Assembly (NCBI RefSeq): GCF_017349355.1
Contig: NZ_JAFMPM010000006.1
Coordinates: 806,001-870,000 of the forward strand
Source: Thiothrix fructosivorans
GTDB taxonomy: Bacteria; Pseudomonadota; Gammaproteobacteria; Thiotrichales; Thiotrichaceae
Length of the DNA stretch: 64,000 nucleotides
Reading direction: 5' to 3'
Part shown: piece after piece, positions 1 to 64,000 of the stretch
Layout: each line of letters opens with the position of its first letter
How positions within the stretch are numbered: position 1 is the stretch's first letter
The notes under the pieces: generated by a model
What the model was told of the DNA's origin: nothing
Database searches by the model: none
The model's input: only the letters and a program-made list of their open reading frames with translations
Translations under genes and position numbers: made by a program

Positions 1-280
1 CGTCCAGAAACAGGATCATGGGTTTGTCGGGGGTTATTTGTTCCCCGGTGATCAGGGCGACATTGAATAGCAGTTCATCGAGTTGGTAGCGCCGGAACAG
101 GGTTTCGAGTTCGGCATGGCGTTCTAGGTTGATTTCAATGACGGGAATGCCTAGTTGTGCTCCCGCCAGACGCACGGCGGTGGTTTTCCCCACTTGGCGT
201 GCACCACGGATCACCAGCGGCTTGCGTTGGGGTTGCTGATACCAGCGGATAATGTCGGTGACGGCTTGACGATGGAACAT
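1..280 (-). CDS. AAA ATPase (DUF4143-type), N-terminal part
   Basis: Partial gene running off the left edge of the window, about 93 codons visible. The translation begins MFHRQAVTDII and contains a Walker A motif (GARQVGKTT, about residues 25-33) and a Walker B-like ILFLDE at the window edge. This layout is typical of the AAA_14/DUF4143 family, often found as stand-alone ATPases in accessory regions, with no single established function. The ATG at 278-280 is preceded by AAGGAG about 9 bases upstream, and that ribosome site lies inside an inverted repeat. It follows hsdS on the same strand after 65 bp. The C-terminal DUF4143 half cannot be seen, so the exact subfamily is inferred. Confidence 0.75.
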   Translation of the reverse strand, partial: MFHRQAVTDIIRWYQQPQRKPLVIRGARQVGKTTAVRLAGAQLGIPVIEINLERHAELETLFRRYQLDELLFNVALITGEQITPDKPMILFLD

Positions 281-287
281 GATAATG

Positions 288-328
288 CACTCCTTGCATT
301 AAAGTGTAACATCTTAATGCAAGGAGTG
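288..328 (-). promoter_or_regulatory. Inverted repeat enclosing the ATPase ribosome site
   Basis: CACTCCTTGCATTAA (288-302) and TTAATGCAAGGAGTG (314-328) are perfect 15-bp arms around an 11-base spacer. On the transcribed (minus) strand the second arm read is AATGCAAGGAGTG, which holds the AAGGAG ribosome site of the ATPase gene. The RNA hairpin would hide it; the DNA palindrome could instead be an operator. A similar arrangement precedes rtcB (16298-16339). Confidence 0.6.
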
Positions 329-345
329 TATTAAAGTGTGTGATT

Positions 346-2025
346 CTATGCGGTCACCGCCAGCACCGCTGCCGCGCTGAAATCTGCTGCCACTTGCCGC
401 TGTTCCGTCAGCAAGGTTTCCAGCGTGTCGCACAACGCCATCAATTCATCGACTTGCGCTACGATGCGGTGTTGCTCTTCCAGTGGGGGGAGTAGAATCG
501 TGTAATCTTTTAACGCTTTTCCAGTGAAATGTTTTATGGTTGCGCCCGTGTAATATTCCGCTAAACGTCCGCTCTCAACATCTGTTCTTAGGCATAAAAG
601 TGCATATTGATTGAAAAGCTCATCATAGCAGCGGAAACGGTGCAGTGCTTTTTGAATCACGATTGGTTCACCGTTCCAAATAGCAGCGCGTCCAGCTTCG
701 CCGCCTTCACAAATAACCAAATCACCGGGCAATAGGGTGATTTTTGGTAATTCATGCTCTTCTACTTTCATTTCTAACAAATCATCTAATTCAAACCGAT
801 ACCATTGAACATTTGTATTGCGTAGGTATTTTACTGCTGTGCCAGAGTTTTTGGCTTGGTCTAGCATTTTTCCTAGCCGATTATCTCCGAGACTTGCAAA
901 AGAATGCCATTGCCAGTGAGTAGCATCGCTATCGGTTAATTTGCCTTTAAGCCCTAATTCCCTGATGAGTTGGCGCAATTTCGCTATGTTTTCGAGTGCT
1001 ACGGTGCGGTCTTTCAGTTTGCCGCGCCGCATCTCGCTGGGTAGCGGTAGGTTTGTGCCGTACAGGGTGTTGAAATGGGTGGCGATGCGTTGCCACGCAT
1101 TTCCCCCCCTCCCTAACCCTCCCCCCGCAAGGGGGTGAGGGGACAAGAGTTCAGCGTTTTCCTGAGCATCTTCGCTCCCTTCACCCCTTGCGGGGGAAGG
1201 GCTGGGGATGGGGGTCTTCGTCACTGCCTGAACCGCCGCAGTATTCGCCTCCAGCAAATTACGCGCCTGATCATCCTGTTGCGCTTCGAGCTGATCACAC
1301 AACGCCATCAACTCATCGACCTTCGCCACAATCCGCTGCTGCTCTTCTAGTGGTGGTAATGCAACGACGATTGGGTATACTTTTCTTCCTGATATAACTG
1401 GTTGAGCTGTAGCACTATCGTTTTCGTTCAGATTCTTACTCTTCAGTAGCCAAGATAGAAAAACCAAATCAATATTTTCTTCTGAGAAATATGTAATAAA
1501 AGCATTATCCGTAATCCATGCTTTATCGGGTGTAATATGTATCGACCCACAATAAAATCCGACTCTACCAATCACCAATGTTGGTTTGAAAATATTTGAC
1601 TGATCATGGTATCCCGTTATTCCATTTCCACCAAAAACAGGAATTTCTCCTTTTGGATTCATCTGAGATGATGTAAGATTTTTTCCTGAGGAAATAGACA
1701 GAATACTTGCTAACCTTACCCACACCCATTTCTCCGGTAACTCAAATAGCTTTTCGTCATCAGCAATCATTGGTAATGGTTTTTCTTTTTTTATTTTTCC
1801 TGTTTTGATTAGCTGTTCTCTTTCGGCGGCGATTTTTTCAAGCGACGCTGATGCAGGTTCGTCGTTGGGATCTTGCGGGACGAGTTTGCCTTGTACTGCG
1901 AGTTGCAGGATGAGGGCGCGAAGGTTGGCGATGCCATTCGGCGCACGCGCAAACAGCGGAAACTGCGCCACAAAAGCCGCAAGATCAAAGGGAGCAAGCT
2001 CTGGAGAGTGAGGGGTATTCTTCAT
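346..2025 (-). CDS. hsdS: Type I restriction-modification specificity subunit
   Basis: 559 residues. HsdS directs the methylase and endonuclease of a type I system to a bipartite target. Two target-recognition halves are visible, each ending in the same conserved helix pattern: PPLEEQQRIVAKVDELMALCD (about 225-245) and PPLEEQHRIVAQVDELMALCD (about 519-539). This is the usual HsdS internal symmetry. The linker between the halves (about 270-310) is proline/glycine rich and is encoded by a GC-rich palindromic repeat inserted in frame. The start overlaps the hsdM stop by 4 bp, so the two are translationally coupled. The length is larger than the typical 400-450 residues, partly because of the insertion. 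Function is secure; the recognised DNA sequence cannot be predicted. Confidence 0.93.
   Translation of the reverse strand: MKNTPHSPELAPFDLAAFVAQFPLFARAPNGIANLRALILQLAVQGKLVPQDPNDEPASASLEKIAAEREQLIKTGKIKKEKPLPMIADDEKLFELPEKWVWVRLASILSISSGKNLTSSQMNPKGEIPVFGGNGITGYHDQSNIFKPTLVIGRVGFYCGSIHITPDKAWITDNAFITYFSEENIDLVFLSWLLKSKNLNENDSATAQPVISGRKVYPIVVALPPLEEQQRIVAKVDELMALCDQLEAQQDDQARNLLEANTAAVQAVTKTPIPSPSPARGEGSEDAQENAELLSPHPLAGGGLGRGGNAWQRIATHFNTLYGTNLPLPSEMRRGKLKDRTVALENIAKLRQLIRELGLKGKLTDSDATHWQWHSFASLGDNRLGKMLDQAKNSGTAVKYLRNTNVQWYRFELDDLLEMKVEEHELPKITLLPGDLVICEGGEAGRAAIWNGEPIVIQKALHRFRCYDELFNQYALLCLRTDVESGRLAEYYTGATIKHFTGKALKDYTILLPPLEEQHRIVAQVDELMALCDTLETLLTEQRQVAADFSAAAVLAVTA
1103..1215. repeat. 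GC-rich palindromic repeat pair inside hsdS
   Basis: Two diverged inverted copies (about 1103-1142 and 1176-1215) of a C-rich/G-rich palindrome, separated by about 33 bp. Each carries a CCCCCGCAAGGGGG-like core. The reading frame stays open and encodes the low-complexity linker PIPSPSPARGEG...PHPLAGGGLGRGG. Such repeats are widespread as interspersed elements in proteobacterial genomes; here one lies within a coding region between two domains. Confidence 0.75.
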
Positions 2026-3749
2026 ACTGTCTTCCCACTCAACGCCGCCGCCAACACTGCCTGCAACTGCCCCAACGTCGCTTCAATCTCGGTCTGCAAC
2101 GCCCCATGCCGCGCCAACAACGCATCAGGGTCGCCCAAGGTCGATGCCTTAACGTGCGGATTCGGGCTGTCGAGGTTGTAAATCGGCCAGTAAATCCCAT
2201 CCGCCTTGGCTCGCGCCTGCTTTTCCGCCTCCAACGCCTGCTCACGCTCAAGCTGATACTGCTCAATTTGCGTATTCAACGCCGCCTTGCCGTCAGCATC
2301 CGCGTCTTTCAGCTGCGCTTTCAGTTCCTTGATGGCGTGCGCCAGATTACTAACCAGCAAACGTTGTGCCTTGGCTTCATCGTTATACGGTTTGGCTTCC
2401 GACTGTTTGTCGGCTTTCAGCGTGCCGAATGGTACTTTCCATGCCTGCGCATTTTCCACGCGCCCTTCACGTTGCGCACCACCCCACCATGCGGCACACG
2501 CCGCAAACTCTTCTACCCGCAGCGGACGGGTTTTGTTATACGCCTTCACCCCCGGCGGCAACTGCATTTCGTAGTACCAAATATCTCGGGTCGGCTCGCC
2601 CTTCTCCAAAAACAGCAAGTTGGTTTTGATGCTGGTATACGGCGCAAATACCGAATTCGGCAAGCGCACCACGGTATGCAGGTTGCAATCGCGCAGCAGC
2701 ATTTCCTTGATCTTGGCTTTCACGCCCTCGCCAAACAGCGTGCCATCCGGCAATACCAGCGCCGCCCGCCCTTTATCTTTGAGGATATGCACAATCAATT
2801 GCAGGAACAGGTCAGCGGTTTCGCGGGTCTGCATATCGTCATGAAAGTTCTTTTCAATGCCGTCCTCTTCCATGCCCCCAAACGGCGGATTGGTCAGCAC
2901 CACGTCAAAGCGTTCCGTCGGTTTCCAGTAATCGCGTTTCCGTGCCAGCGTGTTGTCACGCATAATTTGATCAGGAACTTCAATACCGTGAAAAAACATA
3001 TTGGTAGTACACAGCAAATGCGGCAGCGGCTTTTTTTCCACCCCGAAAATCTGGCGTTGCAAGGTGCGATGAGCGGTGGCATCACCCTTAACCTCATGGC
3101 GGTTCACATGCTCGATGGTGCAAGTCAAAAAGCCACCCGTACCACACGCGGGGTCAATCACCCGTTCGCCCAGCTTGGGGTTAGTCATTTGCACCATGAA
3201 TTCGGTCACGGAACGCGGGGTATAAAATTCGCCCGCATTGCCCGCGCTTTGCAGGTCTTTGAGCAAGGTTTCGTAGAAATCGCCAAATGCATGACGGTCA
3301 TCCAGACTTTCTAGCTCCAGCTCGTTGAGCTTGTTGATGACAGCCCGCAACAACGTGCCGTTTTTCATGTAATTGTAGGAATCTTCCATCACCTTTTTGA
3401 CCACGAAGCCACGCGGATTCTTCTCACGGGTCGCAGGCAGGCTTTTCAGGGTAGGAAACAAAGTATCGTTGACGAATGTCAGCAAGGCTTCGCCAGTCTT
3501 TGGATTCTGTTTTTCTTCGCCTGTATCTGGGTCTGTAATGGTTGTCGCTGCCCAAGCACCCCAACGCAATTTCGCAGGCAAGGCGGGTTGGTAGTCGTTG
3601 CTTTCCGCCTCTAAATCCAGTTCCTGCTCGTCAAAGATGCGCAGGAACAGCAACCACGCCATTTGCCCTAAGCGTTGGGCATCGCCGTCAACACCGGCAT
3701 CCTTGCGCATAATGTCTTGAATGGATTTAACAATCGTACTGATCGACAT
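2022..3749 (-). CDS. hsdM: Type I restriction-modification DNA methyltransferase subunit
   Basis: 575 residues. An N6-adenine methylase of the HsdM family: an N-terminal HsdM_N helical region (about 1-150), then the SAM-binding motif DPACGTGGF (199-207) and the catalytic NPPF (287-290). With HsdS it forms the modification enzyme, and with HsdR the restriction complex. The C-terminal 110 residues include a charged helix (KAQRLLVSNLAHAIKELKAQLKDADADGK) likely to be coiled coil. The ATG at 3747-3749 lies 68 bp downstream of the VapC-like gene on the same strand, so the toxin-antitoxin pair sits inside the hsd operon. Length and motifs are normal, and the gene appears intact. Confidence 0.95.
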   Translation of the reverse strand: MSISTIVKSIQDIMRKDAGVDGDAQRLGQMAWLLFLRIFDEQELDLEAESNDYQPALPAKLRWGAWAATTITDPDTGEEKQNPKTGEALLTFVNDTLFPTLKSLPATREKNPRGFVVKKVMEDSYNYMKNGTLLRAVINKLNELELESLDDRHAFGDFYETLLKDLQSAGNAGEFYTPRSVTEFMVQMTNPKLGERVIDPACGTGGFLTCTIEHVNRHEVKGDATAHRTLQRQIFGVEKKPLPHLLCTTNMFFHGIEVPDQIMRDNTLARKRDYWKPTERFDVVLTNPPFGGMEEDGIEKNFHDDMQTRETADLFLQLIVHILKDKGRAALVLPDGTLFGEGVKAKIKEMLLRDCNLHTVVRLPNSVFAPYTSIKTNLLFLEKGEPTRDIWYYEMQLPPGVKAYNKTRPLRVEEFAACAAWWGGAQREGRVENAQAWKVPFGTLKADKQSEAKPYNDEAKAQRLLVSNLAHAIKELKAQLKDADADGKAALNTQIEQYQLEREQALEAEKQARAKADGIYWPIYNLDSPNPHVKASTLGDPDALLARHGALQTEIEATLGQLQAVLAAALSGKTV

Positions 3750-3817
3750 GGCATTCCTTGTTTGGGGGGCAAATCAAGGCGCGATAATAGCACTTTTGGG
3801 GCAGTGCTTCGGTGTTG

Positions 3818-4243
3818 CTAAAACGGCGTGCGCCAGCGTAGCCCCGGATAACGGCTAAAACCTCGATCAGTCGTGATCCATTCACATCCTGACTCAATCG
3901 CTAATGCAGCATGATAGGCATCAGGAATCAGGTTGCCTTTCGCATTCGCCGTTTCACACAAGGTTTGGAAAATACTCCAATGCCGCGTTCCCGGTGTAAC
4001 GACGGTGCAATTAGGTTGCTGGCGGATTGCGGTGATGAAATCCAGCGCGTCTTCCAAAGAACTCGGCGGGTTAAAAATTTTCGGATGAGTCACGATACGC
4101 AAAAAACCACTCAAAACCAGCTCCGATACCGCAAAGTTGGCATCTGAATTGATCACGTCTTCCAGCCATTGCAAGTAAGCGGCATGGTTGATGGCATCTT
4201 CGCGGTGGGCGTAAACCAATACATTCACATCACACAGCAGCAT
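3818..4243 (-). CDS. vapC: PIN-domain toxin, VapC type
   Basis: 141 residues. It starts MLLCDVNVLVYAHR with the first PIN-domain aspartate at residue 5 and ends ITTDRGFSRYPGLRWRTPF, matching the PIN-toxin subgroup with a TTDRGFSRFPGLRW-like tail. The middle has a conserved glutamate (SELVLSGFLRI) and an aspartate in GNLIPDAYHAALAIE. PIN toxins are Mg-dependent RNases, often cutting tRNA or rRNA. The start codon overlaps the antitoxin stop by one base (TGATG), the typical coupled arrangement. It sits between hsdR and hsdM, where it could stabilise the restriction locus (inference). Confidence 0.9.
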   Translation of the reverse strand: MLLCDVNVLVYAHREDAINHAAYLQWLEDVINSDANFAVSELVLSGFLRIVTHPKIFNPPSSLEDALDFITAIRQQPNCTVVTPGTRHWSIFQTLCETANAKGNLIPDAYHAALAIESGCEWITTDRGFSRYPGLRWRTPF

Positions 4244-4482
4244 CAGTCAGCCTCCATCAAATCTAACAGCGCCGCATTGCTATCCAGATCAACCCCACGA
4301 TGGATACCCTGACCTTGCACGGTCTTCAGCCTTACCCGAATCCGGTTTTTCTGCATGGGGCGAGCCATCAGCTTTTCACGCAGGGCTTCTTCTATCAGTG
4401 CAGTAAAGGTTCTACCGCTGGCGAGTGCATATTGCCGCGCCATTTCGTGTAGGTGATTATCCAGTTGAATGGTCGTTCTCAT
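4243..4482 (-). CDS. vapB: Antitoxin of the VapC-type toxin (ribbon-helix-helix)
   Basis: 79 residues from the preferred start MRTTIQLDNHL; an upstream in-frame ATG at 4497 would add MRYWH and is less likely. The N-terminus RTTIQLDNHLHEMARQYALASGRTFTALIEEALREKL is a standard ribbon-helix-helix DNA-binding fold with a strand followed by two helices. The C-terminal half, basic and then acidic, would wrap the toxin. Antitoxins of this type bind their own promoter. It overlaps vapC by one base and lies 58 bp after hsdR on the same strand, so it could be transcribed from its own promoter or by read-through from hsdR. Confidence 0.88.
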   Translation of the reverse strand: MRTTIQLDNHLHEMARQYALASGRTFTALIEEALREKLMARPMQKNRIRVRLKTVQGQGIHRGVDLDSNAALLDLMEAD

Positions 4483-4540
4483 GTGCCAATACCTCATTAA
4501 GCATCAATATGCTAAGTATCTGCATCACAACATCAGCACG

Positions 4541-6889
4541 TCAAGTGCTTGCATACAATTGCTGCTCCAGCACTTGCAGGGCTTCGTCGTATTTGGCGCG
4601 TCCGCCGAAGGCTTGCATGATCTGACGCGGTGTACCCAGTTGTTTGATCGGCTCTTGTTGAAGCGCCTCAATAGCCTCAAGGCTTTCCACGCCTTGCTCG
4701 ACGTATTTATCCAGCAAGGCTGCCAGCACTTTGGCGGCTTGTTCACCGTAGCGGGTAAACACATCACGCTTTTTGACTTGCAAGGCACGATCACGGCGCG
4801 TCAGCGGCGGCTGGTCATAGACCACATGGCAAATCAGGTCGAAGGCATCCAGCTCTTTACCGACCTTGTTTTCCAGTTCATCCCAGATAACGCCGTGGGC
4901 TTGCAGTTCGGCAATAATGGCGCGTTTGCGTTCGGCTGCGTTCCAGTGTTTCAGGAAAGCATCCAGATTGCGGTAATGTTTACTCACGGCTTGGCGGGTG
5001 TAATCACGAATGGATTCCGTCACCAGCCCGTCTTTGCCGTAATACTGGGTGCGTTCTAGCACGACTTCAACGGATTCGCCCTCGATGTAATATTTCACGC
5101 GTGGCTGGGGCGGCTTAGGGTCAACGACTGTGCCGTTGTCGTTATCGTCAGGTGGTGTTGGGTCTGTATCATCGAGATCGGTTTCATCGGGATCAAGCGT
5201 ACCATCATCCTCACCGCTAGGGGTGTAAACCCGGACAGGTTCACCATCAAACGCATCATCCTTAAAGTTTTGGGTCGCGCCCTTGAAGTCGATAATCGTG
5301 AACCATGTTTTGCCGTAATCCTCATCAATGCGCGTACCCCGCCCGATGACCTGTTTGAACTTGGTCATGGATTCGATGCGCTGATCCAGCACAATCAGCT
5401 TGCAGGTTTTGGCATCCACGCCGGTACTCATCAACTCCGAGGTGGTGGCGATGACCGGATAGGGTGAGCCTGAATCAATGAAATACGACAACTGCGCCTT
5501 GCCTTCGGCATTGTCGCCCGTGATTTGCATGATGTAGCGTTCATCTTCCGCCACTTTGTCACCATTGAGGTTTTCCAGTGCCAGCTTCATGCGATTGGCA
5601 TGATCGACATCGGCGCAAAACACGATGGTTTTATCCATGCGGTTGGTGGCTTTGAGGTGCTGGGTGATGATGCGGGCAACGGCTTGGGTACGTTTCTCAA
5701 CCACCAGCGAACGGTCAAAATCCCGCTGGTTAAAAGTACGCGCTTCAATCACCTTGCCGTATTTGTCTTTTTCACCGGACTTGGGTGTCCAGCCTTCTTT
5801 ATCAAGGTCAAAATCAATTCGCACCACTTTGTAGGGCGCAAGAAAGCCGTCATCAATGCCCTGTTTGAGCGAGTAAGTGTAAATCGGCTCACCAAAATAA
5901 TAGCTATTGGAAACGGTAGTGGTTTCCTTGGGTGTTGCCGTTAAGCCTAAGTGTGTCGCACCGGAAAAATAGTCCAGAATCTCACGCCATGCGGAATCTT
6001 CCGCCGCACTGCCACGGTGGCATTCATCAATCACAATCAGGTCAAAAAAGTTGGGCAGGAATTGCTTGTAAATCTTTTTGGCTTCGTCGTTGCCAGTGAT
6101 GGCTTGATACAGCGACAAATACACCTCGTAATGTGTTTCCACCTTGCGGTCTTCGATCTTAGTCATGGTCGTGCCGAATGGTCGGAAATCGTTGTTCTTG
6201 GTTTGATCCACCAGAATATTGCGGTCAGCCAGAAACAGGATGCGCTGTTTGCGCCCTGCTTTCCACAAGCGCCAAATGATCTGAAACGCGGTAAAGGTTT
6301 TACCCGTGCCGGTTGCCATCACCAGCAACACGCGATTTTTGCCTTGGGCGATGGCCTCAATGGTCTTGTTGATGGCTTGCATCTGGTAATAACGCGGGGC
6401 TTTGCCGCTGCCATCGTCGTAGTAATCTTGCCCCAGCAGGGCTTGCTGGTCGGGTTGGTAGTCTTTCCAGCGACACAGCTTTTCCCACAAAACGCTTGGG
6501 GTGGGAAATTGGTCGAGTGTCAGTTCAGTATTGGGCTGTTCCAGATTGGTTTTGTCATGAAAGATAAAGCCATCACCGTTGGAGGTGAATACGAACGGCA
6601 CATCCAGCATCTGCGCATAAGCTCGCCCTTGATCTTGCCCCGCGCCGATGCTTTTGGTGTTCTTCTTGGCTTCAATAATCGCCAGCGGAATATTGGGTTT
6701 GTAAAACAGGGCGAAGTCGGCACGTTGCGGTTTACCACGGCTGCTGACTTGCCCGCGCACATGAACCTTGCCAGCCGTCAGTGGGAATTGCTGGAAAACC
6801 TGTGTCATCACATCCCACCCCGCTTTGTGCAAGGCGGGGATGATGTATTTGGTTTCCATGTCAGTTTCGGATTGTTGCCGCTTGTCCAT
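4541..6889 (-). CDS. hsdR: Type I restriction endonuclease subunit
   Basis: 782 residues. N-terminal nuclease domain with D58 and E73-x-K75 (IIEAKK), the PD-(D/E)XK core. Then a superfamily 2 helicase/translocase: Walker A ATGTGKT (192-198), DECH box (288-291), LTATP, and the QVIGRGTR motif VI region. A very acidic linker (about 555-595, GEDDGTLDPDETDLDD...) leads to an EcoEI-type C-terminal domain that contacts HsdM/HsdS. Size and layout match the EcoEI-like (type IB) HsdR group. First gene of the minus-strand hsdR-vapBC-hsdM-hsdS cluster. No frameshift seen, so the system looks functional. Confidence 0.94.
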   Translation of the reverse strand: MDKRQQSETDMETKYIIPALHKAGWDVMTQVFQQFPLTAGKVHVRGQVSSRGKPQRADFALFYKPNIPLAIIEAKKNTKSIGAGQDQGRAYAQMLDVPFVFTSNGDGFIFHDKTNLEQPNTELTLDQFPTPSVLWEKLCRWKDYQPDQQALLGQDYYDDGSGKAPRYYQMQAINKTIEAIAQGKNRVLLVMATGTGKTFTAFQIIWRLWKAGRKQRILFLADRNILVDQTKNNDFRPFGTTMTKIEDRKVETHYEVYLSLYQAITGNDEAKKIYKQFLPNFFDLIVIDECHRGSAAEDSAWREILDYFSGATHLGLTATPKETTTVSNSYYFGEPIYTYSLKQGIDDGFLAPYKVVRIDFDLDKEGWTPKSGEKDKYGKVIEARTFNQRDFDRSLVVEKRTQAVARIITQHLKATNRMDKTIVFCADVDHANRMKLALENLNGDKVAEDERYIMQITGDNAEGKAQLSYFIDSGSPYPVIATTSELMSTGVDAKTCKLIVLDQRIESMTKFKQVIGRGTRIDEDYGKTWFTIIDFKGATQNFKDDAFDGEPVRVYTPSGEDDGTLDPDETDLDDTDPTPPDDNDNGTVVDPKPPQPRVKYYIEGESVEVVLERTQYYGKDGLVTESIRDYTRQAVSKHYRNLDAFLKHWNAAERKRAIIAELQAHGVIWDELENKVGKELDAFDLICHVVYDQPPLTRRDRALQVKKRDVFTRYGEQAAKVLAALLDKYVEQGVESLEAIEALQQEPIKQLGTPRQIMQAFGGRAKYDEALQVLEQQLYAST

Positions 6890-6954
6890 GAGTAGCCCTA
6901 ACTCGTGTACGGTTGAAGATGTGGCTAATATAACATCGACAGATTATTGGGTAT

Positions 6955-7246
6955 AAAAAATATTACAGGGTAATAGGCAACACGGGATTTAGGCAACTTC
7001 CACCAAACAATCATAAAACGTCGCTGCATTCCCCAAGTCGGTGAGGGCTTGGCTGGCAACTTCATTGCAGTTTTTGCCATCGCGCCCCATTTTTTTCCAC
7101 CAGATCGAATACGCCATCACCACGCCGGGGCGGATGCGCTCAGTGATTACCGCTTTTACCTGAAATTCACCACGCTCATTGAAGACCCGCAGGTCTTGTC
7201 CTTCCTGAATACCACGTTGGGCAGCATCCACAGGATGAATTTCAAG
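6955..7246. repeat. Direct repeat, copy A (3' end of molybdopterin oxidoreductase)
   Basis: About 290 bp nearly identical to 9168-9460 in the same orientation. It covers the end of the oxidoreductase reading frame plus about 35 bp beyond the stop. Scattered base differences in the distal 30 bp suggest the duplication is not brand new. Confidence 0.85.
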
Positions 7247-7747
7247 GGTTGGTTCTGTTTTTTTGGTACGCAGACTATCCACATTCACAAAGCTGGTGTT
7301 GAGGAAATGCCGGTCAGGTGGGCTGATTAGCATCAGCGGGAAACGTGCCGCCAAGGCGGGGTTGCTTTGTGGCGATTCATACGGTGGCAAATAATCCGGG
7401 AGCGGGTCTAAGCCCAATGCCGCCAGTTCGCTGGAAGCAAATTCACAACGCCCCGATGGAGTGGGGAAACCACCCTTAGCAAACGGTGCATCGGCTACCG
7501 CGAGCTTCTGCCAACCTTGGGTTTGCAGCGTTTCCCATGCCATATCACGGGTGTGGGCGTGATCCCAATGGAAGGCTTGCTTGGCAATGGTCATATCATC
7601 TGCCTGCAAGCACGCATCCGTTAGCCCCATGCGGGCCGCTATCAGGCGGAAGATTTCAGCATTCGGCTTGCCGCCGTCAGTAGCGGGGTGGTACGGGTCG
7701 CCTTCCACCTTAATGGCTCGCCCTGCTGTATTCACCGTCACCAACAT
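6989..7747 (-). pseudogene. Molybdopterin oxidoreductase, internal-deletion relic A
   Basis: 252 codons from MLVTVN. The first about 22 residues (LVTVNTAGRAIKVEGDPYHPATDG) are the N-terminal iron-sulfur region of a molybdopterin-bisMGD oxidoreductase. They are joined directly to the C-terminal domain (from GKPNAEIFRLIAARMGL to the end, including the MopB C-terminal barrel [28 protein letters not shown]). Full-length members are about 700 residues, so roughly 400 internal residues are missing, as are the first about 20 codons with the CPHDCPDTC cysteines. It cannot hold cofactor. It lies directly after the lipoprotein gene, whose 3' end abuts the deletion junction. Compare relic B at 9202-10014. 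Confidence 0.85.
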
Positions 7748-7749
7748 TT

Positions 7750-8268
7750 TCACCAAGAACGGTATAAAAACCAACAAGGTTTGCTGAGTGGAAGTGTGAT
7801 GCTATATACGTCAGGCACACCCACGTTGCCCAGAGGTTTACAGTTTTCGTAGTAATCGATAGCAGACATACCACCACTGACAGATAGTCCCCAAGTATCT
7901 ACAATGAAACGTGCGCCTTGAATTTCAGGCTCAACTTCTGGGTAATAGCTACAAGAAACAGCCTCCAACCCCAATACCGTTCGTAGGCGCTGCATTTTAT
8001 TCTTTGCTGCCATGTCGTCGTCTGTCCAGATTACTTGCGCTCCCGTTTTTTCACTCAGGTGGAAAGCTTTTCCGTCATCAGTGATCTCCATGATATTAGG
8101 GAACGTCTTACACATGTTTTTGAGTTCTTCAAAACGTTCGTAGTGACTAGTGAAATATTGTGAGACCTTTTCATCGGGGGGATGACCAATAAAAAAGTCG
8201 CACCCGGTGAGGTTTAAAAGAGAGAGCCAGAGCACTAACCAATGGGAAATGCGGGAGTGATAGGCCAT
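7750..8268 (-). CDS. Lipoprotein, possible immunity protein of the adjacent toxin
   Basis: 172 residues. The N-terminus MAYHSRISHWLVLWLSLLNLTGCDFF is a lipoprotein signal with lipobox LTGC, placing the protein in the inner or outer membrane facing the periplasm. The rest is soluble with several cysteines (SCSYYP, ENCKPL). No family recognised with certainty. It starts 2 bp after the stop of the toxin-44-like gene, so it is co-transcribed and is the natural candidate for an immunity protein. If so, the toxin would act in, or be intercepted in, the periplasm. The last codons run up to the junction with oxidoreductase relic A, so the true C-terminus may have been altered. Confidence 0.6.
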   Translation of the reverse strand: MAYHSRISHWLVLWLSLLNLTGCDFFIGHPPDEKVSQYFTSHYERFEELKNMCKTFPNIMEITDDGKAFHLSEKTGAQVIWTDDDMAAKNKMQRLRTVLGLEAVSCSYYPEVEPEIQGARFIVDTWGLSVSGGMSAIDYYENCKPLGNVGVPDVYSITLPLSKPCWFLYRSW

Positions 8269-8270
8269 TA

Positions 8271-8819
8271 TTAGTTTTTGCGCTCTTGTTCATGATAAAA
8301 ATTCCAGCCATCTAGAATGTCGGCAGCATCCCCAGCATTATCAAACCATTCATAACCAGCGTGGGTGAGATACTCAGCTTCCTCGGCATCTTCAGAAGAA
8401 ACATCAGTGACTTGATCCAAAATCTTATCTAGAACAGGCGTATTGATGGGATTTCCATCCTGTAGGAAGTGTTGAACTAATCCAGCACCGGCCATTGATT
8501 CTGCTAATGTAAAATCATTGGCGGCGGCAACATAACCAAAGTGGAAATTACCGAAGCGTTGCAACATGTTTTGACCACCAATCATGTCTTGGTTTTTGCT
8601 GGCTAGCTTATCATTTTTGTAATCCCATTTACCCGTAGGGCCAACGGCAAGTACAAAGTCTATCGGGTTCATGTCTCTCGCTTCTTTAGCATTTCGGAGA
8701 AGATTGATGCTGCCATTTTTTTGTGTACCAGCCTGTAGAAAATCTTGGAAGCCATTTGTTTGCAGCAAATCTTGGATCGGTGGAACACAAGTTTTACGGA
8801 TACTACCCTCCATCGTCAT
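8271..8819 (-). CDS. Polymorphic toxin tip, toxin-44-like domain
   Basis: 182 residues. The segment PIDFVLAVGPTGKWDYKNDK...RFGNFHFGYVAAANDFTLAESMAGAGLVQHF matches the pattern of the bacterial toxin 44 family (GxWDYKN, FGNFxFG, AGAGL), a predicted RNase of polymorphic toxin systems. There is no signal peptide and no long N-terminal delivery region, so it is either a stand-alone orphan tip or a small cargo effector. The acidic C-terminus follows the domain. The downstream lipoprotein gene starts 2 bp later. Family membership is by motif recognition; activity is inferred. Confidence 0.6.
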   Translation of the reverse strand: MTMEGSIRKTCVPPIQDLLQTNGFQDFLQAGTQKNGSINLLRNAKEARDMNPIDFVLAVGPTGKWDYKNDKLASKNQDMIGGQNMLQRFGNFHFGYVAAANDFTLAESMAGAGLVQHFLQDGNPINTPVLDKILDQVTDVSSEDAEEAEYLTHAGYEWFDNAGDAADILDGWNFYHEQERKN

Positions 8820-9201
8820 TCTTGTTGCTGAATGCGATCAGTGATGCACGATGCAAGTCCAAAGGTGTTAGCTTTGTAAGGTGAATTTTTCGATAAAGTG
8901 CAAGTTTTGGGTTCCATCCCTGAGTATCCTGTTGGCTAATAGATGTATATTCAGGTTATGCCAAAATGTCGGTGTAGCCCTATCCAACCGTACTATTGGT
9001 TGAGATATGTCGATAAATGGCAATGGAAGTGAAAAATCTTCTAGCTCTGTACACGACAATTTTTTCTGTAGCTCTGTAAGTGTTTGATTTTTTGTTGTAG
9101 GTATAAACCTTGAAGAATGATAAATCAGTGAGTTACAAGCGGTCAGAATTTTTTGTCGTGTACAGAGAAAAAATATTACGGGGTAATGGGCAACATGGAA
9201 T
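8820..9201. other. Gene-free stretch with a MITE-like element
   Basis: 382 bp between the toxin start and oxidoreductase relic B. An open frame crosses it on the minus strand, but its first 35 residues are the relic read out of frame, and the rest has no recognisable motif, so I do not call it a gene. The only structure seen is the inverted-repeat element at 9045-9167, whose right end touches the start of the duplicated segment at 9168. Confidence 0.6.
9045..9167. repeat. MITE-like element, 123 bp with perfect terminal inverted repeats
   Basis: CTCTGTACACGACAA (9045-9059) and TTGTCGTGTACAGAG (9153-9167) are perfect 15-bp inverted termini around 93 AT-rich bases with no coding capacity. No clear target duplication is visible. 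The size and ends fit a miniature inverted-repeat element mobilised by an IS elsewhere. It ends exactly where the 290-bp direct repeat begins, so it may have taken part in the rearrangement. Confidence 0.65.
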
Positions 9202-9460
9202 TTAGGCAACTTCCACCAAACAATCATAAAACGTCGCTGCATTCCCCAAGTCCGTGAGGGCTTGGCTGGCAACTTCATTGCAGTTTTTGCCATCGCGCCC
9301 CATTTTTTTCCACCAGATCGAATACGCCATCACCACGCCGGGGCGGATGCGCTCAGTGATTACCGCTTTTACCTGAAATTCACCACGCTCATTGAAGACT
9401 CGCAGGTCTTGTCCTTCCTGAATACCACGTTGGGCAGCATCCACAGGATGAATTTCAAGG
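9168..9460. repeat. Direct repeat, copy B (3' end of molybdopterin oxidoreductase)
   Basis: Partner of 6955-7246, same orientation, about 2.2 kb apart. It ends within the LEIHPVD codons, where the sequence switches to unrelated DNA (about 9461-9550) before the N-terminal oxidoreductase part resumes. Confidence 0.85.
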
Positions 9461-10014
9461 TTGGATAGCCGGATTACTGAGCAAGATGTAACGGTGTCCA
9501 TACGATTTGTGGATGTCGCCATGCTCCAATTGCGTAGTGGCGGGTAACAAACCCCTGCACCATAGGTGGTACGCATCCCGGCAGCACCTGCACTGGCACA
9601 AATGGTGCGGTCTAGCCGTGACCCACCCAGTTTATTGAACAAGCGTGCGGCCATGCCTTCACTTTGCACATAGCCCATGGTTCCGCCATAGCTATACGGC
9701 ACAATGGCTTCGGGTGCGCGTTGGGCAATAGCTTGGAGGCGGGAGGCAATTTCATCCAATGCCTCATCCCACGTAATACGGACAAATTTGCCTTCACCCT
9801 TGTTACCCATCCGGCGCATCGGGTACAGCAAACGGTCTTTGTGGTAGGTGCGTTCGGTATAGCGCGTGACCTTGGTGCACAATACGCCGTCAGTAGCGGG
9901 TTGGTTCGGGTCACCTTCCACCTTAATCGCCCGCCCTGCCTCATTCACCGTTACTAACATAGCGCAGGTATCCGGGCAATCGTGGGGGCAAGCAACACGG
10001 ACGACAGTAGACAT
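9202..10014 (-). pseudogene. Molybdopterin oxidoreductase, internal-deletion relic B
   Basis: 270 codons from MSTVVRVACPHDCPDTC. The N-terminal about 160 residues are intact: the CxxxCxxxC iron-sulfur motif, VLCTKVTRYTERTYHKDRLLYPMRR, and the start of the MGD domain ([22 protein letters not shown]...[14 protein letters not shown]). About 32 residues of unrelated sequence follow, then the very C-terminal 79 residues, identical to relic A. About 450 internal residues are missing. Relics A and B therefore keep complementary parts of one gene family member. In neither is the central catalytic domain present. The start at 10012-10014 was chosen because the cysteine motif follows it directly; upstream codons are not conserved. 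Confidence 0.85.
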
Positions 10015-10101
10015 AGCAGCACCTAAGGTTAAATCCAATTGCCACCAGCTTAAACAATCAGCTTTAGTACTGCAATTCGTTAGCAAGCCGTCCTAATGCG
10101 G

Positions 10102-10566
10102 TCATGTTAGCGGCAACGCCGTCTTATCCACCACCCGCCGCAACACAAAGCTGGAATGCACCCCGCTCACCCCCGGAATGCGCGTAATGCGGTTGAGCAG
10201 CAATGCCTGATACGCATCCATATCCTTCACCACCACCTTGAGCTGGTAATCGGCGGATTGCCCGGTGATCAGTAGGCATTCGAGTATTTCGGGAATGTCG
10301 GCGATGCGGGCTTCAAAGGTGTCGAAACGTTCCGGCGTGTGCTGATCCATCGAGATGTGGATTAACGCCATCAGCGACAGACCGAGCTTTTTCGCATCCA
10401 GCAACGCCCGATAGCCGGTGATGAAGCCTGCTTCTTGCAACAGCCGTACCCGCCGCAAACAGGGCGAAGGCGACAGCCCAATGCGGTCAGCTAAATCTTG
10501 GTTGCTGATACAGCCATTGTCTTGCAGCACTTGCAGGATGTGCCAGTCGTAGCGGTCGAGTTGCAT
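10102..10566 (-). CDS. Lrp/AsnC-family transcriptional regulator
   Basis: 154 residues from MQLDRYDWHILQVLQDNG. N-terminal winged helix-turn-helix (DWHILQVLQDNGCISNQDLADRIGLSPSPCLRRVRLLQEAGFITGY, about 6-52), then the RAM/AsnC ligand-binding domain (GLSLMALIHISMD...YQLKVVVKDMDAYQALLLNRITRIPGVSGVHSSFVLR). These proteins sense amino acids and usually control adjacent amino-acid genes and themselves. It is divergent from leuA across 129 bp, so leucine biosynthesis is a plausible target (inference). A longer start at 10608 is open but adds an unconserved MAVNCLNQINNGII. Confidence 0.88.
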   Translation of the reverse strand: MQLDRYDWHILQVLQDNGCISNQDLADRIGLSPSPCLRRVRLLQEAGFITGYRALLDAKKLGLSLMALIHISMDQHTPERFDTFEARIADIPEILECLLITGQSADYQLKVVVKDMDAYQALLLNRITRIPGVSGVHSSFVLRRVVDKTALPLT

Positions 10567-10695
10567 GATTATTCCATTATTAATTTGATTTAAGCAATTT
10601 ACTGCCAATACGATAGGTTTTTATCCCTCAAAACGCAATCGCCTGCCACGCCGTTTCTTTTAAACTAACCGCATTAACTACTAGAGCAGCGTGCC

Positions 10696-12372
10696 ATGTT
10701 GAAACAGCCTTCCACCAAATATAAGCCGTTCCTGCCCGTCGCATTGGTTGACCGCCAATGGCCGAGCCGTACCATCACCCAGCCGCCAATTTGGATGAGT
10801 ACCGATTTGCGCGACGGCAATCAGGCGCTGTTCGAGCCGATGAATGTTGAGCGCAAAATGCGCATGTTCCACACCCTCTGCGACATCGGTTTCAAGGAAA
10901 TCGAAGTGGCGTTTCCTTCCGCGTCGCAAACCGATTTTGATTTTGTGCGCGAGTTGATCGAAGGCAAACACATTCCCGCCGATGTCACCATCGAAGTGTT
11001 GACGCAAGCGCGGGAACACTTGATTCGGCGCACGATGGAGTCCTTACGCGGCGCACGGCGGGCGATTGTGCATGTCTACAACGCCACCTCCCAGCCATTC
11101 CGCGACACCGTGTTTGGCATGAGCAAGGCGGATGTGTTGGGTATGGCAGTGTCAGCGGTGGAATTGATCAAGCACTTAGCCGCCGACCAGCCGGAAACCG
11201 AGTGGGTCTTGGAATACAGCCCCGAAACCTTCAGCGCCACCGAATTGGAGTTTGCCCGCGAAGTATGCGATGCCGTGACCGCTGCATGGGGGGCGACACC
11301 CGACAGACCCGTGATCCTCAACTTGCCCGCGACGGTCGAAATGGCAACGCCGAATGTGTACGCCGACCAGATTGAATGGATGCACCGCCAGCTTGCCCGT
11401 CGCGACAGCGTGATCCTCAGCGTGCATCCGCACAATGACCGTGGCACAGCCGTTGCCGCCGCTGAATTAGCGTTGTTGGCGGGTGCAGATCGGGTCGAAG
11501 GTTGCTTGTTCGGCAGCGGCGAACGCACTGGCAACGTTGACATCGTGACCTTGGCATTAAACCTCTACACCCAAGGCATTGCGCCCGGTTTGGACTTTTC
11601 CGACATCAATGCGGTGGCGCGGACGGCGGAATATTGCACGCAACTGCCGATCCACCCACGCCACCCGTATGTGGGCGATTTGGTGTTTACCGCGTTTTCC
11701 GGCTCGCATCAGGATGCGATCAAGAAAGGCTTGGCGGTGCAAACGGCGGAGTCGTTCTGGAATGTGCCGTACTTGCCGATTGACCCGGCGGATGTGGGGC
11801 GCAGTTACGATTCAGTGATTCGCGTTAACAGCCAGTCGGGCAAAGGTGGCATTGCGTACTTGCTGGAAAGTGCTTACGGCATTGTGATGCCGCGCCGCTT
11901 GCAGGTCGAGTTTTCCAGCGTGGTGAAAGACCACACCGACCAACACGGCTGCGAAGTGAACGCCAGCGACATCTGGGGCATTTTTGCCGCGACGTATTTG
12001 GATACTGCCAAGCCCGTGCGCTATTGCGAACACCATTTGTTTGAACAGGGTAATGCGCAAGGCATCCGCTTAGTGATTGAGCGCGATGGCATTCAGCACG
12101 AATTGACGGGTACGGGCAATGGGCCGATTGATGCGGCAGTTCATGCCTTGCAAGGGGCGGGCATTCGGGTGCAAGTGCGTAGTTACGAGGAGCGTTCTAT
12201 TGGTGCAAGCATTGATGCGGGTGACGCGCAAGCCTGTGCCTTCATCGAATTGCGGCAGGCGGGCGCGGGTAGTGCTGAATGTTACGGCGTGGGGATTGAC
12301 GGCAATATTATTACCGCGTCCATCAAAGCGTTGGTCAGCGGGGTGAATCGGTTGGTAGATGAAGGGTGTTAA
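10696..12372 (+). CDS. leuA: 2-isopropylmalate synthase
   Basis: 558 residues. Condenses acetyl-CoA with 2-ketoisovalerate, the first committed step of leucine synthesis. The N-terminal TIM barrel carries the HMGL-like motif [11 protein letters not shown] (metal and substrate binding), [12 protein letters not shown] (metal-binding HxH region) and [13 protein letters not shown]. The C-terminal regulatory LeuA dimer domain (about 430-558) is present. The length matches the approximately 560-residue LeuA2 form. The last 4 bp overlap the convergent RlpA-like gene. No leader-peptide attenuator was recognised upstream. The divergent Lrp-type gene is the likely regulator. Confidence 0.95.
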
Positions 12373-12845
12373 CCAACGATGTCTATTTGTACGTCAGCAG
12401 TACCATTGAGGAGCAACCCTAAATGCTCTGCGGCGGCTTGCGAAACATCCACGATACGACCCGGTTTGGATGGGCCACGATCATTGACGCGAACAATGAC
12501 GAATTGCCCCGTTTGTAAGTTAGTAACACGAATGCGTGTACCGAAAGGTAGATTAGGGTGCGCAGCAGTCATGGCATACATATCGTAGGTTTCACCACTA
12601 GAGGTTGGACGACCGTGATATTGAATGCCGTAATAAGAGGCTTTGCCGATGTTCTGCGAGCGGTTGGTCGGTTCTGGGGTCGGCTGATAAACGGCTTGAG
12701 GTTTTTCGTAAATGTCGTAGTGCTGCACGTTACTCACTTGGTAAACAAGGTAATCAGCACTGGCGACACTACCAAACAGTTGAAAGAGAATAAAGATGCA
12801 TCCAATGGAATGTAATAAGTAATTGATTAATTTATTTTTTTTCAT
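12369..12845 (-). CDS. RlpA-like double-psi beta-barrel envelope protein
   Basis: 158 residues from [11 protein letters not shown]. An N-terminal hydrophobic signal ([21 protein letters not shown]) is cut near A-D. The mature part holds a RlpA/DPBB domain: [59 protein letters not shown]. This is the septal-ring lytic transglycosylase RlpA fold. There is no SPOR domain, so it is a short RlpA relative. An in-frame start further upstream (12896) would put extra residues before the signal and is disfavoured. It converges on leuA with a 4-bp overlap. Confidence 0.85.
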
Positions 12846-13165
12846 TTGGCTTCTCTCTTCTTGTGTGTTTGTTATTTGATGACTCCATATTTTCATAAAG
12901 CAGATTAATAGAAACGCCCCCCATAGACAGGCGCAAAAATGAGGGTGATGACCGTAACCGACGGTTATTATCAGCAGACAATCGGTAGAAAAAAAGCCGC
13001 GAATGACGGACGAAAGGAGCTACCTATCTGTCGAATAGGCATTCAAGACATATGCTTATATGTTTGTCTTATAGATGATATGATTATTGGCTAAAAAGAG
13101 TCGCTGTCAGTGGCTTTAACATTGCAGTGTGTGTATAAATATATAATAACAAGGGGGGGGTGATA
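12846..13165. other. Intergenic region between RlpA-like and LysM genes, possible structured leader
   Basis: 320 bp between divergent envelope genes. Read on the plus strand, 12985-13110 can form neighbouring hairpins: CCG/CGG around CGAATGA, then CCTATCTGTCGAATAGG, enclosed by GGTAG...CTACC, then an AT-rich arm AAGACATAT/ATATGTTTGTCTT. It lies directly upstream of the LysM gene. I compared it mentally with the c-di-GMP-I consensus and it does not fit well. Function unknown. Confidence 0.35.
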
Positions 13166-13795
13166 ATGTTAGCTGATACTTTTTTCATTGATTCGGTACG
13201 GTCAGGGCGGTCGTTCTTATTGATCTGTACAATGGCTAGCGGGGCAACATGGGCTGCTGAGGGTACGTATAACTGCCTTCCGATGAAGAGCAGTTCTAGT
13301 TCAACGGATGCTATGTATTTTGAACAGTTTCGTTCCAACCCGTTGACGGCTTCTCCACCCACTGTTCCTTCTGTCAACATGCCGAGCACTACCGACAATT
13401 TTTACATCGTGCAAAAGGGTGATACCTTGTACGCGATCATGCGTAAATCGGGCGTTCCTATCGAGAACCTGATCGTTCTTAACCAACTTTCATCTCTCAA
13501 TAACCTGAAAGAAGGTCAGCCCCTGAAACTACCTGATCTAGCCAATATAGCGTCGCCACTGAAGCAGTCTGAAGTCAGCTCTGCTCAACCCTTGATGTTG
13601 CCGAGGGAAGTGACTTCGCCCGCCAATATGGGTTCATCATCAGGAGCGGTGGTGGATCGGTACGTGGTGAGGGTGGGTGACACGCTTTATGCCATTTCTC
13701 GCCAAACAGGCGTTAGCATCGAGCGTCTGGTTTCTCTCAATCAGTTGGCAACTTCCAATAGTATTAGCGCGGGGCAGCAGTTGAGGTTACGTTAG
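13166..13795 (+). CDS. LysM-domain envelope protein
   Basis: 209 residues from ATG at 13166 (an overlapping GTG at 13160 is possible). The run AAGGGGGGGG just upstream acts as ribosome site. The N-terminus has a short hydrophobic stretch (SFLLICTMASGATWAAEG) resembling a signal peptide. Two LysM peptidoglycan-binding repeats follow: FYIVQKGDTLYAIMRKSGVPIENLIVLNQL (about 75-120) and RYVVRVGDTLYAISRQTGVSIERLVSLNQL (about 162-208). There is no catalytic domain, so it is a cell-wall-binding protein with unknown partner. It lies beside the divergent RlpA-like gene, suggesting a common envelope role. Confidence 0.82.
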   Translation: MLADTFFIDSVRSGRSFLLICTMASGATWAAEGTYNCLPMKSSSSSTDAMYFEQFRSNPLTASPPTVPSVNMPSTTDNFYIVQKGDTLYAIMRKSGVPIENLIVLNQLSSLNNLKEGQPLKLPDLANIASPLKQSEVSSAQPLMLPREVTSPANMGSSSGAVVDRYVVRVGDTLYAISRQTGVSIERLVSLNQLATSNSISAGQQLRLR

Positions 13796-13814
13796 CCACC
13801 CGCTCGTTACCTAT

Positions 13815-14525
13815 TCAAGCAGGCATGTGTTTGCGGACCAACGTGGCAAACGAGCCGGGGTTGCGCGAACAAATATGCACTTTGCCACGCCCACTAAAGC
13901 GCAACACTACGCCTTCACCACTGGTGACGCTGTTAACCAGATTGCCGAACATACCGCCTAAACCGCCGCCGGAACTGCTGGTGGTGACGGAAATTTCGTA
14001 GTGCAAGGTGCTGTCCCAACACACCACATGGGCGTTATCAATGGTGAGGTCTTTGCCCGGTTCAACGTCCAGCGAGAACATAGCACCAAAACCGGATACC
14101 ACCACTTGCCCTGTTCCCGAGGTTTCCATGACGAAAAAGCCGCCGGATTGCGCGAATAAGGCATTGCCAACGCTTTGGGTGCGCACTTTCATTTCTGTAC
14201 CGGAGGTGGCGGCGACGAATGCGCCATCATTCAGCAAGTATTGGCGTGCACCTACGTCGATAATTTCCATGCCACCGGGTAGCGCAGGGGAAAGCAGGCA
14301 GTCGCCTGCGCCGCGCGTTGCTTCGATGTGTTGCTGAAAGAGTGATTCGCCGTTGGTGAAGCGCCGCATCAAGGCACTGCCTAACCCGCCAGTCATGCGC
14401 CCTTTTAACTCAAGGTTGGCCTCCATCATCACCATTGCGCCGGATTCGCAATAAATCTTGTCGCCTTTCTGCATGGCAACGTGGAGGAATGGGTCAACTT
14501 CGCCAGTGATGGTAAATACGGTCAT
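13815..14525 (-). CDS. AIM24 / TIGR00266 family protein
   Basis: 236 residues from MTVFTITGEVDPFLHVAMQKGDKIYCESGAMVMMEANLELKGRMTGG. The whole protein follows the AIM24/TIGR00266 pattern: a tryptophan-RNA-attenuator-like beta structure, an ESGAMVMME motif, a GESLFQQ...G motif, and the glycine-rich FGNLVNSVTSGEGVVLRFSGRGKVHICSRNP near the end. The biochemical role of bacterial members is not established. The start at 14523-14525 is chosen over an upstream in-frame one because the family begins here. It lies 28 bp after the MipA-like gene on the same strand. Confidence 0.85.
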   Translation of the reverse strand: MTVFTITGEVDPFLHVAMQKGDKIYCESGAMVMMEANLELKGRMTGGLGSALMRRFTNGESLFQQHIEATRGAGDCLLSPALPGGMEIIDVGARQYLLNDGAFVAATSGTEMKVRTQSVGNALFAQSGGFFVMETSGTGQVVVSGFGAMFSLDVEPGKDLTIDNAHVVCWDSTLHYEISVTTSSSGGGLGGMFGNLVNSVTSGEGVVLRFSGRGKVHICSRNPGSFATLVRKHMPA

Positions 14526-14553
14526 GGTTATGCTCTCCGTTTGAAGGTGTTGC

Positions 14554-15276
14554 TTACCAACGATAAGCAGCACCTGCGTACCCGCCCCACACCGTGCTGC
14601 TGTCGATGATTGGGCTGTCCGCAATGGCGCTACCATAGCCGTTGGCGCTCACGCTGCCCACCAAGGTCAGGCGGCGGCTGAGCGGCTTTTCCATTTTAAC
14701 GCCAACTTTTAGCGCAAGTGAATCATCTGCCTGATAGGCGGGGCGCCCCGCTTTGGCTTCAGCCGCATCCACGCCCACGTAGTAGTCGGTGAGGTCGGCA
14801 GAAAGCCATTGCAATTCCGCATACGGGCGCAGGTTGAGCGGTGTGTCGGGGTGATGGGTGTAGCGCAATTTAGCTTGAGCGCCTTTGTGGGCAACCATGT
14901 CTTGGGCGAGATCGGCGTTGACCACTCCGGTAGCCAGTTTCCATGCGCCGCCCACACGTAAGTTGAGGGCTTGATCCAGTTCTACCATGTCTTGCAATAC
15001 CGCACTGTCGCCGCGTTTGGCATCCCAATCATCCACCCCCGCGCCGAGGTAAAACTCGCGGGTTGGGGTGGCACTGAATGACCATGCGGGGCCGATCAGG
15101 TCAAAGCCGTTTTCTTTGATGATCACGGGTTTGACACCGATTTGCGTATCACCACCCACGAAGGGGGATTGGGTGGCGGTAGCGGCAAGCCCGACATTCC
15201 ACTGACGCGGTTCAGCGTTGGCAGGTGTTTGGACGGTTGCTAAGAGAGCGAGTGCGGCACACAATGCGTTCTTCAT
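14554..15276 (-). CDS. MipA/OmpV-family outer-membrane protein
   Basis: 240 residues with a clear signal peptide (MKNALCAALALLATVQTPANA). The mature part is an antiparallel beta-barrel pattern with family features: an N-terminal VGLAATATQSPFVGGDTQIGVKPVIIKENGFDLIGP, YYVGVDAAEA near the middle, and a terminal aromatic residue (AYRW) as expected for an outer-membrane protein. MipA was described as a scaffold for murein enzymes; many relatives are uncharacterised. It probably forms a small unit with the AIM24-like gene 28 bp downstream and is divergent from the fructosamine kinase-like gene. Confidence 0.88.
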   Translation of the reverse strand: MKNALCAALALLATVQTPANAEPRQWNVGLAATATQSPFVGGDTQIGVKPVIIKENGFDLIGPAWSFSATPTREFYLGAGVDDWDAKRGDSAVLQDMVELDQALNLRVGGAWKLATGVVNADLAQDMVAHKGAQAKLRYTHHPDTPLNLRPYAELQWLSADLTDYYVGVDAAEAKAGRPAYQADDSLALKVGVKMEKPLSRRLTLVGSVSANGYGSAIADSPIIDSSTVWGGYAGAAYRW

Positions 15277-15300
15277 GTCATATCCCCCGGTTCAAGTTTA

Positions 15301-16185
15301 ATGAAATCCAGCAGTACTGATCTGATCTTATCCATGCTCCAGCAACAACTTGGTTCGGGCATTGCGATTGCGCGTGTCGACGCTACCAGCGGCGGCTGTA
15401 TCAACCAAACCAGTACGGTAACACTTGCCGATGATAGTCGCTATTTCCTCAAAGTAAATCAGGGTAGTTTGCTGGAAATGTTCGCGGCGGAAGCGGATGG
15501 GCTGCACGCGATCCGTGCGAGTTCCAGCCTTCATGCCCCTGAACCGCTGGGTTACGGGGTGCAAGGTCAACAAGCGTATCTGTTGCTGGAATATTTGCCG
15601 CTGCAAGAACACGGTGATCAGCAACAAGCGGGGGCGCAACTCGCAGCGCTGCACCTTCATACTGCTGCGCAACACGGCTGGTTTCGCAGCAATACCATCG
15701 GCGCAAGCCCGCAGCGCAATACTCAAACGCACGACTGGGTGGAATTTTGGCAACAAGAACGGCTGGGGTTTCAGCTCGAACGGGCGCGGCGTAACGGCTA
15801 TCCGCCGCGTTCTTATGAGCAAGGTTTGCGCTTGAAAGAGGGTATCGGCGCATTGTTTACCGATTATCAGCCCGTGGCGTCGTTGTTGCACGGCGATTTG
15901 TGGGGTGGGAATTTGGCGTATTTGCCGGATGGCAGCCCAGTGGTTTACGACCCAGCCGTGTATTACGGCGACCGCGAAACCGACCTTGCGATGAGTGAGC
16001 TGTTTGGTGGGTTTGGGGTGGATTTTTACGCGGCGTATAACGCGGCTTGGGCGTTGGATTCGGGCTATGCGGTGCGTAAAACGCTGTATAACCTGTACCA
16101 CATTCTGAACCACTTCAACCTGTTTGGCAGCGGTTATGGGGAGCAGGCGGCGCGGATGACGGAGAAACTGTTGGCGGAAATCTAA
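15301..16185 (+). CDS. Fructosamine/ketosamine kinase family protein
   Basis: 294 residues. Protein-kinase-like fold of the fructosamine-3-kinase family: the N-terminal GGCINQTSTVTLADDSRYFLKVN nucleotide region, LLLEYLPL hinge, the catalytic HGDLWGGNLAYLPDGSPVVYDPAVYYGDRETDLAMSELFGGF (about 197-240). Known relatives phosphorylate sugar-derived Amadori products on proteins, which then break down. Length and motifs are normal. It is divergent from the MipA gene by 24 bp. An AT-rich inverted repeat follows at 16191-16220. Confidence 0.88.
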   Translation: MKSSSTDLILSMLQQQLGSGIAIARVDATSGGCINQTSTVTLADDSRYFLKVNQGSLLEMFAAEADGLHAIRASSSLHAPEPLGYGVQGQQAYLLLEYLPLQEHGDQQQAGAQLAALHLHTAAQHGWFRSNTIGASPQRNTQTHDWVEFWQQERLGFQLERARRNGYPPRSYEQGLRLKEGIGALFTDYQPVASLLHGDLWGGNLAYLPDGSPVVYDPAVYYGDRETDLAMSELFGGFGVDFYAAYNAAWALDSGYAVRKTLYNLYHILNHFNLFGSGYGEQAARMTEKLLAEI

Positions 16186-16190
16186 AGCGA

Positions 16191-16220
16191 TAGATTTCTA
16201 TCTACAAAAATAGAAATCTA
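16191..16220 (+). terminator. Possible weak terminator after the kinase gene
   Basis: TAGATTTCTA (16191-16200) pairs perfectly with TAGAAATCTA (16211-16220), extendable by one pair, loop 8 bases. It is AT-rich with no T-tract after it, so termination would be weak. Confidence 0.35.
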
Positions 16221-16297
16221 CCAACCACATAAAAATGCAGCATGTATAATAGTATTATTTTTCAATTATCTAGGTGCTATTTTTCCATTGGCACATC

Positions 16298-16339
16298 CCT
16301 TGCAGTATTGTCAGTGTAAGCAACGACAATACTGCAAGG
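16298..16339 (+). promoter_or_regulatory. Inverted repeat enclosing the rtcB ribosome site
   Basis: CCTTGCAGTATTGTC (16298-16312) and GACAATACTGCAAGG (16325-16339) are perfect 15-bp arms with a 12-base loop. The second arm ends in the AAGG(A) ribosome site, 8 bases before the rtcB ATG. As RNA it would block translation; as DNA it could be an operator. The rtcB pseudogene at 21909 lacks this repeat. Confidence 0.65.
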
Positions 16340-16347
16340 AACACACC

Positions 16348-17580
16348 ATGAGCACTACCGCCACTCCCTACGAAGTCCTCCATGAAGAAGGTCACGTGCC
16401 TGTTAAATCTTGGACAAAAGGTGTGCCTTTCGACGACAACTCCAAAAAGCAATTGCTGAACATTGCGCAGATGCCGTTTATTCACCAGTGGGTGGCGGCG
16501 ATGCCGGATGTGCATCTGGGCAAAGGTGCAACGATTGGCAGCGTGATTCCGACCGTGGGGGCGATTATTCCGGCGGCGGTGGGCGTGGATTTGGGCTGCG
16601 GGATGATGGCGGCGAAAACCACCTTGACCGCATCCGACTTGCCCGATTCGTTGGAGGCAATGCGTAGCAAAATTGAGAAAGTTGTTCCGCATGGGCGCGT
16701 GGCGATTCGTGGTAAACGCGATACCGGCAGTTGGGGTGATCCGCCGGACGATGTGCTGGAAAAATGGTTGGCGTTGAGTGCGGGTTTCCAGCGGTTGTGC
16801 GAGAAGCACCCGTTCCTGAAAAACACCAATAACTTGAAGCATTTGGGGACGCTGGGTACGGGCAACCATTTCATCGAGGTGTGTCTGGATGAAACCCAAA
16901 CCGTGTGGGTGATGTTGCACAGCGGGTCACGCGGGGTGGGCAATGCCATCGGTACGCACTTTATCGAGCAGGCGAAAAAGGATATGGAACGCTATTTCAT
17001 CCATCTGCCGGATAAGGATTTGGCGTACATCCCCGAAGGTAGCCCGCATTTCCGCGACTACGTGGAGGCGGTGGCGTGGGCGCAGGATTTCGCGCAAGCC
17101 AACCGCGAGCTGATGATGGCGCGTACTTTGCAGGCGATCCGCGAGGTGTTGCCGATCCCGTTCACGGCGGACGTGGAGGCGGTGAATTGCCACCACAACT
17201 ACATCAGCCGCGAACACCATTACGGCAAGGATGTGTGGGTGACGCGCAAAGGCGCGGTGAGTGCGCAACAAGGTCAGCTTGGGATTATTCCGGGCAGCAT
17301 GGGGGCGAAATCGTTCATCGTGCGCGGGCTGGGTAATGCCGAAAGTTTTTGCAGTTGTAGCCACGGCGCGGGGCGCGTGATGTCGCGAACTGAGGCCAAA
17401 CGCCGCGTGTCGCTGGAGGAGCATAAACGCGCTGTCGCGGGGGTGGAATGCCGTGTGGATGAAAGCGTGATCGACGAAACGCCGTCGGCTTACAAGCCGA
17501 TTGATAAGGTAATGGCGGCGCAGAGTGATTTGGTGGAAGTGCTGCATACGCTCAAGCAGGTGGTGTGTGTGAAGGGTTAA
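16348..17580 (+). CDS. rtcB: RNA 3'-phosphate ligase (RNA-splicing ligase)
   Basis: 410 residues, normal RtcB length. It joins RNA 2',3'-cyclic phosphate or 3'-phosphate ends to 5'-OH ends with GTP and Mn, repairing RNA cut by metal-independent RNases. Visible active-site motifs: DLGCGMM (Cys84), GTGNHF (His174), HSGSRGVGN (His191), CHHNYISREHH (His near 282), and SHGAGRVMSR with the guanylylated His339. The ATG at 16348 is chosen because of AAGGA 8 bases upstream. No rtcA or rtcR is adjacent; the next gene is a HEPN-type protein. This is the intact parent of five other rtcB-derived segments in the window (21909, 26334, 32078, 36411, 37528). Confidence 0.95.
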   Translation: MSTTATPYEVLHEEGHVPVKSWTKGVPFDDNSKKQLLNIAQMPFIHQWVAAMPDVHLGKGATIGSVIPTVGAIIPAAVGVDLGCGMMAAKTTLTASDLPDSLEAMRSKIEKVVPHGRVAIRGKRDTGSWGDPPDDVLEKWLALSAGFQRLCEKHPFLKNTNNLKHLGTLGTGNHFIEVCLDETQTVWVMLHSGSRGVGNAIGTHFIEQAKKDMERYFIHLPDKDLAYIPEGSPHFRDYVEAVAWAQDFAQANRELMMARTLQAIREVLPIPFTADVEAVNCHHNYISREHHYGKDVWVTRKGAVSAQQGQLGIIPGSMGAKSFIVRGLGNAESFCSCSHGAGRVMSRTEAKRRVSLEEHKRAVAGVECRVDESVIDETPSAYKPIDKVMAAQSDLVEVLHTLKQVVCVKG

Positions 17581-17612
17581 TTCAAAAAATTCTGAAAGTA
17601 AGGAGTTAGATA

Positions 17613-18140
17613 ATGACTGAAAAATTGATGATAGAGCAGAAAGATGATCTCTTACTTCAAAGCTCTATGACGTATTCTTTGTTAGCTGAGTTACATAATC
17701 ATGGATTTGTAAAATCCGATTATTTCGAAAAAATGAACTTTGGAACTCCGTGGTTTAAGTCTCACTTACAGAAAATGGGTGTGGGTAATAAGGGGTTCGT
17801 CATGATCGCCCTCTATTCAATGTTGGTTCTTCCGAAGGAGGTTATGCAGAATACTTACCCGACAGAATACGAAAACATTCGTGAGTTTGTAAAAAAAAAT
17901 GCACGAAATATCACCTCAACTTATAAGAGTGATATTCAAAATGTAGATTTTATTCGGCATATCAGAAATGCGGTTGCTCATGCAAACGTGGAAGTCAGAT
18001 CAAATGACGTGATTATTTTTTATGACAAAAATTCTCATAAAGAAGAGTTTAAGTGTGAATTCCCCATCGACAAACTGGGGGAACTATTGAATAAACTTCA
18101 ATCTATTCACTTTAAATATATTAACCTCACATACACCTAG
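17613..18140 (+). CDS. HEPN-domain protein, possible RNase
   Basis: 175 residues, low GC compared with rtcB. The segment NVDFIRHIRNAVAHANVEVRSNDVIIFYDKNS contains R-N-A-V-A-H, the Rx4-6H motif that marks catalytic HEPN RNases, within an all-alpha protein followed by a short beta segment. It resembles plasmid-encoded HEPN proteins of unknown role. It begins 33 bp after rtcB on the same strand with a GTAAGGAGT ribosome site, so it may be co-transcribed with the RNA ligase. A pairing of an RNase with an RNA ligase is suggestive, but the base composition hints at separate acquisition. Assignment rests on the motif and the flanking NVDFIRHIRN sequence. Confidence 0.6.
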   Translation: MTEKLMIEQKDDLLLQSSMTYSLLAELHNHGFVKSDYFEKMNFGTPWFKSHLQKMGVGNKGFVMIALYSMLVLPKEVMQNTYPTEYENIREFVKKNARNITSTYKSDIQNVDFIRHIRNAVAHANVEVRSNDVIIFYDKNSHKEEFKCEFPIDKLGELLNKLQSIHFKYINLTYT

Positions 18141-18156
18141 GAAAAACTGCTTAATA

Positions 18157-18260
18157 CTACCTCTCCAACCGTAAAATACCACTCACTACCCAATCGCTGA
18201 GGTAAAAGTTGGTTTGCTGAATCACCATCGTATAGGGCTTGATTGCTGAAATCAGCCCTT
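18157..18260 (-). pseudogene. DUF3368 PIN-like toxin, C-terminal remnant
   Basis: Open frame reading AKEKGLISAIKPYTMVIQQTNFYLSDWVVSGILRLER then stop. This matches the C-terminus of DUF3368 PIN-type proteins, the usual partner encoded directly after UPF0175 antitoxins. Here it is fused by deletion to the end of the UPF0175 frame in another reading frame. The rest of the toxin is gone from this site. Confidence 0.6.
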
Positions 18261-18434
18261 TTTCCTTGGCACACAACAATCGCGCAATGTCTTCAATTCC
18301 GCTTCAAGTTCGCCGGGGTCGTAGTTAACCACCGGAATATCGCGTTTCGCGCATTCTTCGTAAAAGCGGTAACGATCTATGCCTGCAAACTCACAAGCAG
18401 CGGATATTCCCGCTGCATGAAACAGGGCAATACC

Positions 18435-19840
18435 CATCTCCTTATACACAAATCAATCCATTCCCAACTCACTAGCCATCTGAATACCATAAATACAGTC
18501 CAGCACTCGTGAATAGCCCAACCAGATACTTTTAGCCCCCGGTTCGCCATCGGATTTTCTGCCCAAAAAGCCACCCAGTTCTGCCAGATTGCGGATCACT
18601 TGATTGAGGGTAGGTATGCCATCGGGTAGTGCTTTTTTGCCGAGCCGGAAGGATACTTTCCATTCCAGCGGGTCAAACACCAGATCAGCCGGAAGTTCTG
18701 GGCAGGTACGCCCCAACCGCATCAGAAACATAATCCGCCAAGCCACCATGATGTAGAGCGCGAGGGCTTTTTCGATGCGCTCTTTGGTCTCCAGTTGCAG
18801 TTTTTCGACGCGACAGCCAACTTTCAGGACATCAAAAAACATTTCGATTTCCCAACGCGCTCGATACCAGTCGATAAGTTCACAGGCAGCATCGGCTGTT
18901 TCCACACAACGGTTGGTGACTAAACGCCAAATGAGGGGCGATTTTCCGGCGGGTGGGTTAATTTCTTTGGCTTGAACCAAGGTCAATAGCATCGGATGCT
19001 GACTCTTGGGACGCAAGGTATAACGTAACACCTTGATTTCTTGTACCACTTTGCGGGGCTTTTCACCCTGCTTGCGCGGTTTGGTAAAGGTGATACGGGT
19101 CAACGCCTGTTGTTGCTCAATGGCATCCCACAGTTTGAGGTCATCTCCTAATGCACGGTTATGTTGCGCCCGTATCAGCAGGTCAGCCGGGTAATTCAAG
19201 GCTTGCGCCCGTTGGAGCAAGTCGTAAAAGTCGCTTTCACGGTCGCCAGCATAGATGAAGCGGTGTTCAGGGCAGCGTGCCGCCAGTTCGGCTACCCGTT
19301 CATACCCTTCAATCCAACGACGGCTTTCTTTGATGCTGGGGTTGGCTTGGTCGGCCGCTTTGCTCAATCCCCGTGACCACATCCACGTATCGGTGATGCC
19401 CAACGGCAAACGTTCTGGGGTAATACACAAGGTCGGATGCAGGTACATCCCGCGTTGCTTATCGTAGGATAACCGCCCCAAGCCCTCGGTTTCCTGTCCA
19501 TTGAAGTCCAGTTCGGTCGTATCTTGAATACACAGGATAATCCGCGAGTCTTGTTGACGAATTCGGCACTCTGTCGCTTCAAAGTGGGATGCCATCAAAG
19601 CATCATGGCTCACCGCTTCATTCCAGAAGAAACGGTACGTCGCCAAGGTGCTTGACCAACTCTGGCAAGCCTTGGGGATACTGGATTGGGGCACTTTTAG
19701 CATGGCGTTGAGAATATGGGCTGCGCGTGTTTCGAGGCGCTTGTCTCCCAAATCAAGATCGGTGAGTTCGCTAGATGACCAGTTCATGGGTGTAAATTGC
19801 TTATCTTACATCAGCTTGGGAACTTGTGTATAAGGAGATG
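18435..19840 (-). mobile_element. IS4-family element (IS50-like), complete
   Basis: 1406 bp. Perfect 17-bp terminal inverted repeats: CATCTCCTTATACACAA (18435-18451) and its complement (19824-19840). Flanked by the 9-bp direct repeat GGCAATACC (18426-18434 and 19841-19849), the target-duplication length typical of IS50/Tn5-like elements. One transposase gene. The target is a UPF0175 gene. Confidence 0.95.
18453..19787 (-). CDS. IS4-family transposase
   Basis: 444 residues. N-terminal MNWSSSELTDLDLGDKRLETRAAHILNAMLKVPQSSIPKACQSWSSTLATYRFFWNE is the Tn5-type DNA-binding region. The catalytic core includes CIQDTTELDFNGQ (first Asp), YAGDRESDFYDLL (second Asp), and the YREK signature WYRARWEIEMFFDVLK with the catalytic Glu. 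The length and motifs are those of an intact IS50/Tn5-like DDE transposase. It nearly fills the element. No frameshift seen. Confidence 0.93.
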   Translation of the reverse strand: MNWSSSELTDLDLGDKRLETRAAHILNAMLKVPQSSIPKACQSWSSTLATYRFFWNEAVSHDALMASHFEATECRIRQQDSRIILCIQDTTELDFNGQETEGLGRLSYDKQRGMYLHPTLCITPERLPLGITDTWMWSRGLSKAADQANPSIKESRRWIEGYERVAELAARCPEHRFIYAGDRESDFYDLLQRAQALNYPADLLIRAQHNRALGDDLKLWDAIEQQQALTRITFTKPRKQGEKPRKVVQEIKVLRYTLRPKSQHPMLLTLVQAKEINPPAGKSPLIWRLVTNRCVETADAACELIDWYRARWEIEMFFDVLKVGCRVEKLQLETKERIEKALALYIMVAWRIMFLMRLGRTCPELPADLVFDPLEWKVSFRLGKKALPDGIPTLNQVIRNLAELGGFLGRKSDGEPGAKSIWLGYSRVLDCIYGIQMASELGMD

Positions 19841-19983
19841 GGCAATACCCGCTTCCAGCTTGATTTGCTTTTCCAGTTCGGGAAGCGTGCTGTGCCCCAA
19901 GTCTTCGGGTATCTCCAGTATAATTTGCATGTTGAACACCTGTATTTGCGTTTCCATACTCCATCATAACGTGAGATTTCCGC

Positions 19984-20265
19984 ATGACCTACCAAGAATT
20001 CTACGCCCACATCGACTGCCGTTTCCCCTATCACGACACCGCCGCATGGCAGCAACTCATTGCGCAATCGCTGGAAATCGGTGGCGATGCGCCGTTTCTG
20101 GTGTTGCATGAAATTTGCCGCTTGCCTACATCCGTCACCCTAAATCTTGAGCAGCACTTGGCGATGTATGCCTACTGGAAAGTGGCGTTTTCTCACCCCA
20201 TGCAAGACATCGTTGAACCCCGCATCATACCCGTATGTTCCAGCAAGCAGCTTGTCTGCTGCTGA
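19984..20265 (+). pseudogene. Truncated copy of the conserved hypothetical at 38459
   Basis: The first about 80 residues (MTYQEFYAHIDCRFPYHDTAAWQQLIAQSLEIGGDAPF...FSHPMQDIVEP) match the 139-residue protein at 38459-38878 almost exactly. Homology then breaks at about 20220, inside the hipA 3' end, and 13 unrelated residues follow before a stop. The break shows that the hipBA segment, or a deletion next to it, removed the 3' half. The function of the family is unknown to me. Confidence 0.85.
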
Positions 20266-21500
20266 ATGCTATCCCGCAAGTTTGCTGCAAACTCCTGTTC
20301 TGCCGATGTTTTCAATACACACGCCGCCCACACGCGGGGCAATTGTTCCACGACCTGCTTGCACATGGCGATCAGTGTTGCCTGCACCAGTGAGCGCGAC
20401 AGACCACAACTCGCGGCAAAATCTGCCAATTGAAAGGCGGAGATACGAGTATCTAAGTCATCCCCCAACGCCATCGCCAGTTCCTGCTGGTATTCGGGAT
20501 ACACCGCGATATTGATCAGATCGTAGCAAGGTGCAGGTTCGATACCGTTTTTGCCGACGAAAAAGCTGATGTTTTTACCGTGAGCATCCCAGTTGCTGAT
20601 GATGAGGTTGAACAATACCCATGCCAACAAGGTTTTACGCGCTAGGGCGGGTGAATGGCATTGGTCACAGAAGGCGAATAAACGCGGCAGGCTTGCACCC
20701 TCGCGGATATTGGCTACGTCGCGGCTGTTGCCGAAATTGCGTTCGTATTTGTATTCGGGCGGTAAATCCAAGGCTTGGCAGCCGTCGATCAAATGGCGGC
20801 GCAATACCGTATCGCCTTGGCGTTTGCGGTCGAAGCGTGTCACCAGCAAAGCACGATGTTGCCCAAAACGCCGCAATTCCACTTCAGCAACGTTTAAGCC
20901 AATGGCTTTGGCAAGCTGCATCAACAAGTATTCATTCAGCACCACATGGTTCTGGTTAGCGGGTTCAAACTTTAGAATATGGGTCGAGCATAACTTACCT
21001 TCACCAAAAGCTAACTCGCCTTGCGTATCGGCTAACACGTTGATTTTATGTTGTACGCCTGCGACGGATAGGCGCGGCTTGCTATCCCAGACGATCAGGT
21101 TGCGGGTGGGTAAGTTATTGAGGCGTTCCTGCAATTCGGTGGGGGCGATGTTGCGTAAGCTGGTCGGTGTCGATGGGGCGTTTTCAGGCAGAAATTGCAA
21201 TGCGCCGGGGGTATCTGCACCTAATGCGCGGATGATGCCAAAGGTGTTGGCACGGCTTAGTTGCTGGTGTTCCAGCAGGGTGTCGAAGCCTTGACCTTCT
21301 GGCAGCAAGTTGCGTAAGAAGCGTTGCATTGTTGGATGGCTTCCTGCTGAAGTGAGCGGTAAGTGTGGCGAAATCGCAAAGCCGTTTGCCTGCCATGCGG
21401 CAGTGTATGCCAGCGTTAATTGCCCCTGTGCGTCGGTTTGTAGAAAACCGATGGGTTGTTCCCCAAAGCAAACTTGTAGGCGGTGTTCAAACCCAGTCAT
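20193..21500 (-). CDS. hipA: HipA-family serine/threonine kinase toxin
   Basis: 435 residues. HipA N-terminal subdomain (GEQPIGFLQTDAQGQLTLAYTAAW), then SVAGVQHKINVL (Gly-rich loop and the autophosphorylated-serine region), LNEYLLMQLAKAIGLNVAEVEL, LLVTRFDR, the catalytic NLIISNWDAHGKNISFF (D and N) and PCYDLINIAVYP (metal-binding D). HipA toxins phosphorylate aminoacyl-tRNA synthetases and induce persistence. It overlaps hipB by 14 bp. The last about eight codons lie in DNA shared with the truncated gene on the other strand, so the natural C-terminus may have been replaced at the recombination point. Confidence 0.92.
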   Translation of the reverse strand: MTGFEHRLQVCFGEQPIGFLQTDAQGQLTLAYTAAWQANGFAISPHLPLTSAGSHPTMQRFLRNLLPEGQGFDTLLEHQQLSRANTFGIIRALGADTPGALQFLPENAPSTPTSLRNIAPTELQERLNNLPTRNLIVWDSKPRLSVAGVQHKINVLADTQGELAFGEGKLCSTHILKFEPANQNHVVLNEYLLMQLAKAIGLNVAEVELRRFGQHRALLVTRFDRKRQGDTVLRRHLIDGCQALDLPPEYKYERNFGNSRDVANIREGASLPRLFAFCDQCHSPALARKTLLAWVLFNLIISNWDAHGKNISFFVGKNGIEPAPCYDLINIAVYPEYQQELAMALGDDLDTRISAFQLADFAASCGLSRSLVQATLIAMCKQVVEQLPRVWAACVLKTSAEQEFAANLRDSIQQQTSCLLEHTGMMRGSTMSCMG

Positions 21501-21762
21501 CGCTCTCGCCCTCCGTCCACGTTTCCACGGTTAGTGTGATGCCTAGCCCGTTTAACACTTGCAGTAATGTGCCGAGTTGTGCGCCGTGGTGTCCGCGCTC
21601 CAGCTTGCTTAGGGTATCTTTGGCAACGCCGAGTAAGGCGGCGGCATCGTCAATGCGTAAGCCTGATTGAGTGCGTTTGGCGCGGATGAATTGCCCTAGC
21701 AGTTCGGGGGTGAGTGCGCCGGATTGCTGGGGCGTGGGAAGTGGTGTGAGCGGTCTTGCCAT
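21487..21762 (-). CDS. hipB: HipB-family antitoxin
   Basis: 91 residues with a Cro/C1-type helix-turn-helix: LLGQFIRAKRTQSGLRIDDAAALLGVAKDTLSKLERGHHGAQLGTLLQVLNGLGITLTV (about 21-80). HipB neutralises HipA and represses the operon through paired palindromic operators; two such palindromes lie just upstream. The start at 21760-21762 is followed by a Pro-rich tail. Overlaps hipA, so translationally coupled. GC and codon use differ little from the surrounding genes. Confidence 0.92.
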   Translation of the reverse strand: MARPLTPLPTPQQSGALTPELLGQFIRAKRTQSGLRIDDAAALLGVAKDTLSKLERGHHGAQLGTLLQVLNGLGITLTVETWTEGESDDWV

Positions 21763-21773
21763 GGTGCGTTACC

Positions 21774-21845
21774 ATTATTCCTGCTATGCAAGGAATAATA
21801 GCGTATCGCGAGTAATATGCAAGGTTGTTCCTGCTAACGCAGGAA
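21774..21845 (-). promoter_or_regulatory. Two palindromic HipB-type operators
   Basis: TTCC-N10-GGAA occurs twice: within ATTATTCCTGCTATGCAAGG (starting 21774, arms ATTATTCC/GGAATAAT) and TTCCTGCTAACGCAGGAA (21828-21845). The centres are 50 bp apart, about five helical turns, as expected for cooperative HipB dimers. E. coli HipB uses TATCC-N8-GGATA boxes, so spacing differs slightly here. Confidence 0.7.
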
Positions 21846-21908
21846 TAAATAGAAAGATAGGGCTTTTATCTTTTTAAGGCGTAACCAACGACAAGCAAGG
21901 AAAATACC

Positions 21909-22652
21909 ATGAGCACTACCGCCACTTCCTATGAAGTCCTCCACGAAGCAGGCCACGCGCCTGTTAAGGCGTAGACTAAAGGCGTGCCTTTTGACGACAA
22001 CTCCAAAAAGCAATTGCTGAACATTGCGCAGATGCCATTTATTCACCAGTGGGTGGCGGCGATGCCGGATGTGCATTTGGGAAAAGGTGCGACGATTGGC
22101 AGCGTGATTCCGACCGTGGGGGCGATTATTCCGGCGGCGGTGGACGTGGATTTGGGTTGCGGGATGATGGCGGCGAAAACCACCTTGACCGCAGCCGACT
22201 TGCCCGATTCGTTGGAGGTGTTGCCGACCCCGTTTACGGCGGACGTGGAGGCGGTGAATTGCCACCACAACTACATCAGCCGCGAACACCATTACGGCAA
22301 GGATGTGTGGGTGACGCGCAAAGGCGCGGTGAGTGCGCAAAAAGGTCAGCTTGGGATTATTCCGGGCAGCATGGGGGCGAAATCGTTCATCGTGCGCGGG
22401 CTGGGTAATGCCGAAAGTTTTTGCAGTTGCAGCCACGGCGCGGGGCGCGTGATGTCGCGTACTGAGGCGAAACGCCGCGTGTCGCTGGATGAGCATAAAC
22501 GCGCCGTTGCGGGGGTGGAATGCCGTGTGGATGAAAGCGTGATCGACGAAACGCCGTCGGCTTACAAGCCGATTGATAAGGTGATGGCGGCGCAGAGTGA
22601 TTTGGTGGAAGTGCTGCATACGTTGAAGCAAGTAGTGTGTGTGAAGGGGTAA
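21909..22652 (+). pseudogene. rtcB pseudogene with internal deletion
   Basis: Starts like rtcB (MSTTATSYEVLHEAGHAPVKA), then an in-frame TAG at codon 22 (21972-21974). The frame continues with the RtcB N-terminal domain up to SDLPDSLE-like residues (about 103) and jumps at about 22220 directly to VLPTPFTADVEAVNCHHNY (about residue 268 of the parent), losing about 165 codons. The C-terminal part through VVCVKG is intact. It keeps the ribosome site but not the upstream inverted repeat. Non-functional as a ligase because His174 and His191 motifs are gone. Confidence 0.92.
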
Positions 22653-22657
22653 AAATC

Positions 22658-22687
22658 ATTCTCCCCGACCTTTGAGGAGGGGAGAAT
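22658..22687 (+). terminator. Hairpin after the rtcB pseudogene
   Basis: ATTCTCCCC (22658-22666) pairs with GGGGAGAAT (22679-22687), loop 12 bases, 6 bp after the stop. There is no strong T-tract, so efficiency is uncertain. Confidence 0.5.
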
Positions 22688-23046
22688 ATCAGCTCAAATT
22701 AACTCGTTGATAGGTAAGTAACTATCCCAAAGTTATCGTGTCTAATGCCAACCATCTATAAATTTCTTTGGTTTAAGATGGGTAATTATCGCGTCATCCA
22801 CCATTCATACAGCATCATTAAACTCCCCGTTACAAATCCAAAAAACATACCAAAAAGAATATCTATTAACACTTTGTACTCATTAAAGTGCCATGTAAAA
22901 ACCCCGGTAACTAACCAAACTAAGAGTGGCGCAACTAAGTTGCCAAAAAACATTATGACTCCATATGCACCAGCGAAGAGGAAACAAACTTTCAGCCATA
23001 TTTTTAATTTAAATCGACATGATAATGTCTGCTTATTATTTTTTAA

Positions 23047-24103
23047 GGCTCAATATGTGTTTCAGGGTCTTATCGCAGCAGCAGTGAAAGCAAGGAATGT
23101 AGGGCTGCTTGCCCCCGTTTCCTGAGGTTGTGCAAATACTCAAAGAGCGCAAGGTAACACGGCAGCTTTTCTTGTGAGATGCCCCGATGTGGGCGTAACC
23201 ATGAGCGCAACAGTGACCAAAAACCTTCCATCGTGTTGACGTGAACTTCATGGAAACCGTCACCATCTTCATCACGGGCATATTCGCCTGCACCATGATT
23301 GACGGTTTTGTGGGCATAACCCCATGCCTCCAACCGGCTGTAAATGTTGTACTCATCGGTGTACACCAGTGTGCTTGCCGTCACCGTTTCCAAAATCAGC
23401 GGCTTGATCGTCACTTGTTTCACATTCGCCAGCATACGGATCATGACTTCCCCCGAACGCTGGATCATGCCGAAGATGGGTGGTTTGTCCTTTTCCAGTG
23501 TCCCACGTCCCGGCGCACCTTTCAGGGCGCGGCGGCGGCCTTCACGCCCTGCATCCGCTACAGCTTCGGGATTTCCCTTGTGTCCGGCTTTGACGTAGAG
23601 TTCATCAAACTCAACATTCCCAGACAGGCTTACTGGCGTTTTTTTTCTCGACACCACGCCGTAACTGTTCCGTCATCGCCTGAATATCATCCTTGTTCAA
23701 CCCCAATTCGCGGGCGATTTGTTGGTTGGACAGATTCAACGACATCAGGTACAGGCACAACACCCACACCTTCAGCGGCTGGTGGTGACCTTCAAACACC
23801 GTCCCCGTCAGATCATCAAAACGCTTTTGGCAATCCTTACACTGGTAACGTTGGCGTTCCTGCTGGGTGTCATTCTTGCCTCGACGGATTGTTTCCTGTG
23901 AACCGCAGTGCGGACAAATCACCCCATTAGGCCAACGCAGGGAACGGACTTGCTCGAAACAGGCGGCATCACTGGTCAGGCTGGAAATACTGATGAGCGA
24001 GGTCATGAAGCCTCTCCTTGGTTATCGGAAATGGCTAACTTTACCGCTGTCCGTGACGTTTGCAATGCCAAGAAAGACAAGACCCTGAAACACATATTGA
24101 GCC
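23047..24103 (-). mobile_element. IS1595-family element
   Basis: 1057 bp. The termini are perfect 25-bp inverted repeats beginning GGCTCAATATGTGTTTCAGG (left, 23047) with the complement ending at 24103. They are flanked by the 8-bp direct repeat TTTTTTAA (23039-23046 and 24104-24111). The 8-bp duplication and the ISXO2-like transposase fit IS1595. Confidence 0.93.
23070..24006 (-). CDS. IS1595-family (ISXO2-like) transposase in two frames
   Basis: Frame 1 (24006-23611, 131 codons) holds the N-terminal zinc ribbon (CPHCG...CKDC) and the helix-turn-helix LSNQQIARELGLNKDDIQAMTEQLRRGVEKK. Frame 2 (to 23070) holds the ISXO2-like DDE core: VEFDELYVKAGHKGN, YTDEYNIYSRLEAWGYAHKTVNH and VHVNTMEGFWSLLRSWLRPHRGISQEKL. 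They meet at a run of eight A residues (VEKKN versus SRKKT). A one-base slip would give a single normal-length transposase. Either transcriptional slippage is used or the copy is dead. Confidence 0.85.
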
Positions 24104-24124
24104 TTTTTTAATTCACCTCTGGAT

Positions 24125-24208
24125 TTAATCGTCATTATTATTGCCACGTTGAGATTGAACATGATCTTTGAAAAAATCACCGGAAATTTCTTGAATTATG
24201 TAACCACC
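24125..24208 (-). pseudogene. C-terminal remnant of a toxin-like protein
   Basis: 27 codons (GGYIIQEISGDFFKDHVQSQ...) directly after, and in frame with, the stop of the immunity gene at 24209. They end TAA overlapping the start of the interrupted membrane protein. Looks like the tail of a lost toxin tip whose immunity gene is the IS-interrupted one. Short, so tentative. Confidence 0.4.
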
Positions 24209-24745
24209 TCAATCTACACTTTGATCTTTTGGCAGATAAAACTCAACTTGTTTAGTTGAAGCTTCAATAGGCAATCCCTCTTCGTTTGAAATTTGGTCGC
24301 CATCAACTTTACATTGAAACGTATACTTTCCTTCATGCAGGTTATGTTTCATCGCTAACAAACCTATTGAGGTTTCAAAACCAAAAAACTCCCCTGGCAA
24401 TAACCTAATAAAATAGTTCTCTTTTAAATGGGCTGTAATATGTAATTTTATCATGTTGTTAGTGGTGTTAACTTTCTTCCTCTGTTCATTGATCAACTCA
24501 CACTTTGTTTTTTTGAAAAGCACTATTCCCTCCACCCCAAAAGCCTCTCTATTGATCAGTAGGTCAATATTGCCTGAATTTAATAAACTGAACAATATAG
24601 ATTGTCCATCTCCTTGTCGTTGAGATAGTTTCATTTCAAATTCAAAATCTATTTGAGGTCCATTCTCTGCAAGACCAGCACTAGTGGATTGAGAAAAAAA
24701 TAACGGAAGAAATGCTACGAATATATAAAATATACTTCTATTCAT
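24209..24745 (-). CDS. Secreted immunity-like protein of the metallopeptidase tip
   Basis: 178 residues with a signal peptide (MNRSIFYIFVAFLPLFFSQSTSAG), then a beta-rich soluble domain with conserved-looking KVDGDQISNEEG near the end. AT-rich compared with the flanking rtcB pieces. The start overlaps the toxin stop by 4 bp (ATGA). No family recognised. Placement immediately after a toxin tip and export to the periplasm suggest an immunity protein that blocks a periplasm-acting peptidase (inference). The stop is followed in frame by another coding remnant. Confidence 0.6.
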   Translation of the reverse strand: MNRSIFYIFVAFLPLFFSQSTSAGLAENGPQIDFEFEMKLSQRQGDGQSILFSLLNSGNIDLLINREAFGVEGIVLFKKTKCELINEQRKKVNTTNNMIKLHITAHLKENYFIRLLPGEFFGFETSIGLLAMKHNLHEGKYTFQCKVDGDQISNEEGLPIEASTKQVEFYLPKDQSVD

Positions 24746-25134
24746 TTCCTATAGATTCCTTTGCTGACTTTATCTTGATAACTGGAAGGCAATTGATTGT
24801 AATAAAGCCCCCTGTATGTATCTCCCATAAGCCTATTTACATAGCTTTTATCATAATCTTCAGGCTTACTGCCCAGTTCCTTAACCATCTGAATTTGAGC
24901 ATCATAAGCTTCAACTTCATTGAGTGCATTCCCGATTTTATCTGCATAGTTTATTCCATCAGAAAATTGCCTTGCATGGATCGTTTCATGATGAATAATA
25001 GAAGCTAGCTTATACTCAGCAATACTCTTTACCATATTAATATCAATTTTTATTTCTACCTTTCCACCATGACCAAATACGGCATACGCGCCATCAATAC
25101 CACCCTCCACCGCCCGCATTGGATTTAATATCAT
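24742..25134 (-). CDS. Polymorphic toxin tip, zinc-metallopeptidase-like
   Basis: 130 residues from MILNPMRAVEGGIDGAYAVFGHGG. The core is KLASIIHHETIHARQFSDGINYADKIGNALNEVEAYDAQIQM: an HHETIH segment giving the zinc-metallopeptidase HExxH signature (H-E-T-I-H) and a downstream glutamate-rich EVEAYDAQ helix, as in many toxin-associated peptidase domains. It starts inside and out of frame with the end of the upstream pre-toxin frame (25094-26131). A one-base shift near the GGCGGTGGAGGG run would join them, so the full toxin is probably frameshifted. Immunity gene overlaps its stop. Confidence 0.6.
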   Translation of the reverse strand: MILNPMRAVEGGIDGAYAVFGHGGKVEIKIDINMVKSIAEYKLASIIHHETIHARQFSDGINYADKIGNALNEVEAYDAQIQMVKELGSKPEDYDKSYVNRLMGDTYRGLYYNQLPSSYQDKVSKGIYRK

Positions 25135-26131
25135 ATTTTGTCTTTTTACTCGGATCAATTTCCGTTTGATGTAACTGTCGATTAAAGTGATCCGCCGTAC
25201 CCGCGACGTTTGCGGCAAGCAACGGATCTTTGCCCAGCACCGCAGCGGATGCCGCCGCCGCCAACACCGCTGCATTTTCCGACTGAAAGTATTCACCCGC
25301 CACACTGCCTGCCAAGCCGCCCACTGCGCCACTGATACCATCGCCATTAGCCACAGTACCCGCCGCAAAACCCAACGCGGTATGGGCGAGTTTGTGGGTA
25401 ACATTATTCAGCTTGCCCTCGCTGTACAAATCCCCAATCTTATTTGCCCCGATTTGGCTGACGATAGTGGCAGCCGTGGCTTTGAGGCTGGATTTGAGCT
25501 GATCATCAAAATCCCCACCTTCAACCACCGTGCTGACCGTGGCGCGGGTCAAGCCATCCAGTGCGTGTTTTTGAAGCTGTTGCGCCACGCTGATTTTGGT
25601 CGCGTCACCCGCCAGATTGAGGCTGTTGCTGAGTTTGCTCGATAGTCCTGCGCCGATAACCGCGCTGGCAAGTGATTTGATATTGCCCTCATCCACCGCC
25701 TTGACAACATCACGGGCGGTGATGACCGTGTTCACTACAGACGCAACGGGAGCTAGCGGTGTGAACTGTGCGATTTGTGCCACGGTACGGACAATGGGGT
25801 TATCCAGTACCTTGTCGGTAAATTTATCAATGACTTTTCCCAAACCATGCCGATCTCTGGACGGGTCAAACGCCCCATTTTTATTGTTGTCTGCGCCTGC
25901 CGTATGACCAGAGCGGGTATTTTCCTCAATCGCATCCAGCAAATCAGTGCCGGAAACGTTATAGGTTTTTCCTTGCGTCACTTGGAAGTCTTGGCGGACG
26001 GCTTTTTGAAAATCTGCCTGAGTGGTTTCAAACAGCTCACTCGGCAGTGCTTTCAGGATAGTCAGCGTGCTTTTCTTGGTTTGCGCGACGATTTCTCCCT
26101 TCGGATTGTAAGCCTCGCGATAAGGTTGCAA
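25094..26131 (-). pseudogene. Pre-toxin region of a large polymorphic toxin (type A), truncated
   Basis: 345 codons with no normal start; an N-terminal deletion has put the codons MIKGINP out of frame. Order: YREAYNPKGEIVAQTKKSTLTI...DLLDAIEENTRSGHTAGADNNKNGAFDPSRDRHGLGKVIDKFTDKVLDNPIVRTVAQIAQFTPLAPVASVV, then SLNLAGDATKISVAQQLQ, then the hemagglutinin-type Ala/Gly-rich segment (LTRATVSTVVEGGDFDDQLKSSLKATAATIVSQ...LGKDPLLAANVAGTADHFNRQLHQTE). That last part is the usual pre-toxin module of filamentous-hemagglutinin/CDI-like proteins. It lacks secretion and repeat regions. This copy is the only one with the full central segment. Confidence 0.7.
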
Positions 26132-26199
26132 GGCTTGATTGATTTGGTCGAGACGCGCTTTAACGGCTGGCGTTTGATGCTGTGGTTGTAACTGGGCGT

Positions 26200-26333
26200 G
26201 GGGTTAATACCTTTTATCATTCTAAATTCATTCTTTGAACAATCGCACTTGAATAATCCTTCAGAAAAACTTAGACGAACGCGGGAAGAACGTTTCAAGG
26301 CAAGGGATGAACGGATGATCTATCGGTATAAGC
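26200..26333. repeat. 134-bp junction repeat, copy 1
   Basis: Begins GGGGTTAATACC and ends AGC just before rtcB fragment sequence. Nearly identical 134-bp copies occur at 31944-32077 and 36277-36410, always linking the start of a pre-toxin frame (minus) with the same internal point of rtcB (plus). A diverged version lies at about 33854-33950. Contains the ribosome site and ATG of the pre-toxin frame. Confidence 0.88.
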
Positions 26334-26838
26334 GGCGTGGGCGCAGGATTTCGCACAAGCCAACCGCGAGCTGATGATGGCGCGTACTTTGCAGGCGATC
26401 CGCGAGGTGTTGCCGATCCCGTTCACGGCGGACGTGGAGGCGGTGAATTGCCACCACAACTACATCAGCCGCGAACACCATTACGGCAAGGATGTGTGGG
26501 TAACGCGCAAAGGCGCGGTGAGTGCGCAAAAAGGTCAGCTTGGGATTATTCCGGGCAGCATGGGGGCAAAATCGTTCATCGTGCGCGGGCTGGGTAATGA
26601 GGAAAGTTTTTGCAGTTGCAGCCACGGCGCGGGGCGCGTGATGTCGCGTACTGAGGCGAAACGCCGCGTGTCGCTGGAGGAGCATAAACGCGCCGTCGCC
26701 GGGGTGGAATGCCGCGTGGATGAAAGCGTGATTGATGAAACGCCGTCGGCTTACAAGCCGATTGATAAGGTAATGGCGGCGCAGAGTGATTTGGTGGAAG
26801 TGCTGCATACGCTCAAGCAGGTGGTGTGTGTGAAGGGG
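26334..26838 (+). pseudogene. rtcB 3' fragment, copy 1
   Basis: Encodes RtcB from about residue 243 (AWAQDFAQANRELMMART) to the C-terminal VVCVKG, over 95% like the parent, with one A-to-E change in GNEESFCS. The stop is lost by a G-run change (GGGGGG instead of GGGTTAA). No start or ribosome site of its own. Confidence 0.92.
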
Positions 26839-26851
26839 GGAAAATCATTCG

Positions 26852-26876
26852 CCCCCATGTCACTGAGATATGGGGG
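26852..26876 (+). terminator. Hairpin after rtcB fragment 1
   Basis: CCCCCAT (26852-26858) pairs with ATGGGGG (26870-26876). Identical hairpin after fragment 2 (32596-32620). It lies between converging rtcB and immunity sequences and could act on either strand. Confidence 0.5.
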
Positions 26877-26879
26877 AAA

Positions 26880-27047
26880 TTAGGAAAACTCGGCAATATG
26901 ATCCGCTATAGCCAACGCCAAAGAATCAAACCATTCACATCTGTCTTGAGGATCTCCATCAAGAAACAACTCCAGAAACTGTCTACTGAACTGTTGATCA
27001 TCACGATTTTCCCTAAAAAAATCAGCACTATGCACACAGTACATACT
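26880..27047 (-). pseudogene. Orphan 3' part of an immunity gene
   Basis: 168 bp nearly identical to the 3' two-thirds of the immunity-like gene at 32624-32878, including its stop. The 5' part and the matching toxin tip are absent; homology ends at about 27047 and other DNA follows, shortly before the IS66 insertion. Confidence 0.85.
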
Positions 27048-27089
27048 CAACTCATCGTATTTTCATATACGCTTTGCCTTGTAACCATG

Positions 27090-28675
27090 GTAAGCGTTCA
27101 CGCCGTCTGTAGCGGGTTAGAAGCTAACGGTTGAGCCAAAGGGAAGCGCACCGAGACAGACTTATGAGCCAAGCCTTGTGAGCAAATGTCCCGCATCAAT
27201 ATCGCCATATTCATCCCCAATTGACGTGCCGTCCCCAGCACGGTCATCACCGTTGGACGGAATCTGTCACCTTGTGCCGACTGGCTGGCAAAGCTGGTTT
27301 TCCGCCATTGCACATACGGCCTGATCACCCGCTCGGCACGGTTATTGGTGAGGGGAATGCGACTATCCTTGAGGAAAGTCCAACACATCGCCTCATCCTT
27401 GAGCAAATGCTTGCATTGGTTGGTGGTGCGTTTGCAATTCTCCAATGCCAAGCCTTTGTTGAGCGTGGCTTGGAAGCTGCGGCGCAAGCGGAGTATCCGC
27501 CGTTGGTAGCGAGCGGCTTCATCGGGTTGTTGTTGCCAGCGGTGATGGGTGCGGACGGTGGTATAGGCGAGTAACAACAGGCGTTTGCCCACGCTTCCCC
27601 CTTCGCCGCAACGCCCCGCCATTTTGCGGAAGTGGCGGATCAAATGCGCCCAACACAGTTGCCGCCGTTCGGGTGGGACGTTGCCGTAACCACTGAAGTG
27701 GTCGGTGACCAGATAGCCAGTAAAGCTGCCCAACAAGGCATCGGCGGCGGCCTTGCCGCGTGAGTAATGGGTCATGAAGTAACTCACGCTATGGTCAGCC
27801 AATGCCCATAACCAGTAAGTGTTCGTACCGCGATAATGGCGGGTTTCATCGGCGTGGCATACCGCTTGTCCGCGTACATACTGACCTACTTGACGGTATA
27901 GCGGCCCCATCCACGGAATGGCTTTGCCTTGCGCCTTGCTGATAGCCCCAGTGCTAAAACGCACGTGGCACATTTCCCACAACAGAACCTGGATCTGGCG
28001 CATGGATAGGCGGAACTGACCACTCAAAATCACCACCCAGGCGATCACGCCTGCACCCATTTGACCGCTCGGCACCCAATCCGGCCACTGGCTGTGGTGC
28101 TTGATGCCGCAGGATTGGCAAACACCCTGATAAAACTGGTGTTCCGTCACGTCCGGTGGCGGCGGTGGAGCAATATCCGTGACCTGATGGCGGTAAGGGT
28201 TTCCCCAATCAATCGCCACTGCCCCACCACAGGAACAGGTGCTTTCAGGGAAATACTGTTCGGTACGGGTCACTTGTTCGGGAGGATATAACGCCCGTTC
28301 GTGACGCGGATGCCCCGGTTGCCCACCGTGTGGGCGGCTACTCCCCTTGCGTTTGGGACGCAACGCCCGTTGTTCCGGGCTGTCGGAGGACGGCGCTTTG
28401 GAACTGTTACGCGAACTGCTGCCGAATTTGGCAACCAGTTCTTCCAGTTGTTTTTGCAGCATTTCGACTTGTTGCTCCAGCACCGCTACCCGTGCCGCTT
28501 GCTTCTCCAACTCGGTTATCCGTTCCTGTTGGCGCACGATCACCTGATGCGCTTCATCCAGTGTCGTGGGTAAGGTAGGAACGGCGGCTAACAAGGGGTA
28601 AATGACTCGCTGTTGGGATGGGGTGAATTTACTACAAGTTCGCTGGAATGCCTAATAGAGGGCGTGAACGCTTAC
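27090..28675 (-). mobile_element. IS66-family element, single-gene type
   Basis: 1586 bp. Terminal inverted repeats GTAAGCGTTCACGCC (27090-27104) and its complement (28661-28675), flanked by the 8-bp direct repeat TAACCATG (27082-27089 and 28676-28683), the normal IS66 duplication length. Only the tnpC-type gene is present, as in the ISBst12 subgroup that lacks tnpA/tnpB. Confidence 0.94.
27098..28594 (-). CDS. IS66-family transposase (TnpC type)
   Basis: 498 residues. N-terminal coiled coil (VIVRQQERITELEKQAARVAVLEQQVEMLQKQLEELVAKFG), a basic linker (RPKRKGSSRPHGGQPGHP), a zinc-finger-like region (CSCGG...CQSCGIKH), then the DDE core with CHADETRHYRG, LVTDHFSGYGNVPPERRQLCWAHLIRHF and the C-terminal NRAERVIRPYVQWRKTSFASQSAQGDRF signature of IS66. 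Full length, no interruption. Its stop lies inside the terminal inverted repeat. The element probably can still move. Confidence 0.95.
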   Translation of the reverse strand: MLAAVPTLPTTLDEAHQVIVRQQERITELEKQAARVAVLEQQVEMLQKQLEELVAKFGSSSRNSSKAPSSDSPEQRALRPKRKGSSRPHGGQPGHPRHERALYPPEQVTRTEQYFPESTCSCGGAVAIDWGNPYRHQVTDIAPPPPPDVTEHQFYQGVCQSCGIKHHSQWPDWVPSGQMGAGVIAWVVILSGQFRLSMRQIQVLLWEMCHVRFSTGAISKAQGKAIPWMGPLYRQVGQYVRGQAVCHADETRHYRGTNTYWLWALADHSVSYFMTHYSRGKAAADALLGSFTGYLVTDHFSGYGNVPPERRQLCWAHLIRHFRKMAGRCGEGGSVGKRLLLLAYTTVRTHHRWQQQPDEAARYQRRILRLRRSFQATLNKGLALENCKRTTNQCKHLLKDEAMCWTFLKDSRIPLTNNRAERVIRPYVQWRKTSFASQSAQGDRFRPTVMTVLGTARQLGMNMAILMRDICSQGLAHKSVSVRFPLAQPLASNPLQTA

Positions 28676-28696
28676 TAACCATGAGTGGATAAACAG

Positions 28697-29119
28697 TTAT
28701 TTCAACTTGATATGGATGAATGCAACGGATAAATTATCCGCATAGTATGCGGTGATCAGTCTTTCATTATCTACAAAGGCTTTTCCTGGAAAAGTTGGCT
28801 CTGATCCAGGAATTTTTATGGCTTTTATATCTCGTATTGGTGAACCAAACCTTCTTTCAAAATCTTCAAGTACGAAGAGATTGCTATACCTGCCTTTTAT
28901 ATTATCTTTTGCAGACAAGTATTTCTCATAATTCATCAAGAAAATACGAAAACCTGAAACGATTCCCGTGTCATTTTTCGATTGAAAATAAATGCCATCT
29001 TCGGGAAGCTCCACAAATTCATTACCTTCTGTTTTTTCATATGAAATCAATCTGCTGCTGGCTCTTATCTCCTGAAGAACATCTATAATCTTTCGACCAA
29101 TATAATTATTCAGCTCCAT
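28697..29119 (-). CDS. Hypothetical protein, possible immunity gene
   Basis: 140 residues, AT-rich, no signal or membrane segment. Mixed alpha/beta sequence with EDGIYFQSKNDTGIVSGFRIFLMNYEKYLS and IKAIKIPGSEPTFPGKAFVDNERLITAYYADNLSVAFIHIKL. I do not recognise a family. It is the last of three small same-strand genes behind the nuclease toxin tip, a pattern typical of immunity gene clusters. The IS66 insertion lies 13 bp beyond its stop. Confidence 0.55.
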   Translation of the reverse strand: MELNNYIGRKIIDVLQEIRASSRLISYEKTEGNEFVELPEDGIYFQSKNDTGIVSGFRIFLMNYEKYLSAKDNIKGRYSNLFVLEDFERRFGSPIRDIKAIKIPGSEPTFPGKAFVDNERLITAYYADNLSVAFIHIKLK

Positions 29120-29176
29120 AAGGTATCCCTAATTCATTAAACGTTCGTTGATTATATTCATGTATTCTAAGGAAAA

Positions 29177-29674
29177 TTATCTCAGCCAAAATGGTTTGCC
29201 ATCTAACTCATCATACTCCTTCAAAGGACGTTTCTCTTCCATCATGAGATAAATAGTGTCTGTTGGTATAATTTTAACTGGCTGGTAAATTTTAAAAGTG
29301 TTGTAAAACGATTTTGCAGAAGAAACTGCTCGATAAAAACTATCAAAAAATTTAGAAAAAACATCTGCCAACGTACTTAGCTCATGATTGAGTAGCGTCT
29401 TTTCAGCATTACCTACGATGTTTCTGTCCCATTCAACTGCATTACTTGGTATTTGCTTGAATGCCTCATTAACTCTATGCATGAGAGCAAGCGCCTGATC
29501 CAATTCATCAAACTTCAAATATCGCTTATACAACCTGTCTGTAAGCAAACTCCAATCCATATCTTTATTGTCAAATGCTGGATAAGCACTGATGCAATCA
29601 AAAAACAACTTCATATCTGAAGCAGAACCAAGCACATATATTGTGTGACCGCCATGAAAGCCTATCTTTTTCAT
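29177..29674 (-). CDS. Hypothetical protein, possible immunity gene
   Basis: 165 residues, starts MKKIGFHGGHTIYVLGSASDMKLFFDCISAYP, mostly helical, ends DTIYLMMEEKRPLKEYDELDGKPFWLR. No transmembrane segment. AT-rich like its neighbours. Family not recognised with confidence; the small-protein size, the pattern GSASDMKLFFDCI near the start and the position behind a toxin tip suggest an immunity protein, perhaps acquired with another toxin now lost. Preceded by a GGAGGGGT ribosome site. Confidence 0.55.
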   Translation of the reverse strand: MKKIGFHGGHTIYVLGSASDMKLFFDCISAYPAFDNKDMDWSLLTDRLYKRYLKFDELDQALALMHRVNEAFKQIPSNAVEWDRNIVGNAEKTLLNHELSTLADVFSKFFDSFYRAVSSAKSFYNTFKIYQPVKIIPTDTIYLMMEEKRPLKEYDELDGKPFWLR

Positions 29675-29699
29675 TACCCCTCCGTTTACCAGATTATTT

Positions 29700-30017
29700 T
29701 TAATAGATAAATCTTGTTTTTATTTTATCATTATTGTCGATAATTATAACAAGTTTTCTCCAATCTCCTCCTGTGTGACTTTGCATTAAACTATGCAATT
29801 CAAAGACCAATTTCGAAGTCTCATCTATATCATCGTTTAGTAAAAAATATTTCTTCTCATCTTTTACTTCACATGAAAAAGTTGACTCTACTGACCATGA
29901 TTTTCCTTCTTGCTCGAAGTCAAAAACACACTCCAATCTTTCGTAATCACTTGTTGCACTAAAGTACATAATTTGACTTAAACGATTTAATATTTGAACT
30001 TGTGATTCTATAGTCAT
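29700..30017 (-). CDS. Probable cognate immunity protein of the nuclease tip
   Basis: 105 residues, acidic (DYERLECVFDFEQEG, LNDDIDETSK), as expected for a protein that binds a basic nuclease. It starts 3 bp after the toxin stop. The C-terminal SHTGGDWRKLVIIIDNNDKIKTRFIY resembles the end of DUF600/YezG-type nuclease immunity proteins, but the similarity is weak and only by eye. Cytoplasmic, no signal. Its position directly after the toxin makes it the best candidate for the cognate immunity gene. Confidence 0.6.
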   Translation of the reverse strand: MTIESQVQILNRLSQIMYFSATSDYERLECVFDFEQEGKSWSVESTFSCEVKDEKKYFLLNDDIDETSKLVFELHSLMQSHTGGDWRKLVIIIDNNDKIKTRFIY

Positions 30018-30019
30018 AG

Positions 30020-31160
30020 TTACTTGCTCGATTCATTATTAAATGACTTACGTTTTGGAATATTGTTTATACTATATTCAATAACTAAGGAATCTGGTCT
30101 TGCTGATGTATTATCATTTCTGTTAAATTTAACAGTTACAGCGCCGACTCTATCTCCATTACTGAACGAGCTTCTGATTTCATTTTCCCATTTTTTATAC
30201 ATCGAGTTATTAAAGTTAGCATCCTGAGGAAACAAGTTGAATCGATCGCAAGTTCCTCCTAAAGAACAAGCTTGAATATGTCCGCCTACATCCGTAGATA
30301 TTCCCTCCTTACCCGCAGCAGTTTGGCGACTATCCCTAACGCCTGTTAACAACATGGGATTGAAAGTAATTTCATCAACATAGCCACTCGCATTAGTTTT
30401 AAACTCAGTACCATTGTCAAGTTTAACATGAGTATTTGCTGGCGGACTATTTAATACTTCATATTCAGATGTGCCTTTAACTGCATTAGAAGTTTTTACC
30501 TCTATAATCGGTATTTCAGCCCTTCTTTGTGTCGATTCTGTTTTATTGGATTTTAAAACATCCCTCGCATCTTCTGCCATATTTTTTACAACAGATTTAC
30601 CAACACCTTTAACCCCAGTGTAATCGGTGACGGTATTGGCTGCCGCTGCTACAGCAAGGATAGCAGCAACTTCGTTAGCATCGCTATCACCATAGATACC
30701 TTCCAACCCTAACCAGTCATAAGCGCCATTCCTGGCGGTCTTCTGGTCATTCCATAACCCGTTAAGATCATGTTGCACGGTTTGATAACCCTGTTGGATG
30801 GTTTGTTTAGCTAATTCATCCGGGGTAATGGCTAAGGTTTCCTCATCACGGTGTTTGTCCTGTTCCTTCAACCCATCAATAACGCTTTGAGGGTCAGCGA
30901 TAACGGCCTTTACTATTTGTAGTGCTTCATCCGAACCTTGTGCAAGGTAGGTTTTGAGATTGTCAGCATTGATCGGCTTGGTGCGGACGTCCGCCGGAAT
31001 GGCGCGGTTGAGGAAAGTGGCATTTTGCTTGGCTGCATCTGCATAAATGCCAGAGCGCCAGTAGTCATTATCTTGAGTGAAAACAGTGCGTTGGATGTTG
31101 CTGTCATCAGTGAATGTTCCGATTGCCTTGCTACTGGCAAGGGTTTGTCTGAAGTTGTTG
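30020..31160 (-). pseudogene. Toxin tip (type B) with DNA/RNA non-specific endonuclease domain
   Basis: Open for about 380 codons but without a proper start; it begins at a recombination scar (31140-31160) where the upstream pre-toxin frame is shifted. The first about 260 codons of the tip form the type B pre-toxin module (TDDSNIQRTVFTQDNDYWRSGIYADAAKQNATF ... YDWLGLEGIYGDSDANEVAAILAVAAAANTVTDYTGVKGVGK). The C-terminus is a His-Me-finger nuclease: KLDNGTEFKTNASGYVDEITF, GGHIQACSLGGTCDRFNLFPQDANFNNSMYKKWENEI (catalytic-type H in GGH, N in NLFPQ), like the Endonuclea_NS_2 family. The tip domain itself looks intact; only the connection upstream is broken. Confidence 0.7.
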
Positions 31161-31964
31161 CGCTACGCTGATTTTAGTCGCATCCCCTGCCAGATTGAGG
31201 CTATTGCTGAGCTTGTTTGATAGCCCCGCACCGATGACTGTGCTGGCAAGTGATTTGATATTGCCCTCATCCACTGCCTTAACAACATCTCGTGCAGTAA
31301 TAACCGTGTTGACCACGGAGGCGACAGGCGCTAGCGGGGTGAACTGAGCAACTTGTGCCACCGTGCGGACAATGGGATTATCCAGCACTTTATCGGTGAA
31401 CTTATCAACAACCTTGCCCAAACCATGACGATCTCTGGATGGGTCAAACGCGCCATTTTTATTATTGTCTGCACCTGCCGTATGACCAGAACGGGTATTT
31501 TCTTCAATCGCATCCAGTAAATCAGTGCCAGAAACGTTATAGGTTTTGCTTTGTGTCACCTTGAAGTCTTGGCGAACAGCTTTTTGAAAATCAGCCTGAT
31601 TGGTTTCAAACAGATCAGCCGGTAACGCTTCCCGAATAGTAAGCGTGCTCTTCTTGGTTTGCGCGACGACTTCTCCCTTAGGATTGTAAGCCTCGCGATA
31701 GCGCTGCAATTCCTGATTGATTTGGTCGAGACGCGCTTTGACCACCGGAATGTGATGCTGCGGTTGTAACTGGGCGTATTCATCGAACAATGCTTGCATG
31801 TCCGATGTTTTGAGCTTCTGTGTATCAGGATTGCTTTGTTGTCGCGGCTGAATTGGCGCTATTGCGGCATTGAAGAGCATTGCAGCTTGTTGATTTGCCG
31901 TCGTGGTTGCTCTGGAACTGCCAAAGTTGGCTGGCGAAGGGTTGGGGTTAATACCTTTTATCAT
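31131..31964 (-). CDS. Pre-toxin N-terminal fragment of a polymorphic toxin, longest copy
   Basis: 277 codons from MIKGINPNPSPANFGSSRATTT. This is the only copy with the full start: Pro/Gln-rich leader, then AQLQPQHHIPVVKARLDQINQELQRYREAYNPKGEVV, the TYNVSGTDLLDAIEENTRSGHTAGADNNKNGAFDPSRDRHGLGK stretch, and SLNLAGDATKISVAQQLQ. It ends TNPCQ-stop at the scar, where one base shift would continue into the toxin tip. The ATG at 31962-31964 has AAGGAA 11 bases upstream. No secretion signal, so not an exported effector on its own; it could be a silent donor cassette. Confidence 0.65.
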   Translation of the reverse strand: MIKGINPNPSPANFGSSRATTTANQQAAMLFNAAIAPIQPRQQSNPDTQKLKTSDMQALFDEYAQLQPQHHIPVVKARLDQINQELQRYREAYNPKGEVVAQTKKSTLTIREALPADLFETNQADFQKAVRQDFKVTQSKTYNVSGTDLLDAIEENTRSGHTAGADNNKNGAFDPSRDRHGLGKVVDKFTDKVLDNPIVRTVAQVAQFTPLAPVASVVNTVITARDVVKAVDEGNIKSLASTVIGAGLSNKLSNSLNLAGDATKISVAQQLQTNPCQ

Positions 31965-32077
31965 TCTAAATTCATTCCTTGAACAATCGCACTTGAATAA
32001 TCCTTCAGAAAAACTTAGACGAACGCGGGAAGAACGTTTCAAGGCAAGGGATGAACGGATGATCTATCGGTATAAGC
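31944..32077. repeat. 134-bp junction repeat, copy 2
   Basis: Same length and limits as 26200-26333 and 36277-36410. Here the pre-toxin side is the undeleted version. Confidence 0.88.
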
Positions 32078-32585
32078 GGCGTGGGCGCAGGATTTCGCGC
32101 AAGCCAACCGCGAGCTGATGATGGCGCGTACTTTGCAGGCGATCCGCGAGGTGTTGCCGATCCCGTTCACGGCGGACGTGGAGGCGGTGAATTGCCACCA
32201 CAACTACATCAGCCGCGAACACCATGACGGCAAGGATGTGTGGGTGACGCGCAAAGGGGCGGTGAGTGCGCAAAAAGGTCAGCTTGGGATTATTCCAGGC
32301 AGCATGGGGGCGAAATCGTTCATCGTTCGGGGCTTGGGTAATGCCGAAAGTTTTTGCAGTTGCAGCCACGGCGCGGGGCGCGTGATGTCGCGTACTGAGG
32401 CGAAACGCCGCGTGTCGCTGGATGAGCATAAACGCGCCGTCGCCGGGGTGGAATGCCGCGTGGATGAAAGCGTGATTGATGAAACGCCGTCGGCTTACAA
32501 GCCGATTGATAAGGTAATGGCGGCGCAGAGTGATTTGGTGGAAGTGCTGCATACGCTCAAGCAGGTGGTGTGTGTGAAGGGGTGA
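32078..32585 (+). pseudogene. rtcB 3' fragment, copy 2
   Basis: RtcB from about residue 243 to the end with the stop TGA kept (VVCVKG). Changes include H-to-D in SREHHDGKD, shared with fragment 3 at 36411, showing that copies 2 and 3 are closer to each other than to the parent. No start signal. Confidence 0.92.
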
Positions 32586-32595
32586 AAATCATTCG

Positions 32596-32620
32596 CCCCC
32601 ATGTCACTGAGATATGGGGG
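32596..32620 (+). terminator. Hairpin after rtcB fragment 2
   Basis: CCCCCAT (32596-32602) pairs with ATGGGGG (32614-32620), same as after fragment 1; lies 3 bp before the immunity gene stop on the other strand. Confidence 0.5.
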
Positions 32621-32623
32621 AAA

Positions 32624-32878
32624 TTAGGAAAACTCGGCAATATGATCCGCTATAGCCAACGCCAAAGAATCAAACCATTCACATCTGTCTTGAGGATCTC
32701 CATCAAGAAACAACTCCAGAAACTGTCTACTGAACTGTTGATCATCACGATTTTCCCTAAAAAAATCAGCACTATGCACACAGTACATACCAGTATGCAA
32801 ATTCTTCAAGCAGGTATAACGAATAGCACAGTGACTATCCTGCCGCCACCATACAAAATGTTCTTCATAAAGATTCAT
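32624..32878 (-). CDS. Probable immunity protein of the RNase-like tip
   Basis: 84 residues from MNLYEEHFVWWRQDSHCAIRYTCLKNLHTGMYCVHSADFF (a GTG 12 bases earlier at 32890 is possible). Acidic C-terminus (LELFLDGDPQDRCEWFDSLALAIADHIAEFS). It resembles small toxin-immunity proteins that inhibit an RNase. It begins 9-21 bp after the toxin stop. Its 3' two-thirds is duplicated without the toxin at 26880-27047, showing that immunity segments are copied independently within the array. Confidence 0.6.
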   Translation of the reverse strand: MNLYEEHFVWWRQDSHCAIRYTCLKNLHTGMYCVHSADFFRENRDDQQFSRQFLELFLDGDPQDRCEWFDSLALAIADHIAEFS

Positions 32879-32898
32879 TAATTTCACCAAAGATTAAA

Positions 32899-33729
32899 CT
32901 ACTGAGGAATCCATCGCCCTGAATTCACGCGTCCCTCTGTATTTGAACGAGGGTTCTTGAATTGTGTAACAATCTCACCATGTTCATCGACGATGACGAC
33001 TCTATCACCCGCGACGTAAACTGTATGACCTCTATCCGCATCAATGTACTGTCGTCCCTCTCGGATTACTTTGTTTGCATCTCCCACACTTCTATGTGAA
33101 TCATGCTGACCTTCTTCATATCGTTCTTGTCCATGCCCTGTTCGCTTTATGTTTTTTACAACAGACTCTCCAATACCCTTAACCCCAGTGTAGTCGGTGA
33201 CGGTATTAGCTGCCGCTGCAACAGCAAGGATAGCAGCAACTTCGTTAGCATCGCTATCGCCGTAAATATCTTCCAACCCTAACCAGTCATAAGCGCCATT
33301 CGTGGCGGTCTTCTGGTCATTCCATAACCCGTTAAGGTCATGTTGCACGGTTTGATAGCCTTGTTGGATTCTTTGTTTGGCAAATTCATCTGGGGCAGTG
33401 GATAAGGCTTCCTCGTAAGTTTGCTTGGCCTGTTCCTTCAACCCATCAATAACGCTTTGAGGGTCAGCGATAACGGCCTTTACTATTTGTAGTGCTTCAT
33501 CCGAACCTTGTGCAAGGTAGGTTTTGAGATTGTCAGCATTGATCGGCTTGGTGCGGACGTCCGCCGGAATGGCGCGGTTGAGGAAAGTGGCATTTTGCTT
33601 GGCTGCATCTGCATAAATGCCAGAGCGCCAGTAGTCATTATCTTGAGTGAAAACAGTGCATTGGATGTTGCTGTCATCAGTGAATGTTCCGATTGCCTTG
33701 CTACTGGCAAGGGTTTGTCTGAAGTTGTT
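32899..33729 (-). pseudogene. Toxin tip (type B) with small RNase-like domain
   Basis: The same type B pre-toxin module as 30020-31160, preceded by the same scar, then a different C-terminal domain of about 75 residues: GHGQERYEEGQHDSHRSVGDANKVIREGRQYIDADRGHTVYVAGDRVVIVDEHGEIVTQFKNPRSNTEGRVNSGRWIPQ. The His/Arg pattern at the start, an alpha helix with IREG, then beta strands (HTVYVAGDRVVIVDEHGEIVTQF) resemble BECR-fold toxin RNases and DUF4258-like domains. Family membership is inferred from pattern. The tip is intact; its upstream link is frameshifted. Confidence 0.6.
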
Positions 33730-33856
33730 GCGCTACGCTGATTTTAGTCGCATCCCCTGCCAGATTGAGGCTATTGCTGAGCTTATTTGATAGCCCCGCA
33801 CCGATGACTGTGCTGGCAAGTGATTTGATATTGCCCTCATCCACCGATTTAAGCAT
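33701..33856 (-). pseudogene. Short pre-toxin fragment
   Basis: 52 codons (SVDEGNIKSLASTVIGAGLSNKLSNSLNLAGDATKISVAQQLQ, scar stop). Matches the other pre-toxin copies from KAVDEGN onward; everything upstream is replaced by a diverged form of the junction repeat (about 33854-33950) and then by dps and PIN relics. Confidence 0.8.
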
Positions 33857-33968
33857 TCTAAATTCGTTTATTGAATAATCCTTCAAAAAAATGTAGGCGA
33901 ATGCGGGCAAAACGTTTTGAGACAAGGGATGGACGGACGATTTGTTGATGTAAGCGGTAGTATGGGTA

Positions 33969-34064
33969 ATGACATCTAGCGACGAACCCACCGCCGATTT
34001 GCTGACGCAGCGGATGCAAATCCACGAAAATAACGCGTGGATGTTGCGTAGCATGTTGGAGTGA
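33969..34064 (+). pseudogene. dps 3' remnant
   Basis: 31 codons, [31 protein letters not shown], then TGA. This is the C-terminal helix of Dps-type ferritin-like proteins (DLLxxRMxxHExxAWMLR). The rest of the gene is absent. Adjacent to the diverged junction repeat, in the place occupied by rtcB in the other copies. Confidence 0.75.
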
Positions 34065-34092
34065 TACGCGCCGTCACTTGTTTTCTGAATGC

Positions 34093-34185
34093 ATGGCTCA
34101 TGTTGTCATAGCAGATGCTGCTCCATTGGTTGCCTTGGCACAACTCAATGGGTTGCAACAGCACAACCAAGCCCGAATTGTTTAA
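34093..34185 (+). pseudogene. PIN-domain (DUF3368-type) N-terminal remnant
   Basis: 30 codons, MAHVVIADAAPLVALAQLNG then QQHNQARIV and stop. VIADAAPLVALAQL is the first strand and helix of DUF3368 PIN proteins with the first acidic residue. It could be the missing 5' end of a UPF0175-associated toxin like the remnant at 18157-18260, though not necessarily the same copy. Confidence 0.6.
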
Positions 34186-34255
34186 AAAGAGAATTTATAA
34201 TCAGTCGGGTCTTAACTGCTATCGAAGTCAGGAAAATTGCAGGAGTTAGATCCGC

Positions 34256-34732
34256 TTATTGTTCACATTCATGCATTGATTGATCATCATCAAGGCGAAC
34301 ATAAGCTGAATCAACCATCACTGGATATTCTTCGATTTCCTCAATATCAGGAATATAAAGGCGCACCAAATCATTTCCAATAGTGATGCCATACCCATCA
34401 TTATTAATGATGTAGGGTATTTTTTCTTCATCTAATTGCTTGCCCAATAATGGCCAACTTGTATGCAGAAGATAAATTCCATTAATGACCACATCCGCTT
34501 GATTTTGATAACGGAACACCTCAAACCCTATAAGGGTGTCTTTATCTTGATAGTAAAGGTGTAGACCAATATTTTTTACATCATCTGTGGGGATAGTTGA
34601 ATAGGATGGGCTTTTTACAAAAGTTTCTACATCTCTAGCAATCAATGCTCTAACTTCTGTACGAGTAAGACCTTTTTCAAGCAGAATAAACTGATCTCCA
34701 ATCTTTAATTGAGGGTATATCGATTCCATCAT
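34256..34732 (-). CDS. Probable immunity protein of the DSHHxPA tip
   Basis: 158 residues, acidic, soluble: YPQLKIGDQFILLEKGLTRTEVRALI, LHLYYQDKDTLIGFEVFRYQNQADVVINGIYLLHTSWPLLGKQLDEE, NDGYGITIGNDLVRLYIPDIEEIEEYPVMVDSAYVRLDDDQ. Overlaps the toxin stop by 4 bp. No named family recognised, but the length and the alternating strand pattern fit immunity proteins. Apparently intact. Confidence 0.6.
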   Translation of the reverse strand: MMESIYPQLKIGDQFILLEKGLTRTEVRALIARDVETFVKSPSYSTIPTDDVKNIGLHLYYQDKDTLIGFEVFRYQNQADVVINGIYLLHTSWPLLGKQLDEEKIPYIINNDGYGITIGNDLVRLYIPDIEEIEEYPVMVDSAYVRLDDDQSMHECEQ

Positions 34733-35658
34733 CTTCTAAAATCCTCAGGGTTAAGTGTTCGGGCGTATTCAAGCATCTCCTCAATGGCTGGGTCATATTT
34801 GTTACCAAATTTACTGCGAATATCATCAATATCCATCTGAATGGCATCCATTAGCTTGCCTTGTTGCAGTAATGCTTGTTGTCTTGATCGGTAAGCTAGG
34901 GCGCTAGCACTAGAGCCAGAACTTTCGGTTCGTTGGTGATCCGCAGGATCCATTTTAATCGCAGTCCCATCTGCTGAGCTGATTCGAGAGCCTTTATAGC
35001 AATTTTTAGCTGGGCAATGGTGTGAATCCATACCGTCGTTTGTGGGTTTGCTGGTATCCTTGTGCGCACCACCTAAAACTCTGTTGATCTCGGATTTCCC
35101 AATACCTTTAACCCCAGTGTAGTCGGTGACGGTATTAGCTGCCGCTGCAACAGCAAGGATAGCAGCAACTTCGTTAGCATCGCTATCACCATAGATACCT
35201 TCCAACCCTAACCAGTCATAAGCGCCATTCCTGGCGGTCTTCTGGTCATTCCATAACCCGTTAAGGTCATGTTGCACGGTTTGATAGCCTTGTTGGATTC
35301 TTTGTTTGGCAAATTCATCTGGGGCAGTGGATAAGGCTTCCTCGTAAGTTTGCTTGGCCTGTTCCTTCAACCCATCAATAACGCTTTGAGGGTCAGCGAT
35401 AACGGCCTTTACTATTTGTAGTGCTTCATCCGAACCTTGTGCAAGGTAGGTTTTGAGATTGTCAGCATTGATCGGCTTGGTGCGGACGTCCGCCGGAATG
35501 GCGCGGTTGAGGAAAGTGGCATTTTGCTTGGCTGCATCTGCATAAATGCCAGAGCGCCAGTAGTCATTATCTTGAGTGAAAACAGTGCGTTGGATGTTTC
35601 TGTCATCAGTGAATGTTCCGATTGCCTTGCTACTGGCAAGGGTTTGTCTGAAGTTGTT
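34729..35658 (-). pseudogene. Toxin tip (type B) with DSHHxPA nuclease-like domain
   Basis: Third copy of the type B pre-toxin module with the same scar. After GVKGIGKSEINRVLGGAHKDTSKPTNDG the C-terminus reads DSHHCPAKNCYKGSRISSADGTAIKMDPADHQRTESSGSS...YRSRQQALLQQGKLMDAIQMDIDDIRSKFGNKYDPAIEEMLEYART. DSHHxPA ... DGxAIxMxPxDHxxTxSxG is a recurring C-terminal domain of polymorphic toxins, of HNH/SHH-nuclease type. The upstream link is frameshifted as in the other copies; the tip itself appears intact. Confidence 0.65.
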
Positions 35659-36276
35659 GCGCTACGCTGATTTTAGTCGCATCCCCTGCCAGATTGAGGC
35701 TATTGCTGAGCTTGTTTGATAGCCCCGCACCGATGACTGTGCTGGCAAGTGATTTGATATTGCCCTCATCCACTGCCTTAACAACATCTCGTGCAGTAAT
35801 AACCGTGTTGACCACGGAGGCGACAGGCGCTAGCGGGGTGAACTGGGCAATTTGTGCCACAGTGCGGACAATAGGATTATCCAGCATTTTATCGGTGAAC
35901 TTATCAACAACCTTGCCCAAACCATGCCGATCTCTGGACGGGTCAAATGCTCCATTTTTGTTATTGTCTGCACCTGCCGTATGACCAGAACGGGTATTTT
36001 CTTCAATCGCATCCAGTAAATCAGTGCCAGAAACGTTATAGGTTTTGCTTTGCGTCACCTTGAAATCTTGGCGGACGGCTTTTTGAAAATCAGCCTGATT
36101 GGTTTCAAACAGATCAGCCGGTAACGCCTCCCGAATAGTAAGCGTGCTTTTCTTGGTTTGCGCAACGACTTCCCCCTTAGGGTTGTAAGCCTCGCGATAG
36201 CGCTGCAATTCCTGATTGATTTGGTCGAGACGCGCTTTGACCACCGGAATGTGATGCTGCGGTTGTAACTGGGCGT
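35630..36276 (-). pseudogene. Pre-toxin fragment with N-terminal deletion
   Basis: Same content as 31131-31964, but about 170 bp between ...QLQP and MIKGINP are deleted, at the same junction (GGGCGT/GGGGTT) as in the copy at 25094-26131. The first codons are therefore out of frame and the ORF begins only at VVKARLDQINQ. Ends at the scar. Confidence 0.8.
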
Positions 36277-36410
36277 GGGGTTAATACCTTTAATCATCCT
36301 AAATTCATTTCTTGAACAATCGCACTTGAATAATCCTTCAGAAAAACTTAGACGAACGCGGGAAGAACGTTTCAAGGCAAGGGATGAACGGATGATCTAT
36401 CGGTATAAGC
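36277..36410. repeat. 134-bp junction repeat, copy 3
   Basis: Third copy, same length and boundaries as at 26200 and 31944. Confidence 0.88.
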
Positions 36411-36903
36411 GGCGTGGGCGCAGGATTTCGCGCAAGCCAACCGCGAGGTGATGATGGCGCGTACTTTGCAGGCGATCCGCGAGGTGTTGCCGATCCCGTT
36501 TACGGCGGATGTGGAGGCGGTTGCCACCACAACTACATCAGCCGCGAACACCATGACGGCAAGGATGTGTGGGTGACGCGCAAAGGCGCAAAAAGGTCAG
36601 CTTGGGATTATTCCGGGCAGCATGGGGGCGAAATCCTTCATCGTGCGCGGGCTGGGTAATGCCGAAAGTTTTTGCAGTTGCAGCCACGGCGCGGGGCGCG
36701 TGATGTCGCGTACTGAGGCGAAACGCCGCGTGTCGCTGGATGAGCATAAACGCGCCGTCGCCGGAGTGGAATGCCGTGTGGATGAGGCGGTGATTGATGA
36801 AACCCCGTCGGCTTACAAGCCGATTGATAAGGTGATGGCGGCGCAGAGTGATTTGGTGGAAGTGCTGCATACGTTGAAGCAGGTGGTGTGTGTGAAGGGG
36901 TGA
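36411..36903 (+). pseudogene. rtcB 3' fragment, copy 3
   Basis: RtcB from about residue 243 to the end. It carries two small deletions (4 bp near GAGGCGGTTGCC, 36520; 11 bp near CGCAAAGGCGCAAAAAGG, 36590) that break the frame, and an SVID-to-AVID change. Stop TGA kept. Confidence 0.9.
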
Positions 36904-37008
36904 GTAACGGCAGATACGCCAGCAATCCGCGAATCTGGCATGATCAGGAAGATGGAGCGTATCACCATCTTTCTGAATTAATTTAGGACTTACGCATTTA
37001 CCTTAGAT

Positions 37009-37386
37009 TCACATATCCGCGATAGCATCCAGCTCAGCAGTACGCTCGCTCGTCATGCGAATTTTGCAGGTTTTTGCGCGATTTTCCATGCCATTGGCTA
37101 GATTGGCAGTCATTGCTTCTACGGTGCATTGAGCATCGCGCATTTTTATCCAGCCCAATTGCATATTTTTAAGATCAGCCTCAACATTTCTGTCTTTCAT
37201 TTTTTTCTTAAGAGCCTGGAAAGAGCCATTTAACTCCTGATCTGTTTGAGTTAGGCACTGACTGAACTCGCCGTCAGTTTGGAAACTATCAGATTTAGCC
37301 ATCTCTCCACAGGGCAAGCCCGTTCCGGCAATAGCGTAACCTGAGAAAGCAAATATTGATGTGGCTAAAAGGAAGTATTTTTTCAT
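37009..37386 (-). CDS. Secreted LprI-like (DUF1311) protein
   Basis: 125 residues from MKKYFLLATSIFAFSGYAIAG, a clean signal peptide. The mature part has the DUF1311 pattern: a pair of cysteines (LPCGEM, QCLTQTDQELNGSFQALKKKM), NMQLGWIKMRDAQCTVEA (the LKxxQxxWxxxRDxxC motif) and CKIRMTSERTAELDAI. The family includes the lysozyme inhibitor LprI of mycobacteria. It may protect the periplasm, here flanked by two rtcB fragments like the other cassettes, so it may be an orphan immunity-type gene. Start at 37386 chosen for the signal; the longer frame to 37440 is unlikely. Confidence 0.8.
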   Translation of the reverse strand: MKKYFLLATSIFAFSGYAIAGTGLPCGEMAKSDSFQTDGEFSQCLTQTDQELNGSFQALKKKMKDRNVEADLKNMQLGWIKMRDAQCTVEAMTANLANGMENRAKTCKIRMTSERTAELDAIADM

Positions 37387-37527
37387 ATAAAAATCCTTAT
37401 TCAATGGAAAATATAATGATGGATGAGGTGATGGTATCAATTACATGTGACACAACTGTGTTATATATTAATACAGGAAGGAATACTAGCCACTTTAGGG
37501 TGTGCAAGAAAACGCACCGTCCGCTTG

Positions 37528-37603
37528 CAAGCCGATGGCGGCGCAGCGCGATTTGGTGGAGATTGTGCATACGCTGAAGCAGGTGGTGTGTGTGAAGGGG
37601 TGA
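37528..37603 (+). pseudogene. rtcB 3' fragment, copy 4 (tail only)
   Basis: About 76 bp matching the last about 30 codons of rtcB (KPxxMAAQ.DLVEIVHTLKQVVCVKG) with a 12-bp deletion and the stop kept. Marks the right end of the last cassette. Confidence 0.85.
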
Positions 37604-37777
37604 TGCTAAGTTTGCCGTCCTATAAAACCGGAATGCCCCAATAATGGGGCATGTGCTCTAACTGTCTCCCCCTCAGAATATAAAAAATGGTGGAGGAGTC
37701 CGGGATTGCTCTTTTTCTGATGTTTTAGCATCAAAGTAATCATACAATATCAGTTTGTATAAAAAGGAGTCAAGTGG

Positions 37778-38156
37778 ATGACTACATTGTTGTCTTGGGT
37801 GGGCATTGATACACATGGAGCTGCTTCAGTTTATATTGCTAGTGATAGCCGTATATCTTGGGGGTGTTCTCAGCAGTGGGATGTAGGCAGAAAGGTATTT
37901 GCATCTAAAACAAGCCCTAAAATATTTGGTTATTGTGGAGATGTTTCTTTCCCTATACAAATTTTAGGACAGTTAGTTGAGTTGATTGATACGGGTTGTT
38001 TATTTGAGAAAAATGATTCATATTGGTAGTATAACAAGCATTAATAATGTTGAATGGAGAAATATTCTATTTGAGCGGTGCTGCGGTCATACAATGAAAA
38101 TTCTAGGAAAAGCACAACGCCAGCCAAAATTGATGCATATTGAAGAACCAAATTAA
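37778..38156 (+). pseudogene. Ntn-hydrolase/proteasome-like protein, deleted relic
   Basis: The first 83 codons (MTTLLSWVGIDTHGAASVYIASDSRISWG...GRKVFASKTSPKIFGYCGDVSFPIQILGQLVELIDTG) look like the N-terminal half of a proteasome-like Ntn-hydrolase-fold protein. After a TAG at 38027 another frame continues about 45 codons (VEWRNILFERCCGHTMKILGKAQRQPKLMHIEEPN, stop), likely the C-terminus of the same protein after internal deletion. A good ribosome site (AAGGAG) precedes the start. Stop abuts the UPF0175 stop on the other strand. Confidence 0.5.
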
Positions 38157-38405
38157 TCATGAATTGCGCAAATATGCCAACTCTGCTTCGAGTTCGCCGG
38201 GGTCGTAGTTAACCACTGGAATATCGCGTTTAGCGCATTCTTCGTAAAAGCGGTAGCGGTCTATGTCTGCAAACTCACAAGCGCGTCCAGAAGATATTTT
38301 TCCTGCATGAAACAGTGCAATGCCCGCTTCCAGCTTGATTTGCTTTTCCAGTTCAGGAAGCGTGCTGTGCCCCAAGTCTTCGGGTATCTCCAGTATAATT
38401 TGCAT
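38157..38405 (-). CDS. UPF0175 family antitoxin-like protein
   Basis: 82 residues from MQIILEIPEDLGHSTLPELEKQIKLEAGIALFHAGKISSGRACEFADIDRYRFYEECAKRDIPVVNYDPGELEAELAYLRNS. It shows the UPF0175 features: a short strand, an amphipathic helix, G-K-I-S-x-G-x-A-x-E-F-A then RYRFYEECAKRDIPVVNY. AGGTG lies 9 bases before this ATG; a start 27 bases upstream (METQIQVFN) has a poorly spaced site. Normal partners are DUF3368 PIN toxins; none follows here, so it is an orphan antitoxin. Intact version of the IS-split copy at 18252-19957. Confidence 0.85.
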   Translation of the reverse strand: MQIILEIPEDLGHSTLPELEKQIKLEAGIALFHAGKISSGRACEFADIDRYRFYEECAKRDIPVVNYDPGELEAELAYLRNS

Positions 38406-38458
38406 GTTGAACACCTGTATTTGCGTTTCCATACTCCATCATAACGTGAGATTTCCGC

Positions 38459-38878
38459 ATGACCTACCAAGAATTCTACGCCCACATCGACTGCCGTTTC
38501 CCCTATCACGACACAGCCGCATGGCAGCAACTCATTGCGCAATCGCTGGAAATCGGTGGCGATGCGCCGTTTCTGGTGCTGCATGAAATTTGCCGCTTGC
38601 CTACATCCGTTACCCTGAATCTTGAGCAACACTTGGCGATGTATGCTTACTGGAAAGTGGCGTTTTCTCACCCCATGCAAGACATCGTTGAACCCGCGAG
38701 TTTGGCATTGATTCAACGACAGTTTTTGAGCGATGCGGAAGTTATTCACATCATGGAGCAATTGCGTGCTTACCCCCAGCAATATTCTGCGCTGCAAGTG
38801 GCATTGTCTGCGTGTGCTGATGAGCAGGGTTTGGTCGATGCGAAATACGAGGAAATTGTCAGTGAGTGGCAGCGGTAG
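38459..38878 (+). CDS. Conserved hypothetical protein
   Basis: 139 residues, mostly helical, acidic, no signal or membrane segment: MTYQEFYAHIDCRFPYHDTAAWQQLIAQSLEIGGDAPFLVLHEICRLPTSV...HIMEQLRAYPQQYSALQVALSACADEQGLVDAKYEEIVSEWQR. No family recognised. It is divergent from UPF0175 with 53 bp between them, in both copies of this pair. The left copy (19984) is truncated. High similarity in the shared part shows a recent duplication of the pair. Confidence 0.75.
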   Translation: MTYQEFYAHIDCRFPYHDTAAWQQLIAQSLEIGGDAPFLVLHEICRLPTSVTLNLEQHLAMYAYWKVAFSHPMQDIVEPASLALIQRQFLSDAEVIHIMEQLRAYPQQYSALQVALSACADEQGLVDAKYEEIVSEWQR

Positions 38879-38911
38879 GCATTCACTGAATCGCGTGCGA
38901 GCGGGTGAGGT

Positions 38912-39322
38912 TTAGTTGTCAATATCGCACGGATACAACGTGATAAACATACCCATCCCCAAAGCGCTCATGCGACTCAGAGTTGCATTGGTCAGCTCAT
39001 TCCTGACCCGTGCCCCATCACCGCATTGATAACCAATGTCCAAAGTTTTGCTCATGCAAGCATCCCAAAGAGCACGGGCTGGAGCATCCAGTGCTTCGAT
39101 AGCATCAAGCATGAGCACAATAGTCAGCTCAGGTTGGCGCAGGTGCAATGCCTCGTCAGCCACTTCATTGATTTCCAAGGTTGCGTACCATTTGCCGTCA
39201 TCGCCAACCCCCGCGTGCAATGTATAAAAGCCACTGGTTTCCAATGCCTGCACCAAAAGCGTCAAATCCTGCTCGGCAATCAGGTCAAGGTCTGTGTTGA
39301 GATAGCGTGCTACTTCTTTCAT
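38912..39322 (-). CDS. Hypothetical protein
   Basis: 136 residues, acidic: MKEVARYLNTDLDLIAEQDLTLLVQALETSGFYTLHAGVGDDGKWYATLEINEVADEALHLRQPELTIVLMLDAIEALDAPARALWDACMSKTLDIGYQCGDGARVRNELTNATLSRMSALGMGMFITLYPCDIDN. The pattern of a residue count near LNTDLDL and a C-terminal LYP suggests a small soluble protein; I do not recognise a family. AAAG ribosome site is weak. Converges with the gene at 38459 across 33 bp. Confidence 0.65.
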   Translation of the reverse strand: MKEVARYLNTDLDLIAEQDLTLLVQALETSGFYTLHAGVGDDGKWYATLEINEVADEALHLRQPELTIVLMLDAIEALDAPARALWDACMSKTLDIGYQCGDGARVRNELTNATLSRMSALGMGMFITLYPCDIDN

Positions 39323-39534
39323 GAAAATAGATTCCTATCTTTATAGATATGAAATTCCATTGCCTCGTTCTCCTCTTGAATCAGCATATCAAATAAAAAC
39401 GTTAATTATCAAAAAACTTGGCACACCTCTTGCGAGACAACTGACGACTTTCGTTACTTGTGGAGTAGGTTCAACCGCCTGCCTGACGCGCCCACCGCTG
39501 GTGTACCCGCGTATCTGTTTCTGAAGTCCCAAAC

Positions 39535-39602
39535 GCAGCTATAGCTCAGTGGTAGAGCAACCGAGAGATCGGTGGTCATGGGTTCGACTCCCATTAGCTG
39601 CT
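39535..39602 (+). tRNA. tRNA-like gene with a four-base anticodon loop
   Basis: Perfect 7-bp acceptor (GCAGCTA/TAGCTGC), D arm (GCTC-AGTGGTA-GAGC), T arm (ATGGG-TTCGACT-CCCAT) and a perfect 5-bp anticodon stem (ACCGA/TCGGT), but the loop between the latter is only GAGA, so three bases, including the anticodon, are missing. The loop is a GNRA tetraloop. Variable region GGTC. CCA is not encoded (CCT follows). Cannot decode; either a decayed tRNA or a tRNA-like RNA. Confidence 0.6.
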
Positions 39603-39603
39603 C

Positions 39604-39640
39604 CTTACCATAGCTCGTTGGGTAGAGCACTTGAGTTGTT
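39604..39640 (+). pseudogene. 5' half of a second tRNA, cut by a TnpB element
   Basis: CTTACCA-TA-GCTC-GTTGGGTA-GAGC-A-CTTGA-GTTGTT fits the acceptor 5' strand, D arm and anticodon 5' stem of a tRNA, with TGT in the anticodon position (Thr-like). The sequence then enters the IS200/IS605-type right end at GACATCC. No 3' half is found on the other side of the element. Confidence 0.6.
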
Positions 39641-39681
39641 GACATCCTCCCCTCCCTAAAGGAAGGGGATTCCTACTGCAT
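39639..39681 (-). ncRNA. Omega-RNA 3' end of the TnpB element
   Basis: On the minus strand, CCCCTTCC-TTTA-GGGAGGGG forms the hairpin of an IS200/IS605 right end, followed by GAGGATGTCAA, the usual scaffold end of TnpB guide RNAs. The guide would be the flanking 20 bases, CAACTCAAGTGCTCTACCCA, complementary to the truncated tRNA (39619-39638). Confidence 0.6.
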
Positions 39682-40938
39682 TCAGCCAGATAGCTGACTT
39701 ACTTCGGTGAGTTCCTGCTTCACAGAGCGGCGTAATGCCACATCTCCACAGGCTAACAAGCGGTGCCCCCGCTCTAAAACATTGACCGCCCCGACCACAT
39801 CGGCGTGGTTTTCATAGTCACATTCCACACACGCAAAGCGAGCTTGGGTTTGGCGGTTAGCGGCTGACACATGACCGCAACACGGGCAGGTTTGGCTGGT
39901 ATGGTGCGGTGGCACGGCAAACAGTATCCCGCCGTTCCATGCCGTTTTGTAATCCAGTTGCCGCCGAAATTCGCCCCAGCCTTGATCGAGGATCGCCTTG
40001 TTTAAGCCAGATTTGGCTGCAACGTTTTTGCCGGGATTTTCTGCCGTACCTGCCGCTGACTTGGACATATTCCGTACCTGCAAATCTTCGATGAACACGA
40101 GCGCGTGGTTTTGGCTAATCGTGGTCGTCGCTTTGTGCAGGAAATCACGGCGGGCATTGGCTATTTGTGTATGCGTTTTTTGAACTTTGGCTTTGGCTTT
40201 TTTCCAGTTGTTGCTGAATTTCTGCTTGTGTGTCATGCGCCGTTGGTATTTGGCGAGCTTGGCTTGTTGGATTTTAAAGCTGTTGAGCGGGGCAATATAG
40301 CTGCCATCCGAGAACGTGGCAAAACGGGCTATGCCCAAGTCAATACCAATGCTTCGGCTGCACTCAGCACCAGTAGCCGTAGTAGACACAGATTGTTCCA
40401 CTTCCCGCTGGGTTTGGATGCTGATGTACCACTTGCCGCTTTTGCCGGAAACGGTGACATTGCGCAATTCCCCCAACGCCTCACGGCTGTTGCGGTAGCG
40501 TATCCAGCCCAGTTTGGGCAGGAAAATACGGTTGTTACCTTGGTCAAGCTTGATTTGTTTGGGATCAGGGTAGCGGAAACTGTCACCGCTACCCCTGCGT
40601 TTGAAACGCGGAAAATCAGCGCGTTTGGCAAAGAAATGTTGGTAAGCTTTGTCGAGATCTTTCAGCGCATGTTGCAGCGGATGAATGGGAGAATCCTTCA
40701 ACCACGGGGTCTCTGTGCCATTACGCCATGCCGTCAGGTATTTTGCCATTGCCACGTAACCGATGAATTTTTTACCTGCTTCATGATTCGCTTGCTGCAA
40801 CGCTAACGCCTTGTTGTAAACAAATCGGCACGAACCCGCATAACGGCGCAGATTGCGCTGTTGTCCACCGTCTGGCTTGAGTTCGTATTTGAAGGCTTGG
40901 AGTCGTTGCATTTTCTGGAGTGTAGCCAACAATCGCAT
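39682..40938 (-). CDS. tnpB: TnpB RNA-guided nuclease (IS200/IS605 family)
   Basis: 418 residues. N-terminal OrfB helix-turn-helix (MQRLQAFKYELKPDGGQQRNLRRYAGSCRFVYNKALALQQ from about residue 10), the RuvC core with SIGIDLGIARFATFSDG (first Asp), VFIEDLQVRNMS (Glu), and HTSQTCPCCGHVSAANRQTQARFACVECDYENHADVVGAVNVL, which holds the zinc ribbon and the last Asp. All catalytic positions are present, so the nuclease looks active. Known relatives cut DNA at the guide-matching empty site to favour retention of the element. A start at codon 10-12 (MQRLQAFK) is more typical than the annotated one. Confidence 0.93.
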   Translation of the reverse strand: MRLLATLQKMQRLQAFKYELKPDGGQQRNLRRYAGSCRFVYNKALALQQANHEAGKKFIGYVAMAKYLTAWRNGTETPWLKDSPIHPLQHALKDLDKAYQHFFAKRADFPRFKRRGSGDSFRYPDPKQIKLDQGNNRIFLPKLGWIRYRNSREALGELRNVTVSGKSGKWYISIQTQREVEQSVSTTATGAECSRSIGIDLGIARFATFSDGSYIAPLNSFKIQQAKLAKYQRRMTHKQKFSNNWKKAKAKVQKTHTQIANARRDFLHKATTTISQNHALVFIEDLQVRNMSKSAAGTAENPGKNVAAKSGLNKAILDQGWGEFRRQLDYKTAWNGGILFAVPPHHTSQTCPCCGHVSAANRQTQARFACVECDYENHADVVGAVNVLERGHRLLACGDVALRRSVKQELTEVSQLSG

Positions 40939-41046
40939 GGATGAGAGTGGATTTATGTGCTAAACGGTGTTGCTTGGCAGATTAACCTGCGAACATAGGC
41001 TGCTTCGCCACCCGCGCTATCCTCCCCGCCCTGAAGGACGAGGTTT

Positions 41047-41932
41047 GTCGCGCAATCTGATCAAGCCGCCTGCGCAACGGGGCGCGTGCTGGCAAAGTCA
41101 GCGCAGCATCGAAGTCCGTAAGCTCGACATCAGCACCGATTACAAGCTGCCCAAAGCCTTGGCAAGCCAGTTGCTGACCGCAAAAGATGCCACCTTACGG
41201 GCGGCGGCGTTAAACGCGCTGGTGATGGCTACCATCCCCGAAGGTCACACCGGCTTTCTGGAAGTCGACGGCGAACAGCGCGAAATACTGACAGCAGGTA
41301 CGCACGTTTGGTGGCAATTCAACCACACGATCAAGGTCACGCAACTCGATTGCCGCCTGCAAAACATGGAAGTCAACGGTCAGGAAATCCTCACCAAAGA
41401 CCGCGTAGGCTTGCGCATCAATCTTTCCGCCATGTGGCAGATTGTTGATCCGCAGCAAGTCAAAACGGCACTGGCAGACCACAAGGACTACCTGTACCGC
41501 GAGCTGCAACTGGCGTTACGTGCCGTGGTTTCCACCCAAACGCTGGACGAATTGCTGGCAGACAAAAACCTGCTGAACCAATCCATCCAGCAAACGGTCG
41601 CGGAAAAAGCAGCGGCTTACGGCATCGACCTGAAAACCGTCGGAGCGCGTGACATCGTATTGCCCGGTGACATGAAGGCGATTCTGGCGCAAGTTGTCGA
41701 AGCCGAAAAACGCGCTGAAGCCAACCTGATCCGCCGCCGCGAAGAAACGCAGGAAACCCGTTCCCTGCACAACACCGCCAAGGTCATGGAAGGCAACCCG
41801 GTCTTGCTGCGCCTGAAAGAGCTGGAAATCTTGGAGAAGATCACCGGACGCATCAGCACCCTGAACGTCTACGGCGGTCTGGATGGCGTCATGAACGATC
41901 TGGTCAAGCTGACCGACAAATGTAAGGCATAA
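41047..41932 (+). pseudogene. Slipin (SPFH/band 7) protein lacking its N-terminus
   Basis: Open frame of about 295 codons joining the element left end to SPFH sequence: SIEVRKLDISTDYKLPKALASQLL..., VDGEQREILTAGTHVWWQFNHTIKVTQLDCRLQNMEVNGQEILTKDRVGLRINLSAMWQIVDPQQVKTALADHKDYLYRELQLALRAVVSTQTLDELLADKNLLNQSIQQTVAEKAAAYGIDLKTVGARDIVLPGDMKAILAQVVEAEKRAEAN. That is the band-7 domain and the following coiled coil of a slipin. The usual membrane anchor at the N-terminus has been lost to the insertion. A terminator follows the stop. Confidence 0.8.
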
Positions 41933-41942
41933 TGCCCTCAAC

Positions 41943-41970
41943 GTGACCATGAGATTACCCTCATGGTCAC
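41943..41970 (+). terminator. Rho-independent-type terminator after slipin
   Basis: GTGACCATGAG (41943-41953) and CTCATGGTCAC (41960-41970), perfect 11-bp stem, 6-base loop, followed by CTTT. Palindromic, so it would work in either direction. Confidence 0.75.
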
Positions 41971-41989
41971 CTTTAAACACGGATATTGT

Positions 41990-42679
41990 ATGAAACTAAA
42001 CTTTTATGAGTTATTAACGAAGGATCAGAACTTTTGCTCCGCGTTAGGGAAAACTGTTTTGGCGGCTGGGCGATTAGAGAGTACTTTGAAATCATACTTG
42101 CTCAGCACGTTATTTAATATCGACAAAATTAATAGACAAACCATGGTAAAACAAAGTAAATTCCTCAGCCTCATTCTGCGCCACCAGCCAGAGAAAATCG
42201 GTTTGATATTGGACGAAGCAGGTTGGGTGTCCGTGAGCGAATTACTCGCACAATTAGCTGCGCACGGTCGCGGCATGAGCATGGAAGAACTGGAATATGT
42301 CGTTGTCACCAATGACAAACAACGTTTCAGTTTCAACGCAGACAAAACCCACATCCGTGCCAATCAAGGGCATTCCCTGCAAACACTCGATTTAGGTTTG
42401 CAGCCTGTTGAGCCGCCCGAAATCCTGTATCACGGTACGGTGGAACGCTTTCTGGAGTCGATTTTGCCAACGGGGTTGGAAAAACGTTCGCGCCAGCATG
42501 TGCATTTGTCCGCCGATATAGACACCGCGCACAAGGTTGGTAGTCGTCATGGTAAGCCTGTCATTCTGAAAGTGGCGGCAGGACAAATGCAGCGTAATGG
42601 GTGTGTTTTTTTTCGCTCAGATAATGGCGTATGGCTGACAGACCACGTACCGATAGTTTACCTTTCAATAAACAGCTAA
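41990..42679 (+). CDS. kptA: RNA 2'-phosphotransferase with extra N-terminal segment
   Basis: 229 residues from MKLNFYELL. The KptA/Tpt1 enzyme proper starts at residue 52 (MVKQSKFLSLILRHQPEKIGL, ATG at 42143). Signature residues are visible: LRHQPEKIGL (Arg, His), RANQGHS (His), YHGT, RSRQHVHLS (Arg) and CVFFRSDNGVWLT (Arg). It transfers an RNA-internal 2'-phosphate to NAD, giving ADP-ribose 1''-2''-cyclic phosphate. The first about 51 residues (KLNFYELLTKDQNFCSALGKTVLAAGRLESTLKSYLLSTLFNID) are not part of the family and look like the start of another protein, in frame by chance or a real fusion. Family members are about 180 residues. Confidence 0.9.
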   Translation: MKLNFYELLTKDQNFCSALGKTVLAAGRLESTLKSYLLSTLFNIDKINRQTMVKQSKFLSLILRHQPEKIGLILDEAGWVSVSELLAQLAAHGRGMSMEELEYVVVTNDKQRFSFNADKTHIRANQGHSLQTLDLGLQPVEPPEILYHGTVERFLESILPTGLEKRSRQHVHLSADIDTAHKVGSRHGKPVILKVAAGQMQRNGCVFFRSDNGVWLTDHVPIVYLSINS

Positions 42680-42700
42680 AAAAACAAGACTAGTAGCCAC

Positions 42701-43048
42701 ATGACACTGAAAAAACTCCTCGCCAATCTTGGCAAAATAACCGTTGCGATCATGATTGTCTTTGGTGGTTTCGCTATTTGGGTCAATCATGCGGAACAGT
42801 CAGCTTTAACCCAAGCTACTAACTTTTGTAGCAACATCAGCATAGGTCAGCAGGTTGATGCGATTTTGGAGCAGGCATGGGCAGTTGGCGCGGATAAGCG
42901 GCATACACGTTGGGTTACGGGCGAAGCAGGGAAAGCCGACTGGCTACCTGTCACGTTCATTGGTGCGGGCGTATTTTCTCGCCATTTTTGCTCCATTGAC
43001 GCACAGGACGGTATTGTCATCACCAAACAAGTAAAATTCATGGACTAA
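42701..43048 (+). CDS. Small membrane-anchored hypothetical protein
   Basis: 115 residues with one N-terminal transmembrane segment (ITVAIMIVFGGFAIWV) and a soluble periplasmic-side domain with two cysteines (TNFCSNISIGQQVD, FSRHFCSIDAQDG). No family recognised. It begins 21 bp after kptA on the same strand and 24 bp before the exonuclease, so the three may form one unit. Confidence 0.7.
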   Translation: MTLKKLLANLGKITVAIMIVFGGFAIWVNHAEQSALTQATNFCSNISIGQQVDAILEQAWAVGADKRHTRWVTGEAGKADWLPVTFIGAGVFSRHFCSIDAQDGIVITKQVKFMD

Positions 43049-43072
43049 ATTCTAAATTAAGGAGAAACACAG

Positions 43073-43591
43073 ATGACCTTCATCATGGTCGACATCGAAG
43101 CCGATGGCCCAATCCCCGGCGATTACTCCATGGTCAGTTTCGGCGCGGTGATCGTCGAACCCGGCTTACACCGCACCTTCTACGGGCAACTCCAACCGAT
43201 TTCCGAATGCTGGATTCCCGAAGCGCTTGCCGTCAGTGGTCACAGCCGCGAGGAAACGCTTACGTTTGACGAGCCAACACAAGTGATGCAACGCTTTGCC
43301 GATTGGCTCAAGCGCGAAGTCAAAAGCCGTCCGCATTTCATCGCCGATAATAACGGCTTCGACTGGTCGTTCATCAACTGGTATTTCCACCACTTTCTGG
43401 GCGCCAACCCATTTGGCTACAGCTCCACCAATCTTGGCTCACTGTACAAAGGCGTGGTGCGGGATATGTTTCAGAATTTTAAGCACTTGCGTAAAACGGC
43501 ACACGACCACCACCCGGTGAATGATGCGAAGGGGAATGCCGAAGCGTTGTTAGCCATAAAAGCGCAATACGGTTTAAAACTGCCAAGTTAA
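43073..43591 (+). CDS. DEDD-family 3'-5' exonuclease
   Basis: 172 residues. Acidic motifs of the DEDDh exonuclease fold: FIMVDIEADGPIPGDYSMVSFGAV (D and E), ADNNGFDWSFINWYFHHF (third D) and HDHHPVNDAKGNAEALLAIK (His and final D). Similar stand-alone proteins are annotated as DnaQ-like or oligoribonuclease-like; the substrate here is unknown. Good ribosome site (TAAGGAGAAA). Last gene of the plus-strand run, converging on ung with an 11-bp gap. Confidence 0.85.
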   Translation: MTFIMVDIEADGPIPGDYSMVSFGAVIVEPGLHRTFYGQLQPISECWIPEALAVSGHSREETLTFDEPTQVMQRFADWLKREVKSRPHFIADNNGFDWSFINWYFHHFLGANPFGYSSTNLGSLYKGVVRDMFQNFKHLRKTAHDHHPVNDAKGNAEALLAIKAQYGLKLPS

Positions 43592-43602
43592 TGACAGACG
43601 TT

Positions 43603-44274
43603 TTACAACTGCCAACGAACTTCCTCGCGCCCTTGCGCCTGCAAAAACGCATTCGCCCGCGAAAATGGCTTACTACCAAAAAATCCCCGCCGTGCCGACA
43701 ACGGCGATGGATGGGCGCTTTGCAAAATCAAATGGCGCGAAGCATCAATCAACCCCACCTTTTTCTGCGCGTGACCACCCCACAGTACAAACACCACGGG
43801 CTGTGCTTGCTGGTTAACCGCTTGAATCACCGCATCGGTAAAACGTTCCCAGCCCTGTTTCTGGTGACTACCGGCTTGACCTGCTTCCACCGATAGCACG
43901 GTATTCAGTAATAACACGCCCTGATCCGCCCACGCTTGCAAGCAACCCGTATGGCTATTATCCACGCCCACATCAGTGAGCAATTCCTTAACAATATTCT
44001 GCAAGGAACGCGGCAACGGTTTCACCTCCGGCAATACCGAAAACGCCAAGCCATGCGCGTGCCCGACAGTCGGGTACGGGTCTTGCCCCAAAATCACCAC
44101 CTTGACCTTATCCAGCGCGGTGGCTTGCAAGGCATTGAAACGCATGGCGGCGGGGGGTAGGAGGGTTTTCCCCGTTGCTGCTTCGTGTGCAAGGAAGTCC
44201 TGCAAGATTTGCCAGTACGGTTGCGCCAATTCAGCGGCGAGGGCTTCCTGCCATGTTGTATCCATATTACTCAT
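43603..44274 (-). CDS. ung: Uracil-DNA glycosylase
   Basis: 223 residues from MSNMDTTWQEAL, aligned with the start of E. coli Ung. It removes uracil from DNA as the first step of base excision repair. Motifs: VVILGQDPYPTVGHAHGLAFSV (catalytic Asp in GQDPYP), LLLNTVLSV, VVFVLWGGHAQKK, and LQSAHPSPLSARRGFFGSKPFSRAN (His in HPSPLS). Length normal. It overlaps the DUF2238 gene by 8 bp. Alternative starts at 44283 and 44265 exist. Confidence 0.95.
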   Translation of the reverse strand: MSNMDTTWQEALAAELAQPYWQILQDFLAHEAATGKTLLPPAAMRFNALQATALDKVKVVILGQDPYPTVGHAHGLAFSVLPEVKPLPRSLQNIVKELLTDVGVDNSHTGCLQAWADQGVLLLNTVLSVEAGQAGSHQKQGWERFTDAVIQAVNQQAQPVVFVLWGGHAQKKVGLIDASRHLILQSAHPSPLSARRGFFGSKPFSRANAFLQAQGREEVRWQL

Positions 44275-44902
44275 CTTTCTCACGTTGTAACCACAGGTTT
44301 AGCCCCGCCGTTATTCCCATTGCCAGCAGCGCCCCTACGCTTGCCAGCAACATATCTTTGTGCGCATCCCATACATCGCCTTGTGTGCCGAGGTAAGCCA
44401 TGCCCAGTTCGCCGCCGAAGGCTTCCGCCGCCAACCATTCCACTAGCTCATACAGCATGGCAGTGGACATGGTGACATCCAGCGGCAGAAAATAGCTCCA
44501 AAAACCCTTTACCCACGCCACACGGATAAACAGTTCCCGCAGCGGATACGCCAGCAATAAGCCATGCAGGAAATGCACCAACCGATCGAAATGGTTACGC
44601 TCGAACTCCAGCGCTTCATTCAAGGAATAGCCAAACGCCGCCCGCCACCATCGGTCATACGGCACTTCGGCATAAGTGTAGTGCGACCCGACTTCATGTA
44701 GGCATAGGAAACTGAAGATCAGCGTGTAGGACAGGCGCGACAAAGGCAATGACTTGCGGGTACTCAGCAATAGGATCAGCGCCGCCACCGTGAGGACGTT
44801 TTCCAACATCCAGTCAGCGCGGTACAGAGGCGCAATACCCAGCGCCACTGCCCACACTAAAAATATTCCCAGCAACAATAAGAACCAAGTACGCTGTGTC
44901 AT
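44267..44902 (-). CDS. DUF2238 (YjdF-like) membrane protein
   Basis: 211 residues with about six transmembrane segments (WFLLLLGIFLVWAVALGI, VLTVAALILLLS, LIFSFLCLHEVG, LVHFLHGLLLAYPL, MSTAMLYELVEWLA, MLLASVGALLAMGITAGL). Conserved LHEVGSHYTYAEVPYDRWWR, ERNHFDRLVHFLHG and DVWDAHKDMLLASVGA identify the DUF2238/YjdF family, function unknown. Its 3' end overlaps ung. Start by ATG at 44902, following the deacetylase gene by 35 bp on the same strand. Confidence 0.88.
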   Translation of the reverse strand: MTQRTWFLLLLGIFLVWAVALGIAPLYRADWMLENVLTVAALILLLSTRKSLPLSRLSYTLIFSFLCLHEVGSHYTYAEVPYDRWWRAAFGYSLNEALEFERNHFDRLVHFLHGLLLAYPLRELFIRVAWVKGFWSYFLPLDVTMSTAMLYELVEWLAAEAFGGELGMAYLGTQGDVWDAHKDMLLASVGALLAMGITAGLNLWLQREKDE

Positions 44903-44937
44903 CGTGTTTGTTCTAGGGTTGGGAGGTTGGGGAATAG

Positions 44938-45867
44938 CTAGTGAAATTCCGCCAATTCTTTGATATGCGCCGTGACCGCTCGCCCCAGTGGTGACAATTC
45001 ATAACCGCCTTCTAAGCACGATACCAAGCGTCCGCCTGCAAATTCTTTGGCGATTTGGCAGAGTTCTTTGGTGATCCAGACGTAATCGCGCTCGACCAGA
45101 TTAAAGCCGCCCATGTCGTCTTCCAAATGCGAATCGAATCCGGCGGAAATCATCACCAATTCTGGCTTGAACTCCCGCATAGCCGGTAACCAATGGGTTT
45201 GTACCGCTTCACGCCATGCTGCCCCACCTGTCCCGGCGGGTAGGGCGAGGTTGTAGATGTTCGGCACATTCGTATCTGCGCCCGTGAACGGATAAAACGG
45301 GTGCTGGAACGATGAACAGAACATCACCTTGTCATTGCCACTGAAGATTTCTTCCGTGCCATCGCCGTGATGTACGTCGAAGTCAATGATGGCAATGCGG
45401 TCAATGCCATACACATCAATAGCATATGCCGCGCCGACCGCTACGTTATTGAAGATACAGAAACCTGCCGCTTGGCTGCGCCCCGCGTGATGACCGGGGG
45501 GGCGAATCGCGCAAAACGTGTGTTTATGCGAACCCGCCATGACCAAATCCACCGCCATGACTACCGCACCCGCTGCGTGTAACGCGGCATCGAGTGTATG
45601 CGGATTCATGCCGGTATCACCGTCGAGCATGGCATGACCTTCAGTGGGTGACGTGGCAAACACGCGCTCCACGTACTCGGCATCGTGCACGCGCAACAGG
45701 TGTTCACGTTCCGCGCAATGCGAATCGTAATGGCGTGAAATCCAATCCACACCTGACATGATCATGCGGTTGTTAATGGCATCCAAACGCTCCGCGCATT
45801 CGGGATGATACGGTGAGCCATTATCATGCAAATGGCAATGAGAGTGAGTAATTACGGCAACGGTCAT
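44938..45867 (-). CDS. Histone-deacetylase-family protein (class II/AcuC-like)
   Basis: 309 residues from MTVAVITHSHCHLHDNGSPYHPECAERL. Zinc-dependent deacetylase motifs: RPPGHHAGRSQAAGFCIFNNVAVGA (tandem His), AIIDFDVHHGDGTEEIF (Asp/His zinc ligands) and ISAGFDSHLEDDMGGFNL (last Asp). Bacterial members deacetylate acetylated small molecules or protein lysines, e.g. AcuC on acetyl-CoA synthetase. It is divergent from a gene fusing acyl-CoA synthetase and acetyltransferase domains, 98 bp apart. Start chosen by family alignment; ORF extends 45 bases further upstream. Confidence 0.9.
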   Translation of the reverse strand: MTVAVITHSHCHLHDNGSPYHPECAERLDAINNRMIMSGVDWISRHYDSHCAEREHLLRVHDAEYVERVFATSPTEGHAMLDGDTGMNPHTLDAALHAAGAVVMAVDLVMAGSHKHTFCAIRPPGHHAGRSQAAGFCIFNNVAVGAAYAIDVYGIDRIAIIDFDVHHGDGTEEIFSGNDKVMFCSSFQHPFYPFTGADTNVPNIYNLALPAGTGGAAWREAVQTHWLPAMREFKPELVMISAGFDSHLEDDMGGFNLVERDYVWITKELCQIAKEFAGGRLVSCLEGGYELSPLGRAVTAHIKELAEFH

Positions 45868-45965
45868 GTTCTTTTCACAAAAATAGGCGTAGAATATGTT
45901 GCAATGCAGCAAAGGGCGTAAATTTCGTTTCCCTTTTGCCTCTCGTCATCATAGAGGTTTTGGCT

Positions 45966-48677
45966 ATGAGCCACCATTACTTAAATCAACTATTCGCCCC
46001 GCACAGTGTCGCGGTTTTTGGCGCAACTGAGCGCGAAAAGTCCGTTGGTGCACTGGTCTTCCAGAATTTACTGTCCGCCGGTTTCAAAGGCGCACTGTAT
46101 CCCATCAACCCCAAGTACACCGAGATTCAAGGTCAACCAGCTTATCCGAATTTGGCAGCATTAAACAAGCCAGTCGATTTAGCCGTGGTTGCCACGCCTG
46201 CTGCCACTGTGCCGGGTATTATTCGCCAATGCGGTGAACACGGTGTCAAGGGTGTGGTGATTGTGTCGGCTGGTTTTGCCGAAGCAGGTAATCGCGGGCG
46301 ACGCTTGCAACAAAACATTACCGAGATTGCACGCCAATACGGCATCCACATTATTGGTCCCAATTGTCTGGGGATTATGCGCCCTTCGGTGGGTTTGAAT
46401 GCCACCTTTACGCGTAATCAAGCCCAACCCGGCAATCTGGCATTGGTGTCACAATCCGGCGCGATGTGTACGGCGGTGTTGGATTGGGCAGCCTCGCAAG
46501 GTATCGGTTTTTCTACCGTGATTACCTTGGGTGATACGGCGGACGTGGATTTCGGCGATGCCTTGGATTTTCTGGCGCTTGACCCGAAAACCGATAGCAT
46601 TTTGCTGTACGTGGAAGGTATCCACGATGCACGCGGTTTTATGAGTGGTTTGCGCACTGCCTCGCGCATGAAACCGGTTATCGTGCTGAAAGCAGGGCGT
46701 TACGAAGAAGGTTCGCGGGCAGTTATGTCGCATACCGGCGCGATTGTCGGCGGCGATGATGCTTTCGATGCCGCGTTGGAACGTGCTGGTGTGGTGCGGG
46801 TGAATACCATTGTGCAATTATTTGCCGCTGCCCAAATCTTGTCATCAGGTATCCGCGTGCAACGTGATCGCTTGCTTATTATTACCAATGGCGGTGGTCC
46901 CGGTGTAATGGCAACGGATCGCGCTGTGGAAATGGGTTTGCGCATGGCGGAACTTGCGCCGAATACGCTGGCAGAGTTGAACAAAGTGTTGCCGTTTACG
47001 TGGTCGCATGGCAATCCGGTCGACATTCTCGGTGATGCTGACCCCGAACGTTACATTGCTGCGCTGAAACTTTGTATGCAGGATGATAATCTCGACGGCA
47101 TTCTCGTCATGCTCACCCCGCAAGCGATGACTGACCCCGCTGGTGTGGCGCAAGCGGTGGTTAACCTGTGTGAAACCAATAAAAAAGGCAAGCATTGCAA
47201 ACCAGTGTTGACTTGTTGGATGGGTGAAGAACAGGTGGCTAGCGGTCGCAAAATTCTCGCCGAAGCGGGTGTGCCGCATTTCCGCACGCCGGAATCAGCG
47301 GTGGAAGCGTTTGCGTACCTCACCCAATACCGTAGCAATCAGAAGTTGCTCATGCAAGTCCCGCCCTCGGTGAAGGAACAAAAAACCGAACCGGACGTGG
47401 ATGGCGCACGGTTGATTATTGAAAGTGTGCTGGCAGAAGGGAGGCGTTCGCTGTCTACCACGGAATCGCGTGCGATTCTTGCCGCGTTCCGTATTCCTGC
47501 CATGCCGACGGTGTTGGTGCGCAGCCCGTCTGAAGCATTAGTGGCGGCGGAATCGCTGGGCTATCCGGTGGTGCTAAAAATCAGTTCCCCCGACATTCAG
47601 CACAAATCCGATGTGGATGGCGTGCGCCTCAACGTTGCCAGTGCCCATGCGGTACGCAGTGTCTATCAGGAATTGTTGGAAGCGACGCGCCGCAGTATGC
47701 CCGAAGCGCGTATCGACGGTGTGACGGTGGAAAGCATGTACCACAGCACCTCCTCTCGTGAATTGATGATTGGGGTGGTGCGTGATCCGGTGTTTGGTCC
47801 GGTGATCAGCTTTGGCATGGGGGGCACCTCAGTGGAGATCCACCGTGACCGCGCGGTTGCCTTGCCACCGCTCAACGATTACATGATTAAGAAAACCGTG
47901 TGCCGCACGCGTGTGGCGCGTTTGCTGGGGCAGTTCCGCAATATGCCGTCGATTAATTTCGAGGCATTGTGGAAGGTGATGCAACGCGTCTCCGAGATGG
48001 TGTGCGAATTGCCCGAAATCATGGAAATGGACATCAACCCGTTGATGGCGGATGTCAACGGCGTGATTGCGGTGGATGCGCGTTTCATCATCAATTACCC
48101 GCCCACGACGGCGCGGCGCTATGATCACATGGCCATTCACCCTTACCCGAATGACTTGGTGAAGCGTCAGCAATTGCCAGATGGTACAGATATTATTATT
48201 CGCCCCATTCGCCCCGAAGATGCGGAGATGGAGCAAGAATTCGTGCGCAACCTGTCGAAAGAATCGCGGTATATGCGGTTCATGCAGGCATTGCGTGAAC
48301 TCACGCCTGACATGCTGGTGCGTCTTACGCAAATTGATTATGACCGTGAAATGGCGTTTTTGGCGCTGACAAGGCAAGATGGTAAGGAAGTCGAGATGGG
48401 CGTGGCACGTTACGCCATTAATCCTGATAAGAGCAGTTGCGAATTCGCACTGGTGATTGGCGATGGATGGCAAAATCGTGGCTTGGGCGGCTTGATGATG
48501 CAAACCTTGATTGATACGGCGCGTGCTAAAGGTTTGCGCACGATTGAAGGTGAAGTATTGCCGCATAATAACGGGATGCTCAAACTGATGCAGCGTTTGG
48601 GTTTTGCTCGCCATCAGGATGGCTTGGATGATGGTGTGGTGGTGGTCACTAAACGCTTAGGAGATTCGTGTTGCTAA
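45966..48677 (+). CDS. Acyl-CoA synthetase (NDP-forming)/GNAT acetyltransferase fusion
   Basis: 903 residues from MSHHYLNQLFAPHSVAVFGATEREKSVGALVF. Order: CoA-binding domain (about 1-130), succinyl-CoA-ligase-like flavodoxin domains (about 140-460, MSHTGAIVGGDDAFDAAL contains the phosphohistidine), ATP-grasp (about 485-700, AILAAFRIPAMPTVLVRSPSEA...LKISSPDIQHKSDVDGVRL), and C-terminal GNAT (about 740-900, IRPIRPEDAEMEQEFVRNL...IGDGWQNRGLGGLMMQTLIDTAR). This is the Pat/PatZ (YfiQ) architecture that acetylates protein lysines, often acetyl-CoA synthetase. Overlaps thiD by one base. Divergent deacetylase next door would reverse the mark. Confidence 0.93.
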   Translation: MSHHYLNQLFAPHSVAVFGATEREKSVGALVFQNLLSAGFKGALYPINPKYTEIQGQPAYPNLAALNKPVDLAVVATPAATVPGIIRQCGEHGVKGVVIVSAGFAEAGNRGRRLQQNITEIARQYGIHIIGPNCLGIMRPSVGLNATFTRNQAQPGNLALVSQSGAMCTAVLDWAASQGIGFSTVITLGDTADVDFGDALDFLALDPKTDSILLYVEGIHDARGFMSGLRTASRMKPVIVLKAGRYEEGSRAVMSHTGAIVGGDDAFDAALERAGVVRVNTIVQLFAAAQILSSGIRVQRDRLLIITNGGGPGVMATDRAVEMGLRMAELAPNTLAELNKVLPFTWSHGNPVDILGDADPERYIAALKLCMQDDNLDGILVMLTPQAMTDPAGVAQAVVNLCETNKKGKHCKPVLTCWMGEEQVASGRKILAEAGVPHFRTPESAVEAFAYLTQYRSNQKLLMQVPPSVKEQKTEPDVDGARLIIESVLAEGRRSLSTTESRAILAAFRIPAMPTVLVRSPSEALVAAESLGYPVVLKISSPDIQHKSDVDGVRLNVASAHAVRSVYQELLEATRRSMPEARIDGVTVESMYHSTSSRELMIGVVRDPVFGPVISFGMGGTSVEIHRDRAVALPPLNDYMIKKTVCRTRVARLLGQFRNMPSINFEALWKVMQRVSEMVCELPEIMEMDINPLMADVNGVIAVDARFIINYPPTTARRYDHMAIHPYPNDLVKRQQLPDGTDIIIRPIRPEDAEMEQEFVRNLSKESRYMRFMQALRELTPDMLVRLTQIDYDREMAFLALTRQDGKEVEMGVARYAINPDKSSCEFALVIGDGWQNRGLGGLMMQTLIDTARAKGLRTIEGEVLPHNNGMLKLMQRLGFARHQDGLDDGVVVVTKRLGDSCC

Positions 48678-49477
48678 TGGAAAATATCCCTGCATCGGCA
48701 GTGCCGGTGGTCATGGTGTTGGCGGGGCACGACCCCAGCGGTGGTGCGGGCATTCAAGCGGATAGCGAGGCGATTGCCAGTCAAGGTTGCCATGCGACGA
48801 CGGTGATTACGTGCTTGACGGTGCAAGATACCTGCAATGTACACCGCATTGAGCCAGTCATTGATTACCTGATTGAGCAGCAAGCCGAGGCGCTACTGGC
48901 AGACATGCCGATAGCGGCGTTTAAGATCGGTTTGCTGGGCAGTGTGGCGGCGGTGGAGGCGGTGCACCGCGTCCTGTTGCAAGCGCCGGATGTACCCGTG
49001 ATTCTTGATCCGATACTGGCGGCGGGTGGCGGTAAAAACCTTTCCACGGATGTGTTGATTGAGGCGATTCGGGAATACTTGCTGCCGCTGACGACGCTGC
49101 TCACGCCGAATGTGCCGGAAGCACTAGGGTTGGCGCTGAGTGGCTCGACGTTTGACGAACAGGCATTTTCCTTGCTGGATCAGGGTTGCGAGTACGTGCT
49201 GCTGACGGGGACGCACGCTCAAACGGAGCGGGTTGAAAATGCGCTCTACGGTGACGGTAAACGCTTGCGTACTTGGTTGTGGGAACGCTTGCCGGAAACC
49301 TACCACGGTTCGGGGTGTACGCTGGCTTCGGCGTGTGCGGCGAATCTGGCGAAAGGCATGGACATCAGCAAAGCCGTGGCAGCAGCGCAGGCGTATACGT
49401 GGGGCAGCTTGCAAGCGGGGCGTAAGATCGGGCGCGGGCAGTGGATGCCCGATCGGTTTTATTGGAAGCAGGCTTGA
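48677..49477 (+). CDS. thiD: Hydroxymethylpyrimidine (phosphate) kinase
   Basis: 266 residues from MENIPASAVPVVMVLAGHDPSGGAGIQADSEAIASQG. Ribokinase-fold enzyme that phosphorylates HMP and HMP-P for thiamine synthesis. Motifs: AGHDPSGGAGIQAD near the N-terminus, PVILDPILAAGGG, TLLTPNVPEA, and YHGSGCTLASACAANLAKG (anion hole and catalytic region). The ATG overlaps the stop of the preceding gene (TAATG), and its stop overlaps thiE (TGATG), so translation is coupled. Length normal. Confidence 0.94.
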   Translation: MENIPASAVPVVMVLAGHDPSGGAGIQADSEAIASQGCHATTVITCLTVQDTCNVHRIEPVIDYLIEQQAEALLADMPIAAFKIGLLGSVAAVEAVHRVLLQAPDVPVILDPILAAGGGKNLSTDVLIEAIREYLLPLTTLLTPNVPEALGLALSGSTFDEQAFSLLDQGCEYVLLTGTHAQTERVENALYGDGKRLRTWLWERLPETYHGSGCTLASACAANLAKGMDISKAVAAAQAYTWGSLQAGRKIGRGQWMPDRFYWKQA

Positions 49478-50112
49478 TGCAAGGACTCTACGTCATCACC
49501 GATGGCTCAACCGGCGACACACTGTTGAGCAAAGTCGAACAAGCCTTACGCGGCGGTGCGGCTATCGTCCAATACCGCGATAAAACCACCGATCAAGTAC
49601 GGCGCGAACAGGAAGCGGCGGCTTTGCGCTCCCTCTGTCAACAGCATAACGCGCTTTTCATCATCAACGATGACGTAGCGCTAGCAAAAGCCGTGCAAGC
49701 CGACGGCGTACACGTTGGGCGCGACGATTCCGCGCTGAGTGCCGCCCGACAGGCTTTAGGCAAAGCCACGCTCATCGGCGTGTCCTGCTACAACCGTTTG
49801 GAATTGGCGCTGGATGCGGCAGCACAGGGCGCGGATTACATTGCCTTCGGGAGCTTTTTCCCTTCCCCCACCAAGCCGAATGCACCTCGTGCGACGTTGG
49901 CGTTGTTGCAAATGGCTCGTCAACAGCTCCGCTTACCGATTTGCACGATTGGCGGGATTACCTTAGACACAGCACCCAGCCTGCTCGCCAACGGTGCGGA
50001 TATGCTGGCGGTGATCACCGATGTTTTCAATAGCCCGGCTATTGCGCAGCAGGCGGCTCGCTATCAGGCATTGGTTCTGGCTCAGGTTCGGGGGATGCCG
50101 CATCCGGTGTAA
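49477..50112 (+). CDS. thiE: Thiamine-phosphate synthase
   Basis: 211 residues from MQGLYVITDGSTGDTLL. It joins HMP-diphosphate and the thiazole phosphate. Signature: ALRGGAAIVQYRDKT, FIINDDVALAKAVQADGVHVGRDD (Mg-binding), GVSCYNRLELALDAAAQGADYIAFGSFFPSPTKPNAPRAT and PICTIGGITLDTAPSLLANGADMLAVITDVF. TIM barrel, normal length. The 3' 74 bp overlap the convergent hypothetical gene. Confidence 0.94.
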   Translation: MQGLYVITDGSTGDTLLSKVEQALRGGAAIVQYRDKTTDQVRREQEAAALRSLCQQHNALFIINDDVALAKAVQADGVHVGRDDSALSAARQALGKATLIGVSCYNRLELALDAAAQGADYIAFGSFFPSPTKPNAPRATLALLQMARQQLRLPICTIGGITLDTAPSLLANGADMLAVITDVFNSPAIAQQAARYQALVLAQVRGMPHPV

Positions 50113-51505
50113 CCATTGGCTCGCCGTACAGCATTTGCAGACCTTCTTGCAAGATGGCTTGTGTCTCGGCGGATAGCTTTGCTTGCTTGAGTTGTTTTTC
50201 TACTTGCTGGCGCAGTGCCACGTTTTGTTTCAATTTCTTCAGTAATAGATCCCCGCCCATTGATGCGCCCAATAACAAGGCGATTTGTTCGGTGGGATTG
50301 GTGCTGTCCACGACGCGCTGGTAATAGGTGTCGACGGCTTGCGTACCGTGTTTTAGTACTTCAATCGCATAAGCCTGATTGCCGTATTCGTATAGGTTGT
50401 AACGGTCTTGCAGCGTGGGTTGGGTTAAGCTGCTTGTAAGGTATTGCAGTAAGAGTTGCTGATGTTGTTGGGGGAGCGGGTTGGTCTCTGTCGTATTGAC
50501 AACGGTGTTACTCAGTGCGGATAAGAGGCTCTGGCGTTGTGCCGTACTCATAGGGGTTGAACTCATGTCACGTAGCAAGCCAGTTAGGTCGGCATTCGCG
50601 TCGGTCAGTTGTATTTGTTGCAGGCGGTAGTTGAAGTATTGCTCCAGTGGCAGCACGGCGCGAACCATCTCCAGTTGCTGTTGGAGTTGCAGGGCAGAAA
50701 CCAGCCCGTACTGATCGTGCGACATGGTTTGGTAGGTATTCAAATAAGCATTGAGTACGTCGGGGTCGGCTTCTTGCGCGAAGTGTTCTTCCAAAAATTG
50801 CAGAATACGTTGCTGGCGCGGGGTGGCGCGGCGTAATAGTGTGGTTGAGGACGGCTGGTTAGGGTCAGAATACGTGGTTTCAGGGGGTAATAAAATCATA
50901 TAAGCGAGATTAGCCCGTGCGCTGCCACTGATCGCGCTGTTATTCAAGGTCAAGAGCATTTCTTCAAATAGTGCATTGTCGAGTGCGCCGCTGATCATGC
51001 TGAGTGCCATATTGCTGGTACTTTCTTCCAGTCCGAGTAATAAGACTTGTTGCCAGACAAAGGTGTGCGTGCGATTTTTGGCGAGGCTTTCGGCTTTGCG
51101 CAATTGGGTGTCAAATTGTTGTGATAAGGCATCAATACGCGGCTGATAGGTTTGTGTCATTAGCTCATCGGACGCTAAGCTGGAATCAGCGGTGATCATG
51201 TTGGAGAGTTGCTGTTGTAGGTGGTGCAGTTCCTGCATGGTGGTGGCGAGTTCATCCAGCAGGGTATCCAGTGCGGCAGTGTTTACATGATCCGTGGGTA
51301 GGCGTGTTGCTGGGGCAGGCGGTGGCGGTGTGGTGGTTTGAATGCCCGTGGTAACGGCAGTGGAGGCTGGATTATTGGGCTGATTATGGCGCGATGGCAT
51401 GGCTGAAGCGGCAATCGGGGCGGTGGGTTTACTGTTCCAGTAAACCGTGAGGATAACGATGCTTGCAATCAAGCTGAAACCGAGTTTGTAACTGTTCAAG
51501 TACAC
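50039..51505 (-). CDS. Membrane-anchored hypothetical protein with helical domain
   Basis: 488 residues. One N-terminal transmembrane anchor ([16 protein letters not shown]), a Pro/Thr-rich spacer ([41 protein letters not shown]), then a long, mostly helical, Gln-rich region ([23 protein letters not shown]...[26 protein letters not shown]). The very C-terminus is acidic and Pro-rich. No family recognised; a periplasmic scaffold is possible. The last 74 bp overlap thiE, and the start is back-to-back with hemL by 65 bp. Confidence 0.75.
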
Positions 51506-51570
51506 GCCTCTCGCGTAAGATTACGAGTCTTTCCCGTTATATCGCCAACTCTCTGCCAAGGATGCCAGCC

Positions 51571-52851
51571 GTGACCCGTTCCGAAACCCTGTTTGAACAA
51601 GCTAAACACACCATTCCCGGTGGTGTTAATTCCCCTGTCCGTGCCTTCCGTAGCGTAGGCGGAACGCCGCGTTTTATTGCCCGTGCGCGGGGTGCGTATA
51701 TGTGGGATGCAGATGGCAATCGCCTGATTGATTATGTCGGTTCTTGGGGGCCAATGGTAGCCGGTCATGCGCACCCCGAAGTGGTCGCAGCGGTGCAAGC
51801 AGCCGCAGTGGATGGCTTGAGCTACGGCGCACCCACTGAACTCGAAATTACGATGGCAGAAAAGATTTGCGAAATCATGCCGTCGATTGAAATGGTGCGC
51901 ATGACCAGTTCCGGCACGGAAGCCACTATGTCGGCGATTCGCTTGGCGCGGGGTTTCACGGGGCGCAATTATTTGGTCAAGTTTGAAGGCGGCTATCATG
52001 GGCACGGTGACTCGTTACTGGTAAAAGCAGGTTCAGGCGCATTGACGTTTGGGCAACCTAGTTCCCCTGGTGTGCCAGCAGAATTGGCACAATTCACCTT
52101 AACGCTGGATTACAATAATAGTGCACAAGTGCGCGAAGTATTTGCGGCGCGTGGGCATGAAATTGCCTGTATTATTGTTGAACCCGTGTCTGGCAATATG
52201 AATTGTATTCCGCCGGTAGATGGTTTCCTTGAAACCTTGCGCGAGGTGTGTGACCAATCCGGTGCGCTGTTGATTTTCGATGAAGTTATGACTGGCTTCC
52301 GCGTGGCATTGGGCGGGGCGCAAGCGGTGTATTCGATCAAACCTGATTTGACCACGTTGGGGAAAATCATTGGTGGTGGGATGCCTGTGGGTGCATTTGG
52401 TGGCAGACGCGACATTATGGTGCATTTGTCACCACTCGGTGCGGTGTATCAGGCGGGCACATTGTCCGGCAACCCCATTGCGATGACGGCGGGTTTGAAG
52501 ATGTTGGAGATCATTTCTCGCGCTGATTTTTATGCGGAATTGACCAGCAAAACCTCCTACTTGCTGGAGGGCTTGCAAGATGCCGCTGATGCAGCAGGCG
52601 TGGCGTTTATGACCCAGCAAGTGGGCGGTATGTTTGGCTTGTTCTTCACTGCTGAAGCACGGATTGATACCTACGCACAGGTGACGGCGTGTAATGTGGC
52701 GCAATTCAACCGCTTCTTCCACGGTATGCTGGAGCATGGCGTGTATCTTGCACCATCCGCTTACGAAGCAGGGTTTGTGTCGAATGCGCACAGCCAAGCC
52801 GATCTCGATGAAACCATCGCCATTGCTAAAGATGTGTTTGCGAGCCTCTAA
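51571..52851 (+). CDS. hemL: Glutamate-1-semialdehyde 2,1-aminomutase
   Basis: 426 residues from GTG 51571 ([27 protein letters not shown]). PLP enzyme that makes 5-aminolevulinate for heme. Motifs: [51 protein letters not shown] and [18 protein letters not shown], with the PLP-binding lysine in LGKIIGG. The ATG 9 bases earlier (51562) is less likely because the ribosome site AAGG would touch it, while it sits 9 bases before the GTG. Length and start match E. coli HemL. Confidence 0.94.
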
Positions 52852-52869
52852 GCTGCAAGGAATGCCCTA

Positions 52870-54129
52870 GTGCTGTTACAACGCCTTCTTCTGTTAGCGA
52901 CCCTATGGGTCGCTGCGCCCGTTTGGGCAGAAAACACATCGTCTACGATTTATTCCGATGTGGAGCAATCGGTGTATCAGGTGCGGGTCATTAACCAGCA
53001 AACCGGCAAAAAGAATGCGATTGGTTCGGCGTTTGTGGTGATGGATGCCAATATTATTGCCACGAATTACCATGTGGTCAGCACGTATATCAATAATCCC
53101 GAAGGCGATTTTGCGCTGGACTATTTGTCGACATCGGGTGAAACAGGGCCATTGGAATTGTTGGCAGTTGATGTGATTCATGACCTTGCAGTGCTCAAAG
53201 CCGATAAACCGTTGGGCAAACCGTTGCAGATTGTGCCTGTGCCACCAAAAGGGGCACGCTTGTATTCGCTCGGCAATCCGATGGATAAGGGCTTTTCCAT
53301 TGTGGAAGGCACGAATAACGGGGTAATGAAATCCAGCGATGACAGTAATATTTTATTTTCCGGTAGCCTCAACCCCGGTATGAGCGGCGGCCCTACCTTG
53401 AACGATAACAAGGAGGTGGTGGGCGTGAATGTGGCGACTTCTGGGAATGGCATGAGCTATTTAGTGCCAGCGGAACACTTGAGTACAATGCTGGAGCACC
53501 TCCAGCAGGCTGATTTTAAAGCGAATGACGCTGTTTCCCAGCAAATTACCGAGCAATTACGCAACCATGCGGATAAGTACGCGCAGCGTTTGCAAACCAT
53601 GCAATGGAAGATTGAGCGCACGGGCAGTTTCATGGTGCCCACCGACATCGAGGGCACGACTCGTTGTTGGGATAATAGTGAGCAACCTAGCCCCGATGAT
53701 TTAATGCGTTCTTATTTCACGCAATGTGGCAATGAGAGCAGCATTTATTTGGATGAGGGGCTGGAAGTCGGCACGTTATCCTACGAATACATTTGGTTTG
53801 ATGCGGATAAGCTGATACCAGCGCGGTTTTACCGCCAATACGAAATCAAAAATGTCAGTGTTTCAGCCAGCGAAGCGGGTAAGCAGGATGTGACGAATTG
53901 GAACTGTTTTACCGATTTCACCGTGGTGGCGGAACAGGAATTCAAGATGACGGTATGCCGCCGCGATTACCATCACTACGCAGGCTTAAGTGATTTGTTG
54001 GTGACGGCAGCGTTGGTTGGGCATCCTAAGCAGGGGATGTTGTTCAATTTGGATATGACGGGCACGACTTTTGCGAGTGGTATGGCACTGTTGCAACGTA
54101 TGTTGGGGGATTTCAAATGGCAACCATGA
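52870..54129 (+). CDS. Secreted trypsin-like serine protease
   Basis: 419 residues from GTG with a signal peptide (MLLQRLLLLATLWVAAPVWAE). Trypsin-2/HtrA-like triad: His in IIATNYHVV, Asp in HDLAVLKA, Ser in SLNPGMSGGPTLN. After the protease domain (to about 210) comes a C-terminal extension of about 200 residues with four cysteines and no PDZ domain, role unknown. The stop lies inside the following FHA gene (overlap of 13 bp), so they are co-translated, suggesting a shared envelope pathway. Confidence 0.88.
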   Translation: MLLQRLLLLATLWVAAPVWAENTSSTIYSDVEQSVYQVRVINQQTGKKNAIGSAFVVMDANIIATNYHVVSTYINNPEGDFALDYLSTSGETGPLELLAVDVIHDLAVLKADKPLGKPLQIVPVPPKGARLYSLGNPMDKGFSIVEGTNNGVMKSSDDSNILFSGSLNPGMSGGPTLNDNKEVVGVNVATSGNGMSYLVPAEHLSTMLEHLQQADFKANDAVSQQITEQLRNHADKYAQRLQTMQWKIERTGSFMVPTDIEGTTRCWDNSEQPSPDDLMRSYFTQCGNESSIYLDEGLEVGTLSYEYIWFDADKLIPARFYRQYEIKNVSVSASEAGKQDVTNWNCFTDFTVVAEQEFKMTVCRRDYHHYAGLSDLLVTAALVGHPKQGMLFNLDMTGTTFASGMALLQRMLGDFKWQP

Positions 54130-55073
54130 TATTGGAGATCCAAGCGCGGGGTTTACATCACTACCAACGTTTGGAGCGTTTTCCGGTAAGGGTTGGGCGG
54201 GCGTTGGATAATGATGTGATTCTCTCGGATACCTCGGTATCAGCGCATCACTTGCGTTTGGAACAGGATGAGGCAGGGCAGGTGTTTATTCAAAACCTGT
54301 CGAGCGAAAACGGTACGCGCTTGAATGGGCACTCTTTGGGGAAAGAAGCCGCATTAGCGCCGATTCCTAGCCAATTGTTATTGGGAAATCGGCGCTTACG
54401 CTTGGTCTCGGTGGAGACACCGGTAGAAAATACTTACATGAGTCGCTGTAGCAGCGTGTTTGCGCCGCTGTGCAAGCCGCGTTGGGCGCTGTCATTGTTG
54501 TTGTTGACCGTGGTGGCGTTGTTGGGGAACGATTACCTCGCGATCGCTTTGCAAAAAGAGCCGTTGTTTTACGTGAGCGGTTTGTTGCCGAGCTTGTTGT
54601 GGTTATTGTTTTGGGCATTACTGGTCGGTGGGATGACACGTTTGCTGACGCACCGTTGGGACTTTGCGCCCGCGTTGAGTGTGGTGTCGTTGTTTACGTT
54701 GATACCGTTGATTTTGCAGGAAATGGGTGGTTGGCTGGATTATTTCTTCACCTCGGATAAACCGTCGACGTGGCTATTGGTGGGCGGTGTCGATTTTTTG
54801 CTGCTGCCGGTGTTGTTGTATACGTATTTGCACTGGGTGTTGAGCCAGAAACGCTTGCCCGCGTTGGGGATTGCCTTGGTATTGAGCGCGTTACCGCTGG
54901 GGATTCGCGCTATTAGCTTGCTGGATCAGGTAACGCTGGAGAATGAATTTTCCAGCGAACCGTATTACAACCAGACTTTGAGTTCGTTAAATATTCACGC
55001 CAATGCTGCGCTGCCACTGGATGAATATGTGCAAAAAGCCACGGCAGCGCTGCCGCCTCAAAGGTCGCCATAA
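54117..55073 (+). CDS. FHA-domain membrane protein
   Basis: 318 residues. N-terminal FHA domain (about 1-95): RVGRALDNDVILSDTSVSAHHLRLEQDEAGQVFIQNLSSENGTRLNG carries the GR, SxxH and NG phosphothreonine-binding signature. Then about five or six transmembrane segments (WALSLLLLTVVALLG, GLLPSLLWLLFWALLVGG, LSVVSLFTLIPLILQ, WLLVGGVDFLLLPVLLYTYLHW, LGIALVLSALPLGI). It may relay phospho-signals to or from the secreted protease encoded upstream. The 3' end overlaps rsmE by 16 bp. Confidence 0.85.
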   Translation: MATMILEIQARGLHHYQRLERFPVRVGRALDNDVILSDTSVSAHHLRLEQDEAGQVFIQNLSSENGTRLNGHSLGKEAALAPIPSQLLLGNRRLRLVSVETPVENTYMSRCSSVFAPLCKPRWALSLLLLTVVALLGNDYLAIALQKEPLFYVSGLLPSLLWLLFWALLVGGMTRLLTHRWDFAPALSVVSLFTLIPLILQEMGGWLDYFFTSDKPSTWLLVGGVDFLLLPVLLYTYLHWVLSQKRLPALGIALVLSALPLGIRAISLLDQVTLENEFSSEPYYNQTLSSLNIHANAALPLDEYVQKATAALPPQRSP

Positions 55074-55789
55074 CGCTGTTGCAGCAAGGCTAACGCGCTG
55101 ATACTCGCGGTTTCGGCGCGTAAGATACGCGGTCCTAGCGAGACGGGCAGCACACCGGCTTGCACACAGGTCGTGACTTCCGCATCGGTGAAGCCGCCTT
55201 CGGGGCCAATCATGAGGGAGACTGGCATCGGTAAATCCATTGGCAAGGCATTAATGCGTGGGAAATCACCGGGGGCGAGAATCAAGCGTGTGCCTGCAAA
55301 AGGTGTTGTCAGCCAGCGTTCCAGCGTTAAGGGTGTTTGTACGGTAGGCATTCGGGTACGCCCCGATTGTTCGCACGCCGCCACGACAATCCCCTCCCAG
55401 TGCTGCAATTTTTTATCCACTTGCTCTTTGCCGATGCGGACGACGCTGCGTTGTGTGATTAGCGGCTGGATGGTGTTTGCACCGAGTTCCACCGCTTTTT
55501 GCAGGGCAAAATCCATCTTGTCGGGTTTGATCACCGCTTGTATGAGGGTGAGGTGGATGGGGGATTCGGTATCAATCGCGGCAAAGCTGTCAATTTGGAC
55601 GGATGCGCTACGTTTGCTGACGTTGCTTATCTGTGCGAAATATTCGCCGCCTTCACCGTTGAATAGGATGAGTGGTTCGCCCACGCCTAAGCGCAACACT
55701 TGGATAGCGTGGCGAAACGTCGTGTCGGGTAAGACGCATTCTTGCCCGACTGCGCAAGGTTGCGGCACATAAAAACGCGGGACGCGCAT
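55058..55789 (-). CDS. rsmE: 16S rRNA (uracil-1498-N3)-methyltransferase
   Basis: 243 residues from MRVPRFYVPQPCAVGQECVLPD. SPOUT-type methylase: an N-terminal PUA-like region, then KPDKMDFALQKAVELGANTIQPLITQRSVVR, RPDCSxxx-like EQSGRTRMPTV, and the knot motif LMIGPEGGFTDAEVTTC...SLGPRILRAETASISALAL. The start overlaps metF by one base (TAATG), hence coupled. Length normal. It closes the methyl-cycle cluster, fitting a methylase next to SAM genes, though the link may be only positional. Confidence 0.93.
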   Translation of the reverse strand: MRVPRFYVPQPCAVGQECVLPDTTFRHAIQVLRLGVGEPLILFNGEGGEYFAQISNVSKRSASVQIDSFAAIDTESPIHLTLIQAVIKPDKMDFALQKAVELGANTIQPLITQRSVVRIGKEQVDKKLQHWEGIVVAACEQSGRTRMPTVQTPLTLERWLTTPFAGTRLILAPGDFPRINALPMDLPMPVSLMIGPEGGFTDAEVTTCVQAGVLPVSLGPRILRAETASISALALLQQRYGDL

Positions 55790-56658
55790 TAGTCTGCCAA
55801 CCCAATGTTTTTCCAAATACTCATGGTGGGTTCAACCCGATTCATGGTGTAGAAGTGCAGCCCCGGTGCACCCGTTTCCAGCAAGTTTTCACACAGCAAG
55901 CTGATGAATTCCTCGCCGAATTTCGCGATGGATTCCACATCATCCGCATAGGTTTCCAGTTGCTTGCGCAACCAGCGCGGAATTTCTGCGCCGCACATAT
56001 CCGAAAAACGCGCCAATTGTGAATAATTGGTGATCGGCATAATGCCGGGGACGATGGGGATTTCCACGCCTTTTTTCACGCATTCATCCACAAAATGCCA
56101 GTACGCATCGGCATTGAAGAAGTATTGGGTAATCGCACTGTTCGCGCCTGCATTCACCTTGCGTACAAAGTTGTCGATGTCGACTTTGAGGTTAGGCGCT
56201 TGCGGGTGCATTTCGGGGTAAGCCGCCACTTCGATATTGAAATGGTCGCCGGTTTCCTTGCGGATGAATTCCACCAGTTCATTGGCGTAGCGGAACTGCC
56301 CCAAGTCGCGTGAACCGGATGGCAAATCACCGCGTAAAGCGACAATGTGCTTGATGCCGTTATTGCGGTAGGTGTCCAGAATCTCGCGGATTTGTTCAGC
56401 ACTTGAACCCACACACGACAAGTGTGGCGCGGCTTCAATGCCCGAATCGCGTTGGATTTCCAGCACGGTATTGAGCGTATTCGCTTGTGTTGAGCCGCCC
56501 GCGCCGTAAGTGACCGAAAAGAAACGTGGGTTTAATGCCGCTAATTCGTTGCGTACTGCGCGTAGGTTTTCCGCGCCCTTGTCGGTTTTGGGCGGGAAAA
56601 ACTCGAAGCTGAAAATTAGATCATCGTGATGATGATCGTGTTGATGGTCGTCAGTCAT
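55789..56658 (-). CDS. metF: 5,10-methylenetetrahydrofolate reductase
   Basis: 289 residues. FAD enzyme that makes 5-methyl-THF for methionine synthesis. Motifs: FSFEFFPPKTDKGAENL, FFSVTYGAGGSTQANT, HIVALRGDLPSG, FNIEVAAYPEMHPQAPN, ANSAITQYFFNADAYW and IPIVPGIMPITNYSQLARFSDMCGAEIP. The N-terminus has an unusual His/Asp-rich stretch (DDHQHDHHHDDL) that could bind metal. It overlaps the upstream methyltransferase gene by 8 bp and rsmE by 1 bp. Confidence 0.95.
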   Translation of the reverse strand: MTDDHQHDHHHDDLIFSFEFFPPKTDKGAENLRAVRNELAALNPRFFSVTYGAGGSTQANTLNTVLEIQRDSGIEAAPHLSCVGSSAEQIREILDTYRNNGIKHIVALRGDLPSGSRDLGQFRYANELVEFIRKETGDHFNIEVAAYPEMHPQAPNLKVDIDNFVRKVNAGANSAITQYFFNADAYWHFVDECVKKGVEIPIVPGIMPITNYSQLARFSDMCGAEIPRWLRKQLETYADDVESIAKFGEEFISLLCENLLETGAPGLHFYTMNRVEPTMSIWKNIGLAD

Positions 56659-57970
56659 GATTGTGTCTCACCAAGCGGTCACTGAACCGCTTTAATTGGG
56701 ATTGAAAGCGTTGGTAAAGTGAGGTGGGGGCTTGTGCTTGTAACGGCTGCGCTTCGCGGATTTTGTCCAGCAGCGCGTCGTAAACAAACAAGTTTTGAAA
56801 GTCCACCTGCAAGCCTTGCAACACCAGCAACTTGGCGACAGGCAGGTAATCGCCACCGCGCCAGTATAAATAATAGGGCAGGGCATAAGGCATGACCTTG
56901 CCCAAATTCACTAAAGAATCCGTTGCCGCGACCCGTTCCAGCAAGCCTTGCGGCTGTGCCAAATCAATGTCGAACAGGGTTTGCAATGCCGTTTCGATTT
57001 CAGCAATGACTGTCGCTTCAACCGGCAGCTCCATCTGGCAGGTGTAGGTGTGGTAGTTGAGCCAATGCCCCAATAGCACCCGTGCATCTGCGACGGTTTG
57101 GCTGGTTTTGCGTTGATAGTAATCGCGAATACGCGGCGTTGCCCAGACGTGGTTTGCCAGCGTAACAGGGTGATCAGCCAGTACACACACTTGCGTCATC
57201 CCGAATGGCTCGATGTGACACCATGCGAAACCGGCTTGGCTTGCCAAATCCGCCAATTTTTCCGGCGACAGCAAAAAATAATGCGCTCCCGGTGACAAAG
57301 CGGCGAGTAACTCACCCGCTGGCGTTTGCAGATTTAATGCGCCAGCCCTCGGTGTGGTTAATAGCAGGATACCATCGGGTGTCAGCGAGCGCTTGATTTC
57401 TTGCAGAAAAGCCAACGGGTCAGGCACATGCTCCAGCACTTCGGTGGCGTAAATGAAGTCAAATGGCTGATCGTGAATGCTAGTCGCTTCATGCAAATAC
57501 TGCGGCAGAATCGGTATTTCTAGCAGCCGCGAACCCATGACCCCGTAGGCGGAAGGTTCTAAGCCTATGACCGTCTCGGCATTCCACTGTGTCCGGCAAT
57601 AATCGAGTGTGACCCCAGCATTGCAGCCGATTTCTAACACGGAACGGAATTGCGCAAACGGCAAGCGTTCCAACAGGCTCACTTTCCAGTCTAGCCCGCC
57701 TACGATTTCTAAGTAATGGTAGATGTAGTAGGGGAAATCCGGGTCTTGCAGAATAATCTGGGTATCAGGATACGGCACGAGAAAACGTTCCATATTCGGA
57801 AACCACGCACTGCCACAGTCGCCACACTTCGCCACATCCATGACACCCAAATCGGTTGCCCAATGCGCAACGGTCAGAATGAGGTGATTGTGGTGAGTAT
57901 TGCCACAGACCCGACAGGCATCCGTGGTGATAGGACGCGGGTTGTACCAAACGACCCGATCAGTTTGCAT
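56651..57970 (-). CDS. Class I SAM-dependent methyltransferase with N-terminal zinc ribbon
   Basis: 439 residues from MQTDRVVWYNPRPITTDACRVCGN. N-terminal four-cysteine ribbon (CRVCGN and CGDCGSAWFP), then a Methyltransf_23-type domain with the SAM motif SVLEIGCNAGVTLDYC and EVLEHVPDPLAFLQEI, and a C-terminal helical region of about 180 residues. This layout resembles C-methyltransferase-like or O-antigen-associated proteins; substrate unknown. It lies in the metK-ahcY-metF cluster, 104 bp after ahcY, with a palindromic repeat in the gap. Confidence 0.8.
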   Translation of the reverse strand: MQTDRVVWYNPRPITTDACRVCGNTHHNHLILTVAHWATDLGVMDVAKCGDCGSAWFPNMERFLVPYPDTQIILQDPDFPYYIYHYLEIVGGLDWKVSLLERLPFAQFRSVLEIGCNAGVTLDYCRTQWNAETVIGLEPSAYGVMGSRLLEIPILPQYLHEATSIHDQPFDFIYATEVLEHVPDPLAFLQEIKRSLTPDGILLLTTPRAGALNLQTPAGELLAALSPGAHYFLLSPEKLADLASQAGFAWCHIEPFGMTQVCVLADHPVTLANHVWATPRIRDYYQRKTSQTVADARVLLGHWLNYHTYTCQMELPVEATVIAEIETALQTLFDIDLAQPQGLLERVAATDSLVNLGKVMPYALPYYLYWRGGDYLPVAKLLVLQGLQVDFQNLFVYDALLDKIREAQPLQAQAPTSLYQRFQSQLKRFSDRLVRHNHD

Positions 57971-57997
57971 GGTGATTGCCCTTAACCCTAACAAAAA

Positions 57998-58052
57998 TGT
58001 CGGGCTAAAGCACGACCTACAGCAATCCCGTAGGTCGGACTTCAGTCCGACA
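57998..58052. repeat. REP-type extragenic palindrome
   Basis: TGTCGGGCTAAAGCACGACC (from 57998) and GTAGGTCGGACTTCAGTCCG (from 58030) are diverged inverted arms of 23 bp, each itself palindromic (GTCGGxCTxAAGxCCGAC). Typical interspersed repeat; placed between ahcY and the methyltransferase, where it may partly separate them transcriptionally. Confidence 0.75.
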
Positions 58053-58074
58053 ACACATCCAATTCTAGCTAATC

Positions 58075-59481
58075 TTAATAACGGTAATGGTCAGCCTTGT
58101 AAGGCCCTTCCACTGCAACGTTAATGTAATCCGCCTGCGTTTGGCTCAAGGTGCTGAGTTGCGCATTGAGGGTTTTCAACTGCAAGCGAGCCACTTTTTC
58201 GTCCAAATGCTTCGGCAGGATGTAGATGCCCAAGGGGTATTTGCCGGAATCGCGTTCTGCCCACAGTTCGATTTGCGCAATGGTTTGGTTCGCAAAGGAA
58301 GATGACATGACGTAAGACGGATGACCTGTCGCACAGCCTAAGTTCACTAAACGCCCTTTTGCCAGCAGCGTGATGCGCTTGCCGTCGGGGAAGATTACGT
58401 GGTCAACTTGTGGTTTGATTTCATCCCACTCGTACTGTTCCAGTGAAGCAACGTCAATTTCGTTATCGAAGTGACCGATATTGCAGACGATAGCTTCGTT
58501 TTTCATCGCTGCCATGTGGTCATGGTTGATGACGTGGAAGTTGCCCGTTGCGGTCACGAAAATGTCGGCTTTGTCAGCCGCGTATTCCATCGTTACTACG
58601 CGGTAGCCTTCCATTGCCGCTTGCAGGGCGCAAATCGGGTCAATTTCTGTGACCCAGACTTGTGCAGACAGCGCACGCAATGCTTGGCAAGAACCTTTGC
58701 CCACGTCGCCGTAGCCACAAACCAGTGCCACTTTGCCCGCAATCATTACGTCGGTAGCACGTTTGATGCTGTCGACCAGTGATTCACGGCAACCGTACAA
58801 GTTGTCGAATTTGGATTTGGTAACGGAATCGTTGACGTTGATCGCTGGGAATTTCAGCTCGCCGCGTGCGTGCATTTGGTACAAGCGATGTACGCCCGTG
58901 GTGGTTTCTTCGGTAACGCCACGGATTTCCGCCAAACGGGTGCTGTACCAGTTCGGTGAAGTTTCCAGACGTTTGCGAATTGCGGCGTACAGGAAGGTTT
59001 CTTCTTCAGACTCAGGTTTGGCAACCAAGCTAGGGTCAACTTCAGCGCGTGCGCCCAAATGCAGCAGCAGCGTAGCATCGCCGCCGTCATCCAGAATCAT
59101 GTTGGCTTGTTCGCCATTCGGCCACTCGAAGATTTTGTGGGTGTAATCCCAGTACTCTTCCAGCGATTCGCCTTTGTACGCGAATACGGGGGTGTCAGTC
59201 GCCGCAATAGCCGCCGCTGCGTGGTCTTGCGTAGAGAAGATGTTGCAAGAAGCCCAACGCACGTCTGCTCCCAAGGCTTTCAGGGTTTCAATCAGCACGC
59301 CCGTTTGGATGGTCATGTGCAATGAACCAGCAATACGCGCCCCAGCCAATGGCTTGGTTTCAGCGTATTCGCGGCGAATCGACATCAAACCCGGCATTTC
59401 GTGTTCAGCCACGTTGAGTTCTTTACGACCCCAAGCAGCCAAGCCCATATCAGCGACGATATAGTCGTTAAAAGTAGTCAT
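58075..59481 (-). CDS. ahcY: S-adenosylhomocysteinase
   Basis: 468 residues. Hydrolyses SAH to adenosine and homocysteine, regenerating the methyl cycle. Motifs: [52 protein letters not shown], the NAD-binding [29 protein letters not shown]-like [13 protein letters not shown], and C-terminal [11 protein letters not shown]. Length is typical of the longer bacterial form. It begins 18 bp after metK, so the two form an operon under the SAH riboswitch upstream of metK. Confidence 0.96.
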
Positions 59482-59499
59482 GTTGTAATCTCCTAAATC

Positions 59500-60663
59500 T
59501 TACAGGCCAGCGGCAGAGCGCAGGGCAGCAGCTTTGTCAGTACGTTCCCAAGGCAGGTCAAGGTCGTCACGACCGAAGTGACCATAAGCCGCCGTACCAC
59601 GGTAAATCGGGCGCAGCAGATCCAGCATTTTGGTGATGCCATAAGGACGCAGGTCGAAGTGTTCGCGTACCAGATTTTCGATCAGGGTTTCATCGACCTT
59701 GTTAGTGCCGAAGGTTTCAACCGTGATGGAAGTCGGTTGCGCAACACCGATAGCGTAGGAGACTTGAATTTCGCAACGATCTGCCAAGCCAGCCGCGACG
59801 ATGTTTTTCGCCACGTAACGACCTGCATACGCCGCAGAACGGTCAACTTTGGATGGGTCTTTGCCGGAGAATGCGCCGCCGCCGTGACGTGCCATACCGC
59901 CGTAAGTGTCAACGATGATTTTACGCCCGGTCAGGCCGCAGTCACCCACAGGGCCGCCGATTACGAAGTTGCCAGTGGGGTTGATGTGGAATTTAGTGTC
60001 TTTGTGTAGCCATTCAGTTGGCAGAACAGGGAAAATAACGTGTTCCATCACACCTGCACGCAGGTCATCCAAGCTGATGTCTGGGCTGTGTTGGGTGGAC
60101 AAAACTACTGCGTCGATGGCAACGATTTTGCCGCCTTCGTAACGTACAGTAACTTGGGATTTTGCATCTGGGCGCAGCCAAGGCAGTGTGCCGTTTTTGC
60201 GCATATCTGCTTGTTGCTTCACCAGACGGTGGGCGTAAGTCAAAGCGGCTGGCATTAATACGTCGGTTTCATTGCTGGCGTAACCGAACATCAAACCTTG
60301 GTCGCCCGCGCCTTGATCTTCAGGTTTCGCACGGTCAACGCCCATCGCGATGTCAGGGGATTGCTTGCCGAGTGCATTGATGACAGCGCAAGTGTGACCG
60401 TCAAAGCCAATTTCGGAATTGTTGTAGCCGATATCATTGACCACGCCACGCACGATGCCTTCGTAGTCGATTTCAGCATTGGTGGTGATTTCGCCCGCGA
60501 GGACTACCATGCCAGTCTTAGTCAAGGTTTCGCACGCAACACGCGCCAGTGGATCTTTGGCAATGATTGCATCCAAAATGGCATCGGAAATTTGATCCGC
60601 CATTTTGTCTGGGTGACCTTCAGAAACAGACTCAGACGTGAAAAGATAACTTCTCTCAGTCAT
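59500..60663 (-). CDS. metK: S-adenosylmethionine synthetase
   Basis: 387 residues. Makes SAM from methionine and ATP. Motifs: [40 protein letters not shown], the P-loop-like [23 protein letters not shown]-type region ([23 protein letters not shown]) and C-terminal [19 protein letters not shown]. Length normal. Preceded by AAGGAGAA and an SAH riboswitch at 60693-60770. First gene of the metK-ahcY operon. Confidence 0.96.
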
Positions 60664-60692
60664 TACAGATTCTCCTTAAAAAAATAAATGAC

Positions 60693-60770
60693 TGAGCGCC
60701 GTTAACCCTTACGACCACAGCTTGAGCCTGGCGGAAATAACCTTCCGTCGCAACGCTCCTCAAGGGTGGT
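60693..60770 (-). promoter_or_regulatory. SAH riboswitch upstream of metK-ahcY
   Basis: On the minus strand: CTTGAGGAGCGTTGCGACGG, then CCGCCAGGCTCAAG, a short spacer, and AACGGCGCTCA. This is the conserved SAH-riboswitch core (GAGGAGCG-UUGC-GAC, CAGGCUC, AACGGCGCUC), with GAGC pairing to GCTC and the AGCG/CGCT pseudoknot-type pairing. It ends 29 bp before the metK start. Binding S-adenosylhomocysteine is expected to switch expression on. Confidence 0.9.
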
Positions 60771-61130
60771 ATCTAAATTCAGTGCGATATGATAGACGAA
60801 ACACTCACGACTTGCATCATACGATATGTCGTGCAAGTACAAAAAATCCCCCTAATGTTTGCGCTGTCTATCCAACAAGGGAGAGTTGCCCATGCCATAG
60901 AAGTCCGACACAATACAAGTACTTTACTCTTCCCTGAATAATAAATATACGGAGAGTTCCTGTTACTGCTTTAGGTCGCGCTTGAGTGGTAACAGTCTGT
61001 GAAAAAAATGTGAACCTGTTGCTGCGTTGCGTCATAATAGATGCAGCCAATACTAGGATTACGCCTTGCTGTTGCCCATCATTCCGTCGATGGGTTAAAA
61101 CGAGACTTTGAAACTACAGGAGACCCGTCA
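60771..61130. other. Divergent promoter region of metK and tkt
   Basis: About 360 bp without genes. A CTTGCA...TGCAAG near-palindrome at about 60810-60836 lies upstream of the riboswitch. On the plus side an upstream in-frame start at 61041 is possible but unlikely. No other structure recognised. Confidence 0.5.
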
Positions 61131-63128
61131 ATGACTACACGCCGTGAGCTGGCTAACGCAATCCGCGTCTTGGCTATGGATGCCGTACAAAAAGCAAATT
61201 CCGGTCATCCGGGCGCACCGATGGGCATGGCAGACATTGCCGAAGTCCTCTACAACGATTTCATGTCCCATAATCCACAGAATCCTACTTGGGCAAACCG
61301 TGACCGTTTCGTCATGTCCAACGGTCATGGCTCAATGCTGCCGTACTCCGTGCTGCACCTGACCGGCTACGACCTGAGCATGGACGACCTGAAAGCGTTC
61401 CGCCAATTGCATTCTAAAACCCCAGGCCACCCTGAGTACGGTTATGCACCGGGCGTTGAAACCACCACAGGCCCACTCGGTCAAGGTATCACCAACGCTG
61501 TCGGTATGGCATTGGCTGAAAAAATCCTCGCAGCGCAATTCAACAAGCCGGGTCACACCATTGTTGACCATTACAGCTATGTGTTCTTGGGCGATGGCTG
61601 CTTGATGGAAGGTATCTCCCATGAAGCGTGTTCATTTGCTGGCACAATGGGCTTGGGCAAACTGATTTGCTTCTACGACGACAACAATATCTCTATCGAC
61701 GGTGAAGTGGATGGCTGGTTCACCGACAATACCCCTAAGCGTTTTGAAGCTTACGGCTGGCACGTGCTGAGCGTTGACGGTCACGATGCTGACGCGATCA
61801 AAGCAGCAACCGAAGCAGCGAAAGCAGAAACCGGTAAGCCTTCCATGATTTGCTGCAAAACCACTATCGGTTTTGGCTCTCCGAACAAGGCTGGTTCACA
61901 CGATTGCCACGGCGCACCACTGGGTGACGCTGAAATCGCGTTGACTCGCCAAGCATTGGGTTGGACTAACGCTGAACCGTTTGCGATTCCTGACAATGTT
62001 TACGCAGGTTGGGATGCTAAAGCGAAGGGTGCTGCGGCTGAAGAAGCATGGAACGGCACGTTTGCAGCTTATGCAGCGGCTTACCCAGCAGAAGCGGCTG
62101 AATTCAAGCGTCGTATGGCTGGCGAATTGCCTGCTAATTGGGCTGAAGCATCTGCGGCAGCGATTGCAGCTATTGATGCGAAAGCTGAATCTCCGGCTAC
62201 CCGCGTGGCTTCCAAAAATGCACTGGATGCGTTTGCACCATTGTTGCCGGAATTCCTCGGCGGCTCGGCTGACCTGACACCTTCCAACAACACTTTCAAC
62301 AAGTCCAGCAAGCACATCAGTGCAGGCCACGGCAAAGCGCAAGATTTCAGCGGTAACTACCTGTCTTACGGTGTACGCGAATTCGGTATGAGCGCGATCA
62401 TGAACGGTATGGCATTGCACGGCGGTTTGCTGCCTTACGGCGCGACGTTCCTGATGTTCTCCGAATACGCACGTAATGCCCTGCGTATGGCGGCGTTGAT
62501 GAAGATTCAAAGCATCTTTGTTTACACCCACGACTCCATCGGTCTGGGCGAAGACGGCCCTACGCATCAGCCAGTTGAGCAAATCCCAACGCTGCGCATG
62601 ATCCCGCGTATGTCGGTTTGGCGTGCGTGTGACGCGGTAGAAACTGCCGTTTCTTGGAAACATGCGATTGAATACAAAGGCCCTAGCACGCTGATTTTCT
62701 CGCGCCAAAACCTGAAGCATCAGGTACGTGATGCGGCGACGATTGCCAATATCGCTAAAGGCGGCTACGTGTTGAAAGACACCGACGGCACACCTGACGT
62801 GATCGTGATTGCTACCGGTTCTGAAGTCGAATTGGCAATGCAAGCAGCGGCGAAATCTGACAAGAAAGTGCGCGTGGTTTCCATGCCTTCTTGTGACGTG
62901 TTCGATGCGCAAGATGCGGCGTACAAAGAATCGGTGTTGCCTGCCGCCGTCACTGCTCGCGTTGCAGTCGAAGCAGCCATCGGCGATGCTTGGTACAAGT
63001 ACGTGGGTCTGAACGGCAAGGTCATTTGCATGACCACGTTCGGCGAATCTGCACCGGCGGATCAGTTGTTCAAGCAGTTTGGTTTCACTGTTGACAACGT
63101 TCTGAACGCTATCAACAGCGTCGCGTAA
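61131..63128 (+). CDS. tkt: Transketolase
   Basis: 665 residues from [35 protein letters not shown], with AGGAGA 9 bases upstream. TPP enzyme of the pentose phosphate and Calvin cycles. Motifs: [51 protein letters not shown] (TPP binding), [40 protein letters not shown] and [11 protein letters not shown]. Length normal. It is followed by gap after 78 bp, a pairing seen in Calvin-cycle-type cbb clusters as well as in heterotrophs. Confidence 0.95.
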
Positions 63129-63137
63129 GCAAAATGA

Positions 63138-64000
<863 letters not shown>

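What the first reader, a model, noticed from the sequence alone, without database searches (positions are those of the whole stretch)
39535..39602. tRNA-like gene without an anticodon
All four stems are perfect but the anticodon loop is GAGA, a GNRA tetraloop, three bases short. In a decaying gene one would expect random stem damage; here only the loop changed. It might be a structural RNA, an RNase or ligase substrate (RtcB and KptA are nearby), or a chance three-base loss.
Basis: partly seen in the sequence, partly recalled or inferred. Interest (0 to 1): 0.55.

Follow-up and report, generated by a model that had tools for sequence, protein, structure and literature searches.

The report
Anticodon-less tRNA mimic, RNA-repair operon
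A tRNA-shaped RNA whose decoding loop has shrunk to four bases is a conserved part of a bacterial RNA-repair gene set and very probably does not decode; it looks like a structural partner of a membrane protein encoded just behind it, although in this strain a transposon has broken the set.

Summary
In detail: 39535-39604(+) is a tRNA fold with perfect acceptor, D and T stems and a 5-bp anticodon stem closed by GAGA. It is not a chance decayed tRNA. It is the first of two head-to-tail tRNA-like units (TL1, TL2) behind a sigma54-type promoter and a conserved 85-nt leader RNA, upstream of a slipin (Band_7) gene and KptA. A leader model hits 20 of 63 genomes of the family; all 20 are among the 21 of 63 that carry this slipin. 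Of 40 named slipin loci 32 have the leader, and 13 show rtcR, rtcB, RNA, slipin in order. TL1, leader and 3' domain all covary. The anticodon arm is shortened in 16 of 26 TL1 units, against 2 of 27 TL2s and 0 of 28 tRNAs of this genome. Best reading: a non-decoding RNA partner of slipin in the RtcR regulon, comparable to Y RNA. Precedents: the 'mutant tRNA' of Pelobacter carbinolicus and, recalled, a Band-7-associated tRNA-like molecule. Here a TnpB element cut TL2 and removed the slipin start; this copy may be a relic. New variant of a known kind.

The parts
39419..39434 (+). sigma54-type promoter, TGGCAC-N5-TTGC (-24/-12)
   Evidence: 3 exact matches of the pattern in the window, 0.49 expected, 0 of 100 shuffles reach 3. 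A like site stands just before the leader in 12 of the 20 family leader loci.
39448..39532 (+). conserved 85-nt leader RNA domain
   Evidence: Alignment A2 and model R1. Hits in 20 of 63 family genomes and in 32 of 40 named slipin loci at E<=1, 29 at E<=0.001. 12 of 18 pairs change on both sides. No Rfam family over it.
39535..39604 (+). tRNA-like unit 1 (TL1), the finding
   Evidence: covariation.
39560..39573 (+). shortened anticodon arm ACCGA-GAGA-TCGGT
   Evidence: arm lengths compared.
39605..39638 (+). 5' part of tRNA-like unit 2 (TL2), cut in its anticodon arm
   Evidence: Alignment with intact relatives; homology to L066 and L068 ends at 39638.
39639..41059 (.). IS605-type TnpB element and junction in place of about 575 bp present in G014; exact ends not determined
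   Evidence: Homology to L066 stops at window 39638 (L066 5714) and resumes at 41060 (L066 6289).
39682..40938 (-). TnpB-type protein, 418 aa (OrfB_IS605, Cas12f1-like_TNB)
   Evidence: Pfam.
41060..41932 (+). slipin (SPFH/Band_7) remnant lacking about the first 96 codons
   Evidence: Pfam Band_7 E=3e-28 (on the longer ORF from 40967); alignment A3.
41963..42679 (+). KptA/Tpt1 RNA 2'-phosphotransferase
   Evidence: Pfam PF01885, E=6.6e-53.
16289..17580 (+). RtcB ligase (Pfam match from about 16450) behind a second sigma54-type site at 16289-16304

Best explanation
TL1 is a non-decoding tRNA mimic within a multi-domain noncoding RNA (leader, TL1, TL2, structured 3' domain; roughly 400-600 nt) that belongs to the RtcR/sigma54 RNA-repair regulon and lies directly upstream of slipin. 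Proposed working (inferred): when tRNAs are cut, RtcR switches on rtcB, this RNA and slipin (with KptA behind it in several Thiothrix). The D/T elbow and acceptor stem imitate tRNA and recruit a tRNA-handling factor, while leader and 3' domain bind slipin or a partner at the membrane, much as Y RNA joins Ro60 to PNPase. Because no decoding is needed, the anticodon arm of TL1 is free to shrink to a short capped hairpin. In this strain the transposon event removed half of TL2, the 3' domain and the slipin start, so the surviving leader plus TL1 is probably a recent relic or a partly working RNA. Shown here: the RNA structure, its conservation, covariation and gene context. Inferred: transcription, control by RtcR and every binding step.
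For: The leader occurs in 20 of 63 family genomes, all of them among the 21 of 63 with this slipin; slipin begins 401-721 nt after the leader start in 19 of the 20, the exception being this genome. In 40 named slipin loci: leader in 32 (29 at E<=0.001), at least one ARAGORN tRNA within 1.5 kb upstream in 34, order rtcR/rtcB/RNA/slipin in 13. TL1 (27 sequences, acceptor, D and T stems): 98.1% of cells paired, 12 of 16 pairs with changes on both sides (shuffles 8.6 on average, 1 of 500 reaches 12), covariation 0.644 against 0.206 in shuffles and at most 0.177 when slid. Leader (32 sequences): 12 of 18 pairs, 0.504 against 0.191 and at most 0.077. 3' domain (10 sequences): 28 of 50 pairs, 0.464 against 0.170 and at most 0.074. 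Anticodon arm under 22 nt: TL1 16 of 26, TL2 2 of 27, own tRNAs 0 of 28. TL2 units carry different anticodons in different species and end in NCCA in 1 of 27 as parsed. The RtcR domain lies about 1.1 kb outside the window.
Against: No expression data. The RNA follows slipin, not RtcR: five of the six Thiothrix-genus genomes without leader and slipin have RtcR. Outside Thiothrix, Thiolinea and Thiofilum no sigma54-type site (up to 2 mismatches) was seen just before the leader, so there the RNA would be read through from rtcB or use another promoter. In 19 more distant slipin loci of the class sample the leader model reached E<=0.001 in only 3, although T arms or tRNA-like units lie upstream in most. 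14 of 26 TL1 units do end in an encoded CCA, as a charged or processed tRNA would. The intact slipin is missing here: one match, residues 76-386. Pair counts do not correct for relatedness, and A4 was fitted to the model structure. No test of slipin binding RNA.
Confidence: 0.55

Rival explanations
1. Cis-acting 5' leader of slipin: the tRNA-like units are RNase P/RNase Z processing sites or a regulatory leader that separates rtcB from slipin mRNA or tunes slipin translation. TL1 itself does nothing in trans.
For: In 19 of 20 family leader loci the RNA sits 401-721 nt before slipin. TL1 and TL2 abut with almost no spacer, so cutting at the 5' end of TL2 would trim TL1.
Against: Leader and 3' domain covary on their own, more than a processing signal needs. 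The purine-rich stretch before the slipin start (AAGGAC in the consensus) is unpaired in the predicted structure, so there is no sign of a translation switch.
Confidence: 0.2
2. Decoy or sensor for anticodon nucleases: TL2 with its changing anticodon loop is cut in place of real tRNAs, or its fragments feed RtcR; TL1 is a cut-resistant member of the pair.
For: TL2 keeps a 23-nt arm in 24 of 27 with varied anticodons. [quoted passage not shown]
Against: TL1, the more altered unit, has lost the loop that such nucleases cut. The same paper detected no fragments of YrlA. No cleavage data for these units.
Confidence: 0.12
3. Decaying tRNA pseudogene or chance loss of loop bases.
For: The gene set is broken in this strain. 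In a small simulation 78 of 195 three-base deletions in 13 own anticodon arms leave a perfect 5-bp stem with a 4-base loop (none of the 78 is GNRA), so a short loop on a perfect stem is alone unremarkable.
Against: The same unit in the same place with short loops in relatives, intact slipin included. Stems perfect here and covarying in the family. No second copy in this genome (one match, itself); among the 30 own tRNA loci compared the best share 55 of about 70 positions (tRNA-His and tRNA-Asn).
Confidence: 0.08
4. A tRNA still used in translation, or charged for a product outside translation (for example with glycine: G1-C72, C2-G71 and U73, a tRNA-Gly pattern that I recall).
For: Acceptor end intact; U73 in 14 of 26 TL1 units and an encoded CCA in 14 of 26; tRNA-Gly is among the nearest own tRNAs (53 identical positions).
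Against: No anticodon of normal size; CCA not encoded here; discriminator base varies among relatives; anticodons differ between species.
Confidence: 0.05

Closest known systems
'Mutant tRNA' Pcar_R0061 of Pelobacter carbinolicus (PMC3543383, section 'The mutant tRNA' read)
   Same: A tRNA-like gene judged not to serve translation, with divergent rtcR on one side and a stomatin-like gene followed by rtcA and rtcB on the other. Reciprocal changes keep the cloverleaf; the authors call it no pseudogene and propose a role in RNA repair or editing.
   Different: [quoted passage not shown] Here two (in places one or three) units in tandem, a conserved leader and 3' domain, and TL1 with a shrunken anticodon arm.
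Band-7/SPFH-associated 'novel tRNA-like molecule' of Burroughs and Aravind 2016 (doi 10.1093/nar/gkw722; abstract recalled, nothing read: not held)
   Same: A tRNA-like noncoding RNA tied to SPFH/Band-7 genes in RNA-repair systems; very probably the same kind.
   Different: Cannot be compared here. Whether tandem units, leader, 3' domain or shortened loops were described there is unknown to me.
YrlA / bacterial Y RNA (Rfam RF02553) in rsr-yrlBA-rtcBA operons
   Same: tRNA-mimic module copying D, T and acceptor arms, in an RtcR-controlled RNA-repair operon (PMC8394870, PMC7790460, PMC9879122, passages). Weak full-length model matches of 30.1 and 33.3 bits across the TL1-TL2 junction in L066 and L082, against 19.9 bits over part of the model in an apparent ordinary tRNA cluster.
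   Different: Scores far below the cut-off of 69; unpermuted cloverleaf units; no Ro60/TROVE match in this genome.
Canonical bacterial tRNA
   Same: Acceptor, D and T arms; Rfam tRNA 58.3 bits.
   Different: No 7-base anticodon loop; no encoded CCA.

Membership tests
Functional tRNA (RF00005) | Score above the family cut-off with cloverleaf stems | tested here: met
   58.3 bits, cut-off 29; stems perfect.
Functional tRNA (RF00005) | 7-base anticodon loop | tested here: not met
   4-base loop GAGA.
Functional tRNA (RF00005) | CCA end encoded, as in other tRNA genes of this genome | tested here: not met
   TCC followed by T; 28 of 28 parsed own tRNAs end in CCA. Among relatives 14 of 26 TL1 units do encode it.
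YrlA / Y RNA (RF02553) | Score above the family cut-off | tested here: not met
   23.5 bits in the window, 30.1 in L066, 33.3 in L082; cut-off 69.
YrlA / Y RNA (RF02553) | Ro60 (TROVE) partner in the genome | tested here: not met
   No PF05731 match in the own genome; 1 of 25 genomes searched (G008) has a weak one.
SPFH-associated tRNA-like RNA of rtc loci (Pelobacter type) | tRNA-like unit directly upstream of a stomatin/slipin gene | tested here: met
   All 20 leader genomes carry slipin, close behind in 19; in this genome slipin is truncated.
SPFH-associated tRNA-like RNA of rtc loci (Pelobacter type) | rtcR divergent and rtc genes in the same locus | tested here: inconclusive
   Order rtcR/rtcB/RNA/slipin in 13 of 40 named slipin loci; in this genome rtcR is about 40 kb and rtcB 22 kb from TL1.
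SPFH-associated tRNA-like RNA of rtc loci (Pelobacter type) | Cloverleaf kept by reciprocal changes, decoding features lost | tested here: met
SPFH-associated tRNA-like RNA of rtc loci (Pelobacter type) | Transcribed, RtcR-dependent, bound by the SPFH protein | not testable with these tools
   Needs RNA and protein experiments.

The most novel reading that the evidence does not exclude
Leader, tandem tRNA-likes and 3' domain form one large RNA of the RtcR regulon that scaffolds a slipin-based, Ro60-free repair or decay particle at the membrane. The tandem order (T arm of TL1 next to D arm of TL2) is the arrangement from which the permuted tRNA module of YrlA Y RNAs could have arisen.
Probability: 0.2. 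Interest if true: 0.75.

Novelty: new variant of a known kind. Interest (0 to 1): 0.5.

Why it matters
RNA-repair operons under RtcR occur in many bacteria, yet why some carry tRNA-like RNAs and SPFH membrane proteins is open. A leader model that finds the RNA by sequence and structure, 40 named slipin loci including cultured species (Thiothrix caldifontis, T. lacustris, Thiolinea disciformis, Thiofilum flexile) and naturally anticodon-less members make the question testable: what does the tRNA shape do when decoding is impossible?

Tried and rejected
Pseudogene: rejected for the family by covariation and repeated occurrence; still possible for this broken copy. Y RNA membership: model score below cut-off and no Ro60 match. 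GNRA loop as a conserved signal: 2 of the six 4-base TL1 loops. Leader hits in G105 and G171 (L064, L065; E 1.7e-4 and 9.4e-4) were dropped as chance: no tRNA-like unit and no slipin near them.

Rows dropped and limits of the counts. BLAST put 17 of 40 loci in the RtcR cluster; one (L066, +1912) begins like an NtrC-type response regulator and is discounted; the 13 of 40 are loci with rtcR, rtcB and slipin in order within the printed 5 kb; the leader is present in all 13 at E<=1 and in 10 at E<=0.001. RtcB lies upstream in 16 and downstream in 4 of the 20 loci that have it. TL1 (25 named loci plus the window) and TL2 (27 loci) were picked by hand from the parse, which needs a regular T arm, so units lacking a D arm or other arms (for example in L055, L057, L059, L060) are left out; the G004 copy (L046) is in A5 but not; two of 30 own tRNA loci did not parse. 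L078 measures 18 nt and 22, by a different D-arm reading. MFE loop size is rough (7 of 28 true tRNAs came out with 3-base loops), so I rely on arm length. In TL2 two ends (L094, L095) hold CCA one base earlier than parsed. MAFFT misaligned the 3' side of the anticodon arm in A5, so that helix was left out. The genome-contig scan uses two peptide patterns and so favours near relatives, and may leave out the window's own record; of 102 stretches matched, 40 were confirmed. In one search some ARAGORN genes (L080 Val on the other strand, L102) are probably ordinary tRNAs.

Literature: ten searches, open-licence papers only; gkw722 is not held.

Full report
What is there. The stretch 39535-39604(+) is the only tRNA that ARAGORN finds in the window, of undetermined type. 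It scores 58.3 bits against Rfam tRNA. Stems are perfect, the anticodon stem ACCGA/TCGGT is closed by GAGA, and the 3' end reads TCC-T, not CCA.

Surroundings. Upstream lies a sigma54-type site, TGGCAC-N5-TTGC, at 39419. The pattern occurs 3 times in the window (11442, 16289, 39419), with 0.49 expected and none of 100 shuffles reaching 3. The site at 16289 precedes RtcB. The N-terminal domain of RtcR, the sigma54 activator of rtc operons, is at C6:804341-804877, about 1.1 kb left of the window. Downstream of TL1 a second tRNA-like unit begins at 39605 and is cut at 39638. A TnpB element (ORF 39682-40938) follows, then a slipin gene lacking about 96 codons, then KptA. Homology to the intact set of G014 stops at 39638 and resumes at 41060, a loss of about 575 bp of the intact sequence.

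Relatives. A 301-base query found leader and tRNA-like units over most of their length in 8 of the 39 other genomes searched (G002, G003, G004, G005, G010, G012, G014, G019). The call's own tally, 21 of 40 with this genome, also counts hits to the transposon end or to tRNA parts alone. A covariance model of the 85-nt leader hit 20 of 63 family genomes in 5 of 8 genera. In the class sample it hit 6 of 369, of which two are judged chance; three of the other four belong to this family, this genome among them, and one (G383) does not. Slipin is found in 21 of 63 family genomes, and the 20 leader genomes are all among them. In 19 of the 20 leader loci slipin starts 401-721 nt after the leader start; the exception is this genome. 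RtcR is not so tied: 15 of the 16 genomes of this genus have it, 10 of the 16 have leader and slipin.

Named loci. A scan of genome contigs with slipin returned 40 loci from Thiothrix, Thiolinea, Thiofilum, Methylobacter, Methylomonas, Methylomicrobium, Cellvibrio, Microbulbifer, Gallionella, Bacteroidota and others. The leader is present in 32 of 40 at E<=1 and 29 of 40 at E<=0.001. Of the 8 misses two contigs are short upstream (L085, L091), five are Bacteroidota loci (L100-L104) and one is a partial match (L105). ARAGORN sees at least one tRNA within 1.5 kb upstream in 34 of 40; some may be ordinary tRNAs. RtcB lies in the flanks of 20 of 40, and 13 of 40 show divergent rtcR, then rtcB, the RNA and slipin. 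In the Thiothrix loci L066-L070 no rtcB lies in the flanks held and a sigma54-type site stands before the leader; L071, from a member of the same genus by G007, has rtcB upstream and no such site. Sigma54-type sites stand just before the leader in 12 of 20 family loci.

Further out. Of the class sample 40 of 369 genomes have a slipin match at E<=1e-20. In 19 of those loci that I examined (L138-L156, the strong matches) the leader model reached E<=0.001 in 3, while ARAGORN found at least one tRNA in 14 and the other 5 hold T-arm motifs upstream. A few of these are plainly ordinary tRNA genes (L154 has 13). So tRNA-like units seem to reach further than the leader, or the leader diverges beyond the model.

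Selection. On 27 TL1 sequences the acceptor, D and T helices are 98.1% paired; 12 of 16 pairs show changes on both sides; covariation is 0.644 against 0.206 for shuffles and at most 0.177 for slid structures. The leader shows 12 of 18 pairs and 0.504 against 0.191 and at most 0.077, on an alignment fitted to the model. The 3' domain between TL2 and slipin shows 28 of 50 pairs and 0.464 against 0.170 and at most 0.074 in 10 sequences. None of these corrects for shared ancestry. In some searches no Rfam family lies on the leader, and none on the 3' domain.

The anticodon arm. From the end of the D stem to the start of the T stem, own tRNAs measure 22-23 nt (28 of 28 parsed). TL2 measures 23 nt in 24 of 27, 21 in two and 25 in one. 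TL1 is under 22 nt in 16 of 26, this one at 19 and G014 down to 15. Near relatives have a 5-base loop GAGAT in TL1, so this strain is about one base shorter than they are. Some first units elsewhere have lost the D arm and keep a capped hairpin. TL2 units carry different anticodons in different species. TL1 ends in an encoded NCCA in 14 of 26, TL2 in 1 of 27. Decoding by this TL1 is therefore very unlikely; for TL2 it is doubtful.

How it most likely works. Passages of PMC7790460 state that RtcR binds 5' tRNA halves with cyclic phosphate ends, that YrlA holds a tRNA-like domain, and that this domain might act as a competitive inhibitor of the nuclease. Passages of PMC8394870 state that YrlA copies the D, T and acceptor arms, is modified by DusA and TruB, and that its tRNA-like domain binds PNPase while its stem binds Rsr. 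By analogy I infer that TL1 and TL2 present a tRNA shape to a tRNA-handling protein while the other domains tie the RNA to slipin. SPFH proteins are linked to RNA repair elsewhere: PaFlo8 sits in the rtc locus of Pseudomonas aeruginosa (PMC13086221, passage), and a slipin gene and rtcB are both listed among TrcR-controlled genes in Anabaena (PMC10272220, passages). Binding, transcription and function are not shown.

Known or new. The Pelobacter carbinolicus genome paper describes a 'mutant tRNA' between rtcR and a stomatin-rtcA-rtcB set and argues that it is not a pseudogene (PMC3543383, section read). The 2016 review by Burroughs and Aravind, from my recall of its abstract, names SPFH/Band-7 modules with a novel tRNA-like molecule; the paper is not held. 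So the kind is known. The tandem architecture with leader and 3' domain, and members without an anticodon loop of normal size, did not turn up in ten searches of open-licence papers, of which I read listings and passages. I file it as a new variant of a known kind.

This strain. Slipin is found once, as a remnant matching residues 76-386 of the query alignment, so the system is probably disabled or altered here. The remnant matches intact copies at 89-95% DNA identity, which suggests a recent break. The anticodon-less state is not a result of the break, since G014 has an intact slipin and an even shorter TL1 arm.

Noticed in passing
window 16334-36900: RtcB is followed by four further partial RtcB copies on the + strand (near 22.0-22.6, 26.3-26.8, 32.1-32.6 and 36.4-36.9 kb; 300-nt 3' segments 95-96% identical to a reference copy), interleaved with repeated minus-strand toxin-like cassettes that share an N-terminal part. 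The 3' end of rtcB seems to belong to an amplified unit.
   Followed up: partly
window 24742-37000: Minus-strand array resembling polymorphic-toxin cassettes (DUF637, Endonuclea_NS_2) with variable ends and small neighbouring genes.
   Followed up: no
window 17613-18140: HEPN-domain protein (pEK499_p136 family) directly after RtcB.
   Followed up: no
L154 (G305): A slipin homologue lies between tRNA clusters, 13 tRNA genes within 4.1 kb.
   Followed up: no
L069/L029 (Candidatus Thiothrix singaporensis; overlapping loci): Behind slipin lie a 466-aa gene, an 850-aa gene that begins with a P-loop-like motif, and KptA: a fuller RNA-repair set than in the window.
   Followed up: no
window 11442: A third exact sigma54-type match inside the isopropylmalate-synthase-like gene, probably chance.
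   Followed up: no
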